Part shown: positions 1 to 64,000 of the stretch, in pieces
Layout of the letters: each line of letters begins with the position of its first letter
Position numbering within the stretch: position 1 is the stretch's first letter
Assembly: GCA_038049695.1 (NCBI GenBank)
Contig: CP142456.1
Location: 75,353,422 to 75,417,421, forward strand
DNA from: Cinnamomum chago
Taxonomy: Eukaryota > Streptophyta > Magnoliopsida > Laurales > Lauraceae
Length of the DNA stretch: 64,000 nucleotides
Direction of reading: 5' to 3'
Notes under the pieces: model-generated
Told to the model about the DNA's origin: nothing
Seen by the model: the letters and a program-made list of their open reading frames with translations, nothing else
Databases searched by the model: none
Position numbers and translations under genes: made by a program

Positions 1-341
1 AGTTAATGATATATAAATGTGTGATTGGGCTTGGGCCCAACCTTTTAGACCAAGAGGACGAACTAGGGATGATAATGGACATCCATTTACCTGAAGGACC
101 CAACCCATAGAGTACTTGTATGGACCCTGATTTTGTTTCCAGTTGACAATCAAGTCCGGATTCAGGTCCATAGTCTTACGCTCTTTGGTTATCAGTCCGG
201 ATTTGATCCGATATGTACGTAAGTGAACCTGCCCCATTTACATCCCTACAAACATCTATACACTCTACACTAACTGGTGCATTGGATAGATTTGGAAACC
301 TGGTTTTGACAAGTAATCTTTTTGTTTTTCCTTTTCTCTAG
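1..341 (+). other. Upstream intron sequence of the chromomethylase gene
   Basis: No coding signal is visible. The stretch ends in a pyrimidine-rich tract and an AG at 340-341 that serves as acceptor for the first chromomethylase exon in the window, so it is most simply the 3' end of an intron whose start lies outside the window. Confidence 0.6.
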
Positions 342-3300
342 AGATGACAAGCTCCATGTCACATGGTGAAAAAGAGATTAAAAAATCTGTACTATATGAT
401 CATCGTCCTATTCAATTAAATGAGGATGATTATTGCCGGGCTTGTGAAGTCCCACGAAGAAAGGTTGGTTAGATAAGATGCCTTTTGCGTATATATTAGT
501 AGATTTTTGAGACCTGTATGTGATTTCTGAATCCCCTTCTTGATCATTAGGGAGCAAGTTTTAGGGATTTTCCTGGTGTTGTTATTGGAGCGGACAATAA
601 GGTCATGTTGGACCCAACAGCAGAAAGGGTGTTATTACCTTCTGGAAAGCCATTGGTGAGCACTGGTTTATTCAAATTCATGCACAGTATTTTTTTTCTT
701 TTTCTTTTTGGAGGGTAACTTTCTCCAATGTTTACTGTTGATCTTCATTTTTATTTGGCTTATGAGTCCCGGTATGCATTGTCTATTTCATTAGCTTATT
801 TCCTCCATTGTATTCTTCTCCTCTTCTCTTATTATCTTCATTATCCGACCTCCTTTGAGCACGACACTAAATGGATTTAGGGATCATTCCTCAAAACAAT
901 ATATTTTAGTATAGAGTTTTGGTCTACTAAGGGAGTCCGGCATGGCAGTTGTTTTTGATTTTCAGTACCCACCTTTAAATCAAGGGGGTTCTGACATTTA
1001 GAGGGACATGAAATACAAAACATAAAAGAGAGAAAGAGATGGTGAACGTCGTGTCCCTTAAGGGTTGACTAGGTATCATTATATAGGGGCTGATTAAGGC
1101 AATACAATCTTAGATCCAAAATCCTAGCTAACAAATAAGGTATGTACACATGTGCTTTGACTAATGGCAAAATACATTGGTTGGGCCTAAATGGGCCTGT
1201 GAGAGGATTGGACCTTGATTGACCACGCCCCCCCTTCAAATTGATGCTGGGGAGTCATAAAGCAACACTTTGGAGACAAAAAATTGATGTCGAGGCGCTG
1301 AAGAAATCCCTTAGTGAAGATATCTGCTAACTGAAACTCAGTAGGGACATGAGGTAGACTAATGACATCATGCTTATATTCGTCTCGAATAAAGTGGCAG
1401 GCAACTTCGATATGTTTGGTACATTCACAAAGAACATGATTTTCAGTGATTCTGATTGCCCCACTATTATGTGTATTCAACAGTCAATTTCGATATGTTT
1501 GGTGCCTTCACGAAGAATCTGATTTTTAGTGATTCTGATTGCTCCACTATTATATGTATTCAAAGAAGTGGGAGAGGTTTGTGCAAATCCGAGTTCTGAA
1601 AGAAGTCCCCTAAGTCATAAGATTTAAGAACATGCAGAGGACATGGCCCGATATTCAACCTCTGTGGATGATTTGGAAACCCGTTCTTGTTTCTTGCATT
1701 TCCAAGAAACGAGAGAATTGTCGGGGTACATGCACCAACCAGTAGCGGACCGTCATGTATCCGGACAACCTGCCCAGCCAGCATTTGCATAAGCTGTCAG
1801 ATGTAGACGATTATCCTTGGGATAATATAAACCACGAGTGACAGTGCCCAACAAATACCAGATAATGCACTTCACAACCATCAGATGAAGGTGTTGAGGC
1901 GATGTCATGAATTGGCTGACAAGATTGACAGCATAAGATATGTCCGGTCTAGTGATGGTGAGGTAGACAAGACTGCCCACGAGCTGTCGGTATGTATGTG
2001 GATCAGGAAGAAAATCACTATCATCTTTGCTCAACTTAAGATTGACCTCTAGTGGCGTATCAACGGGCGAAGAGTCATTGAGACTAGCAAGCTCGATAAG
2101 ATATATTGCGTATTTATGTTGATTTATAAATAGGCCTTTGGGAGATTGATGCACCTCTAAGCCCAAAAAATAATGCAAGGGACCCAAATCCTTCATATGG
2201 AAGGAATCTTGGAGAGTGGCTTGGAGAGATTTTATCATTCCATCATCAATGTCGGTGATAATAATATCGTCAACATACATGAGGAGAACAGTAACACCAG
2301 TAGATGTGTGGCTCACGAAAAGAGATGGATCGTAAGGACTTTGAGTAAAGCCAATCGTACCTAAGTGACCTTTGAATGTTTGAACCACGCCCGAGGAGCC
2401 TACTTGAGACCGTAAAGAGATCTTCGTAAGTGACATATAGACTTCTTAGATGGAGAGGTGACGCCTTGTGGTATCTGCATATATACCTCTTTCAAATCGT
2501 TCGGGAGAAATGCGTTCTTGACATCCATTTGGTATAACGACCAAGAGTGAGAAGCAACAACAACAAGAAGTAACCGAATATTGGTCATTTTTGCAACTGG
2601 TGCAAACGTCTCCTCATAGTCAATGCCATATTCTTGTCCGTTGCCGAGTGCCACAAGTCTAGCTTTGTGTCTATCCAAGGAGCCATCAGATTTAAGTTTG
2701 ATCGAGTAGATCCACCTACAACCGATGGGTTTAACTGAGGAAGGACATTCCACAATATCCTAGGTGTGATTTTGAGTCAACGCATCCAATTCCTCCTTCA
2801 TGGCCTGGTTTCAACAATCATGTTGCACAACCAATAAATAAGAACTTGGGATAGAAACAGAAGATAGAGTTGTCATCAAGGAAGCGTGGGTAAACCCATA
2901 ATGCTCAGGAGGTTGAGAAATTCTGGAGGAGCGACGCAAGGTACTAGTAGAAGTGGAACCATTCGCCGGTGGAGGATCAAGAGGGTGGTCATTTGCAGTG
3001 GTAGTTTTTTCCCGTCGATGATACACAAAATTAGGATTAAACCTAGTAACTATTGTTTCATTTGAAAAACCAGGCAAGAGAGTTGAGGAGGATGGAGGAG
3101 GACAATCCAAGTGCATTTGGAAAAAAATATTGATTTTAAAAGAAAATAACATTATGACAGATCCTGATGTAACATGCATTGGGTTCATAACAAACAAAAT
3201 CCTTTTGATTAGTGGCATATCCTAAAAAAGCATACTTGGCAGATTGGGCTGTTAATTTTGTGCGCTCTGTGGGAGGACGATGAACGAAGCAAACACACCC

Positions 3301-6300
3301 GAAGGCATGTAGATGATCACAAGAAGGATGGTGACTAAACAGTTTAAAATGCGGTGTTAATTGAGCAATGATAGGTGATGGAGGACGATTTATGAGATGC
3401 ATTGTAGTGGTGAGAGCTTCAATCCAAAAACGAGGAGGAACGGATGATTCAATGAGAAGTGTTCTAGTGACATCAAGGAGGTGCCTGTTTTTCCGTTCCG
3501 CGAATCCATTTTGTTGTGGAGTATACGGACAAGTGCGTTGAGATATAATTCTAGCCTTTAGGAAAGATTGAAAATCAGTGGAGACATACTTTGTCACGAC
3601 CCAAATTCCGGGGCCTTGTCGGATATCCAGATCGTGATAACTTGGCAATGTTTACCATTCATTTATCAAATAATTCACATAAGAGATTTGACATTTAAAT
3701 CAAACTATAATTCCAATTAATTTATAAAAGTCAAACAATATCAATAATCTCTGAATGATCCAAATTCCTATATTCTAATTCAAATCAATAATGTACTAAA
3801 ACATTGGGTAAATTACTAAGCAAAAGCTAATCCTTCTAAATTATTTAAATATTTCTTGTTCTCTCCTTTCAGCCACGCATGTCAAAATCTACGTGCTGTA
3901 CGCCGTCCTGATCTGTCCCACCCGCAGTAAGATTACCTGAAGGGGGCAACACAACATCAGTATTACTGGTGAATGAATTTTCCTAATTACACAAGCAACA
4001 TAAAACATAATATCACATGATCAACATATTTGAATCAATATATTAAATGCCAAAAAAATACATCCATATATATATATATATATCCATGCCCTTGCACATT
4101 ACCACGCCTCAAAGGCCTATCGTATACATGTATACCGGTCACCATGACCCTGTCTCATCGGACACGTCCACTAAAGACCAGCCGCTATAATGGCCCGGAC
4201 ACTAAGTCCAACATCCCACGTATGGGACCTCACCATAACATAAATACCACAACTCAATATTATTAACAATTTACATCATTTACATAATTAACAGTGTGGA
4301 TCCAACCCTTACTAAATTCACTGGTTATTGCCCCACTCCAATTCATAATTGGTATTGATTGGTGTATGGTTGGCCCACATTTTTTTTAAGACATAACATT
4401 AATCATCGTGCATAGAATTAATCACAATTAATTGATCACAATCACTTAATCACGATCCATATAATTAATCATGGCCTAATTAATCCATATAATTACTCAT
4501 AATACACATTCTAGGTTCTGTGAAGTCTTATGGTCATTTTGTAATTTCTCATAAAGTCCAGGTCTTATTCAAGTCTCAGACTCTTCCCAGACTCAGCCCA
4601 AAATGGATTATAGGCCTGTGCAATGTGCATATATGGAACAGTGGGCCCCACTTTAATGATACATGATCAAACTTGATTTATATGATCGCCCAGTGCCCTA
4701 CATTAAGTCCTATGGTTCTGATTAATCATCAAGTATCCTTACTGGGCCCCGCAGTCTCAAATAAATTGATGAATAAGCCTTATGGTTAACAAAATTGAAG
4801 TTCCTGGATAACTGGTTAGATAGACACCAGGCCACATGGGACCACCACATTGGGATTGTCCTTGAGCCTACTTCAAGACGTGGGGTCCTAATCTATGATT
4901 GACTTAGTTAGTGGGACCCAGTAGGCCTTGTTGACATACTGTTCAGTTTTAGTCAGTTTCACGCCTGGGGATTTGATGGCTTATTAAATATACAATAGAT
5001 GGGGCCCACTTCCAAGGAGTCCACCATCACTAGGGTCGACTATGGACCCTCTGTAGGATGAGAGGTCTTGATCTCTGATCAAGTCTACTGGTGGGTCCTC
5101 CAGTTGATGTCGACCTTCAGTTCTGTTTTCAACAAATTAACGCTTGTAACATTAAAATCAAGAGGATGGTGGCCCAAACGGGGCCCACCTCACATGGGTC
5201 CAAGTCCATCTTGGTCGACCATGGGTCCTCCTTAGGATCTATGGTCCTGATCATCCATATAGTGGGCCATATGGTCTCACAACCTTCTCATGTCAATTCT
5301 AGCCATTAACGCCAACCTCTATTTCATGTAATTTCTATACATGCACAATAGATTCTCATGATTCTACATCCTTATCAATTTGTATCATCCACACAGACTC
5401 CCATATATAATTCCTTGACCGAAAACAAGATTCTACTCTAGAATTCAAGAGGATCACTGCATGCTTATCAACACAGAGTAATTGAATCATTCTTCATTAA
5501 AAATCATTTGATTAAAACCATCTAGATAATTGGGAAGATCCACTCACCTTTGATAAACTATCGCCGCCTTCGCAATATGTGGACGTGAATATGACATCAA
5601 TCTTCCTCTCCTTCTCCTAGATTGTAGCCCACAGTCTTTCTCAGAATTTTTCCAAATTAAAACACCATAATGGGGTCATTGGTTTGCTTATGTATATATA
5701 TAAGGATGTGTTGTAATAACTTCCTAATTCTAATCTTTCTCTTATTTCCTCTATAAGAGTTGTTATACAACTCCAGTCCAAAAAACGTGAGACACTTTCC
5801 AATTCCATAATAAGTACTACTTCTAATTCCATAATAAGGAAACAACTAAGGTACTACCTGGGCCAGACTAATCCTTAGGCTAGTATATACCCAGGATATT
5901 ACATACTCCCCCGAATCTGATCGCAAAGTTTTAATGCATTTGGAAAATTGGCTTTCAACATAGGTAACAAAAAATTTAAATGCATTAAGAACATCAGATT
6001 TCAAACGCAACAAATAAACCCAAGTAAACCTGCAATTGTCGTCAATAAACGTAACAAAGTATTTGAAATGACCATGAGAAATGTTAGGATTAATGCCCCA
6101 AACATCACTGTGGACGGAACATTCATTACTCCGTGTTGTAGAGTGAGGAAAATGTAAACTTTTACTTTTTCCTAATTTACAAGCATCACACTCAAATGAA
6201 ACAGAATCAATAGGTTTATTTAATAATCCAATTTGAAACAAAGTAGACAACATAGCAGCATTCGGATGGCCAAGTTTATTATGCCACAATCGAGAATTAT

Positions 6301-9300
6301 TCTAAAGTAAAAAAAAAAAAAAAAACCTGATGCAAAAGTTTATTCTAAATAAATGTAGACACTAGTTGGGAAAAAGTATGCCACGTTTAGGCCCCCTTAC
6401 TATCACTTCCCCCGACTCTTGGTCCTGCACAACACAACCAGAAGAAGAAAATGAGATATTGTAATTATTCTCAACTAATTGACCCAAAGAAACTAAATTG
6501 ATAGCAAGATGAGGGACACAAAAACATTGGTTAATGGTAAAAGGGCGAGGGGCATCACCAACGGAGATTATGGGAAGGTGATCCCCATTGGCAGCTTGAA
6601 CAGTAAAATTGCCAGTGTAAGGAACAACATTATGTAATTTTGTGGGTGAAGAGGTCATATGATTACTAGCATCTGAATCTAAATATTATGTATTATAAAG
6701 AGATGACCCAGTAATTGAAATGTTCATAGATGACAAGGCATTGATAATCATTTGATTTACTATATCCTGAGTGAGAGGAGCTGATGACATTGATTGTGAT
6801 GAGGAACCAAGCTATGATGAAGAATCAAACGGCAGAGAACCACTGAAGTTAGAAGCTGCATATTGTGGAGTGGCAACTGTGTAAGCACTAGGAGCTGACT
6901 CCACAGAGGTGCTAGAAGCAGAATTGCGAGCCTTCTTTGACACTCTTCAAGAATGTGACCAATGGCCAGATAACATTTACCGACTTTTAGCATGCATTGA
7001 TTTGCATAATGACCATATATTTGACAGTTATAGCACTGCATTTTACTGATGTCCTGAGGAGGTGGTCTAGTTTTAGCAACATAGGGAAGCAGAGCCTCAG
7101 TGGAGTCATGTTATTCAAGAGTAGTTTTGGTAACTAGGCGTTGTTCTTCCCGTAAAAGTTCCTGAAGATAGTCATCTAAGCTGGGAAGAGAAGCTCAACT
7201 CATCAAGTTTGATTTAACTGTCTCAAATTCAGGACGGAGTTTCATGAGTAATGGGTCCCGATGGTTGTTTTGTTGTAAGATAAGTAATTCGGGTAGCAGT
7301 ACTTCAGAAATAGACACAGTGGTAAACTTGATTTCATCATATTCAGACCACAGTCTTTGAAAACCATTGTAATAATCTTGAATAGATAGGGTGCCTTGTG
7401 TGAATTGAGAAATTTCAAGCTCCAATTGGAATTTGCGGGCATCATTGCCTTCTTGATAAATCTTGTTTAGATATTCCCACATTTCACGAGCAGTTTTACA
7501 CGGCTTCAGATTGAGGATGAAACGTGGTTCAACAGAGCTCAGTAACCATGTTTTGATTTTAGCATCCTTACTCTTCCAAGCTAAAATCTTCTTTTCATCT
7601 TCGCCAGGTTTAATCTCATATCCATAAATGTATCCCTAGAGTTCTTTGCCTTCAAAGTAAACTTGAAATTGGAAGTCCCAAGAGCTATAATTTTGCCATC
7701 AAAACGAACCAGGATAATTTCGGATTTTTCCATTACTAACAGATTAGTAAGAATGGCAGAAAATAAAATTTTGATGATGCTGCCAAATGAAACAGGGCTG
7801 GGCGACCCACTATTTTCGTGTTGGCTGAGTCGCTGTGCTCAACTGAGGATGCGAATTCGAAAACCAAACCAAGAAGTATTGATCCTATGTAAATCAACAC
7901 TCAACAGCCAATTCTCGTCTAGATCTAATGGTCCACCGCAATATAATTCAACTTGGAAGAAATCAGTTTGAAAAAACTGTTGAACAGGAAGAATGGGCAA
8001 ATACTAACCTTAAGGAGCTCCAAAAAATATAACAAAATAGTCAATAATGTAGAAGATAACTCATGAAATAAATAGGCCCATGTACTCTAATCTTGGCCCA
8101 TCTAGGCCCATGTAGAATATCCCACGTGTGGGACTGGTTAAGCCTTATACAGCCAGTATTATGGATATACTTCTATGTATAGAGATTAGGATTCTTTTAT
8201 TCTTTAATTTCTGATTGTAATTAGATTGTAATTGTTGTTGATTAATAGCATGTGATTAGGGTAAATACGATTATAAAATGGTTGGTCGATCCTCTATTGA
8301 GGAATCAACTTTTCCTCCAAACTCTTCTCTCACTGCATGATCATTAGATCCTAACTTGGTATCAGAGCCTATACTGATCGTGGGAAATTATTGAAGACTA
8401 GCTCTTCTGAGAGAACTCTTGGGAAAAGCTAACAGATCAATCTTGCAATCAACCAGATCAGGGATCTTCATTTCTTTCAGTAACCAGACGAAGGAAACAG
8501 ACGTTTGTGACGATATGATCACCAGTGGCCCACCTGCGATCATCATGGCATGTCACAAATTCCCCACAGTAGTGGTCGACTCTCTCTCCTGGTAATTTTG
8601 AAGATTTTTTCAACATTTTTCCAAGATCAGAGGTAGGTCATTTGCCCCGATTTGTGATTTTCCAGTTTTTTAAGATAGTTTTGAACATAGCCGTACAAAA
8701 TCTTGGATTGTGGATGGATCTTGATGAATCTTGTCTTGCTGGAAAGATATTTTGAGTCTCCTTGAACCTTGTTGATCTGATTCTCAATCAGATCCAGCTG
8801 TGGGCCACACGCAGGGATTTAGAGGTCCAAATCCAGGTCGCCTGGACCTATATTTTTTTTGTGAAACTATTTACAGACAGTTTCTACACTGTCTGGAGTT
8901 TTGGACATTACTGCTGTACTGTTGGGTTGTTACTACAGCACTGTTAGAAGTTTGTGTTGGATATTACTGTTGAAATTTCTGCTTGTGTCTCTGCTGCACC
9001 GTTGATACTGCTAAATAGTACCTGACGTGCCTCTGATCAATTGTGGCCCACCTCTGATCAACTTTGAATCACCAAGCAGCCTCCACAGTTGGGATCGCCA
9101 GTCCTTAAGGAGTATTCTAAGGATTTTATGGATTTTTTCTCACCATTTGAGGTAGGTTTCATCCCATTCTTCCTCTGTCGATTTTGATATTTCTGTATCA
9201 AATAGATTTCATCACAGTCGTCCAGATTTGTGGATCTGTATCCAATCCTCATCACCCTTGGACTAGAGGAAGTACTTTTGGACTCCTTCCAGAGATTCTA

Positions 9301-12300
9301 ACATGATCTGTGATTAGATCATTTTGTGGGGCCCACGCACATCTCCTGCCTCCAAAATCACGGTCGCCTGGGTGCTTTCTTGGCTCTGTTTGTGCTGTCT
9401 GTTGCTGGATTGCTCATCAGACACCTCCTCTCCTGTTTTAGCAGACTTCTAGCAAGGGTCTAGCCGATTCAATCAAATTAACACAGATTACAGCAGATTC
9501 CCTTGCTGTTTTTAGCAGACTTCATCTTGTCTGCTGCCTTCTGCTTCACTGTTTATTATATTTCTTGGTACTACTTGCTGCTGGGTTTACTGCGCCATCA
9601 CTGATGTGTGCATATTTGCTGTTGCTGCTCTTAGTCCTTGGTTGCTCCATGACTCTAGCCCAAATTCAAGAACCAATTCAGAACACGGTGACATCAGCTT
9701 ACGCATCTATGGGCTTTCATGGTGGTCGGTATCATACTCATTCTCCTCTAGCATTCCCTGCTTTTCATTCTTCAGTCTCTCTGTCCTCATTCATCACCCC
9801 ATCCACATGTTTTCTAGATTCAGGAGCATCGAACCACATAACTTCTATAGAAAGTAGCTTTACAGCCTCTCACCCTTACCTTGGCAAAGACAAAATCACC
9901 ACTGCTAATGGAGACCAATTAATCATCTCTGGAATTGGTACCATTTCTTTATCTGGTGTCTCTGGCCAGTCTCTTCACCTTCCCAATGTCTACTTTGTTC
10001 CCAAATTATCAGTCAATTTACTTTTTGTCGGACAACTTATTGATGATGGGTACCATATTAACTTTTCTTCCACTGGTTGTGTCATACAGGGGCAGCAAAC
10101 TGGGAAGGTGATCGCGACGGAGAGTAAACATGGTCGACTGTTTTTGCTGGACATTGGACATCACTCGCTCTTTTCTTCTTCTTCTCCTAAGTTAGATAAA
10201 TTGTGGACAGTGTGGCATAGTCGTCTTGGTCATGTGAACAATGCTTCTTTACTTTCCCTATTTAAAATTGGTTGTTTACAACCCACTTTTGATAATAAAA
10301 TGATGTCCTCTTTACTTCAATTTAAGTGTGAAACGTGTTGTTTGAGTAAGAGTCATATCTTGCCTTTTCCTATTCATAGTTCTCGTGCTTTATCATCTTT
10401 TGATATTATTCACACTGATGTTTGGGGAATTGCACCCACCTTGAGTAGGACAGGCTTTAAGTATTATGTGACCTTCATTGATGATCATTCCTGTTTCACT
10501 TGGATTTATTTCATGCGCTTCAAATCTGAAGTACTTTCTCTTTTTCAAAAGTTTTACAAAATGGTTCAAACACAATTTCAAAAAGAAATAAAAATTCTTA
10601 GGTCTGACTCCGGTGGAGAATACATGTCCCATGATTTTTCTGCATTCCTTTCTGATAAAGGAATTCTTCACCAAAAATCCTGCGCGCATACTCCATAGCA
10701 AAATGGTGTTGCGGAGAGGAAGAACTGACATATTCTTGAAACTGTTCGTTCTCTCCTCCTTGCATCCTTAGTTCCTCCCACCTTTTGGTATGATGCTGCA
10801 CAGACTGCTGTTTATCTCCTCAATCGTCATCCTAGCTCTGTTTTAGGAAAGACTACTCCTTATGAAACTCTCTTTGGTCATGCCCCTTCATATTCTCACG
10901 AGTTTTTGACTGCCTGTGCTTTGTTCATCTTCCACCTACAGAGCGCACTAAGTTGTCTCCTCAGGCTGCCAAATGTATCTTTCTAGGTTACAGTATTGAA
11001 CACAAGGGATTTCTGTGTTATGATCAATCCGAAAAACGCATGCGAATATCTCATAATGTGATCTTCTTGGAAAACATTCCTTTCTTTTCTTTGCATTTGG
11101 ATAATCACCCTGTTGCTGTGTCTTATATGCCGCACTTCCCTGCGATTTCTCCACCTCCTATTACCAATGTCTATGTTCGGCGTAACACGAATCCTCCTGT
11201 GGGGACTCCCTCTCCTGTTCTCTTCCAGTGCCACCTACTGCACCCTCAAGTATTAATGCTTCTTCTGATAATATCATACCCTTGCGACGCTCTAGTCGTC
11301 CTTCAGTTACCCCTGACCGTTATGGCTTTCTTGCTTTTTTCACTTCTTTGGATAGTGCTCCTATACCCACCTCATATTCATAGGCCTCAAAGATTGCTTT
11401 CTGGCAGGATGCTATGACTGAGGAGTTGCTTGCTCTTGAAGCAAACAAAACATGGGAATTGGTACAGGCCCCTGACGGCGCATCTATAATCGGCAGTAAA
11501 TGGATCTATTCCAGCAAAGTTCACTCTGATGGGAGTCTTGATCGCTACAAAGCCAGATTAGTTGCACAGGGTTATAAGCAGGAATATAGGATTGACTATG
11601 AGGAGACCTTTGCACCAGTGGCTAAAATGACAACTGTTCGCACCCTTCTTTGTGTAGCTGCCGCCCGCAATTGGCCCTTATGGCAAATGGATGTCAAAAA
11701 TGCCTTTCTTCATGACGACTTGCGTGAGACTGTGTATTTAAAACCACCTCCAGGATATGCATGTCCTCCGCAGCATGTTTGTAAATTGAAGAAAGCTCTT
11801 TATGGACTTAAGCAGGCTCCCAGGGCTTGGTTTGATAAATTTCGGACAGCAATCCTTCAAGCTGGATTTCGCCAGAGTCACTCTGATAGTTCCCTCTTCC
11901 TCAGATGGACACCGAAAGGCTACACATTTCTCTTAGTCTATGTTGATGATATGATTATTAGTGGCAATGATGTTGCTGGCATTAAGGATCTCAAATTTCA
12001 TCTTACTCGCCACTTCAGAATGAAGGATCTTGGTCCTCTCACCTACTTTCTGGGGCTTGAGTTTGTGCGTAACAAATTTGGCATTCGGGTCCATCAGCGC
12101 AAATATGCTACAGATTTGATTACCTTGGCAAGGGTTGCTGATGCTCACACTGTTGATACGCCTATGGAATTGAACAACAAACTCAGTTCGGATGATGGCC
12201 CTCCCCTGGATGATCCCTCTATTTTTCGGCGGATAGTTGGTAGTTTGCTCTACTTAACTATGACTCAGCCGGATATTTCTCATGTCGTTCATACAGTTAG

Positions 12301-15300
12301 TCAGTTTGTTAGCAATCCCCACAAATCTCACCTTGCTACTGCTTTACGCATACTCCGCTATGTTAAAGGCACTCTTCACCATGGTCTCTTCTACCCTTCT
12401 GGTACTTCTTTGTGCTTATCTGCTTATGCTGATGCCAACTGGGTTGGTTGTCCAGATTCTCAGCGCTCTACTACTGGTTGGTGTATGTTTCTTGGGGATT
12501 CTCTAATTTCATGAAAGTGCAAGAAGCAAACCACCGTTTCGAAGTCTTCTGCTGAGGCAGAATATCGGGCAATGTCATCCGCTAGTGCCGAAATCATCTG
12601 GCTACGCCGTCTTCTGTGTGAATTGGGTGTTCTTCTTGGTCGTTCTACCCCTCTTCATGGTGACAACACCAGTGCTACCAGAATTGCTAACAATCTGGTC
12701 TTTCATGAAAGGACGAAGCACATTGAGATTGATTGTCACTTCATCTGTCAGCATGTCGTTACTGAGAGGTTATCTCTTTCTCATGTCTCTACTCTTAACC
12801 AGTTGGCGGATATATTCACCAAGGCTCTTCCCAAAACGCATCATCATGATCTTACTTGCAAATTGATGTTTTCTGCCTTACCACATCAATTTGAGGGGGA
12901 GTGTAAAAGATAACTCATGAAATAAATAGGCCCATGTACTCTAATCTTGGCCCATCTAGGCCTATGTAGAATATCCCACGTGTGGGACTGGTTAAGCCTT
13001 ATACAGCCAATATTATGGATATACTTCTATAGATAGAGATTAGGATTCTTTTATTCTTTAATTTCTAATTGTAATTAGATTGTAATTGCTGCTGATTAAT
13101 AGCATGTGATTAGGGTAAATACGATTATAAAATGGTTGGTCGATCCTCTATTGAGGAATCAACTTTTCCTCCAAACTCTTCTCTCACTGCATGATCATCA
13201 GATCCTAATAAATAATACCAGAATAAAGGGATGACCGCGGCTGGCTGAGATCGCATATGACAGATCTCTGATCTGTGGGACCCACCGTGATATATCCCTG
13301 CTGGATAATCTCGTCAGGGCCGGAAATCTCTGATCGTGATATTTCTCTGATGCTTCACTTGCTGGACGAGTAAATCTCGTCGAAAGAGAAAACTTTGTCA
13401 AACAGAGAAGAGGAAGAAAACTCTGGCTCTTACAATGCAAGAGATGAAACAATAAAAAACTTTCTTTATCTCTGATGCCATGACATTTAGAGGGACATGA
13501 AATACAAAACATAAATGAGAGAGAGAGATGGTGAATGTCGTGTCCCTTTAAGGTCGACTGGGTGTCATTTTATAGGGGCCGATTGCCCTAATTACTATAT
13601 CTAATCATGCCTCAATTAAGGCAATACAATCTCAGATCCAAAAAGGGATTTTTTCTGTATGGTAACCCAAAGTCATCGATTCCTCTCCCTTGTCACCAAA
13701 GTTTGCTATTTAATCCAAACGTTCTCCGTACCGTTTGTACTTTGTGCTGGCCAAAAGGCATTTTTTTAAATTTGCGATATCTCAACAAATGTTGCGATAT
13801 CACAATTTATGTTGCGATACAGCAAGCTATTAAGTTGCGATACCGCAATTTATGTTGTGATATCGCAAAAAGCATTACGTTAAAAGTCAACGAATGCATT
13901 TCTATTTATAATTTCTTTCCGTTCTGTTGCTTTCGTATCTGGATTGGGTTCTCTGCTTCCATTCTCTGTAAGTTAGGGTGGGATGCACTGGCATATATAG
14001 TAAGTGATCTCCTGCCACATTCTCTGCGAGTTAGCCTCAGGCCATTGTCATATATAGCAAGTGAATCCCTGCCACATCTTTGTCTATGGTATTCATTTCA
14101 TGTTTCCCACCTTGTATGTATCTCTCTCTTAGTTATTGTATTATTTTTTTCTTCTTTTGTGTCTTTTGAAAGTTGTTAGGATACAAGGAATTCCACTTGT
14201 AGAAACATTTGAAACATTTTGTATAAATATTAACAGCGATGAACATGTTAATATATGCACTGGCATATATTAACAATGATGAACATGTATAAATATTAAC
14301 GGTGATGAACATGTTGTATAAACTTTTTTCTTCTTTTGAGACTTTTTGATGAACATCCGGTAATTGATATATTAAAAAAAGATAATAAATTCATGCCAAG
14401 AGGCGAAAGAATATCATAAATTCATAAATCAATCCTCTCTGCAATTTGCAACTTGCAACTTGTAATAAACTCAGAAAAGAGAAACCCAAAAAAATTTAAT
14501 CAAGAAAAAAACTAAATAAATATAATGTAAAAACGAATAGATCATAAAAAAATAATTTCGACTTACAAATTAAAGTTGAAGTTGGAGTTGAGAGATCATT
14601 AATGGGGCCACATCATTATGGCAATACAAAAGATGTCATTATATATAATTCATAAGGAAATGGAATTGGCATGGGTGAAATCCTATATCGTACTATAAAT
14701 CCTGTTATCAATCGTGGTTCTGATGGTGAAAACCTAGCATTTTGATTCTTTTCCTTGATGTGATGATGGGTAAGTCTCCTCTGGGTATTAAAAGAGGGGC
14801 GTTCCTTGAGAAAGGGAGGAAGATGAAGAGAAGGGGCGTACTGTGAGGGGGTGTTTGCTTTAGATAGAATTTTGAATCGATGAGATAATGTAGAAAATAT
14901 TAACGTCGATCCAATTGTTGACGTGGCTTCCCGAGGATTGAGAATGAGGTCTTTTTCTTGCAGCTGTTATTCCGCTTTAAAGAAGAATAATGAGTAGGGG
15001 ATTAAGTGCAGGAAGGTTACCATGGCAAAGGAGATGCTTTCTGAAGATGGTTCACACCAAACTCCAACAGTAGATTCTCTATCAAAACAAAGGAAAGAGA
15101 AGACCAGAACTCGCTAAAAGAGAGAGGGAAGAAGGATTACCACGTTCAAAAGGGGCGACTGCAATAACACCAAGCTCGGGAATGCCCAGATTGCGAAACA
15201 ATGGTGGCCAAAATCCCTAGCCAATGGAGACGATGATGCTTCTTCAACGTCGAACGGACATTGGGTGCCTTGCATATTTGCAAATAGGTTGGTGAGGGAA

Positions 15301-18300
15301 GAGGATGGTGAAAACGGCTGGGGGAGAGTGTTATCGCAAGTGAAAATGATGAATAGTTGAAACAGGGAGGAATAAAGGATGAAAAAGGTTGTTTTGAGTT
15401 GCGATATTACAACATAAATTGTGGTATTGCAACTTAATAACTTGCGGTATCGCAACATAAATTGTGATATCACAACATTTGTTGTCATATTGCAAATAAA
15501 AAAACGCCTTTTGGCCAGTGCAAGGTACGGACTGTACGGAGAAGTCTGGGTAAAATAGCCAACTTTGATGACAAGGGGGAGGAATCAATGACTTTGGATT
15601 ACCTTACAGAAAAAATCCCATCCAAAAATCCTAGCTAACAAATAAGGTATGTACACATGTGCTTTGACTAATGGCAAAATACATTAATTGGGCCCAAATG
15701 GGCCTGCGAGATTGGGCCTTGATTGACAGGTTCCACTTTGTGGAAACTGAGGGTTCAAGGGGGTTCCACTTTGTGTGCGTGTGTGTCACTTCCGTTTTTC
15801 TGAAAAAAAGGGCTAAAAGTTAAGAATTCAATGAGGACAGATTTCAGGACCGAGTTTGATTGATGATATCTGAACAGCTGAAATCTTGCAACATGTGTAG
15901 AAAATATCCATTGTGAATATCAGAAGAACTCTTACCCATTTGGGAGCCTATACTGTGACTTTCTTTCCATTGTCCATGTACTTAGATGTCTTTTTTGTTT
16001 CTTCGTTCTGCATTTCCCTTCAAATTTTCCTCATTAATTCTACTAGAGTAGGTGAAATTTGACTCCATCTAATAACTCCTGTTGAATTGTCTTTGGGTTC
16101 AATAAATGTTTCACTGAACCCCCTTCTGTTGAGTTTGGCGCTTTCAAGTAGACTTGTTTATATATTATACTTGGGTAAATATGTATTTGTGTGGTCCATA
16201 CTAGGCCTGGACTTGGTTCATATTGTAAATCGGGACCATAGATCTTGGATTTTCCCAGCAGTGTTTGTCTGGTAACTGGGTAATCTGAGCCCCAGTTGGG
16301 ATGGGGGGATGATAAATTGTATATATTCCAAGGAAAGATACAGACAGCAGAGAATGAAATGGAAGGCTACCCCGGGTTGCAAAACAGGAGCAACTAGGAG
16401 AGAGCCCACCAACAAAAAATGCCAATGCCAAGAAAGACCCACAAGCCGGACCAACTAAAAAACGAACCCCACAGGCCAGAACAGCCAACAACCAACGAAG
16501 TGGGCAACAAAACATAAGAGAACACAAAACATACATGATTAGATTTGGTCCTCTAAATTTGACAAATTTCGTAGATGATCCCATTTTTTTTTTTACTTAT
16601 CTCATATGTTGATCAATCAAATTATTGGATCAGCCCTTTCCTCCATTCAAAATCCCCAAAATTTCTTCCATTCTATAAATCTTCAAAATATTCATTACTT
16701 GGTCAAAGAAGCAACTAGAGTCCGAGACTAGAGAGGAAAATGCTTCTGAAAGGCGTAACGGTGGCTCTTCATCTATTCTACTCTACAAATTTTACAAGGA
16801 CTTAAGCTGTAGAGAACACTCTGCGGAAATACATAGGAATGACGAATATTTGTAAACTTTGATCAGGAATTCTGCTGTACATGTCCTCTCTCCTTTTGCC
16901 TCCTTTTTTTGGCTAGGCCTTTATGTAGATAGATCCCCAAGACCTCTCTCCTTCTACTAATTGAAATTTCCCTTTTAATTGAGACTGTATTACTGGGCTG
17001 AACTTCAACTTAGGTTCTTAATTTTGATCTTTGAGCTTAAGAAGCTTCGAATTGAATAATTTTTGTATTGAACATTTGGATCTCATGTTTTTTAATGTCT
17101 CTCTGCACTCAGTCTGCAGCCTTTATGGCTGCGATAAATCCAAAGGATCCCTTTCAATTTTTCCAACTTCTTTTGGCCAAAAAAAAAAAAAGGAAGAAGA
17201 GCAAAGATTTTAACACAATCTGAGTGTGTATTTGTTCTGTATAGTGTATTGTTTTTTTTGTTTTCTATTTTTGGCAGAGAAAAGTGTCTTCATTGTAATA
17301 GTCTTTTATTGATAAACATGATTAAAATTCAGGGCTCAATGTGTGTATCATTATCCAAGATAAATGTTGACTTAAGCTTTCCCACATTCTGTTGCTTTAT
17401 ATCTAGGTACCGGACTATGCAATGACATTTGAAGAGGGAAAGTCTAGAAAGTACGTTTGCCTTCTAGCCTTCCAGACCATTTTGTGTCCATCATATTTTT
17501 GTGAATATTTTATCCAATACTTGTTAAAATTCATGTAGACCTTTTGGACGATTATGGTGGGATGAAACTGTGGCGACTGTCTTCACTAGAGTGGACTCTC
17601 ACAACCAGGTATCTCATCTCTAGATTTGATTAGTCCTGAATCAATACTTTACCTATTCATTAATTATGGAAATTTCTTCAAGACTGTTTTACATCCAGTT
17701 CAAGATAGGGTCCTCACCGTGCGTGAGTGCGCAAGACTGCAAGGCTTTCATGATTATTATAAGCTCTGTGGGACAGTTAAAGAAAGGTACCTTATGCATG
17801 TTTGTATTTTGATTTCATAAACTTTCTTCCCTCATTTGTTTCTGAAGGATGGTTTCCTCTAATCCGCCCAACATCTTTGAGCAACTGATGTTTACTCCCT
17901 GATTCCTTGGAAGTGTGTTGTCCATTCTCCATTTTCTCAGACATTGGTGTGTTTTGAACCATATATGTACGACTCTCATCTTCATGTCGAGCATCATGTT
18001 ACATCCCCTATGCGTTTAGTATATACAACTTAGAGAACGCCCATGCATCCATGCCATTGTCTTGTGTTACACTTGTATTTGATTTTAAGTAGTTTATTTT
18101 CTGGCCTTCTTTTTCCGATTGTCTAAATATTTCTTTGCGATCCATTTGTCATGTACTAATTTTCACCTTCTGTCCTTCCAGATACCGTCAAATTGGCAAT
18201 GCCGTGGCACTTCCGGTCGCACGGGCTTTAGGATATGCATTGGGGATGGCATGGTTGAATCTTGCGGGGGACGATCCTTTACTGATTCTGCCACCCAAGT

Positions 18301-18359
18301 TTTCCTTTTCTACCATTGTCCAACTTCCTCCATCTTCATCTTCTGAAGTTGACAGCTAA
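342..18359 (+). CDS. CMT3: Chromomethylase (DNA cytosine-5-methyltransferase), CMT3-like, C-terminal half, six exons
   Basis: Plant-specific nuclear methyltransferase that maintains CHG methylation on H3K9me2 chromatin, mostly over transposons. Exons: 342-463, 551-655, 17407-17450, 17539-17608, 17683-17786 and 18182-18359 (stop TAA). All join in one frame at GT-AG sites and give about 207 C-terminal residues. Visible blocks are [15 protein letters not shown], the [10 protein letters not shown] segment, [11 protein letters not shown] in the target-recognition region, C5-methyltransferase motif IX ([14 protein letters not shown]) and motif X ([19 protein letters not shown]). The tail [13 protein letters not shown] resembles CMT3 more than CMT2, from memory of the Arabidopsis proteins. 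The BAH and chromo domains and the catalytic PCQ motif must lie upstream of the window. The intron 656-17406 is 16.75 kb and holds nested transposons, but the exons on both sides look intact. Family is certain; the CMT3 subtype is likely. Confidence 0.9.
656..991 (+). other. Left part of the giant chromomethylase intron
   Basis: Host intron sequence between the donor at 656 and the left end of the Copia insertion. It is T-rich, without coding signal, and ends in the 5-bp target duplication GGTTC (987-991). Confidence 0.7.
992..1225 (-). repeat. 3' LTR of Copia A
   Basis: About 234 bp, starting TGACATTTAG and ending GATTGACCA next to the polypurine tract. It matches the interrupted right-hand copy at 13481-15728, which contains about 36 bp more. 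Confidence 0.88.
1226..7735 (-). pseudogene. Fossil gag-pol region of Copia A
   Basis: Degenerate coding sequence of the Copia order gag, protease, integrase, reverse transcriptase, RNase H, read on the minus strand and interrupted by the solo LTR at 3592-5903. The gag start MEKSEI is near 7735. Closest relatives within the window are elements B and D. Broken, with many breaks, and not expected to make protein. Confidence 0.85.
3592..5903 (-). repeat. Solo LTR, 2.3 kb, probably Ty3/gypsy
   Basis: A 2312-bp block inside the integrase region of Copia A. It begins TGTCACGACCC and ends GGATATTACA, so both strands have TG...CA ends. The flanks are TACTT and TACTC, an almost perfect 5-bp target duplication. 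It has no primer site, polypurine tract or coding domain, and no repeated ends, so it is read as a solo LTR left by LTR-LTR recombination. The terminus GGGTCGTGACA on the minus strand is familiar from plant gypsy LTRs (from memory), which suggests minus orientation and that family. A short (TA)n run lies near 4066-4083. A non-autonomous element without internal genes is the alternative. Confidence 0.75.
8048..8352 (+). repeat. 5' LTR of Copia B
   Basis: 305 bp, TGTAGAAGATAAC to AGATCCT, followed within about 5 bases by the primer-binding site. Matches 12902-13206 at about 97.4%. Confidence 0.92.
8353..9700 (+). other. Untranslated leader of Copia B
   Basis: Starts with the primer-binding site. 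It is rich in GATC, GTGGGCCCAC-like and CTGCTG words and resembles the leaders of A (13212-13470) and D (43690-44215). No coding domain was recognised. Confidence 0.6.
9700..12900 (+). pseudogene. Fossil pol region of Copia B
   Basis: Protease, integrase, reverse transcriptase and RNase H signatures occur in Copia order on the plus strand. Broken, with several breaks. Domain positions are given in the element entry. Confidence 0.85.
12902..13206 (+). repeat. 3' LTR of Copia B
   Basis: 305 bp, the partner of 8048-8352, preceded by the polypurine tract and followed by the AATAA target duplication. Confidence 0.92.
13645..13868 (+). repeat. Left terminal inverted repeat of the MULE
   Basis: About 224 bp, the inverse of 15399-15619. 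The inner 100 bp hold the TTGCGATATCGCAA-like units. Confidence 0.85.
15399..15619 (-). repeat. Right terminal inverted repeat of the MULE
   Basis: About 221 bp, the inverse of 13645-13868, ending CAGAAAAAATCCC before the 9-bp target duplication. Confidence 0.85.
15734..17406 (+). other. Right part of the giant chromomethylase intron
   Basis: Host intron sequence from the Copia A target duplication to the acceptor at 17405-17406. It has a short GT-rich run near 15772-15790 and poly-T tracts. Short open frames lack codon bias or known domains. The GC-richer patch at about 16290-16520 could be an old repeat but could not be assigned. Confidence 0.6.
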
Positions 18360-20978
18360 TTGTCACCATCCCTTAGTCTTATGCTAAAGCGGCAATGGTT
18401 TCCTTTTCTCTACCTTTGCTGTTCTTATAGGCCTCAGAAGTGTTGGGTTTCAGTAACTGGGTTGGGTGAGTCAACTGGAATCAACAAGGGAAGTGTTGTT
18501 TGTTCTTGGGAACTATGGTGTCTTTTCATGGACCTCTGAAAACTTTATTTTTTTATGACTTCAGCTTCTTTTCTTTGGTTCAGAGAAACGATCCTTGCAG
18601 TGAAATGTATTTATACCTCATCTCAGGCTGCAGAATATGGTCATCCACCTTTGGGCATGTATCTGCTTTTCACAATAAATGCAGAAAATGCCTCCCAACT
18701 CTCAAAATGAAATCTCGTGTCAAAACCATCACTCAACTTGGTAGCTGAAGGCCTTTGTTGCCTGGACTATGGACCATTAAGTGCCAATGTGGATGGACCA
18801 TGCACATAGAATTTCAGCAACAAGGTGCTTGTGAGGATGTTGTCAATAACTGTCATGATCCAATTGATGTGGATCTATTGGTTAGCCCAGGATCCTGTTG
18901 ATCATTATATATAATTAGAGGCCCATACATTATGGAATGGACTAATTGAGAACGGGAACAAGTGATCCAAATGATCCGGTGATACAATCACACTATGCAC
19001 AGATTGCACGAGATCAGGCCCCACAATTTTAACAACTTGGATTAATCGATCAATGATCTCTTGTATATATATTCAATTTTCCCTACCGTCTCCTGTTCAT
19101 AACAAAGAGGAGAAAACATGCAAAGAGAAGCATTCATGGCCAGGTAGGAAACACTCATCTTAGATTTGAGATGAAAAAATCATGCATCATACAGGTTGCA
19201 CATGTGTCCAATTTTCAATGCCAAGGAAGATTTCCTTCAGCAATGGGTTGGACCAGATGGGCCTTGCCCAAGTACAGCCCTCACCTTCAGAACTTGGATC
19301 TTACAAAAAGAACACTACCGCCCTTTTTGGATGGCCAGTGGGGATTAAGCAGACTAGCCAATTGCAATGTTATAATTGAAAATTGGGATTTTTTTTAAAC
19401 AAAATCTTAAAACCTGAAAGTACATTTTAGTGAATAAAAACACAAAAATGACAGAATTAGTATGTCGTACTTTTTTTTGGGACAAAATTACCTACCGGTT
19501 GTCGACATTGTTGCCCAATTTATATTTTCTGAAAGCCAAATTTTCTTCCTAATTGGAAAACAACTATTGAGTGAGTCCTAAATAGGTACACATTCATCAC
19601 AATGACTGAATTTGAATCTAACAAAGCACCTAATCTTCCACATATCCATATTTTTACTGATATGGGTGTTGATATTGTCACCCACTTTTTAGTTTTTTTT
19701 TTATGTCAAGTTTATACATGATTTGGGGTAAACTTGTAGAATCAGTCCTAGATAGCTACATATATAAAATATATCAATTTGATATAAAAAAAAACTGTAA
19801 AAAAAAACAAAAACTGGGTAATGATTTCGCTAGGTGGGCAGCTTTGTTAAAAAAAAGAAAAAAGAGTACGACGCCCTAATTCATCATTTTTGTGGTTTTT
19901 TTTACTAAACCATATAATCAGGGCTTAAGAATAATTTTTTCATAAAACACCCCTTGAAAATTAGTTCACTAATTTTCTATTTTGGGGGCTATTTCAATAT
20001 CTCGAAATAGATGTTTAATGGTAATTGAGTGAGTCATATGTTTTATAAATGTCTAAACTAAAACCTTTTATTGGACAAATTTCCCATTCTCTCAAAGGAG
20101 TCATACTAGCAACTGTTGAAGCCATGGGAGCACTTTTTCTCTCCCGATTTATATGTTGTGTTTTTAATTATTTTGATAGTTGATTGGAAAATGCAAACTT
20201 TTGTTTAGGGAAAAATCTCAAAATCACCCCCAAGTTTTGATCTAATATCAAGAAGGGTTAAAAAAAATCTATTATACTAAAAAAGGTATTTTGTTTCACA
20301 TAAGTCTTTTGAAACAACAATTGGCATAAGTCTATCTTTTGAGCCCCATTATCCTTAGGAAAAATTAAAGAAGATACAAATTGGATATGTGTTAGAATAT
20401 TAGATCAAAATAGTGGAGATGTTTAGGTTGATGAAAGCCCGCACACACTAGAGGGTTTGGGCTGATGATCCTAATCTGATTAGTAATTGAGATCTTTTAC
20501 GGTTGTAATTCATATTTAGATTAGGAGTTTATTTTAGCAAATTTGCTTTGGTTTTTATATGAATAAATTTTGTGTAAGTCAGTTTATTAGAATGCAAAAG
20601 TATAAAAAGACTAAGTTAGAAAAGAAGAATACCATTGAAGAAGATGGTTAGGCTATGTTTACTTATTCTATGATGTTGTTTCAACAAGTTAATGACAATG
20701 ACCTATTTGAAAGCTGCTTGATAAACTTGGGAACCTTTGTCCTATAAAATATGTACTGAACCCTTTTTTTGATATTAGGTCGAAAATTTAGATACTGTTT
20801 TGAAAACTTTTTCATTGTTTTGTCAGCCTCTTTATGCTTTGGATTCTCTGGAAGGATCTTTCAGACTCGGAGTAGAACCAAATCCAAGTTGGATTTCAAT
20901 CCCAACTCAGAATAAGTGAAGGAGAAAGAAGCAAGAGATTGGAGAGACGATTGCTACTTTCATCTTGAAGATTGAAGG
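18360..20978. other. Chromomethylase 3' UTR and intergenic region upstream of RAR1
   Basis: The first few hundred bases after the stop at 18359 should be 3' UTR. Beyond about 18800 the sequence is AT-rich with many poly-A and poly-T runs and no supported gene. The last 100-200 bases before 20979 should hold the RAR1 core promoter and 5' UTR, but no clear TATA box stood out. Confidence 0.6.
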
Positions 20979-23900
20979 ATGGAAAAGGTTCGATGCCAGC
21001 GGATTGGATGCGACGCCATGTTCTCCGAAGACGACGATCCCGAAGGCTCCTGCACGTACCACGCTTCTGTAACATTCATACATCTTCTTCTTCTTCTTCT
21101 TCTTTCTCCTTTTTTCAAGCTTCTTCTTGTTCTTTCTGCGTGTTGGGGTTTTTCCTTGTTTGGTTTTAGATGAATTCTATTGAGATTATGGAGCTTTTTA
21201 GGATGCACCACTTCTGGAAACACCCTTCACGGATCCAAAGATTTGATTTTTATCCTGAAAGAAGCAGTTAAAACCGCATCTCGATTATCAAAAGACCCCA
21301 AAAACGTGTCTTTGGAGAAAATCGCAATGAACCCAAATTTATTAATCAGCAGTCCTGCACATAGGGCACGGGAGAGAGGTGTATGGTACAGTACTACTGG
21401 GAAAGTAATAATCTTTACTGCAAACATTGGGCATTGGAAGTGCAATTCCCAATGAGAACAGATGAATTCCTTTTTTTTGCCTTTTTTTCTGTTTCAGTCA
21501 TGTGGGATCCTTACAAGATCGCAGCATAGATCTTTGGATAAAGATTCAGAAAAGAAGAAGGAGGAGGAGGAGGAGGAGGAGGAGGAGGAGAATTCTATGG
21601 TTGAATCCCCTTGTGTGTATTGCCCCTGCAAATGAGGATATTATTAATTAACTCAACAAATTCACGTACTCGACTGACTCAGCATCGAACAATATGATTT
21701 AGAAAATGTCATCATCATCAAATTAACCCATCAGTATGGGATTGACGATCTCCATTAATTAAATGATGATATAATGATTATTCATTCTTTCATATGTTGC
21801 AATCCCATTCTCTTTAGTTCTGTAAGTGATGAGTTGGGGGGGTTTTTCATATCAAATTATGGTAATTTCTGATTGGTTGATTGTTGTCATCTTAAATTTG
21901 AAGTATGCGTTTTGTATAATCTATGTAAATATGAGAAAGAATGTCAACATTGTTGCAAGAAAGATGAACTCCTTGAAAGTAAATGAAGGTCGGTGATTGA
22001 GATAGGGCAAATAATTTAAGCATATGAACATTTATGAACACTGAAATTGGTTGGTCCTTATTTCAGCATTGTTGCACATGATGACTTATTCTTGTATCAG
22101 AAAGTAGACACTTATTTGTATTATGAACTTCAACTATATGTTTATATGGTCATATATGCTAATGGTGGAACTTTTTTTTATCCATGTATCGGCTTGGATC
22201 CATGGTTTTGCTGCCTTCCTTATAGGGTGTAAGTCCAAAATTAAATCCCATTTGTTTTTACTTTTAGAATCACTCTCCAATTTCTTTTGGCAGTAGACAA
22301 TACACCTTAATAATAATGTGGTTCTCATTTTCTGCAGCCTATGTTTCATGATGGTATGAAAGAATGGAGTTGTTGCAAGCAAAGAAGTCATGACTTCAAC
22401 TTGTTTTTAGGGATTCCTGGGTACGCTCTCACTTTTTTGTTGTGTTAATGATCATTATGCTTTAAAAATTGAAGCGAAGCTCTTTGAGGCTGAACAAGAT
22501 GCATGTTTAAAACATTTTCTATGGGAGCTTTTAGAACCTTTTCTTTTATTGCCTACGTTGGATGTGGAATAGTGAGGGTGGAGATTGGACAAGCATTTTC
22601 TTGGCTTAGACAATCCTCTTTACCCCTGTTTGGTTCCATTTTTGGTGCATAAAAGTGGGGATGATTTGGAGTTTTCTTTGAATGTTCTACTTAAATCATT
22701 GTCTCCATTTCTGAATGCTTAAGAGTGTATGAGGCTTATCCTTGTATTCTTGCTTGTTTGAAATATTTTTCTCTTACACGATCAATTTTATTTTATTCTT
22801 ATATATCTTTTTGGGCATGTTTGGTAAACGGTGAAGAATCCTATATTTAGAGGATTCTCTCCATCTCCAAAGAAAGCCACAATCCTCAAGTAGAATTCCC
22901 AATGAAAGTTCCATGTTTGGATGGAGGGAGGATTCTTATAAGTTGTAGAATGTATGATCCAATTGATGTTTATACAAATATCTCAAGATAAAGTAAGGAT
23001 CAACGGTTGTAATTTGGTCACCTTACCGTGTTTGACCGTCCAGAACTAATGACCGGTTTTGATCTTAATCGTGGACCCCACATAAACCCAAAAATGAGAA
23101 AAAACGGACTGTTTTCAATAATAGTTTGCACAGTAAGACATTTTGGCACATATCTAGAGATTTAAGATGAATTAACGGCTGATATTTGGTGAAGTGACCG
23201 TTTTGGAGTTTTTAAAGATGACTAACGGTTTGGATCTTGATTAGGGAATCTAAAAGGTACATTTCCAAAGCAAAAACTTATTAGGGCCACATTACTACTT
23301 ACCTTCACTGTCACTTATCGTCACTGTCCCTCACGGTTTTGCAAATATCTCAAGATCTAAGATGAATCAACGGCTGAAATTTTGGGACATAGCCGTTATG
23401 GACCTTATTAACACAATTAACGGTTCAGATCTTGATCTTGGGGCCCACAGGAACCAGAAAATCGAAAAAAACGGACTGGATTTAATCCCGTTTTTTGGCC
23501 CACAGCATATCAGAAATTGTCATCTAACGGTTTGGACGATTTTGCAAATATCTCAAGATCTAAGATGAATCAACGGCTGAAATTTTGGGAGATGGCCGTT
23601 TTGGACCTTCTTAACAATATTATTGGTTCAGATCTTGATTATGGGGCCCATAAAAACCAAAAAAACGCAAAAACCGGTCTGCCCTCTATTAACGCCCAAA
23701 AGCACTGTAGCTCCGCAAATCCCCTCTTGCGCGGAATCCATGAATCCGATGGGGGGGCGTCTGACTCTACAAATATTCAAAAGGGTGGATTTCTGCAATC
23801 CATCCTCTTCAAATCCATGCCATTCCAAACAAGGAAATCCGCGCGATTGTGGATTTTGGACGAGGAATCCGTGGCGAAGACCGTTGCCAAACATGCCCTT

Positions 23901-26900
23901 TAGGAAATCATATTTTAGGCTCTTTGCCACAGATTTAGATTGGATCTTGGATAAAAGCTTGTCATATCCTTACTGTTCAAGAGAATTAGATAATTCCATG
24001 TCTTGGATGATAGGCTGAAATGTGCTGTTCTTGATTTAATTTGGGAGATGAATGAGGTCTTGTGTGAGGAGCCTATCTAGGCTTATCCTTATATTCTTGC
24101 TTCTTTGAAATATTTTTCTGGTTCGCATGTATGTGTGTGGATTTGGATGTTTTTTAATTAGTTGGAAAGTGTACGATTGCGCGTTTAGCAATCATAGGAG
24201 GTTGTAATTTTTTCGTTGTTTTTTATTTCAACTAGTCTTGATGTAAGCTTTCTTGAAAAGCATAGGTATCTCCAATGTAATTTTTGGTTTTGTTTTTCAT
24301 GGGTTTGCTTGTATAAAATTAATTTATTGTAACAAGCAAGGAGAAGAAAGCTTCAAAGATTGCATGGTTGCAAGTAGAAGAGGATTCCATGGTGGTGGAG
24401 GCAACGAAGGTGTCCTAGTGCGAAAAGGACTCTTAACCAAGTATCCTAGTTGGATAAGGATTCCTAGTTGGATAAGGATTTGAAGTCCGAAGAGCAGGGG
24501 GCCATCAAGGATTGCATTATATTTATTGCTTTATATAATTGCTATTATTGCTATGTTTATCACCTAGTAACATGGCCACCACTAGGTTCTTAAAATTGGC
24601 ATCTTTCTATATTGGCTTGTTTTTAGTTTGGCAAATTGTTTTTAAACGGATCTTAGACCAGCACCTTCTATTTGTCTAAGGTTTAAAAAAAATTTGGATA
24701 GGGTTTAGTTTATCTTGGTACCCTAAGTTTCCAAAAGAGGCCAAACTAAAATCTAATATGTTGCTACCTTAGTGGGCCCATAACCCACTGGTCCCAAGTT
24801 AGGAAATTTGACCCTTTAAAGTGATTTGCTCAAATATTTTAAAGCAAAAGTTATTTATGTTCAAGATGACTTAAGTCATTGAGTCATGAATTTGATTAAC
24901 TAAGTTTGCTAGATTTAAAAAGATTTTTTGAGTAACCAAGGTCAAAAGAGTTTTTTCAAAACCCTAGTGTTAAATAATCAAGTGGGAGAGGGGTTTGGAA
25001 AAACCCCACGGCCTTCCATTTTCGGTTCATGCTATCTCAATGGAGTGTTGGTGGGAGCGGCCATCCCTTCGGTGGAGTTCTTTACTAAAGATCGCTTCGA
25101 TGGGTTAGTGGGTGAACTAATGTGAATATTCGTAATGAGGTGTTAGTGGGAGCGGCCATCCCTTCGGTGGAGTTCTTTACTAAAGATCACTTCTATAGAA
25201 TGTCAATGAAGTGTTGGTGGGAGCGGCCATCCCTTCGGTGGAGCTCTTTATTAAAGTTCACTTCAAGATTGGATTAAAGTCACTTCCCTTCGGAGGACTT
25301 GAGTCATAGACATTCTAGGAACGTTCATAAGAGATGGTAATACACTTGACATAAGACGGTAATAACCTCTCGCTAGGAGTTAGTGTTATTTGTCATATGA
25401 GGCCAAACCAATCAGTGATTGGACTGTCGCTGGATATGCTAAATCCAGATAATGATAATCCAAATAAGCGAGGCTTTACTCAACGAGACTATAGATTCGG
25501 CCATCCCTTCGATGGAGGGTCTATGAGGAGGTTGAGACACTGATACATTATAATTAGGGTTAATTAATGTAAAAAGTCTTGTGCATGTTTTTCTTTTTAT
25601 TACAAGCACCATATACATGTTACATATATACTGCCTGTCTAATTATAACCTGTTATATATCCAGAGAGATGGGGAAGGATTCTTTTAGCCCGTTGATGAA
25701 TGTTCTGCGTGAGAACAAATTGACTGGCCCAAATTACGTAGACTGGAAAAGAAACCTTAACATAGTACTCACCGTTGAGGAGTACAAGTATGTTTTGTCG
25801 GAACCCTGTCCTACGATTGATGATTATTCTACAGATGACCAGCAAGAGGCTGAAAGGAAATGGAAAAAGGCGAATAGCATGGCCAAATGCTACATGCTTG
25901 CTTCCATGTCCAACGTATTGCAAACACAGCATGAGCAAATGTACACAGCTTCTGATATCATGTTGTCCTTGTCTGAGATGTTCGCAGACAAAAGCAGGCC
26001 AGCTAGGCAAGCTGCTTTAAGGACAATCATGAATTCTAGGATGGCTGAGGGAACACCTGTCAGAGAGCACATGCTCAAAATGATGGATTGTTTCAATGAA
26101 GCTGAGATCCTAGGGGCTGAGATTGATGCAGGGAGTCAGACTGATATGATTTTCGAAACTCTGCCGGAGTCTTTCAACCAGTTCAAGCTCAACTTCAACA
26201 TGAGCAAGATGGACATGACTCTCTCTGAGTTAATGAAAGAACTCCAGGCGGCAGAGGCCATCATGAAGCCTAAAGGCCAAGTTCACTTTTCCCAGTCTTC
26301 CTCTAAACTGAACCCGAAAGGGAAAAAGTTCAAGAAGAAGCAGGGTAAGGGAAAAGGACAGAAAAAGGGCAATGCTGGAAAGAAGGACAAAGGTACAGGT
26401 GAAAAGCCCAAAGGGAAATGCTTCAAGTGCGGCCTCAAAGGTCACTGGAAGAAAGATTGTCCCAAGCTCCTAGGCTCAGATAAGAAAGGTATATCTCTTT
26501 CCTACTACATTGAAACCTGTCATGTGGTTGATTCTACTGATTCATGGATAGTAGACTCTGGAGCCACTAATCATATCTGCAATTCATTGCAGGGGTTTCA
26601 GATAATGAAAAAGCTTGAGAAAGGGGAGTTTGACCTTAGAGTTGGAAATGGAGCAAAGATTTGGGGTGTTGCAGTGGGAGCTGTTACTTTACATTTTCCG
26701 CATGATAGGATATTAGTTTTAAATAATGTTATCTATGTTCCGGACATAAGGAAGAATTTAATTTCAATTTCCAGACTTATTGAATTTCACTATTCAGTTT
26801 CTTTCCATTATGGTGCTGATATCAGTAGAAATGAAAATATTATATGTTCCGGTAGAATGCATGACAACTTATTTTATATATATCCTATTGCTCCCACACT

Positions 26901-29900
26901 GCATAATGTACAACTAGAAAGCTCATCTTCCCTTAAGAGGAAGGTATCTTCGACCAATGACACTTATCTTCGGCACTTACGTTTGGGTCATATTAACCTA
27001 AAATGGATTCAGAGGTTGGTAGAGGATGGGCTTTTGAGCTCATTAGATCTCGAACCTTTACCTCAGTGTGAATCTTGTCTCATGGGAAAGATGACCAAAA
27101 GGTCATTCTCTGGAAAGGGACTGAGGTCAAAGGAGTTGTTAGAATTGGTTCACACTGATGTGTGTGGTCCTATGAACAAACTAGCTCGAGGAGGTTATGA
27201 GTATTTCATCACCTTCACTGATGATTACTCTAGGTATGGATATGTGTACCTAATGCGACGCAAGTCTGAAGCGTTTGATAAGTTCAAACAATTCAAGGCT
27301 GAGGCGGAGTTACAACTAGGGAAACATATCAAAGCTCTTCGATCTGATCGAGGTGGCGAGTACCTCCTGGGTGAGTTCAAGGAGTACCTCACACAACATG
27401 GGATTGTGTCTCAGTTTCTGCACCGGGTACACCCCAGCAAAATGGTGTAGCAGAGAGAAGAAACCGTACCCTTCTTGATATGGTAAGGTCCATGATGAGT
27501 CATGCAACCCTACCCATATTTTTTTGGGGATATGCCCTAGAAGCAGCAGCATACATTTTGAATCTGGTACCTTCTAAATCATTACCTAGGACACCTCGAG
27601 AAATGTGGACAGGTCGAAAACCCAGTTTAAGACATCCACATTTGGGGTTGTCCAGCCTATGTACTGAATGATAAAGCTACCAAGCTAGAACCCAGATCGG
27701 AAATGTGCTACTTCATTGGGTATCCTAAGGGAACGAGAGGAGGCATCTTTTATCATCCAAAGGAGCAAAAGGTGCTTATCAGCACTCATGCTAGATACTT
27801 GGAGGATGATTGCATGATGCACCAAGAGCTTTGTTGTAAAGAAACACTTGAGGAGATTCTTTTAGAAACTCCTGCAACATCTGTGCCAGATCCTGAGACT
27901 GTAGATAATCAAAACATTCCTTTTAACACTCCGGAGCCTCGTCGTAGTGGGAGAATTTCTAGACCACCAGATAGATATCTAGGAGTGTCCTTTATGACAG
28001 ACTCCGAGGATCTGGTTGAGGATCCTACTAGTTACGATGAAGCAGTAACGGATATAGATGCTGACATGTGGCAGCAAGCGATGAAATCTGAATTGGATTC
28101 TCTGTATTCCAATCAAGTCTGGGAACTTGTGGATGCACCTGAAGGGATCAAACCCATAGGGTGCAAGTGGATCTACAAGAGAAAGAGAGGAGTGGATGGG
28201 AAGGTTGAAACCTTCAAAGCGAGACTAGTGGCGAAATGATATACTCAGAAAGAGGGTATCGATTATGAGGAAACCTTCTCGCCAGCAGCCATGCTCAAGT
28301 CCATAAGGATTCTCTTAGCCATCGCATGTCATTATGACTACGAGATATGGCAGATGGATGTCAAGACAACTTTTCTTAATGGAAGTCTTGACGAATGCAT
28401 CTATATGATGCAACCAGAGGGTTTCATTGCTGGTGGCCAAGAGAACATGGTCTGTAAGCTTAAGAAGTCTATTTATGGACTTAAGCAAGCATCTAGGGCA
28501 TGGAACATCAAGTTTAATCAGGCAGTCAAATCTTTTGGCTTTGATCAAAACATTGATGAACCATGTGTGTATAAGAAAGGGAGTGGAAACGCAGTTGCAT
28601 TTTTAGTCCTGTATGTGGATGACATATTACTCATTGGAAATGATGTTGGCATGTTGTCGTCTGCTAAGGTTTGGTTATCATCTCAATTTCAGATGAAGGA
28701 TTTGGGTGAGGCGAGCTATGTCTTAGGGATCAAGCTTTTGCGAGATCGCAAGAACAAGATGTTAGCCTTATCCCAATCTTCGTATATTGAGAAGATATTG
28801 GTTAAGTATAACATGCATGACTCCAAGAAGGGCTTGCTACCTTCTAGACATGGAGTACCACTATCTCAGAATCAATGTCTGAAAACACCTGAGGAGATAG
28901 ACAGCATGAGGAGAGTACCATATGCATCAGCTGTTGGAAGCCTCATGTATGCAATGTTGTGTACTAGACCAGATATCTGCTTTGCCGTTGGCATGGTTAG
29001 TAGATATCAATCAAACCCTGGGCCTATGCACTGGACAGCTGTTAAGCATATATTCAAGTATCTTCGGAGAACGAAAGATTATATGCTAACCTCCCGAGCA
29101 GATGATCTAACGCCACTGGCGTATACAGACTCTGATTTCCAGTCGGATGCAGATGGCAGAAAGTCTACCTCGGGATACGTCTTTACTCTATCAGGAGGGG
29201 TTATATCATGGAGAAGTGTCAAGCAAGATTGTACTGCTGATTCTACCATGGAAGCAGAGTATGTGGCGGCATCGGAAGCTGCGAAGGAAGCAGTATGGCT
29301 CAGAAAATTCCTATTGGAATTGGGAGTAGTTCCTGCAGTGCAAAAACCGATTGTCATGTACTGCGACAATACTGGTGCAGTAGCTAACTGCAAAGAGCCC
29401 AGGAATCACAAAAAAGGCGAGCATATTCAGAGAAAGTACCACTTGATCCGGGAATTCGTCCAGGATGGAGAAATAGTGGTAGAGCAGATTGCCTCAGCAA
29501 ATAACTTAGCTGACCCATTTACTAAGACTCTCACTGAGAAAGTGTTTACTTCACATGTTGAGTCTATGGGAGTTAGGTTAGGTCGTAGTGATCTTTAGTG
29601 CAAGTGGGAGATTGTTGGGATTGGTGTATGCCCTAAAGCCCACTGACTGCACTTACATCTCTGTTACTGGATATTTATTGGTTATTTAATAGAATGACAT
29701 CAGAGGTGGAGTTGGGCACTTCATCTTGGTATAAGTTATAGTGAGATACTCTCCTGTGTTCAGGGTGACTTACCTTAGTCACGGGAGGTCTTTCCCGGAT
29801 ATATCTCATTAGTGCATGTGTCATGCATTGAACATGACCATTAAAGGTGTGATCTCTAAAATAGTACTATCACAGAGAGAGATCAAGTCACCTCTTGCTA

Positions 29901-32900
29901 CTGAGTGACCAGTGCTCTTAATCTTGAGCATTTGTGGATGAACTGACGAAGTCAAGTTCTTGTGCTTTAATTCACTATGGGTGAGATCCTGTTCATGGGT
30001 CAACAGCTCTGTGTTTTGGGTGCTCGGGCTTGATTAGTTGGGACGTGCAAATGCAATATGGAATCTATGCCATCGTGTGATGGAATGATCGTCCCCTTAG
30101 AATTATCCAATTAATCATCAGAATCTAAGATCTTAGTATATGGATGTTCCATATGGATATTGAACTTGTGGGTCGCTCCCTGGATCAAGAGAATGATATC
30201 CTGACGATGATTAAGTCAAGGGTATGAAGTTCTAAGGATGAGATGTAATCAAGAAGGTAGATAGTACATCGGTTAACCTACTTGATTATGGATGTTACAT
30301 AGAGGGGCATTGTGGTCATTGTACTTGGTAGGTCAAAGACAATCGTCAGTTTATGATGAGCTTTATTTGTAATTTAATATTTGTCCCTGGAGTGCAACCA
30401 TAACTCTTTAGTGGAATGAGTTAGGGTTAAAATGATCTTAATGTTGCTATGGGGTTAGCATGGACATTTTGGTCATTTTGGGAGCCAAGGGCAAATATGT
30501 CTTTTGGTCCCTCTTCTAGCCATCTTCCTATATTGGCATGGTTTCCTAATTTAATTAAATGATATGTGGTTGAATTAATTTTGTGGAAGAATAATTTTGA
30601 GTTTAAATTCAAACAGGCTTTTGATGGCATACATGAATTTAACTCTAGCTAAATTATTAACTTGTGGGCCATGGTGTGTTTATCTATCTTGTGGGCCAGC
30701 CATAAGGGGAGCCCCTTGTGTGAGGTTTCCAAGTTTAACTAGGTATCTTTACTTGGAAGGAAGTACTCCTCTTTGGGTAAGAATTCTTATAATTAAAGTT
30801 TACTAATTTTTAGTATCTTTAATTAGAAAGTGTTGCACAACTAAGGTGGCTGGTTCCTTATTTTATGGGATGATGATTCCTATTAGAGAGAGAACTCTTT
30901 AAGGAATGAGAACTTTATAAATATAACCTACACTACCCTAGGCGTGCAACATCTGAAAAAAAGCAATCAGAATTTACCCTAGGAGAAAAACATAAGGAGC
31001 TCCATTGGCCGCCCAAGAGAGGTAGAGAGAAACTCACGCCCAGCCTTATTCTTCTTCGTTGGAGAGGAGATCAGGTACTGGTCAGGTCCTGGTCTGTTTC
31101 CACAAAGAGTAGTTCAGAAAACCCTTCTTGGAATCCATACTTTGATCCCACAATCAAAGCCAATCAGATTGGGTTGTGGAATAGAAGAGAAGATCAAAGG
31201 AGAAATCTGCTGCAGAAATTCCTGCAACTAGCATTGCTCACTGCAGGCTGAGATCAGACCTTTGAAGGTTTTATTTTCAGAGATTTGAGGCATTCATTTC
31301 ATCAAGTTATTGGTACTCTATCATCTCCTTGCATTATACACATGTTGATCATGATTTCATGGAGTTTTTATGCATGTTTCATGGCTGAATAATCAGATCT
31401 GGTTTTGTTGAAATCATGATCAACATGTGTATAATGCAAGGAGATGATAGAGGACTAATACAGTATATATGTAACAAGTATATGGTGCTTGTAATAAAAG
31501 GAAAAACATGCACAAGACTTTTTACATTATTTAACCCTAATTATAATGTATCAGTGTCTCAACCTCCTCATAGACCCTCCATCGAAGGGATGGCCGAATC
31601 TATAGTCTCGTTGAGTAAAGCCTCGCTTATTTGGATTATCATTATCTGGATTTAGCATATCCAGCGACAGTCCAATCACTGATTGGTTTGACCTCATATG
31701 ACAAATAACACTAACTCCTAGGGAGAGGTTATTACCGTCTTATGTCAAGTGTATTACCATCTCTTATGAACGTTCCTAGAATGTCTATGACTCAAGTCCT
31801 CCGAAGGGAAGTGACTTTAATCCAATCTTGAAGTGAACTTTAGTAAAGAGCTCCACCGAAGGGATGGCCGCTCCCACCAACACTTCATTGACATTCTATA
31901 GAAGTGATCTTTAGTAAAGAACTCCACCGAAGGGATGGCCGCTCCCACTAACACCTCATTACGAATATTCACATTAGTTCACCCACTAACCCATCGAAGC
32001 GATCTTTAGTAAAGAACTCCACCGAAGGGATGGCCGCTCCCACCAACACTCCATTGAGATAGCATGAACCGAAAATGGAAGGCCGTGGGGTTTTTCCAAA
32101 CCCCTCTCCCACTTGATTATTTAACACTAGGGTTTTGAAAAAACTCTTTTGACCTTAACATTGGTTACTCAAAAAAAATCTTTTTAAATCTAGCAAACTT
32201 AGTTAATTAAATTCATGACTCAATGACTTAAGTCATCTTGAACATAAATAACTTTTGCTTTAAAATATTTGAGCAAATCACTTTAAAGGGTCAAATTTCC
32301 TAACTTGGGACCAGTGGGTTATGGGCCCACTAAGGTAGCAACATATTAGATTTTAGTTTGGTCTCTTTTGGAAACTTAGGGTACCAAGATAAACTAAACC
32401 CTATCCAATTTTTAAACCTTAGACAAATAGAAGGTGCTGGTCTAAGATCCGTTTAAAAACAATTTGCCAAACTAAAAACAAGCCAATATAGAAAGATACC
32501 AATTTTAAGAACCTAGTGGTGGCCATGTTACTAGGTGATAAACATAGCAATAATAGCAATTATATAAAGCAATAAATATAATGCAATCCTTGATGGCTCC
32601 CTGCTCTTCGGACTTCAAATCCTTATCCAACTAGGAATCCTAATCCAACTAGGATACTTGGTTAAGAGTCCTTTTCGCACTAGGACACCTTCGTTGCCTC
32701 CACCACCATGGAATCCTCTTCTACTTGCAACCATGCAATCTTTGAAGCTTTCATCTCCTTGCTTGTTACAATAAATTAATTTTATACAAGCAAACCCATG
32801 AAAAACAAAACCAAAATTACATTAGAGATACCTATGCTTTTCAAGAAAGCTTACATCAAGACTAGTTGAAATAAAAAACAAGGAAAAATTACAACATCCT

Positions 32901-35900
32901 ATGATTGCTAAATGCGCAATCGTACACTTTCCAACTAATTAAAAAACATCCAAATCCACACACATACATGCGAACCATCAAGGATGCAATTATATGGCTG
33001 CAACCAAAAAGATTCGTGCATTCAAAGTGCAGTGTACAGCACTACACAGCATTCTGAAATTATTCCAGCAGTCTGGAAAAAATTCCTGCACTCCTAACAT
33101 GCAGTAAACTGTGTTCTGGAAAAATTCCTGCACTCCTAACATGCAGTAAACTGTGTTCTGGAAAAATTCCAGCAACCTGGAAAAATTCCTGCACTCCTAA
33201 CATGCAGTAAACTGTGTCTAGAAGGGTGCCACCATGCCCTTAACTAAGTTAGGATTAATATTAACACATCATGGGGTCATGATTTCACATGGAGTGGCTC
33301 TGATACCACTGAAAGTTCATGCTATACAGATCTGAACTTGGACGTCCATGGCTGATATGGTTTTTCTTGTTTTTAAAACAAAACCAAATCTGATTTTGCA
33401 GCCATGAAACATGCATAAAACTCCATGAAATCATGATCAACATGTGTATAATGCAAGGAGATGATAGAGGACTAATACCTTGATGATATGAATGCCTCAA
33501 ATCTCTGAAAATAAAACCTTCAAAGGTCTGATCTCAGCCTGCAGTGAGCAATGCTAGTTGCAGGAATTTCTGCAGCAGATTTCTCCTTTGATCTTCTCTT
33601 CTATTCCACAACCCAATCTGATTGGCTTTGATTGTGGGATCAAAGTATGGATTCCAAGAAGGGTGGGTTTTCTGAACTACTCTTTGTGGAAATAGACCAG
33701 GACCTGACCAGTACCTGATCTCCTCTCTCCAATGAAGAAGAATAAGGCTGGGCGTGAGTTTCTCTCTGCCTCTCTTGGGCGGCCAATGGAGCTCCTTATG
33801 TTTTTCTCCTAGGGTAAATTCTGATTGCTTTTTTCAGATGTTGCACGCCTAGGGTAGTGTAGGTTATATTTATCAAGTTCTCATTCCTGTAAGAGTTCTC
33901 TCTCTAATAGGAATCATCATCCCATAAAATAAGGAACCAGCCACCTTAGTTGTGCAACACTTTCTAATTAAAGATACTAAAAATTAGTAAACTTTAATTA
34001 TAGGAATTCTTACCCAAAGAGGAGTTCTTCCTTCCAAGTAAAGATACCTAGTTAAACTTGGAAACCTCACACAAGGGGCTCCCCTTATGGCTGGCCCACA
34101 AGATAGATAAACACACCATGGCCCACAAGTTAATAATTTAGCTAGAGTTAAATTCATGTATGCCATCAAAAGCCTATTTGAATTTAAACTCAAAATTATT
34201 CTTCCACAAAATTAATTCAACCACATATCATTTAATTAAATTAGGAAACCATGCCAATATAGGAAGATGGCTAGAAGAGGGACCAAAAGACATATTTGCC
34301 CTTGGCTCCCAAAATGACCAAAATGTCCATGCTAACCCCATAGCAACATTAAGATCATTTTAACCCTAACTCATTCCACTAAAGAGTTATGGTTGCACTC
34401 CAGGGACAAATATTAAATTACGAATAAAGCTCATCATAAACTGACGATTGTCTTTGACCTACCAAGTACAATGACCACAATGCCCCTCTATGTAACATCC
34501 ATAATCAAGTAGGTTAACCGATGTACTATCTACCTTCTTGATTACATCTCATCCTTAGAACTTCATACCCTTGACTTAATCATCGTCAGGATATCATTCT
34601 CTTGATCCAGGGAGCGACCCACAAGTTCAATATCCATATGGAACATCCATATACTAAGATCTTAGATTCTGATGATTAATTGGATAATTCTAAGGGGACG
34701 ATCATTCCATCACACGATGGCATAGATTCCATATTGCATTTGCACGTCCCAACTAATCAAGCCCGAGCACCCAAAACACAGAGCTGTTGACCCATGAACA
34801 GGATCTCACCCATAGTGAATTAAAGCACAAGAACTTGACTTCGTCAGTTCATCCACAAATGCTCAAGATTAAGAGCACTGGTCACTCAGTAGCAAGAGGT
34901 GACTTGATCTCTCTCTGTGATAGTACTATTTTAGAGATCACACCTTTAATGGTCATGTTCAATGCATGACACATGCACTAATGAGATATATCCGGGAAAG
35001 ACCTCCCGTGACTAAGGTAAGTCACCCTGAACACAGGAGAGTATCTCACTATAACTTATACCAAGATGAAGTGCCCAACTCCACCTCTCAGTTATGAACA
35101 AATTAGTTATTTCCAGTGTCCATGACTTAGACCTTTCTGTGTGCAGTCACTACACACCTAAGTCATTTACTAGAAAACAATGGGCCTTACACAACCATAC
35201 ATATACACAAGTAATAAGAGAAAGATGTCATTCTATTAAATAACCAATAAATATCCAGTAACAGAGATGTAAGTGCAGTCAGTGGGCTTTAGGGCATACA
35301 CCAATCCCAACAATCTCCCACTTGCACTAAAGATCACTACGACCTAACCTAACTCCCATAGACTCAACATGTGAAGTAAACACTTTCTCAGTGAGAGTCT
35401 TAGTAAATGGGTCAGCTAATGCTTGCCTTTTTTGTGATTCCTGGGCTCTTTGCAGTTAGCTACTGCACCAGTATTGTCGCAGTACATGACAATCGGTTTT
35501 TGCACTGCAGGAACTACTCCCAATTCCAATAGGAATTTTCTGAGCCATACTGCTTCCTTCGCAGCTTCCGATGCCGCCACATACTCTGCTTCCATGGTAG
35601 AATCAGCAGTACAATCTTGCTTGACACTTCTCCATGATATAACCCCTCCTGATAGAGTAAAGACGTATCCCGAGGTAGACTTTCTGCCATCTGCATCCGA
35701 CTGGAAATCAGAGTCTGTATACGCCAGTGGCGTTAGATCATCTGCTCGGGAGGTTAGCATATAATCTTTCGTTCTCCGAAGATACTTGAATATATGCTTA
35801 ACAGCTGTCCAGTGCATAGGCCCAGGGTTTGATTGATATCTACTAACCATGCCAACGGCAAAGCAGATATCTGGTCTAGTACACAACATTGCATACATGA

Positions 35901-38900
35901 GGCTTCCAACAGCTGATGCATATGGTACTCTCCTCATGCTGTCTATCTCCTCAGGTGTTTTCAGACATTGATTCTGAGATAGTGGTACTCCATGTCTAGA
36001 AGGTAGCAAGCCCTTCTTGGAGTCATGCATGTTATACTTAACCAATATCTTCTCAATATACGAAGATTGGGATAAGGCTAACATCTTGTTCTTGCGATCT
36101 CGCAAAAGCTTGATCCCTAAGACATAGCTCGCCTCACCCAAATCCTTCATCTGAAATTGAGATGATAACCAAACCTTAGCAGACGACAACATGCCAACAT
36201 CATTTCCAATGAGTAATATGTCATCCACATACAGGACTAAAAATGCAACTGCGTTTCCACTCCCTTTCTTATACACACATGGTTCATCAATGTTTTGATC
36301 AAAGCCAAAAGATTTGACTGCCTGATTAAACTTGATGTTCCATGCCCTAGATGCTTGCTTAAGTCCATAAATAGACTTCTTAAGCTTACAGACCATGTTC
36401 TCTTGGCCACCAGCAATGAAACCCTCTGGTTGCATCATATAGATGCATTCGTCAAGACTTCCATTAAGAAAAGTTGTCTTGACATCCATCTGCCATATCT
36501 CGTAGTCATAATGACATGCGATGGCTAAGAGAATCCTTATGGACTTGAGCATGGCTGCTGGCGAGAAGGTTTCCTCATAATCGATACCCTCTTTCTGAGT
36601 ATATCATTTCGCCACTAGTCTCGCTTTGAAGGTTTCAACCTTCCCATCCACTCCTCTCTTTCTCTTGTAGATCCACTTGCACCCTATGGGTTTGATCCCT
36701 TCAGGTGCATCCACAAGTTCCCAGACTTGATTGGAATACAGAGAATCCAATTCAGATTTCATCGCTTGCTGCCACATGTCAGCATCTATATCCGTTACTG
36801 CTTCATCGTAACTAGTAGGATCCTCAACCAGATCCTCGGAGTCTGTCATAAAGGACACTCCTAGATATCTATCTGGTGGTCTAGAAATTCTCCCACTACG
36901 ACGAGGCTCCGGAGTGTTAAAAGGAATGTTTTGATTATCTACAGTCTCAGGATCTGGCACAGATGTTGCAGGAGTTTCTAAAAGAATCTCCTCAAGTGTT
37001 TCTTTACAACAAAGCTCTTGGTGCATCATGCAATCATCCTCCAAGTATCTAGCATGAGTGCTGATAAGCACCTTTTGCTCCTTTGGATGATAAAAGATGC
37101 CTCCTCTCGTTCCCTTAGGATACCCAATGAAGTAGCACATTTCCGATCTGGGTTCTAGCTTGGTAGCTTTATCATTCAGTACATAGGCTGGACAACCCCA
37201 AATGTGGATATGTCTTAAACTGGGTTTTCGACCTGTCCACATTTCTCGAGGTGTTCTAGGTAATGATTTAGAAGGTACCAGATTCAAAATGTATGCTGCT
37301 GCTTCTAGGGCATATCCCCAAAAAAATATGGGTAGGGTTGCATGACTCATCATGGACCTTACCATATCAAGAAGGGTACGGTTTCTTCTCTCTGCTACAC
37401 CATTTTGCTGGGGTGTACCCGGTGCAGACAACTGAGACACAATCCCATGTTGTGTGAGGTACTCCTTGAACTCACCCAGGAGGTACTTGCCACCTCGATC
37501 AGATCGAAGAGCTTTGATATGTTTCCCTAGTTGTAACTCCGCCTCAGCCTTGAATTGTTTGAACTTATCAAACGCTTCAGACTTGCGTCGCATTAGGTAC
37601 ACATATCCATACCTAGAGTAATCATCAGTGAAGGTGATGAAATACTCATAACCTCCTCGAGCTAGTTTGTTCATAGGACCACACACATCAGTGTGAACCA
37701 ATTCTAACAACTCCTTTGACCTCAGTCCCTTTCTAGAGAATGACCTTTTGGTCATCTTTCCCATGAGACAAGATTCACACTGAGGTAAAGGTTCGAGATC
37801 TAATGAGCTCAAAAGCCCATCCTCTACCAACCTCTGAATCCGTTTTAGGTTAATATGACCCAAACGTAAGTGCCGAAGATAAGTGTCATTGGTCGAAGAT
37901 ACCTTCCTCTTAAGGGAAGATGAGCTTTCTAGTTGTACATTATGCAGTGTGGGAGCAATAGGATATATATAAAATAAGTTGTCATGCATTCTACCGGAAC
38001 ATATAATATTTTCATTTCTACTGATATCAACACCATAATGGAAAGAAACTGAATAGTGAAATTCAATAAGTCTGGAAACTGAAATTAAATTCTTCCTTAT
38101 GTCCGGAACATAGATAACATTATTTAAAACTAATATCCTATCATGCGGAAAATGTAAAGTAACAGCTCCCACTGCAACACCCCAAATCTTTGCTCCATTT
38201 CCAACTCTAAGGTCAAACTCCCCTTTCTCAAGCTTTTTCATTATCTGAAACCCCTGCAATGAATTGCAGATATGATTAGTGGTATCAGAGCCACTCCATG
38301 TGAAATCATGACCCCATGATGTGTTAATATTAATCCTAACTTAGTTAAGGGCATGGTGGCACCCTTCTAGATACTATTTACTACATGATAGGTGTGCAGG
38401 AATTTTTCCAGGTTGCTGGAATTTTTCCATGATACTGTTCACTGCATGATAGGAGTGCAGGGATTTTTTCCAGACTGCTGGAATAATTTCAGAATGCTGT
38501 ATAGTGCTGTACACTGCACTTTGAATGCACTAATCTTTTTGGTTGCAGCCATATAATTGCATCCTTGATGGTTCGCATGTATGTGTGTGGATTTGGATGT
38601 TTTTTAATTAGTTGGAAAGTGTACGATTGCGCGTTCAGCAATCATAGGAGGTTGTAATTTTTTCCTTGTTTTTTATTTCAACTAGTCTTGATGTAAGCTT
38701 TCTTGAAAAGCATAGGTATCTCCAATGTAATTTTTGGTTTTGTTTTTCATGGGTTTGCTTGTATAAAATTTATTTATTGTAAGCCTATCTAGGCTTATCC
38801 TTATATTCTTGCTTCTTTGAAATATTTTTCTCTTACATGATCAATTTTATTTTATTCTTATATATCTTTTTAGGAAATCATATTTTAAGCTCTTTGCCAC

Positions 38901-41900
38901 AGGTTTAGATTGGATCTTGGATAAAGGCTTGTCATAGCCTTACTGTTCACAGATAATTAGATAATTCCATGTCTTGGATGGAAGGCTGAAATGTGCTGTT
39001 CTTGATTTAATTTGGGAGATGAATGAGGTCTTGTGTGAAGAGCCGCCCCGCCTCCCTCTCAGTCCGTAAATATGAGAAAAAAGTCGCTTATGGATGACAA
39101 GCTCAAGATAACTCACGGATGGAACTCTGAAATAGCATAAAGCTATGAAATTGTATTATTCTTATTATTCTCTTTCTTTGGAGAACCAGCCTCAATATAT
39201 AGAGCATTACAAGCCTAAAAACAAGGCTCTAAGTTAGGAAACTAATCTAATTAGGAAACTAATCTAATTACAACAAGGTAATTACAGAAATATGTACAAC
39301 TGTGTGATCTTTGACCTAATCAACCACGTGAGACAGTCATGCTGGACTGGATCTAAAATGGGCCTTGGGCCTATTTAACACCCCCCCTCAAATTGATGCG
39401 GGAGAATCAACAAGCATTAATTTGCCAACCAAGAATTGATGTCGTGGGCGTGGAAGACCTTTGGTGAGAATATCAGCAATTTGAAGTTCAGTAGAGACAT
39501 GCGGAAGGCTGATGACATTACGTTTAAACTCATCACGTATGAAGTGACAATCAACCTCGATGTGTTTAGTGCGTTCATGAAAAATCGGATTCTCAGTAAT
39601 CCGAATAGCACTTGTATTATCAGCATATAGGGGGGTAGCTCCGTCTGCGGGAAATCCAATATCTGAGAGCAGACCACGGAGCCAAAGAATTTCGGAGCAT
39701 GCAGCAGACATAGCCCGGTACTCAGCCTCGGTAGAAGATTTGGAAACTTTGTCATGTTTCTTGCATTTCCAGGAAATCAGACTATCACCCAAAAACATGC
39801 ACCATCCTGTCGTCGATCTGCGAGTATCCGGACAACCAGCCCAGTCAGCATCGGAATAGGCTCGGAGAGAGAGAGGATTGTTGGATGGAAAAAACAACCC
39901 GCGAGTCGGTGTGCGAATAAGGTACCGAATGATGCGGCGAACAGCTGCCAGATGAAGGTGACGAGGAGCAGTCATGAACTGACTCATGAGGTTGACCGCA
40001 TAGGAGATATCAGGACGAGTGATGGTGAGGTAGATCAAGCTACCAACCAACTGGCGATATGGGGTCGGATCAGGAAGAAGGTCACCCTCCTCTTTACTGA
40101 GTTTGACATTCAATTCGACCGGCGTATCGACGGGAGCTGAAGCAGTAAGGCCAGCCAAGTCAATGAGGTCAACCGTATATTTGTGCTGATTGAGTACTAT
40201 ACCTTTAGTCGATTGATGAACTTCAAGACCAAGGAAATAGTGTAAGGGGCCTAGATCCTTCATTTGAAATGTCTGATGAAGAGAAGCTTGGAGGGCCTGA
40301 ATCATTTGTGCATTTGGACCAGTAATGACAATGTCATCCACGTAGACTAGTAGCACAGTAATCCCGGATGGAGCATGATGTAAGAACATGGAAGGATCAA
40401 ACTGGCTAGGATGAAAATCCAAATGAAGAAGGGTATCTTGAAATTTCTCAAACCATGCGCGAGGAGCTTGCTTCAGACCATAGAGAGAGCGACGGAGCTT
40501 AGCAACCATACCCTTCCCAGAGGAGGACCCCGGAGGCAGACGCATATAAACATCTTCTTTGAGATCACCATGAAGAAACGCATTTTTGACATCCATTTGA
40601 TAGAGAGGCCAGGATTGAGCGGCAGCAACAGCAAGGATGATGCGTACGGTGGTCATCTTGGCTACGGGAGCAAAGGTTTCATCGTAATCAATGCCATATT
40701 CTTGCCGATTTCCGAGAGCAACAAGGCGCGCCTTATATCGATCGAGAGTGCCATCTGATTTTAACTTGAGAGAAAAGATCCACTTGCAGCCAATAGGTTT
40801 GACACCCACAGGAGAGGGGACAATATCCCACGTATGATTTTTCTCTAAAGCAGCCAATTCATCTTGTATAGCCTTGTTCCAACATGTATCCTGCACAGCC
40901 TGAGAATAGGATTGGGGAATGGAAGAAGAAGACAAAGTGGCCATTAAGGAAGTATGGGAGAAACCATAGCGGTCGGGTGGTACCGAAATGCGAGTGGAGC
41001 GACGTAGAGAAGGTTGTCCAGATGGACCAAGTGCCGGAGGTAGACTGGATGCCGGGGGAAGATCAGAAGGGGGATCCCTGGGATGCGCTTCTCTGTTCCG
41101 TCTGTGATACACAAAATTAGGATTAAACCGAACAACTGACGTGTCGTCAGAAAAACCAGGTAAAGACACCAAAGAGGAGGGGTCAGGGGGATCAAGATGT
41201 TTTTGAAAAAAATACTGGTGTTAAAAAAAAACAACATTCCGAGAGGTACGGAAACGACGAATTGGAGGATCATAACAAAGGAACCCTTTCTGGAAGGGTG
41301 CATAACCTAAAAACACACACTGAGCTGATTGTGCGGTTAGTTTTGTTCGCTCAGAAGGAGGCAAGTGCACAAAGCAAGTGGAGCCAAAAACATGAAGATC
41401 ATCGTAGGATGGAGAGGTCTTGTACAATCGGTAATATGGGCTTTGATTCTCAATGGAGGTGGATGGCATGCGATTGATAAGATGAGCTGCTGTAGCCAAT
41501 GCCTCAACCCAAAATCGGGTAGGAACCGATGATTCAAGAAGAAGGGAACGAGTGACATCAAGGAGATGTCTATTTTTCCTTTCAGCAATTCCATTCTGCT
41601 GTGGAGTATAAGGACAAGTTCTTTGAGAAATAATGCCTTTGTGTTGTAAAAACCGTTGAAAATCTGAGGACACATATTCCCCTCCTGAGTCAGACCGCAA
41701 GATTTTAATGCAGGTGGAAAATTGATTCTCAACATAAGCTAAAAAAATTTTAAAAACATTAAAAACATCAGATTTTGAATGCAGAAAGTAGACCCATGTG
41801 AACCGACTGAAATCATCAATAAAAGTCACAAAATATTTATAGTGGGCGTGGGAAAGAGCTGGAGCAATTCCCCATACATCACTATGAACTAAATCAAAAG

Positions 41901-44900
41901 CCTGAGTGGTGAGTGAAGTGGAATGAGGAAACGGAAGAGTCTTGCTCTTTCCCAATTTACAAGTAGCACAATCAAAAGGCACACAAGAAGATAAACCAAT
42001 AGATGTATTTAATAAACCAGAATTTAACATAAGGGACAAAGCCTTGGAATTAGGATGTCCGAGTCGATTATGCCACAATCGGCAATTATCTCGAAGAGAA
42101 AAACAAAACACATTATTGTCAAATTGATTCCTAGAAATTTTAGAAAAATCCAGCGGAAACAAGCGTCCACACTTAGGCCCCCTCGCGATCTCCTTCCCGG
42201 ACATCTGGTCCTGCACAACACAACCAGAAGAAGAAAAAGAGATGTTACATTGATTTTCAACAAGCTGCCCGACTGACAAAAGGTTGGAAGTTAAATTGGG
42301 ACACAGATAAACATTTTTCAATGGAATGGGACCAGGGATGTCACCGACAGCAGTAATGGGGATATGGCCCCCGTTAGCAGTTTGTATTTGAAGAGGGCCA
42401 TTGTAGCTTTGCACATTGGAGAGTGGTGCACTGGAAAATGTCATATGATTAGACGCCCCGGAATCAAGAAACCAAGTAGAAGATGGAGGGGATATACCTG
42501 AGAGACCAAAAGCAGAAAGGGCATTGACAATCATCTGTTGAACCAATTCAGGAGTGAGAGAGGATGAGGGCCCAGGCTGTGAGGGTGCAGATGTAGGAGC
42601 AGGTAGATCCGAAGAAGCAACATACGCAAGCGGAGGCTGATATTGTGGAGTTTGAGACTGTGGACGTTGTGGGCGGCGGCGACATTCAGAGATGATATGT
42701 CCCGACTTCTTACAGTAACTGCAGACCTTCTGTTTGCATTGAGTTGCAATGTGCCCAAATTTTTGACAACTGTAACACTGTGTTTTGCTCAAGTCTCGAG
42801 GCGGAGGCTGAGAAGCCTTATTAGCCGAGAACGCGACTGAATAGGTTTCCGTCTTTTGTTGGGCTATATGAGCGGAGGTCGCAAGGCGCTGTTCTTCGCG
42901 TAGGAGCTCATTCAAGCATACATCTAAGGAAGGTAATGGCATCCGATTCATCAGAGCAGATCGGACACTTTCATATTCATTGCGCAGTTTCATCAAAAAC
43001 TGATCCCTGTGACTAGAGGCCTGAAGATCTTGAATCACCGTCAACACATTGTCAGCCACATCCGCATACTTAATACTATCGTATTCCGACCACAGTGTAA
43101 GGAATCCGGAATAGTAGTCTTGTACCGACAAGGTCCCTTGTGCATACTCAGCAATTGCACATTCAAGATGAAATTGACGTGCAGAGTTATCTTGATGATA
43201 TACTTTCTTCAAATACTCCCACATGGCCTTAGAGGTCGAGTACGGCTTGAGATTCATTATCAAATGAGGCTCGACAGATCCCAGAATCCAGGATTTGATT
43301 TTGGCATCTTTAGTAAGCCAGGCGGATATCTTCTTCTCATCTTCCTTGGGTGTTGGGTCAGATCCAGAAATATAACCCCATAATTCCTTAGCCTCAAGGT
43401 AAATCTGGAACTGAAACGACCAGGCGGGATAATTTTTTCCCGTGAATCGGATCAAGGTAACCTCAGATTTTTCCATCTTCAAACTTGATTGCAAAGAAAA
43501 TCCAATAACAGTGAAGAGATGAAAGCTAAATTTGTGATAACAACTGTGCTTGTGTGAAGAAATCAAGATCCGATCAATCAGAGATGATAAAAAATCAAAA
43601 CAGAACATAAAAGGGCAAAAAAACACCCCAGACGACCTTGATTTTGGCTGCTGATCTTCTATGTGGGCCCCACGGATAGATCTGGACAATGATCAGAGCC
43701 CTGATCTGAAGAAGTCCAGTAATTTGCTTCCTACTAGAGAAAGAATGATCCAATTCTGCTGAGAATCCAAGAGATTGGACGGTCTTGATGAAAACAGTAT
43801 TGAAAACTGAAAAATCTCGAGAATGAGAAAAAATCCAATCTGGAGGTGCTGAAAAATCCTGAAAAAATCGCCAATATTCTTAGGAATACCAGTCGACCAG
43901 TGTGGGATGGTTTCTGGAAGTTGATCTGATGATCTATGGTGGGCCACGCAAAGGATGGATCTACTGACGTCGCTGGAAGTCGCTGGAAGTCGCTGGAGTT
44001 GCTGGAGTTGCTCGGATGATCATAAAATCTTGGAAAAATCACCAAAAAGTTGGATAAATCTAGTCGACCAGGATGGAAGGGATTTCCAGAGAGGTTGATG
44101 ACGATCTGAAGTGGGCCACGTCTTGATCTGAGATGATCTGTGATGATCTGTGATGATCAAGTATGATAGCTTATTCCCTAGATACTATGCAAGATAAAAA
44201 CAAGGTTTTCTTGTGCTCTGATACCATGACAAGCTCAAGATAACTCACGGATGGAACTCTGAAATAGCATAAAGCTATGAAATTGTATTATTCTTATTAT
44301 TCTCTTTCTTTGGAGAACCAGCCTCAATATATAGAGCATTACAAGCCTAAAAACAAGGCTCTAAGTTAGGAAACTAATCTAATTAGGAAACTAATCTAAT
44401 TACAACAAGGTAATTACAGAAATATGTACAACTGTGTGATCTTTGACCTAATCAACCACGTGAGACAGTCATGCTGGACTGGATCTAAAATGGGCCTTGG
44501 GCCTATTTAACAATGGAAGCTCTTAGTTCTGGATCAAACCAAATTTCTTGACAGCAGGCCCTTCGTTTTACATTTTTTTTTTAAATGGTGACGTTCTTCA
44601 TTTTATAATTTCACAAGGCTAAGTCCTGAATATTAGATTTATTTTTTCGGATAGTATGTTATTATAATGAAAGTACAATATTTTGAATATCAAATATATC
44701 TAGGGCTTACACAAGCTATGGTAGATTGCACACTGCAATGAAAGAAGTTCCCAAGGATTTTGCCTTCTGCAAGGATCATCCTGAATCTTATCTTCTGACA
44801 AATGCACCTGAGAAAAATGCATGAATTCATTTACGCTGGCTTATGAGCTAGTGGGTCTAGTCCACTTACCTGAATAGATGGAATTAAATCATGACTGTAT

Positions 44901-46262
44901 GTGCAGCGCAGTTTCTTTAATTGAATGTTTTGATTATGTATCTCTCCAATATCAGTTGCTCATGGTATCTTTTCTTTCAATGAAGATGTACAACTGGTAA
45001 ACATACGACAGAGAAACCGGTTACTAAGGCAGTTTCAAGCCAGAAAAAGCCAACTCCATCCCCATCTATAGCGAACAAACAGACCAATTCATCAAAACTT
45101 GATTGTTCGAGATGCCGGCAGGGCTTCTTTTGTTCTGATCATGGTATATTCATCTCATTCTTTTAAATTGAGAGATACATGCTTGTACATTACATATGAT
45201 GTAGAGGGTAAACTCAGATTCTATCACCAAAAGGGGGAAAAAAACCTTGACTTTGTTATACTTACCGTGTTTTGAGTTAATTTCAAAATATATAATGGTA
45301 TTGAGAATGATGAAATGTACAATGTTCAATCAAGCTTTAGATTACCCACAACCTCTACTTGTATGGCTGCCTTTTGGTCATCCATATCCAAATTACTATG
45401 CTAGCTCAACCGGTTGTTGTGACTTTGTTATGTGGGCCCCATGTTGGATAGGAGCTTCCCCAAAATCTTCCCCATAATTTATTCTTATCTTTTAAATGTG
45501 GATCATTCTTTGTAGTTTTCTATTTTGATCAAATGACTGAATTCTGTTGGTTCGTTCAATGGTGAGGCACCTCCCTCTCGACAGAAATGACTAGACCCTA
45601 GTTCTGATGGCTAGAGATTTGGGTAGAGTGTTTGAATAGGTGTGTGAGTTGTAGGAGAGGTTTGAGCATCTAATTGTGGGAGACATTGGTGTATGCTTGA
45701 TTGCATGTCGGGGCCCACAAGGTCAATTGCTTGTGTTACTTACATGCGGATAGTAAGTGTGTGTCTCCTGACTGAACGGAAGGAAATGCTGCTATTTTTA
45801 ATTGAGCATCATCTTATACACTTCTGAGAATCAGTCCTCGATGTTTTCAGGTTCACAGGCCAAACTTGTGAAGCCAGTTGTGCCACCACCTTCAGAGAGC
45901 AATGCAGATGTGGAGAAAAGCGCTCCAGCTCCTGCCAAGAAGATAATCAATCTGAATGAACCCCAGAAATGCAGAAATAATGGGTGCGGCAAGACATTCA
46001 AAGAAAAGGATAACCATGAGAGTGCTTGCGAGTACCATCCTGGTCCTGCTGTTTTCCATGACAGGATGAGAGGCGTAAGCTTACATAACTGTCCTTCCCA
46101 GCTGCAGCTCTCACTCTTCTTATTATCTGCTTGCTTTAAATCTCACTATATCTTGTCATTTTGCAGTGGAAATGCTGTGACATTCATGTCAAGGAGTTTG
46201 ATGAATTTATGGACATACCCCCATGCACTAAGGGTTGGCACAATGCAGATCCGGAGTCTTAA
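20979..46262 (+). CDS. RAR1: RAR1, CHORD-domain zinc-binding co-chaperone, five exons
   Basis: RAR1 works with HSP90 and SGT1 in the cytosol and nucleus to fold and stabilise NLR immune receptors. Exons: 20979-21068, 22338-22420, 44986-45143, 45851-46074 and 46167-46262 (TAA). All joins are GT-AG and keep frame, giving 216 residues, close to the usual 220-230. CHORD-I covers about 6-64 with zinc ligands C6, C11, C25, H28, C42, C43, H48, C59 and H64. The plant-specific CCCH motif is C98-x2-C101-x5-C107-x2-H110. CHORD-II covers about 151-210 with C151, C156, C170, H173, C188, C189, H192, C205 and H210. In the family, CHORD-I binds HSP90 and CHORD-II binds SGT1. The start MEKVRCQRIGCDA is the conserved family N-terminus. 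The oddity is intron 2 (22421-44985), 22.6 kb of mostly transposon sequence, while the coding exons appear complete. Confidence 0.96.
21069..22337 (+). other. RAR1 intron 1
   Basis: 1269 bp, GT at 21069 and AG at 22336-22337. It contains a (GGA)n run and T-rich sequence. No transposon or gene was recognised. Confidence 0.8.
21558..21590 (+). repeat. (GGA)n microsatellite
   Basis: About eleven GGA units in RAR1 intron 1. Confidence 0.9.
22732..24072 (+). repeat. First copy of a roughly 255-bp tandem duplication in RAR1 intron 2
   Basis: Host sequence from AGGCTTATCC to the GTCTTGTGTGAGGAG segment, split by the PIF/Harbinger-like element. The second copy starts at about 24079, is interrupted by the Copia composite, and resumes up to about 39042. 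The two copies are similar but not identical, so the duplication predates the insertions. Confidence 0.8.
22813..23898. mobile_element. Non-autonomous PIF/Harbinger-like DNA element
   Basis: A 1086-bp element with imperfect inverted ends (GGGCATGTTTGG at the left; the right end is the inverse GGGCATGTTTGGCAACGG). It is flanked by a 3-bp TTT duplication. The unoccupied site exists in the second tandem copy near 38870-38882, which confirms both boundaries. The 3-bp duplication and the GGGCATGTTTGG-type ends fit PIF/Harbinger; classic targets are TTA/TAA, so the family is likely rather than certain. The interior has four imperfect tandem units of about 190 bp (about 22970, 23150, 23345 and 23540) rich in AACGG words. 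No transposase was seen. Confidence 0.75.
24071..24119 (+). repeat. 49-bp direct repeat flanking the Copia composite (left copy)
   Basis: Identical to 38783-38831. These are host bases repeated on both sides of the 24120-38782 insertion, much longer than the 5-bp duplication left by normal Copia integration. Confidence 0.88.
24120..24332 (+). repeat. 213-bp terminal direct repeat of the composite (left)
   Basis: A leader segment starting GGTTCGCATGTATG, repeated at 38570-38782 in the same orientation with few differences. A third copy lies inverted in the minus-strand leader (near 32760-32975). Confidence 0.85.
25035..25265 (+). repeat. Three tandem units in the Copia F leader
   Basis: Three spaced copies of a unit containing GGGAGCGGCCATCCCTTCGG, with a period of about 80-110 bp; a partial GGCCATCCCTTCG copy recurs near 25499. 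The inverted leader repeats the pattern at about 31800-32060. The function is unknown; as leader sequence it could have been RNA structure for packaging or translation. Confidence 0.8.
25669..29598 (+). pseudogene. Fossil gag-pol region of Copia F1
   Basis: Copia order on the plus strand: gag from MGKDSFSP (25669), CCHC knuckle CFKCGLKGHWKKDC near 26420-26460, protease DSGATNH near 26551, integrase (about 26960-27650), reverse transcriptase (about 28140-28800, with YVDDILLIG near 28612) and RNase H (about 29100-29550). Broken, with only a few breaks. The lineage was not assigned; the long (about 2 kb) LTRs separate it from A, B, D and E. Confidence 0.88.
29613..31409 (+). repeat. LTR of Copia F1
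   Basis: Starts TGTTGGGATTGGTG right after a purine-rich tract (GTGGGAGAT). It matches the minus LTR at 33310-35312, which has about 150 bp more internally, and gives way at about 31409 to inverted LTR sequence. Confidence 0.85.
31319..31450. repeat. Inverted repeat at the centre of the composite
   Basis: About 42 bp of LTR sequence (31319-31360) recurs inverted at 31409-31450 across a 48-bp spacer, marking the head-to-head switch from plus to minus blocks. RNA or single-stranded DNA here could form a stem-loop. Confidence 0.85.
31462..33309 (-). other. Inverted leader block of Copia F2
   Basis: Minus-strand leader running from the primer site (about 33298-33309) to just short of gag. It includes three tandem units around CAGGAATTTTTCCAGAACAC at about 33080-33225, a feature absent from the truncated plus-strand arm. 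Confidence 0.8.
33310..35312 (-). repeat. LTR of Copia F2
   Basis: A 2003-bp LTR running TGTTGGGATTGG to CATGAACTTTCA on the minus strand. It is bordered by the primer site on one side and a polypurine tract on the other, so one LTR serves both the pol block and the leader block. Confidence 0.88.
35313..38277 (-). pseudogene. Fossil partial pol region of Copia F2
   Basis: Minus-strand integrase, reverse transcriptase and RNase H nearly identical to those of F1. The gag and most of protease are not in this arm. Broken. Confidence 0.85.
38570..38782 (+). repeat. 213-bp terminal direct repeat of the composite (right)
   Basis: Partner of 24120-24332, directly followed by the 49-bp host repeat. 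Confidence 0.85.
38783..38831 (+). repeat. 49-bp direct repeat flanking the Copia composite (right copy)
   Basis: Identical to 24071-24119. It continues into the rest of the second tandem host copy (to about 39042), which contains the site that is empty of the PIF/Harbinger-like element. Confidence 0.88.
39095..39380 (-). repeat. 3' LTR of Copia D
   Basis: 286 bp, TGACAAGCTCAAG to GCCTATTTAACA, identical to 44227-44512. Confidence 0.95.
39388..43475 (-). pseudogene. Gag-pol region of young Copia D
   Basis: Long, well-kept coding sequence in the order gag, protease, integrase, reverse transcriptase, RNase H on the minus strand. Nearly whole. It is the best-preserved coding region of any element in the window, in line with its identical LTRs. 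Confidence 0.9.
44227..44512 (-). repeat. 5' LTR of Copia D
   Basis: 286 bp, identical to 39095-39380. The leader beside it (43690-44215) has short CGCTGGAAGT tandem units near 43970-44005. Confidence 0.95.
44518..44985 (+). other. 3' end of RAR1 intron 2
   Basis: Host intron sequence from the Copia D target duplication to the acceptor at 44984-44985. No other feature was seen. Confidence 0.75.
45144..45850 (+). other. RAR1 intron 3
   Basis: 707 bp between a GT donor at 45144 and the acceptor TTTTCAG at 45850. No repeat or gene was recognised. Confidence 0.8.
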
Positions 46263-49136
46263 GTGCTCGTTTTCAATGAGAATTTCACGAGAATCTCAAT
46301 CCCTAAAAGTCAGCTGTCTTTGGCATGGGAGAAGGCTTGGTGATTCAGTTTTTAGGCGAGCTATTGCTGGTTTTTGTTTGTTTGCATCATTGTAACAAGG
46401 AACAGCTATGCATGGATTCGCAGGATTAGCTTTTAACGGATAGACATTCTGCATGTGGATGTTTCCTCTAAGGGGCCTGTTTGGCACAGGGTATGTAGAA
46501 TAGTGGCTTTATCTTGTGACCCATTTATTGTTTCTATCGACAGTTTAAAGCTTCATCACATAACGAGTAAGCCATAGACTTACTGTAAATGGTGATCTGT
46601 GCCAAAGAAGCCCAAAAGGCAATCCACTGCATGCCTGCCTAGATCAGTTGGTAATGCCATAATGGACATTCAAGTGCTCCAGGGGGAGGCAAGGAGTGCC
46701 GAGTCTGAGCATGGTGACAAAAGAGAAAGGTATCTGCCAGGAGCTTTCTTTAGAAAAAAATAGTTCACAAATCTTGAAAGAAAATGCAGTTATGCAAGTG
46801 GAAAGTGCAGTTCTATTTAAATGCAGTTAAACAGGGCATGCAAGTAACTGATTGTAGCAGTGAATTTAAATTTATTGGGTTTCATTGTTAGATACACAAT
46901 TTATTTGGTGCGAGTGAGGATGCATTAGACTCCAAGTAGCCTCAAGTGCATGGACTCTTGAATCCCATTACAATTTGAGATAGAATGATTCACAACAGTT
47001 AAGAGACAGCAATAAGGGTCCTGTAAAACTTCCAAGTCAGACATTCTAGAAAGAGGCTCTCAGATATGCCAAAGATGCAAGTGAGGATCCAGTTGCTTTA
47101 GTGGCCAAGCAAAGAAGTAGAGTTCTCGTGGAAGTCCTCCGAGTGGGTTCTTTTGAGTTCGTTTCCCCTCTTCAGAAGTTTTCAATTTCCTTGAAGTTCT
47201 TCCTTTTCTTAGAACTTGGCTTCAATCATCATGGTGATGGTGTCTGTCTGTAGAGGACCTTACCAGTAACTGGGCTGGATCATTATTCTTTTGATGTTGG
47301 AGATTTCTTCTCCCTATTTTTCCATGCATGAGTTTTCAATCCTTGATGTGGCCAATCATGGAAAGGCCACAAGTGTTCATTGAGGTGATTGTAGTGGTCT
47401 TCAGCTTCATCCATAAGAAGAAGGCCATTACACTAGTAACTATTCAGCATGTAGAAGGGCCTTAATTCTCTTAACTATTAATTGCCTCTAAGTTTAAAAA
47501 TTAATTTTGATGGTCAACAAGCACCACAACAGGAAAAGAAAAAAGAAAATGAAAATGAAAATGAAAGGCCTCCTGGTTGGTTGTGCGTCCCTGCATATGC
47601 ACTTGTTATGCTGGACTTTCATGCCATGTTTCTTTCCTGGAGTTTTAAATTTTAGCCACCTGAAAAGTCTAAAATGATATTTGGAATTCTTAGAATTTCA
47701 GTCTCATTTGGCATTTGTAAATCCTTCACTTAAGAAGAGGATTTATGATCTTTACCAACATGGAGTTTGTTTGGTGACTGCTGTGCATGGAGGGGGTTTT
47801 TTTTTTTTTTAATAACGCAGGGTATATCCCGTCCAGTCTAGTCCAAGAGCCTTTGGTCCTGTGTCCATGAGCCCGATGGACACTCATTAAGGATGATAAA
47901 ACTTGTGAGGAGAATGTTTTAAAAAGTAAAAAATGGTCAAAATCATTTTTAAAACTTGTACCTATGACTAGCTTTATAGGGCTTTTTTTTATAGTGTATA
48001 TTAGAATTCATAATGAAATGAGCTCTACCAAAGAATTATTAAAAGATGTGAGGGTTAAAACACATCATGTAGATGAGGCCTTGACTTTCCTATGATTGAA
48101 TTACTACAGTGATGGATGGGGTATTTATTTTCAATCTTCCCTTGATTCAATTTAAAAAAATAGGTTATTTAATGGTTATAAATTGATATTCACATCTGGT
48201 TCTTTAGTTTTTAACCACTTTTAAAATACAAAATCTTAGAATTTCTAGATTTCAATGGCATGAAACAAAAAGGCCCTTAATATATATATTTTTTATTCCT
48301 CCAAGAGAAAAAGTAGTGCAGAAACTTCCAATGGAATACTAATTTCAGCCCCTTGTATTTTGGTTTTTCCTCTGTTTTTTTTTATTCCTTCCACCTTATA
48401 TTGTAGTTTAAAGTGCCAACTAATATACATGCAAAATTCAAAACTACTAGAATTCATTGGGGGTGAAGATAACTCTTATTTTGGGAGCTCGAAAATTCAA
48501 AGAATGGCTGAAAGCAAGGATTACTTTTAGTTTTTTTTTTGGGTAACTTGTATGTAGAGCGTGATAGTCCATGGGCGATCAACAATATTTGTGGATGGTA
48601 TGTACATCCTTTCGGTTAAAAGGAGTGAGTCCCACCATCTAATTGAGCACATGACGGAAACATGAGTGTTGCTAATTTGGCACGTGATTATAATAATATG
48701 GTGAGATGCACTCCTTTTGAACTGAAATTTGAGGATATATTTGCGGAGGAAATAGTGCACAAAGAGTTGGGTGTTAAAAAGAAGCCAGATGGATTGATGG
48801 TGGCTCTCTTGACAATTCCTAGTCAAGAGGCAGCTGAGCCCACTTCTAAGAGACTCAAATCATCTTTGGACCAAATTGTCTTCTTTCAGTTTCATTGACC
48901 GTCAAAGGCAGTGGCTATCCTAGTCATTTACGGATTTGCCAAAGTTGAGAACGCCGCGTACATGATAGAATTTGATAATATATAGCTAACGACTTTCTTT
49001 CACCAGTTCCTCCACCTTCTTCTTCTTTTACAAAAATAGAAGTCTCCTTTTTCTCCTTTTCTCCTCCTTCTCCTTCTTCTTCTCTCCATCTAACAACAAT
49101 CATCAGTTGGGTTGGTGATTTTCTTCCTATCAATCA
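46263..49136. other. RAR1 3' UTR and intergenic region upstream of gluconokinase
   Basis: The first few hundred bases are RAR1 3' UTR and include a small MITE. Beyond that no gene is supported. An open frame of about 66 codons near 47050-47255 and one of 78 codons at 48662-48898 match no family known to me. CT-rich sequence at about 49015-49085 fits a plant 5' UTR or core promoter for gluconokinase. Confidence 0.55.
46472..46613. mobile_element. Possible Tourist-like MITE
   Basis: A 142-bp segment with imperfect inverted ends (GGGGCCTGTTTGGCACAG against the inverse GGGCTTCTTTGGCACAG). The flanking triplets TAA and AAA are only a near match, so the 3-bp target duplication is not proven. It sits about 210 bp past the RAR1 stop, probably within the 3' UTR. 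Confidence 0.5.
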
Positions 49137-50190
49137 ATGGCTTCCGATCGCAAAGGTTTGGCTTTTCTTATTTAGTATTTCCCTCTCCTATTATATATAT
49201 ATATGAGTGCCTATATAGTCATGTGCGGACTCACCATCCATCTGAAATGAATTTGTTGGTATCACCCACCCCATCTAATTGATGGATCATAAATAATCTT
49301 TGACTAGTAGTTGTTGATTTGTTTGTTCATCTTTGATTTGATTTGCCCATTTGATTAATTGTGGCTTTTTTTTCTCCCTCTTTCAGGATTAGCTATTGTG
49401 ATTATGGGAGTTAGTGGCTCTGGGAAATCGTAAGTATTTTTAGTACAGTCCTACTGCCGTTTTCGTCATTGCATTTAATCTTCTACACCCAGTATTTCTC
49501 CATGCTTCCATTCTTACCTGTTTTTTTCTTCTTCTTTTCTCTTCTTTGTTTAATTCCTATCATATTATAGTCTTGAATTATTGGGAATTATTGCTTCAAT
49601 TGAGAGGGGCATTTAATGGATGAAGGGGGGGTTTTGGATGAAGAATACTGGAGAGTGAAGGGTCAAGAGCAGTGATCTATGGGGGATCATCAAATTGTTA
49701 GCTTTTTAATTTCATGGGCTCAAGTGTCAAACAATCATTTTCCCTATCAAGGGGGGAATATTTTGATGGACCCCTTGGATATCTCACTTCCATTGATCCT
49801 CCCTCCACTCTTGACCCCTTTGATTGAAGCTAGAAGTTTTTGGCTAACAAGCCCTTCATTGCTTTGGATACATTCTCTCTTGATGTGATAATCCTGTGAG
49901 GAAAAGCAAGAAATGGATATCGGTCGAACAAATGTATAATGAACCGATGGTTGAATAATCTAAATCTTACATAGTTAAGAAACATAAGATACCGAGTGGA
50001 AAGGGGCGTCTCATCTCACACAGCTAGGGATCTATCCTTGGGTGGGAGAATATTCTACAAGTAGTATGCAACTATGCATATTGCTTATGTGCAGTCCAGT
50101 TCATGGGGCCCATGGACAAGGGAGAGCCAAAAAACCAGCCCCACCAAATCATCCTAGCCCTTGATTTAACAACCTTAAAGTAACCATAGA

Positions 50191-50226
<36 letters not shown>

Positions 50227-51804
50227 TACATTCAATCCAACGGTGAGTGAAGGTTCAATGTATGTAAAATCTAGCCTAACGTCAGATCGTGGGATGACAA
50301 GAATATCGAAAGGGCTGCATTGATCAAAGGTGGGCCCAACTGGGTCCCATAGCAATGCAGTCCACTCATAGGAGACCATTTTGTTTTTGGGGAGGCTGTC
50401 TCACATGTACCATGCCAATGACCCAACTTAGCAAAAAAATAAAATAAAATCTTATATAGTTAAGCTAACTACTAAATTTAAAGTAGTGATGGCATCATAC
50501 CAATAAAAAGGTGCTTCAAAACCTTTAAAGTGGTTCATTCAGTGCACTACAATTTTGCATGTTCCTTCTCTTGGAATGGATTTTCTTTTTCTATTTGTCT
50601 GGATGGTCTAGTGGGAAACGATCATCAAGCCAGTCCTCTTGCCATGGGTTGTGTCATTCTAACGGAATGTGGTATGTATGTAAATTGAAGCTGGCCTGTA
50701 GTAGATCTCCCCAAATTATTAGTTTGTGAGGTTCTTGTGTTAGATGGAATGACCTGTTGCATCTCAAGGACTACACTGGGACAAAGGAGGTACTGAATGG
50801 AGTGGAGGCAGTATTGAATATCTTCTGTTATTATAGCTTCAGTGCTAACACATGATATTCCAGAATAAAAGTTTTACTGAACTGCCATTTTAAATAGGAA
50901 GTCCCTTTTCCCTTCAAGTGATCCTCTGTTATGCAGCCAAACTTGATGAGTGTTGTAATATATCACTCTTAGTTTTTTAGCATTCTCGATTCAAGTGAAG
51001 TTTCAACATGTTGGGAGGTCGGCAAATGGCTTTTGCTGATTTGTTATCTAAGCAAGGGGTGGATAGGTCTTCTAATTTGGTAGCTTTCACTGTGTGATGT
51101 TTCCTTGTTTTTTTCTTTTCCTTTTCGTTGTATATATAATTCTTTTATACAATTGTGCCCTTTTTGGTTTGTTTGGTGGGCTTCTTGTATCTGGCTCTCT
51201 CTTTTAGTATAATTTATCGTTACTGATAAAAAAAATAAATATATATATATATATACCACTCTTAGTTTTCCAAATTACCAGATGCTCTCCACTATGTGTT
51301 TTGAAAGGAAAACAGCTGGATTGTTCTATGATAAAACAAGTGAGGATGTATAAACACCAACATCAAATCATGCAACACAGCTTTACTATGGACTGGCTTC
51401 TAAGTTTCCGCACTTGTGGGTTCCTATGAAGGAAGAAAGCAATTGCTACGGAGATGCTCTAAGCAATCACATTCAAACAATTGCATGTTTTTTAATTGGA
51501 TTACTAGGTTCTTATTGATACAGAGGCCTTCTCCACCCCTCCTAGGAAGAAGAATGCCTCCAACTCCATCATTTCACTTCTCAGGTGGCCAGTGGATTGC
51601 ATGGTTTCCATTGACTGCTTATGCATACTCCTCTTTTGTTTTTTTGTTCTCAACCTCTGGTATGTCTAAAAACAGTGAGAACCTTTGTCTCTTTTCTGAT
51701 GTATGCTTACCCTAGAAGGCTAGTGAATGTTCTTACTAATCTTGATGTTCGCTAAATATCTGTTGCAATGTTTGCATGCTTTTGTGGTTTGTCTGTCATC
51801 AGTA

Positions 51805-51842
<38 letters not shown>

Positions 51843-54800
51843 AACCCTGTACGAGAATCAAAAGATTGTTTATTTTGCACCAACAGGACAGTTGGTGAGA
51901 TGCTTGCAAAGGTTATGGATTGCAGCTTTCTTGATGCCGACGATTTCCATCCGCAAGAAAATAAAGGTATATTGGAACCTACTGCTATAAATTTTGTTGC
52001 CATGTTAGTAAAAGAGTATCATATAGTGCTTTGGTCATTTTAGGACTTGAAGATTCATGGCTCTCTTGCTTCTTTTGTACATGGGAATGATTGCCATTTT
52101 CTATCATCTTTTTAAAGTATCTCATAATCATTTTCACCAAAGGAAACAACATTTCTTTGAGTATCACAATAACTCATAACAAAAATTTGCTTTTCTCCAG
52201 ATTTATATAATCTCGGACTCAACTCAGGCTGATTCCATGAAATGAAAACGTATGTAGTTTACAGAACAATTGCATAAACCATTAACCCTGCATTCAAAGA
52301 TCTTATAATCTTGGACTTCCGAGTTACTATAGTCTACATAGGAGATCTTTATTAAATCACTCACACTGAGCTTTTAGGCGAGTTTAGGTTGTTAGATAGA
52401 TGGATCAGCAACTAAAATTGAATGGTGTAGAGCCCCTGAACCAAGTGTTTTCCCCTGATAAGATCTCTGCTCTCTTAACTTGATATATTTGGTCATTAAC
52501 TCTCTGGGTAGGTTTTTATCAATGACTATATAGGAGATCAATCTCAAATTACTCACACTGAGTTTCTAAGTGAAAGGTTGTCAGACCGATCAATCAGCTG
52601 CTAAAATTGGATAGAATACAGCCCATGAACCAGGACCTGTTTGCACCTGATATTGTCATTGCTCTATAAGATGATATTATCTGGTCATAAACTCTGTAGG
52701 TAACCTTCAACAGGCATTATTTGAAGACCATGAGCAGCAACTATTTTGGGGCTGATAACTATTCAATTGACCATCATGTTTTTTTTAATGAGGTCTTGAT
52801 GATAGATATTAGAACTGGGCAACACCCCAAATTCATAGAACAAATGTCCATGATCGGTTATATTTTTCCAACCAATCTTCAGGGTTTAGGTTGATAACAG
52901 TACCTCTCCAATGTCACCTGGGCTAGTGTTGACTCAAGCCCACACAGGAACCACCAAGACCCAGTCTCCAATAACACACCAAGTCTCAAGGGCCGTTTCC
53001 TAACTTTGCTCAACAGATCTTATTTATCTTCTTGTAACAGAACCTGATCCATTGTAATATATATATGATACTATACAGATGTAAGAGATTGAGAATTCAA
53101 AACATACAAACGTTATTTGTTTATGGCATCAGAGCAGTAAGCACCCACGTGCATTGTTCATCATCTTCTTCCTCACACCATGGCATCTTCCTCTTCATCT
53201 TCTTCATCTCCAAGCTTTATTATCTCAAACATAGCTCATCTCATCCCCATAAAACTCGACAGCACCAATTTCCTCCTATGGAAATCTCTCTTTCGACCTG
53301 TTCTGAGAAGCCATCGTTTGGAAAGCTTCATTGATGGATCTCAGTCAGTCCCACCTCAACAAATCACTGGTTCAGATGGCAAATCAGTCCCCAATATGGC
53401 ATATAATGAGTGGTTTGAACGTGATCAAACCCTCCTTTCATGGATCAATGCCACACTTTCGGATTCGGCACTCCCGTACATTATTGGCATGAACACAGCA
53501 AAGGAAGCCTGGGATTCCTTGGAACGCCACTATGCATCCCTCTCACGCTCCCATGTCATTGAACTCAAGAAGCGCTTACAGCACATCAAGAAAGGATCAT
53601 CAACTATGCAGGATTACCTACATCAAGTCAAAGTGCTCTCCGACCAACTTGCAACTTGTGGAGCACCAGTCAGTGAGGATGACCTTACCATTCATACATT
53701 GGCAGGGCTGCCACCCATATATCGTCCTTTTCAAACCTCCATCCGGACTCACTCTCGTCATGACCCTGTCTCTCTAGATGAGTTGTACACTCTTCTGGTA
53801 TGTGAAGAGCTCAGCCTAGCTGAAGATCTCTCTATAGATTCATCCACTGCCTTTGTTACCACCAGAAATTACTCTCAATAATCGTCCAATCACGGTCGAT
53901 CCTCGGGCCCACCAAATCAGCAGCATGGCCCATCCTCTGGCCACTCAAATAGGCCAAACCATGTTTCCGGGAGCAAAAATATGCACTCTAACCACTCTGG
54001 TTCAAACTCCAGTTCTCGACCCACTCAGTCACGAAGCACCAGTGGTGATCAGCGACCACGGCCCACGTGTCAAATATGTAGCAAAGTGGGCCATCTTGCT
54101 ATAGATTGCTACCACCGAATGGATCATGCGTATCAAGGGCGCCATCCCCCACAACGTCTAGCCGCCATGGTAGCCGCTCATCAACCCAACCTCAACAATA
54201 CCTGGTTTTCTGACACCGGCGCAACGCATCACATTACCCCTGACTTGGGTAATCTCTCCATTCATGAACCATATCATGGGTCAGACAATGTGCATGTGGG
54301 AAACGGTCAAGGTTTGTTCATTTCCAATATTGGCAATACCACCCTGCACACACACCCCACCACCTTGCATCTTAAAAATATTCTCCATTGCCCTCAAGCC
54401 TCTTTTAATTTATTGTCAGTTCAAAAATTCTCCCGTGACAATAACTGCTATTTTTACTTTGATGATACTGGTTTTTCTGTGAAGGACAAAGCTTCAGGGA
54501 GGACACTCTTCCAAGGACCGATTGAGCATGGGCTTTACCCATTTCGTCCAAATTTTATTTCATCAGGGCACCAAAATAAGACTGTCAAAGCTTCCTTTTT
54601 TACTCACCGCGCATCAAGTACTCTCTGGCACCATCGCCTCAGACATCCATCAACAAATATTCAACAAGCTATTCTTTCTAGCTTCTCCCCTTCAATAAAG
54701 CATGTTAAAACAATCTGTTCATCATGTTCCCTTGGCAAGAGTAGAAAGCTCCCATTTTCTTTATCCTCTACTTTATCAATAAAACCATTAGAACTTATTC

Positions 54801-57463
54801 ACTGTGATGTGTGGGGTCCTTCCCCTGTTCTCTCTATTAGTGGATATAAGTACTATGTAATTTTTATTGATGATTGCACTCGCTATTGTTGGATTTACCC
54901 ATTATTATTAAAATCTGATGTTTTTTCTACATTTTGCACTTTCAAACAATATGCTGAAAATCTTCTTGACTCAAAAATCAAAACATTTCGATCCGATGGT
55001 GGTGGAGAGTTTACAAGTACCCTATTTAAACAATTTCTCTCCACCAATGGCATTATCCATCAATTGTCATGCCCACACACACCTGAACAAAATGGTGTAG
55101 CCGAACGGAAACACCGTCACATAGTTGAAACCGGGCTCTCTCTCATGGCCCACTCGTCCCTTCCCAAACATTATTGGTTTGAAGCCTTTAACACTGCCGT
55201 TTATTTAATAAACCGCATGCCTCTAATCTCTGTTCCCAAAATTTCACCTTATGAGGCCCTGTTTCACAAAGCACCTGATTATTCCCCTTTAAAAAAATTT
55301 GGGTGCGCTTGTTACCAGTGGCTTCACCCCTACCGGCCCAACTAACTTGCGTTCAAATCGATCAAGTGCATCTTTGTTGGGTACAGCCTCCAACATAAGG
55401 GATATAGGTGTTTGGACGCTTCCACAGGCCGCATTTACATCTCTCGCCATGTCATTTTTGACGAAAAATGTTTTCCTTTTGAAAAATCCACTATCACATC
55501 TTCACGCCCTAGCACCCCTCTGGATCCACTTGCTCTCTTTGGAACCATTCAAAAATGGCTCTCTCTTCCGTCCTTACCAGTCCTCCCAACCCATTTACCA
55601 AACACCTTATCGCAGGCCATTTCAAGCCCACCTCTCCCAACCCATTTACCAAACACCTTATCGCTGGCCACTTCAAGCCCACCTCTCCACCGACCCCAAC
55701 ATCAAGAACTAGAGCCCATGCTCTCCAATCGGGTCTGCCTAAGTGCTGTCCTCACAGACGATCAACTACCATCAGGTATATCACTCCTTACTGGTTCCCC
55801 TCCACATGCATTACTCCAACCCACTAAGCCCCACCAACAGCCTTTGTCACCAAACAGGCCCACCACTATCACCTCACCTTCACCTACACATCTACCTTCA
55901 ACTTCTAATACAAGCAACCCACTCATTTCACTTGTACCTACCTCTCCACATCTTCCAAACACTCCCTCAGCCACTGCACCCCCTTCTCACCCAGTTCCGG
56001 GGACTACCGTTCCTGTAGCTACTACCCCCACTCCTGGACCACCTACTCGCACCCACACAATGCATACAAGGTCCCAATCTGGTATTGTCAAGAAAAAGGT
56101 GTGGCTCAGTACCAAACACCCACTCCCACAAGCATTACTGACCCACAATGTCATGACTGAACCTACAGTCAGGCTGCCAAATCTGTCGAGTGGCGGGCTG
56201 TTATGGATATGGAATATACATCTCTCCAAAGGAGTGGCACATGGACCCTTGTCCCTCGTGCACCAAATATGAATGTGGTTGGTTGCAAATGGGTTTACCG
56301 CATCAAACGGAACCCTGATGGATCCATCAATTGCTTCAAAGCGTGCTTGGTCGCCAAAGGATTTCACCAACGGCTCGGCATCGACTTTGTTGACACCTTT
56401 AGTCCTGTGGTGAAACACACCACCAGACGTGTCATCTTGGCATTAGCTATTGCCTATAATTGGCCACTCAGACAATTGGATGTTGAATGTGCCTTCTTAC
56501 ATGGTGATCTTCGTGAAGTAGTTTATATGGCTCAACCGCAAGGTTATACAGACCCTGACAAGCCATCCCATGTATGTCGTATGCAAAAGTCTATTTATGG
56601 ACTTCGTCAAGCACCTCGAGCCTGGTATGAAAAATTTACGTCTCAATTGTTGGACTTTGGCTTTCTCATGTCCGCCTCGGATCCGTCTCTCTTCATCAAA
56701 TGTGACAATGGTAGCATCACTTACCTTCTTCTATTTGTGGATGACATCATCATCACAGGCAACAATTCTATTTTTATTACCTCGTTCATCCACCAGCTGG
56801 GTCAACATTTCAAGATGAAAGATTTAGGCCCGCTGACATATTTTCTTGGTATGGAAGCCCACCGTACCAACAATGGGCTTTTCCTTTTCCAAACCAAGTA
56901 CATCATGGATCTCCTTGTGAAATCTGAAATGGTAGGTTGCAAACCTGTTGGTTCTCTTGCATCGAAAGAGAAATTAAGCCCATCTGATGGACCTCTCCTT
57001 GATGATCCAACTCAATTTCGGAGTATTGTGGGTGCCCTTCAATATGTTTCTCTCACCCGCCCTGACATAAGCTACGCTGTCAATCAGGTATGTCAATTCA
57101 TGCATGCACCCACTGTTGTTCATATGATTGCTGCTAAGCGAATACTTCGGTTCCTCAAAGGTACTCTTACATATGGACTTCATTTTTGTCCTAGCCCATT
57201 GCGTCTTTATGCTTACTGCGATGCTGATTGGGCTGGCTCCCCATTTGACCGACGGTCCACTAGCGGTTATTGTGTATTTTTGGGTCCCAACCCTATCTCA
57301 TGGTCTGCTAAGAAACAAAACACAGTGGCCCGCTCCTCCATAGAAGCTGAATATCGTTGCCTGGCCCACACCGCTGCGGAACTCACTTGGCTGTGCTTTC
57401 TCTTACGTGATCTTCATATTCCATTATCTGAGATCCCACTCATCTGGTGTGACAATGTGAGTG

Positions 57464-57501
<38 letters not shown>

Positions 57502-58674
57502 TGCATTCAATCCTGTTTTCCATGCGCAAACCAAACACGTCGAACTCGACTATCACTTCGTTCGTGAGAAGGTGGCATGTAAAAAGCTTGATGTCCGCTT
57601 TGTTTCCTCCATGGACCAGATTGCTGACATCTTCACCAAAGGGCTTTCATCTAAGCGTCTTCAACATCTACAATCTAAGCTTTGCATCCGGGAATGCCCG
57701 CTTAGCTTGAGGGGGGATGATAACAGTACCTCTCCAATGTCACCTGGGCTAGTGTCGACTCAGGCCCACACAGGAACCACCAAGACCCAGTCTCCAATAA
57801 CACACCAAGTCTCAAGGGCCGTTTCCTAACTTTGCTCAACAGATCTTATTTATCTTCTTGTAACAGAACCTGATCCGTTGTAATATATATATGATACTAT
57901 ACAGATGTAAGAGATTGAGAATTCAAAACATACAAACGTTATTTGTTTATAGGTGATTCCCCATCTACTGTGTATTGACTATCGATGCCTCTGTTCTGTA
58001 GATAAGTTCATGCCGTTGTGATGCACTGCTAGAAGTTTAAAAATAAATCCATAATTCATGAAAACCAGCTTCCCCTATACACGAGAGACATGCAAAAAAA
58101 AAATTCAACCAAACATGTAAGGACCAAAGTTAAGATGCAAATATTGTAACTGCATTGAGTGTCTAACTTGAACTCATCTGATTGAGCCGTTCGCCTGCAT
58201 TCAATTATCCAATTCATTTGAGATTGGCTTTTGTAGAATAACATTTGGTACCTTCCTTTGTATAATGCAGATAAAATGAGAAAAGGAATTCCCCTCTCAG
58301 AGGAAGATCGGATTCCATGGCTTGAAACTCTGCGTGATATGCTCAGAGAATTCATAAAAAGAGGCGAAATAGCAGTACTCTGCTGTTCTGCTTTGCAAAA
58401 GAAATATAGAGAGATTCTTCGAACATCAGACCCGGAGTACAGGCCAAGGTGCTATACATGTAGAATGAAATTTGTTTGCTTGCAAGCATCTCCTGAAGTA
58501 ATTGCTGACCGGCTCAAGAGAAGGGCAGCAGAAGGGAAGCATTTCATGCCTGCCACCCTTTTGAAGTCGCAGTTAGATTTGCTTCAGATCGATGAAACTG
58601 AAGGGATAATCATGGTCGATGCCACTCTAAGTCCTCAGTCTATTGTTGCAAGCTTAAAAGATTTGAACTTATGA
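49137..58674 (+). CDS. Gluconokinase (D-gluconate kinase), four exons
   Basis: Phosphorylates D-gluconate with ATP to 6-phosphogluconate (EC 2.7.1.12), feeding the oxidative pentose phosphate pathway. Exons: 49137-49155, 49387-49429, 51887-51966 and 58271-58674. All are GT-AG and in frame, giving 181 residues, normal for the GntK family within the P-loop kinases. The Walker A loop GVSGSGKS is at 14-21 and is split by intron 2. Family motifs follow: DADDFHP (37-43), KMRKGIPLSEEDRIPWL (49-65), VLCCSALQKKYREILR in the middle and EGKHFMPATLLKSQLDLLQ in the C-terminal third. The N-terminus MASDRKG has no clear transit peptide, so it is probably cytosolic. Intron 3 (51967-58270) contains a whole Copia insertion. 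It resembles Arabidopsis At2g16790-type enzymes, from memory. Confidence 0.93.
50191..50227 (+). repeat. Poly-T and (ATT)n microsatellite
   Basis: A T-run followed by about nine TTA/ATT units in gluconokinase intron 2. Confidence 0.9.
51238..51255 (+). repeat. (AT)n microsatellite
   Basis: About nine AT units in gluconokinase intron 2. Confidence 0.9.
51805..51843 (+). repeat. (CT)n(CA)n compound microsatellite
   Basis: About ten CT units followed by about nine CA units, 40-80 bases upstream of the exon 3 acceptor of gluconokinase. The pyrimidine-rich strand could act as an extended splicing tract. Confidence 0.9.
51967..52891 (+). other. Left part of gluconokinase intron 3
   Basis: Host intron from the donor at 51967 to the Copia E target duplication TAGGT (52887-52891). 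Two loosely similar segments near 52340-52440 and 52530-52640 (CACTCACACTGAG- and ACTGGTCATTAACTCT-like words) look like an old internal duplication. Confidence 0.6.
52892..53123 (+). repeat. 5' LTR of Copia E
   Basis: 232 bp, TGATAACAGTACC to ATTTGTTTA, directly followed by the primer-binding site. Confidence 0.93.
53180..57710 (+). pseudogene. Fossil gag-pol region of Copia E
   Basis: Gag, protease, integrase, reverse transcriptase and RNase H are all recognisable in order on the plus strand. Broken, with a few breaks. It belongs to a different lineage from A, B, D and F. Confidence 0.88.
57465..57499 (+). repeat. (TA)n microsatellite
   Basis: About 17 TA units lying within Copia E. Confidence 0.93.
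57718..57949 (+). repeat. 3' LTR of Copia E
   Basis: 232 bp, the partner of 52892-53123, followed by TAGGT. Confidence 0.93.
57955..58270 (+). other. 3' end of gluconokinase intron 3
   Basis: Host intron from the Copia E target duplication to the acceptor TAATGCAG at 58270. No other feature was seen. Confidence 0.8.
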
Positions 58675-60119
58675 ATAAGAAAAAAAAATTGGAATTCATT
58701 GTCCAATCATGATCCCTCATATTGAGGAAGAATGTAACTGCTATTGTACTGGTTTTGGTCATCCTTACAGATCATGTAAGTAAAAAACTTGACCATTCTT
58801 GTCTTTGTAATTGCAAGCACCATTGTTACAGTCATTATCCTCAACAATATTTTTGTCATTATCTTTCAAACAAAAAAAAAACAATATTTTTGTCATTATT
58901 TTCAATTTGAAACTTCCAAAATTTTTGTTTCAGTGTATGTCCAATTGACAGGGGGCCAGAATAAGCTTCACAATCATTGCTTATTTTCTAGGTTAGATCT
59001 CATCATATTCTTCAAAATAGAGTACTGCCTAAATCTCAGTCCACCACCTTGACAGTTGGTTATGGCCACTTTTCTACCTGACCTCCACTGTATTTTGTCC
59101 AAAGATAAAAACTCTGATAGATTTAATTTCATGCATATTAAACTTGGGTAATAATGTGAAAACACCACTAAAGTTAATTTAACAAGATCATCATTGACTT
59201 AGGTTAGGTCTAAAAGAGAATTTTCATTTTTTTGCAATAAATAATGTCAAATTTTTATAAATGAGTTGAAATCCTGCCACTCAAAGTGGGTTAAGGACTT
59301 AAGGTGGTTGATTGAGATTTTCAGAATGATAGAGGTGGTTACTTTGAAAATTAAAAATGTAGATTGTTATATGTGATTTTGAAAATGCTGATTGGTGCAT
59401 GTAGGTTGCTGTATGTAAAAGAGCTACATCCCAAAAAGTGGTCTTTTCCTCATTTAAATAGTGTCATCACCCAGGCTTTACATAATAAGATTAATTCTAT
59501 CAGGATTTGACTGTTCTTTAACGGACCAGTGCAAGTGCAATTTTAGCCTGTTGAATCTAAGGGCCTTTGATTAACTTTCTGTTGTGATCATTTCTAGCTT
59601 ATTGAGTGCTTGACTCTTGAGATGCAGTCATGTGGCCCTGGAGATGGATCAGGGGTCATGATTTTCTTCGAATTGTGGGGCCTTCGTACACACCCAATCA
59701 CCCATCCTTTCCAATCACCCATCCTTTTGATAAAGAAATATGCTATCCTCAGTTCATTCAAATGTCCATCTGGGATCATGGGGCTTTGTTGAAATGAGAT
59801 TCACACCTTTGTTCAAACAAAGAGCAATTGTTACGGTTGAAACCTTTCCCTAGAAAATATGACCAAATTTACTTTTGCATTCAAGGATGATTCTCTACTC
59901 CGCGCTGTGTGATTTTGGATGGCATAGCATCGCTCACTGTGATTGGTCCACACATAGTAAGTATGGGTCAAGTTCAATGGGTGATCCGGACTCATTCGCC
60001 ATTTTTGGAGACCTTGTGAAATTCAGCGGGATCCCCTCTTTGGCGACAAACAAGATGTGCGCTGCCGTATGAGAAAATTTCCCTTGAATTCAAATTGGAG
60101 ATTCAAAGTGGGCTGCCAT

Positions 60120-60215
60120 TGTCGTCATCGTCATCATCATTATCATTAAATCTTTGGCCCAACTATGTTGGAGTCGGCCACATGAATTTTGTTTCTCCAT
60201 TTAGATTGAAGATTT
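60120..60215 (+). repeat. Fragment of a dispersed plant repeat
   Basis: Contains ATCATCATTATCATTAAA followed by CCAACTATGTTGGAGTCGG and CCACATGAAT. I recall this word order from a widespread plant interspersed repeat, but I cannot assign its class. Confidence 0.4.
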
Positions 60216-60416
60216 GTTATACTGTCGGATCTGAATCTAGGCTGGGACCCATGCTACCATCTTTTTCAGATCGAGAGTACATTTTATCATGAGCAAGAGC
60301 AATGCATGGTCCACACAAAATGGGTCCTATTCCTACCCAGTTGAACAGATGAATAAGGGTAATTTGGTCATTACTCCTTCCAATATGAAACCAGCCACTC
60401 GACAAGCCCAACTCAG

Positions 60417-60427
60417 CACAACGGCTA
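60417..60427 (+). promoter_or_regulatory. MSA-like element upstream of CDC20
   Basis: CACAACGGCTA matches 10 of 11 positions of the mitosis-specific activator consensus YCYAACGGYYA, the MYB3R site of G2/M genes. It lies about 480 bp before the CDC20 start. Confidence 0.6.
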
Positions 60428-60473
60428 CTTTTGCGGGCCCCACTCGTGATATTTGAAATTCAAACATCGAAAG

Positions 60474-60484
60474 TTACCGTTAGA
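60474..60484 (-). promoter_or_regulatory. Second MSA-like element upstream of CDC20
   Basis: On the minus strand this reads TCTAACGGTAA, again 10 of 11 consensus positions. It is 46 bases from the first and about 20 bases from a TATA-like box. Confidence 0.6.
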
Positions 60485-60897
60485 ACCACACCCTTTTAAA
60501 AGGAATATCAAATCAAACTCAATCCTCACTAGTAGTACAAGATAAAAACGAGAACAGGGGGAGACGAAGAAGAAAAAACTCTTTTCTTTCCCTTGCAGTG
60601 TGTGATTTGTGAAAGGCCTTCTGCAATCTGAAACAAACATAAAGGCTCTCTCTCAATCATCTTTCGGCTTTTGCTTGCCCTCGATCATCTTTCGGCTTTA
60701 GGCCTTCTGCAATCACAAACATCAAAGCGCTCTCAATCATCTTTCGGCTCTCTTTCTTTTAAGTTTTCAATATTGTTTTGCTGATCTTTTGTTTAAGTCT
60801 TCCTTTCTTGCATTGCTGATCTTTTCTTTGAAGTCTTGCAGGGTTTTTTTTTTCCTCTCTAGTTTGTGTTTTGTTTTTCCTTTTTTGTGTAAACATC

Positions 60898-62811
60898 ATG
60901 GATGCAGGATCTTTCTCTTCTACTTCTCTCTCTTCTAGCAGCAAGACCCTGTCTCGCCGCCCTCTCCAAGAACACGTCCTTCCGAGGCACCACCACCAAG
61001 AACACGTCCTTCCGAGGCACCACCACCCATCCCGACAACATGTGCGTTAATTGATTCACTCCTGTGATTTTTCAAGCTTTTTGCGTTTCTGGGTTTGCTC
61101 TAGTTTCCTGGAATTTTCTTTCCTTAAAGCCCTTTTTATTTTCTGTCCATTCCTTTCATTCTTCCTCACATGTGAAGATTTGGGACTATTCTTGAATTTT
61201 TGCAGGGAGACAGATTCATCCCAGACAGATCTTCGATGGATTTCGACATGGCCCGGTACTTGTTAACGGAAGGGAGAAAGGAAAAAGAGAATACAGCAGT
61301 GAGTTCTCCCTCGAAAGAGGCGTATAGGAAGCAGCTTGCTGAAACCCTGATGATGAACAGGACTCGGATTCTTGCTTTCAAGAGCAAACCCCCAACACCT
61401 GTTGAGGGTGTATTCCAAGAATCCTCCATGGATAACGTCTCCACAACTCAGATACGGGCCTCCAAGCCTCGCAGATACATCCCTCAAGTGGGTTTTTCCA
61501 CCGTCGTCGTCTTGTTTTTTAATTCTTCTGTTTCATTGGGGTTTTAGTTAGTGATGAAGAACTCATCTCCCCCTTTTGTGATCTTTAACATTGCAGTCTG
61601 CAGAGAGGACATTAGATGCACCCGAGATTGTGGATGATTACTATCTGAATTTGCTAGACTGGGGTAGCAGCAATGTCCTTGCAATCGCTCTAGGAAGCAC
61701 AGTGTATTTGTGGGATGCTTCAGATGGGTCTACCTCAGAGCTTGTGACGGTCGATGAAGAGAATGGTCCCGTTACCAGCGTCAGTTGGGCTCCAGACGGC
61801 AGACATATTGCTGTTGGCCTGAACAGTTCAATTGTCCAGCTTTGGGACCCCACCGCCAATCGGAAGGTTAGTGCACATTCCACCTACTATTTTCTAGGAT
61901 TTCTATGTTCCTCAGATGCATGGATGAGCAATAAATAAGAACAATCCAAGCATGTTTTGTTTTCCAAATCTCAGATTCATTGTCTTGTGTTCCTACAGTT
62001 GAGAACTCTGCAAGGTGGGCATAATTCTCGAGTGGGCGCTCTTGCTTGGAATAATCACATCCTTACAACAGGGGGAATGGATTCCTTGATAAACAACAAT
62101 GATGTGAGAATAAGATCCCACATTGTGGAAACATACAGAGGACACCAACAGGAGGTGTGCGGGTTGAAATGGTCTGGTTCTGGCCAACAATTAGCCAGCG
62201 GAGGAAATGATAATCTGCTTCACATATGGGACCGGTCCGCGAATACTCAGACCCAGTGGCTTCACAGATTTGAAGATCACACGGCCGCTGTGAAGGCGCT
62301 TGCATGGTGTCCTTTCCAGAGCAATTTGCTTGCTTCAGGTGGTGGCGCTGGAGACAGGTGTATAAAGTTCTGGAACACCCACACTGGTGCTTGTTTGAAT
62401 TCTGTGGACACCGGTTCGCAAGTCTGTTCATTGCTGTGGAGCAAGACTGAGCGAGAGCTATTGAGCTCTCATGGGTTTACTCAGAATCAACTGACCTTGT
62501 GGAAGTACCCTTCCATGGTAAAGATTGCAGAGCTTAATGGGCATACTTCCAGAGTTCTGTTCATGGCCCAGGTAACAAATTCAAGTCAGATTTGTTCTAC
62601 TGACTTTTCTCTCAATTTGAAGGATAGAATTGTGAGTGATTTTGGTTCTCTTCTGATTGTTTTTCAGAGCCCAGATGGGTGCACTGTAGCTTCTGCAGCG
62701 GGGGATGAGACACTTAGATTCTGGAATGTCTTTGGGACTCCTGAAGCTTCTAAGCCTGCAACTAAAACAGCAAGTACAGGGCCATTTGCTAATATAAACC
62801 ACATCAGGTGA
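60898..62811 (+). CDS. CDC20: CDC20, WD40 activator of the anaphase-promoting complex, five exons
   Basis: Recruits substrates such as cyclin B and securin to APC/C and is the target of the spindle checkpoint. Exons: 60898-61041, 61206-61487, 61597-61866, 61999-62571 and 62668-62811 (TGA). All are GT-AG with phase-0 joins, giving 470 residues (Arabidopsis CDC20.1 has about 457). The C-box DRFIP is at 50-54, a KEN tripeptide at 75-77, the Mad2-binding segment TRILAFK at 101-107, KPRRYIP at 136-142, then a seven-bladed WD40 propeller to about 450. The C-terminal Ile-Arg tail (HIR) docks on APC/C. Family signatures include [18 protein letters not shown] and [19 protein letters not shown]. The oddity is an exact 10-residue tandem repeat (24-33 and 34-43) upstream of the C-box. 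Two MSA-like motifs precede the gene, consistent with G2/M expression. Confidence 0.96.
60967..61026 (+). repeat. 30-bp exact tandem duplication in CDC20 exon 1
   Basis: Two perfect 30-bp copies (60967-60996 and 60997-61026), each encoding [10 protein letters not shown]. The duplication is in frame and adds a His-rich segment between the conserved RPLQEH block and the C-box. Confidence 0.95.
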
Positions 62812-63266
62812 AGAGGCTCCAGAATTTCATAATATTGCAAATGCCACCACTCCATGTTTGTTCACCAGAGAGGAAGTAACCGATGATAAATTGGAAAGGA
62901 CGTTTTAAGGGTATGAGTACTCTGTTCTGTTGTATTAATTATGATAAGAATGTTGCTTATGTGTGAAAATTTATGCATGTGCTTGTTCTTGTTCTCACTT
63001 GAAGATGGTTGTTGATTTTATTGCAGAAACAAATGGCTTCCTGTTATGATGTGGCAGTTACTCTCCCATGCTTTTCAGAAAGGAAGAAAGAGAAAATTTA
63101 GATAAGCAAGTGTTTACAAAAATGTCAAAACAGAGGAAAGCAAGCACCCACAGCATGATACAATTGTTTTTGTTCTTAAAAGAAATATGATCCTATATAG
63201 CCAAAATCAACCAAAGGACCCAAGAACATACTACCAAATTTTGCCTTTGTTGATGTAGTCATTGAT
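62812..63266 (+). other. CDC20 3' UTR with a possible intron
   Basis: TTTTAAGG/GTATGAG at 62910-62911 and TTTATTGCAG/AAAC at 63026-63027 would make a 116-bp intron about 100 bases past the stop. No other gene was seen. Confidence 0.4.
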
Positions 63267-63472
63267 TCATACATTGTTTTGTCTTAAAAGCTTCTCTTCA
63301 GACTCTCTTATTATTTCCCATTGATTCACACCATGCTGTGAAGTGCTTGCTTTTATTCCCTGAAGTTGTTGATTGTGGTTGAGTTCACCTGCCGAAGGAA
63401 CACTCACTCTTCTTGAAATGTTCTGCTCCACATTCTCATTGTGATCTTTCAGATACAATCTTCTTCGGTGTC
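63267..63472 (-). CDS. Possible last exon of an unrecognised minus-strand gene
   Basis: The minus strand is open from about 63472 to a stop at 63267 and encodes about 68 residues, rich in Asn, Gln, Glu and Arg (GHRRRLYLKDHNENVEQN at the start, ESEEKLLRQNNV at the end). A CT-rich tract ending in CACAAG lies just upstream on the minus strand and would serve as a splice acceptor. The residue use looks more protein-like than the nearby random frames. I recognise no family. If real, the gene converges on CDC20 and continues past the window. It may equally be chance. Confidence 0.3.
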
Positions 63473-63590
63473 CTTGTGGGAAGTTTTAAGGAGGGTTATG
63501 AAAAGAAGCAAGAATAGGTTTAATATGTTAATCCTGTATATAACTTTGTTAAGTTGGCAATAGTGAAACACTTTTCGATTGCCCGTGGAC

Positions 63591-64000
63591 GTAACCTTTT
63601 TGGGTGAACCACGTAAATCTTTGTGTTCATGTGGCGTGTTTTTTTTTTTTTTTTTTGCCTTTTATTCTCTATATTGTTCTATTGTGGCCCATTTAATTAT
63701 TGATGAGAATTCAATAAAATAAGTAAATCAGTGGTGCCCCCAATAATAGACACCTCAATTGTTGTTCTTGCACCTCAAGTAAACTAGAGACAGGATGATA
63801 AAAGAAAGAAGGAAGAATAAAAAAGGAGACACATAATGAGAGGCGAGAAACCACTTAAAAAAGGAGACTTAGAGAGGCGAGAAACCACTATTATAGATAA
63901 TCGGTAGATGTAGCCTTTTTGGGTGAACCACGTAAATCTTTGTGTTCATATGGCGTGTTTATTTTTTTTTTTTGCCTTTTATTCTCTATATTGTTCTATT
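63591..64000. repeat. Duplicated LTR-like fragment at the window edge
   Basis: A block of about 92 bp (63591-63683) recurs at 63910-64000, reading CCTTTTTGGGTGAACCACG and then TTTGTGTTCAT..., a poly-T run and TTCTCTATATTGTTCTATT. I recall the GGTGAACCACGTAAATC words from the U5 side of plant Copia LTRs. The spacer holds short repeats of GAGGCGAGAAACCAC. The window stops inside the second copy, so it is unclear whether these are two LTR fragments or a local tandem duplication. Confidence 0.5.

Follow-up and report, generated by a model that had tools for sequence, protein, structure and literature searches.

We find that a chromomethylase (CMT) gene of Cinnamomum chago carries a nest of four transposons within a single 16,751-bp intron. 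Judging from sequence, the likely explanation is an ordinary heterochromatic intron, built up as transposons inserted one after another into a CMT2-like gene that has kept its function. An intron of ~2 kb received a Copia element, into which another Copia, a MULE and a Gypsy element (of which a solo LTR is left) later inserted. These elements would be silenced by CG and CHG methylation together with H3K9me2, and methylation of the intron by chromomethylases would be a by-product that may, at most, weakly tune the output of the gene. The machinery that deals with intronic heterochromatin includes EDM2 and other partners. RNA polymerase II is envisaged to pass through the nest, with the intron then spliced by general machinery of this type, IBM2-like (PMC7145194). 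Even if ordinary, the locus neatly illustrates how a methyltransferase gene has to be read through elements of the kind its product family silences.

The nest-bearing gene is classified as CMT2-like

The gene extends over ~47 kb and starts ~29 kb upstream of the window (the whole 64,000-nucleotide stretch of DNA that was analysed), near C6:75324385; further large introns, of 4 to 9 kb, occur in it. Its product has the domains of a chromomethylase, with Pfam matches to BAH (2.1e-13), Chromo (1.4e-10) and DNA_methylase (2.7e-39), and the Chromo domain lies at residues 253-306, inside the C5 methyltransferase domain between the motifs LDLYSGCG and GGPPCQG. Alignment to maize ZMET2 scores 850 bits. 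Six of the seven DNA- and H3-contact residues of ZMET2 are retained, as is the pair of residues by which the guanine of CHG is read (the equivalents of R804 and Y526).

Two further CMT genes, both CMT3-like and 85% identical to each other, were found in the genome. The original prediction described the nest-bearing gene as CMT3-type, an assignment that proved wrong and that we reject on the long RRS amino terminus and the identity to ZMET2. Exon 1 encodes 273 aa with four RRSPR motifs, of the RRSxR kind defined for the long CMT2 amino terminus (PMC11540031), whereas the exon-1 open frames of the two paralogues have none. Over 678 shared columns, identity to ZMET2 is 58.1% for the nest-bearing gene versus 63.7% for each paralogue. 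By these two features the gene is CMT2-like, and a CMT2-type amino terminus occurs in it alone among the three CMT genes found. The CHG-reading arginine has not been lost here. That arginine is lost in most angiosperm CMT2 proteins but retained in Amborella CMT2 (PMC11540031), so its loss is not defining and its presence is compatible with CMT2. As in Amborella CMT2, an RRSPR amino terminus occurs together with the arginine; the Amborella protein differs in having eight tandem repeats (PMC11540031), compared with four motifs here, and the C. chago gene is accompanied by two CMT3-like paralogues. A CMT2-type gene with both CHG-reading residues may inform the timing of the loss of CHG activity in CMT2.

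Four elements are nested in the intron

The intron spans positions 656-17406 (+ strand), begins with GT, ends with AG and would measure ~2.0 kb without the nest. As predicted, a Copia element in it harbours a solo LTR, another Copia and a MULE; three of the four have perfect target site duplications (TSDs). The outer Copia (992-15728, - strand) was delimited by self-alignment and by its TSD, GGTTC at both 987-991 and 15729-15733. Its frames are broken, with Pfam matches to RVT_2, SH3_retrovirus, gag_pre-integrs and Retrotran_gag_2, and its LTRs are ~234 bp long, the right one split by the MULE. The inner Copia (8048-13206, + strand) has the TSD AATAA at 8043-8047 and 13207-13211; its right end was placed by this duplication and is not the usual CA. 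Both elements thus combine paired LTRs and a 5-bp TSD with Copia-type domains.

The Ty3/Gypsy solo LTR (3592-5903, - strand) was recognized from copies in the genome, its ends and its TSD, TACTT/TACTC, which matches at 4/5 positions; moving the ends out by one base gives ATACT/ATACT. Its sequence has at least 107 matches in the 40 candidates scored out of 1592, and one pair of partial copies, on C7, flanks two frames, one gag-like as judged by eye, the other matching Pfam RVT_1. The MULE (13645-15619, no strand assigned) sits within the outer Copia's right LTR. Its long terminal inverted repeats share 87.5% of positions over 224 bp, and it is flanked by a perfect 9-bp TSD, ATCCAAAAA/ATCCAAAAA. 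It is probably non-autonomous, because no transposase domain was matched in Pfam by the two overlapping frames tested. Under assumed rates the LTR pairs would date to 1.2-10.1 My (inner Copia) and 3.1-26.6 My (outer Copia); since these ages hinge on the rates, we used the nesting order alone for timing.

Intronic elements carry probable scars of CG and CHG methylation

Two elements of the nest bear CG and CHG deamination scars resembling those of copies elsewhere. Pooled over the intronic elements, C-to-T changes were found at 20/314 CHG, 10/154 CG and 24/1447 CHH sites (CHG versus CHH, p=1.7e-5), counts that are small and that, LTR pairs excepted, include history before insertion. A polarised comparison of the solo LTR gave 10/122 CHG, 7/74 CG and 14/640 CHH, and 3 kb of the inner Copia gave 10/192, 3/80 and 10/807, respectively. 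Between the LTRs of the inner Copia, which differ at 9 of 304 aligned sites (K=0.030), changes fall at 5/13 CHG versus 3/88 CHH sites (p=7e-4). No CHG excess was seen in the outer LTR pair (1/3 versus 7/71 CHH, p=0.29; CG and CHG together versus CHH, p=0.018) or at the MULE ends (2/11 versus 9/58, p=1.0). The intron has probably been methylated in the germ line, because the scars in its elements are concentrated at CHG and CG sites, at the level of copies elsewhere (CHG 20/314 versus 37/618, p=0.89). Dinucleotide observed/expected ratios were set aside as a sign of methylation, as they fail to discriminate among compartments: for CpG they were 0.44 in the solo LTR, 0.44 in the inner Copia, 0.58 in the outer Copia, 0.73 in the MULE, 0.32 in element-free intron, 0.56 in exons and 0.43 in positions 20-64 kb of the window.

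Methylation of the nest may have little influence on the gene

For the Arabidopsis chromomethylase gene CMT1, read-through of the retroelement Evelknievel that depends on methylation has already been published. In that report (PMC6238269), full-length CMT1 mRNA through this exonic Copia was obtained in very low amounts in wild type and not in cmt3; CMT3/KYP silencing is reported as required, and a feed-forward model is proposed. Evelknievel is described as a single-copy element in CMT1 exon 13 of some accessions, where 25% of splicing events restore the frame. Both chromomethylase genes thus have a Copia retroelement within them; unlike the single exonic element of CMT1, the four nested elements of C. 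chago occupy a true intron, and the exons of this CMT2-like gene are intact. A second precedent is IBM1, which opposes KYP-CMT3 in genes and whose orthologues have methylated introns in many angiosperms, introns that govern isoform choice in Arabidopsis (PMC11265718). The two genes act in one pathway, and the long intron of the C. chago gene is, like that of IBM1, probably methylated at CHG, but the C. chago intron, known here from sequence alone, has short equivalents in the paralogues. Among the titles and abstract openings of the literature matches listed, which covered few subscription papers, none described transposons nested in an intron of CMT2 or CMT3.

By analogy with CMT1 and IBM1, a methylation feedback on the CMT2-like gene is possible. 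The nest would then be a heterochromatin sensor: CHG methylation kept up by chromomethylases would permit full-length CMT2 mRNA, through IBM2-type factors or the silencing of cryptic LTR promoters and poly(A) sites, and loss of methylation would lower CMT2. Such a sensor is compatible with the CHG scars and the retained CHG-reading residues, and early termination in the nest would drop the Y776, R804 and H808 equivalents and the final motif of the protein. We nevertheless judge it unlikely. The scars are not stronger than in copies elsewhere, and the equivalent intron is only 159 and 183 bp long in the two paralogues, so its expansion is not common to the CMT family members here. Moreover, the CMT3-like paralogues could themselves methylate the nest, which would make self-dependence of the CMT2-like gene unnecessary. 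That a CHG-capable CMT2-type enzyme and its paralogues methylate the nest, and that full-length CMT2 mRNA needs this methylation, making the intron a recent, chance-born gauge by which the gene senses itself, strikes us as very improbable. If methylation did control the gene's own mRNA, the result would be a chance-born homeostat tying transposon load to silencing capacity, and would join IBM1 and CMT1/Evelknievel as another such case.

Long introns are also found in unrelated genes of this ~1.06-Gb genome. The adjacent gene has a 22.6-kb intron filled with Copia sequence, longer than that of the CMT gene, and, by gap length only, neighbouring profile positions lie 13.3 and 10.3 kb apart at two RNA-polymerase-subunit loci, and a DNA polymerase locus shows a gap of ~8 kb. 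Long introns occur in the paralogues too, at different positions, and each paralogue has one or more that contain Copia-like sequence. Given similar introns in neighbour and sister genes, the CMT intron is an attractive test case, not an oddity. The original interpretation, with its putative feedback from chromomethylase level through intron methylation to full-length mRNA, is upheld in part: by proxy, the pooled CG and CHG scars point to methylation of the elements and the open coding sequence suggests splicing through the nest, whereas the supposed CMT3 type, the short intron of the paralogues and the longer intron next door do not accord with it as stated. A related case is that of the OsIBM2-dependent heterochromatic introns of rice, where introns that bear transposons and are methylated, in transcribed genes, occur in ~11% of gene models (PMC7145194). 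The C. chago intron likewise bears transposons; the rice average is 447 bp (PMC7145194), compared with 16,751 bp here.

The coding sequence remains open across the nest

Starting with the BAH domain and ending at the stop, 18 exons encode 717 aa without an internal stop, and all 17 introns between them are GT-AG. All exons described here lie on the + strand. The 13th exon from the BAH exon (342-463) is in frame, aligns to ZMET2 and has an AG acceptor and a GT donor. The exon immediately 5' of the nest (551-655; GASFRD...GKPL, donor GTGAGC) aligns to ZMET2 in an open frame, and the exon immediately 3' (17407-17450) encodes 15 residues, the last codon being shared, and includes the Y776 equivalent. 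These two exons join in frame (GKPL|VPDY) with zero residues missing relative to ZMET2, bearing out the claim that the flanking exons are intact. The R804 and H808 equivalents lie in the next exon (17539-17608), which is followed by an exon at 17683-17786 and by the final coding exon (18182-18359) with a 13-residue motif and the stop codon. The open coding sequence suggests splicing through the nest. The 5' part of the gene is modelled in part; exons 1 and 2 are out of phase in all three CMT models, which have therefore probably missed a small exon.

We also considered an incipient pseudogene, in which the nest would block most full-length mRNA and the frame would be open because the block is recent. 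The several long introns, a GC donor in one 5' intron (GT at that site in both paralogues) and the possible youth of the inner Copia could be read this way. Under neutrality, the probability of no disabling change in the frame is 0.038 when the divergence of the inner LTRs is used and 2.3e-4 with that of the outer LTRs, given assumed indel rates. The four distal exons alone (396 nt) give little power: at the older LTR divergence they should have gathered ~1.5 disabling changes, with a probability of ~0.2 for none, and their open frame is a weak sign of read-through. Synonymous divergence from the paralogues is saturated (pS 0.75-0.76), which makes dN/dS unusable for recent time. With 717 open codons, canonical splice sites and the sole CMT2-type amino terminus among the CMT genes found standing against it, decay of the gene appears quite improbable, and a still-working gene remains our preferred reading. 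A misjoin that placed the nest into the intron is scarcely credible, for although the elements are repetitive and the genome is assembled into 14 large contigs, the window contains no N and both outer junctions carry a perfect TSD.

A transposon nest within a chromomethylase intron

The chromomethylase (CMT) gene in the window had been predicted to carry a four-element nest of transposons in one intron, and both the coordinates and the TSDs bear this out. The intron (656-17406; 16,751 bp, of which ~2.0 kb is left when the nest is subtracted) contains an outer Copia on the minus strand (992-15728; TSD GGTTC), inside which lie a lone LTR of 2,312 bp (3592-5903) and an inner Copia on the plus strand (8048-13206; TSD AATAA), and a MULE (13645-15619; TSD ATCCAAAAA) splits the right LTR of the outer element. 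This nesting indicates that the outer Copia inserted first and the lone LTR, inner Copia and MULE afterwards. Differences between paired LTRs number 9/304 in the inner Copia and 15/198 in the outer, for which parts only were compared. The lone LTR belongs to a Ty3/Gypsy family, since on contig C7 two partial copies related to it lie on either side of two frames, one gag-like and the other with Pfam RVT_1. The outer Copia also holds an 83-bp tandem duplication (1398-1563, 88% alike).

Gene structure and reading frame across the nest

The exons at 551-655 and 17407-17450 are parts of the CMT gene, and the original view of these flanking exons as intact was upheld. The junction residues GKPL/VPDYAM are contiguous in maize ZMET2, which the exon-translation query matched over 690 chain residues (850 bits). 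Eighteen exons were placed, the first being the BAH exon and the last carrying the stop codon, giving a stop-free product of 717 aa with Pfam domains BAH, Chromo and DNA_methylase; all 17 introns between them are GT-AG (17/17), the longer ones including 3,983, 9,110 and 16,751 bp. The window (C6:75353422-75417421, in a genome assembly of 1.061 Gb and 14 contigs) has 0 N bases. CMT exons 1 and 2 lie upstream, at A2 20963-21781 (C6:75324385-75325203) and A2 29217-29319, where A2 is a joined coordinate (C6 = A2 + 75303422), and the gene therefore reaches beyond the window, spanning ~C6:75324385 to 75371780 (47.4 kb). Its two 5' introns are ~7.4 and ~4.5 kb. Exons 1 and 2 are out of phase in our model and, because a like misfit occurs in both paralogues from the same genome, the probable cause is a small exon that the 5' model lacks, not one broken in the window gene. 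The donor 3' of exon 2 (C6:75332742, A2 29320) is GC (AAG/GCAAGT), and GT in both paralogues.

Using per-lineage LTR divergence, which is inflated by methylation, and assumed values for indel rate and transition weights, we calculated the damage expected under neutrality in the 2,151 nt of coding sequence: at the inner-LTR divergence, 1.1 stops and 2.1 frameshifts (P(none) 0.038); at the outer, 2.9 stops and 5.5 frameshifts (P(none) 2.3e-4). For the 396 nt 3' of the nest, the same rates and the older date give ~1.5 expected lesions and P(none) ~0.2, so the open frame in that part, taken alone, proves little as evidence of use. The coding parts on either side of the intron have diverged from the paralogues to a similar extent (A-B pN 0.233 upstream and 0.245 downstream, with the split set two codons inside the downstream exon).

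Assignment of the chromomethylase

Two CMT paralogues were located, at C6:82.58 Mb and C2:2.57 Mb; 62 of 92 candidates were scored, so there may be more. Across the 678 columns shared, the paralogues are 85.4% identical to one another and each 63.7% identical to ZMET2, and the window gene is 64.5% and 63.4% identical to them and 58.1% to ZMET2. Exon 1 of the window gene encodes four RRSPR motifs in 273 aa, and the paralogues have none in their open frames for exon 1. A long amino terminus bearing RRSxR motifs is described as a mark of CMT2 (PMC11540031), which is placed as sister to the CMT1/CMT3/ZMET clade (PMC5410703). Together, the motifs and pairwise identities argue that the window gene is CMT2-like, rather than CMT3-type as originally predicted, and that the paralogues are CMT3/ZMET-like.

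Seven contact residues of ZMET2, taken from PMC11540031, were compared: six are kept in the window gene (W224, Y302, Y526, Y776, R804 and H808) and the seventh, M641, is I; the numbering offset is our own, and with it ZMET2 matches the named letter at 7/7. According to the same source, in most flowering plants CMT2 has typically lost its equivalent of R804, an arginine that Amborella CMT2 retains. The window gene combines a CMT2-type exon 1 carrying four RRSPR motifs with the equivalents of Y526 and R804, the two residues that read CHG.

Other CMT-like sequences were also seen. A cluster of catalytic-exon fragments, most with stop codons and 48-68% identical to the window gene, lies at C5:68425674-68454200. 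Dispersed hits to the exons near the BAH domain and chromodomain (43-67% identical; C3:96686824, C2:35639874, C5:60452876, C11:3367437, C10:49595645, C1:37042065 and others) are perhaps transposon-carried or duplication remnants. In one CMT3-like paralogue, exons 1 and 2 are present twice, ~6.9 kb apart (~11323-11804 and 18225-18713 in the reverse complement of C6:82550001-82620000).

Long introns elsewhere in the genome

The equivalent intron is 159 and 183 bp in the two paralogues, whose exons were placed by homology using the exon phases of the window gene, so that equal phases are built in. Elsewhere, one paralogue has long introns of 3,266, 5,983, 2,510 and 1,543 bp and the other of 9,247, 5,606, 2,365, 1,394 and 1,127 bp; each has Copia-like sequence, judged by similarity to the window's Copias, in one or more of its long introns. 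As examples rather than a census, and going only by the spacing of neighbouring profile positions, we found gaps of 13.3 and 10.3 kb at RNA-polymerase-subunit loci on C1 and C10, respectively, and one of 8.0 kb at a locus for a DNA polymerase. A stop interrupts one of the two matches at the C10 locus, and as many as 26 profile positions are unplaced at the DNA polymerase locus. The next gene in the window encodes a RAR1-like CHORD protein and has a 22.6-kb intron (~22419-44984) with three stretches of Copia-type frames and an inverted repeat, the arms of which share 98-99.5% identity across its three longest blocks. One Copia-bearing stretch (39094-44512) lies between two identical, LTR-like 287-bp direct repeats and is therefore probably very young. 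Taken together, the paralogues, polymerase loci and CHORD gene indicate that long element-filled introns are not unusual in this genome. An open frame for a CDC20/Fizzy-type WD40 protein was also seen at 61939-62811.

Signatures of probable past methylation

Methylated C is prone to mutate to T, and we counted such differences by context. Within the inner Copia LTR pair, where differences are post-insertion barring gene conversion, C/T differences occur at 5/13 CHG, 0/6 CG and 3/88 CHH sites (CHG vs CHH p=7e-4). The outer Copia LTR pair gives CG 3/6, CHG 1/3 and CHH 7/71 (CG+CHG vs CHH p=0.018), with no excess for CHG alone (p=0.29), and the MULE ends give CG 7/20, CHG 2/11 and CHH 9/58, again without a CHG excess over CHH (p=1.0).

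For the solo LTR and inner Copia, the direction of change was polarised against the two best-matching other copies. This yielded CG 7/74, CHG 10/122 and CHH 14/640 in the solo LTR, and CG 3/80 (p=0.10), CHG 10/192 (p=0.0017) and CHH 10/807 in a 3-kb stretch of the inner Copia that takes in some of its 5' LTR. Pooled, the intronic elements have CHG 20/314 vs CHH 24/1447 (p=1.7e-5), and the four comparison copies CHG 37/618 vs CHH 45/2929. The CHG excess is strong in the two Copia comparison copies and not significant in the two solo-LTR copies alone (1/100 and 4/103). CHG rates did not differ between the intronic elements and the copies elsewhere, which may themselves lie in genes (p=0.89). Overall, judging from the pooled scars, the intron has most likely been CG- and CHG-methylated, which lends indirect support to a heterochromatic state.

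Proposed mechanism and precedents

We propose that the nest elements are most likely held silent through CG and CHG methylation, that the polymerase most likely reads through them, and that early polyadenylation would most likely be averted by the general intronic-heterochromatin machinery; a special regulatory role of the nest is possible but not favoured. The novelty lies in the combination: the gene is CMT2-like, the fourfold nest sits in a true intron, and a scar test stands in for bisulfite data. For rice, PMC7145194 reports heterochromatic introns in ~11% of gene models and premature polyadenylation within such introns in osibm2. A precedent for the feedback idea is the CMT1 case described in PMC6238269, where full-length CMT1 mRNA was obtained in very low amounts from wild type and not from cmt3, and where the authors drew a feed-forward model. 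IBM1 introns are reported to be methylated across angiosperms (PMC11265718).
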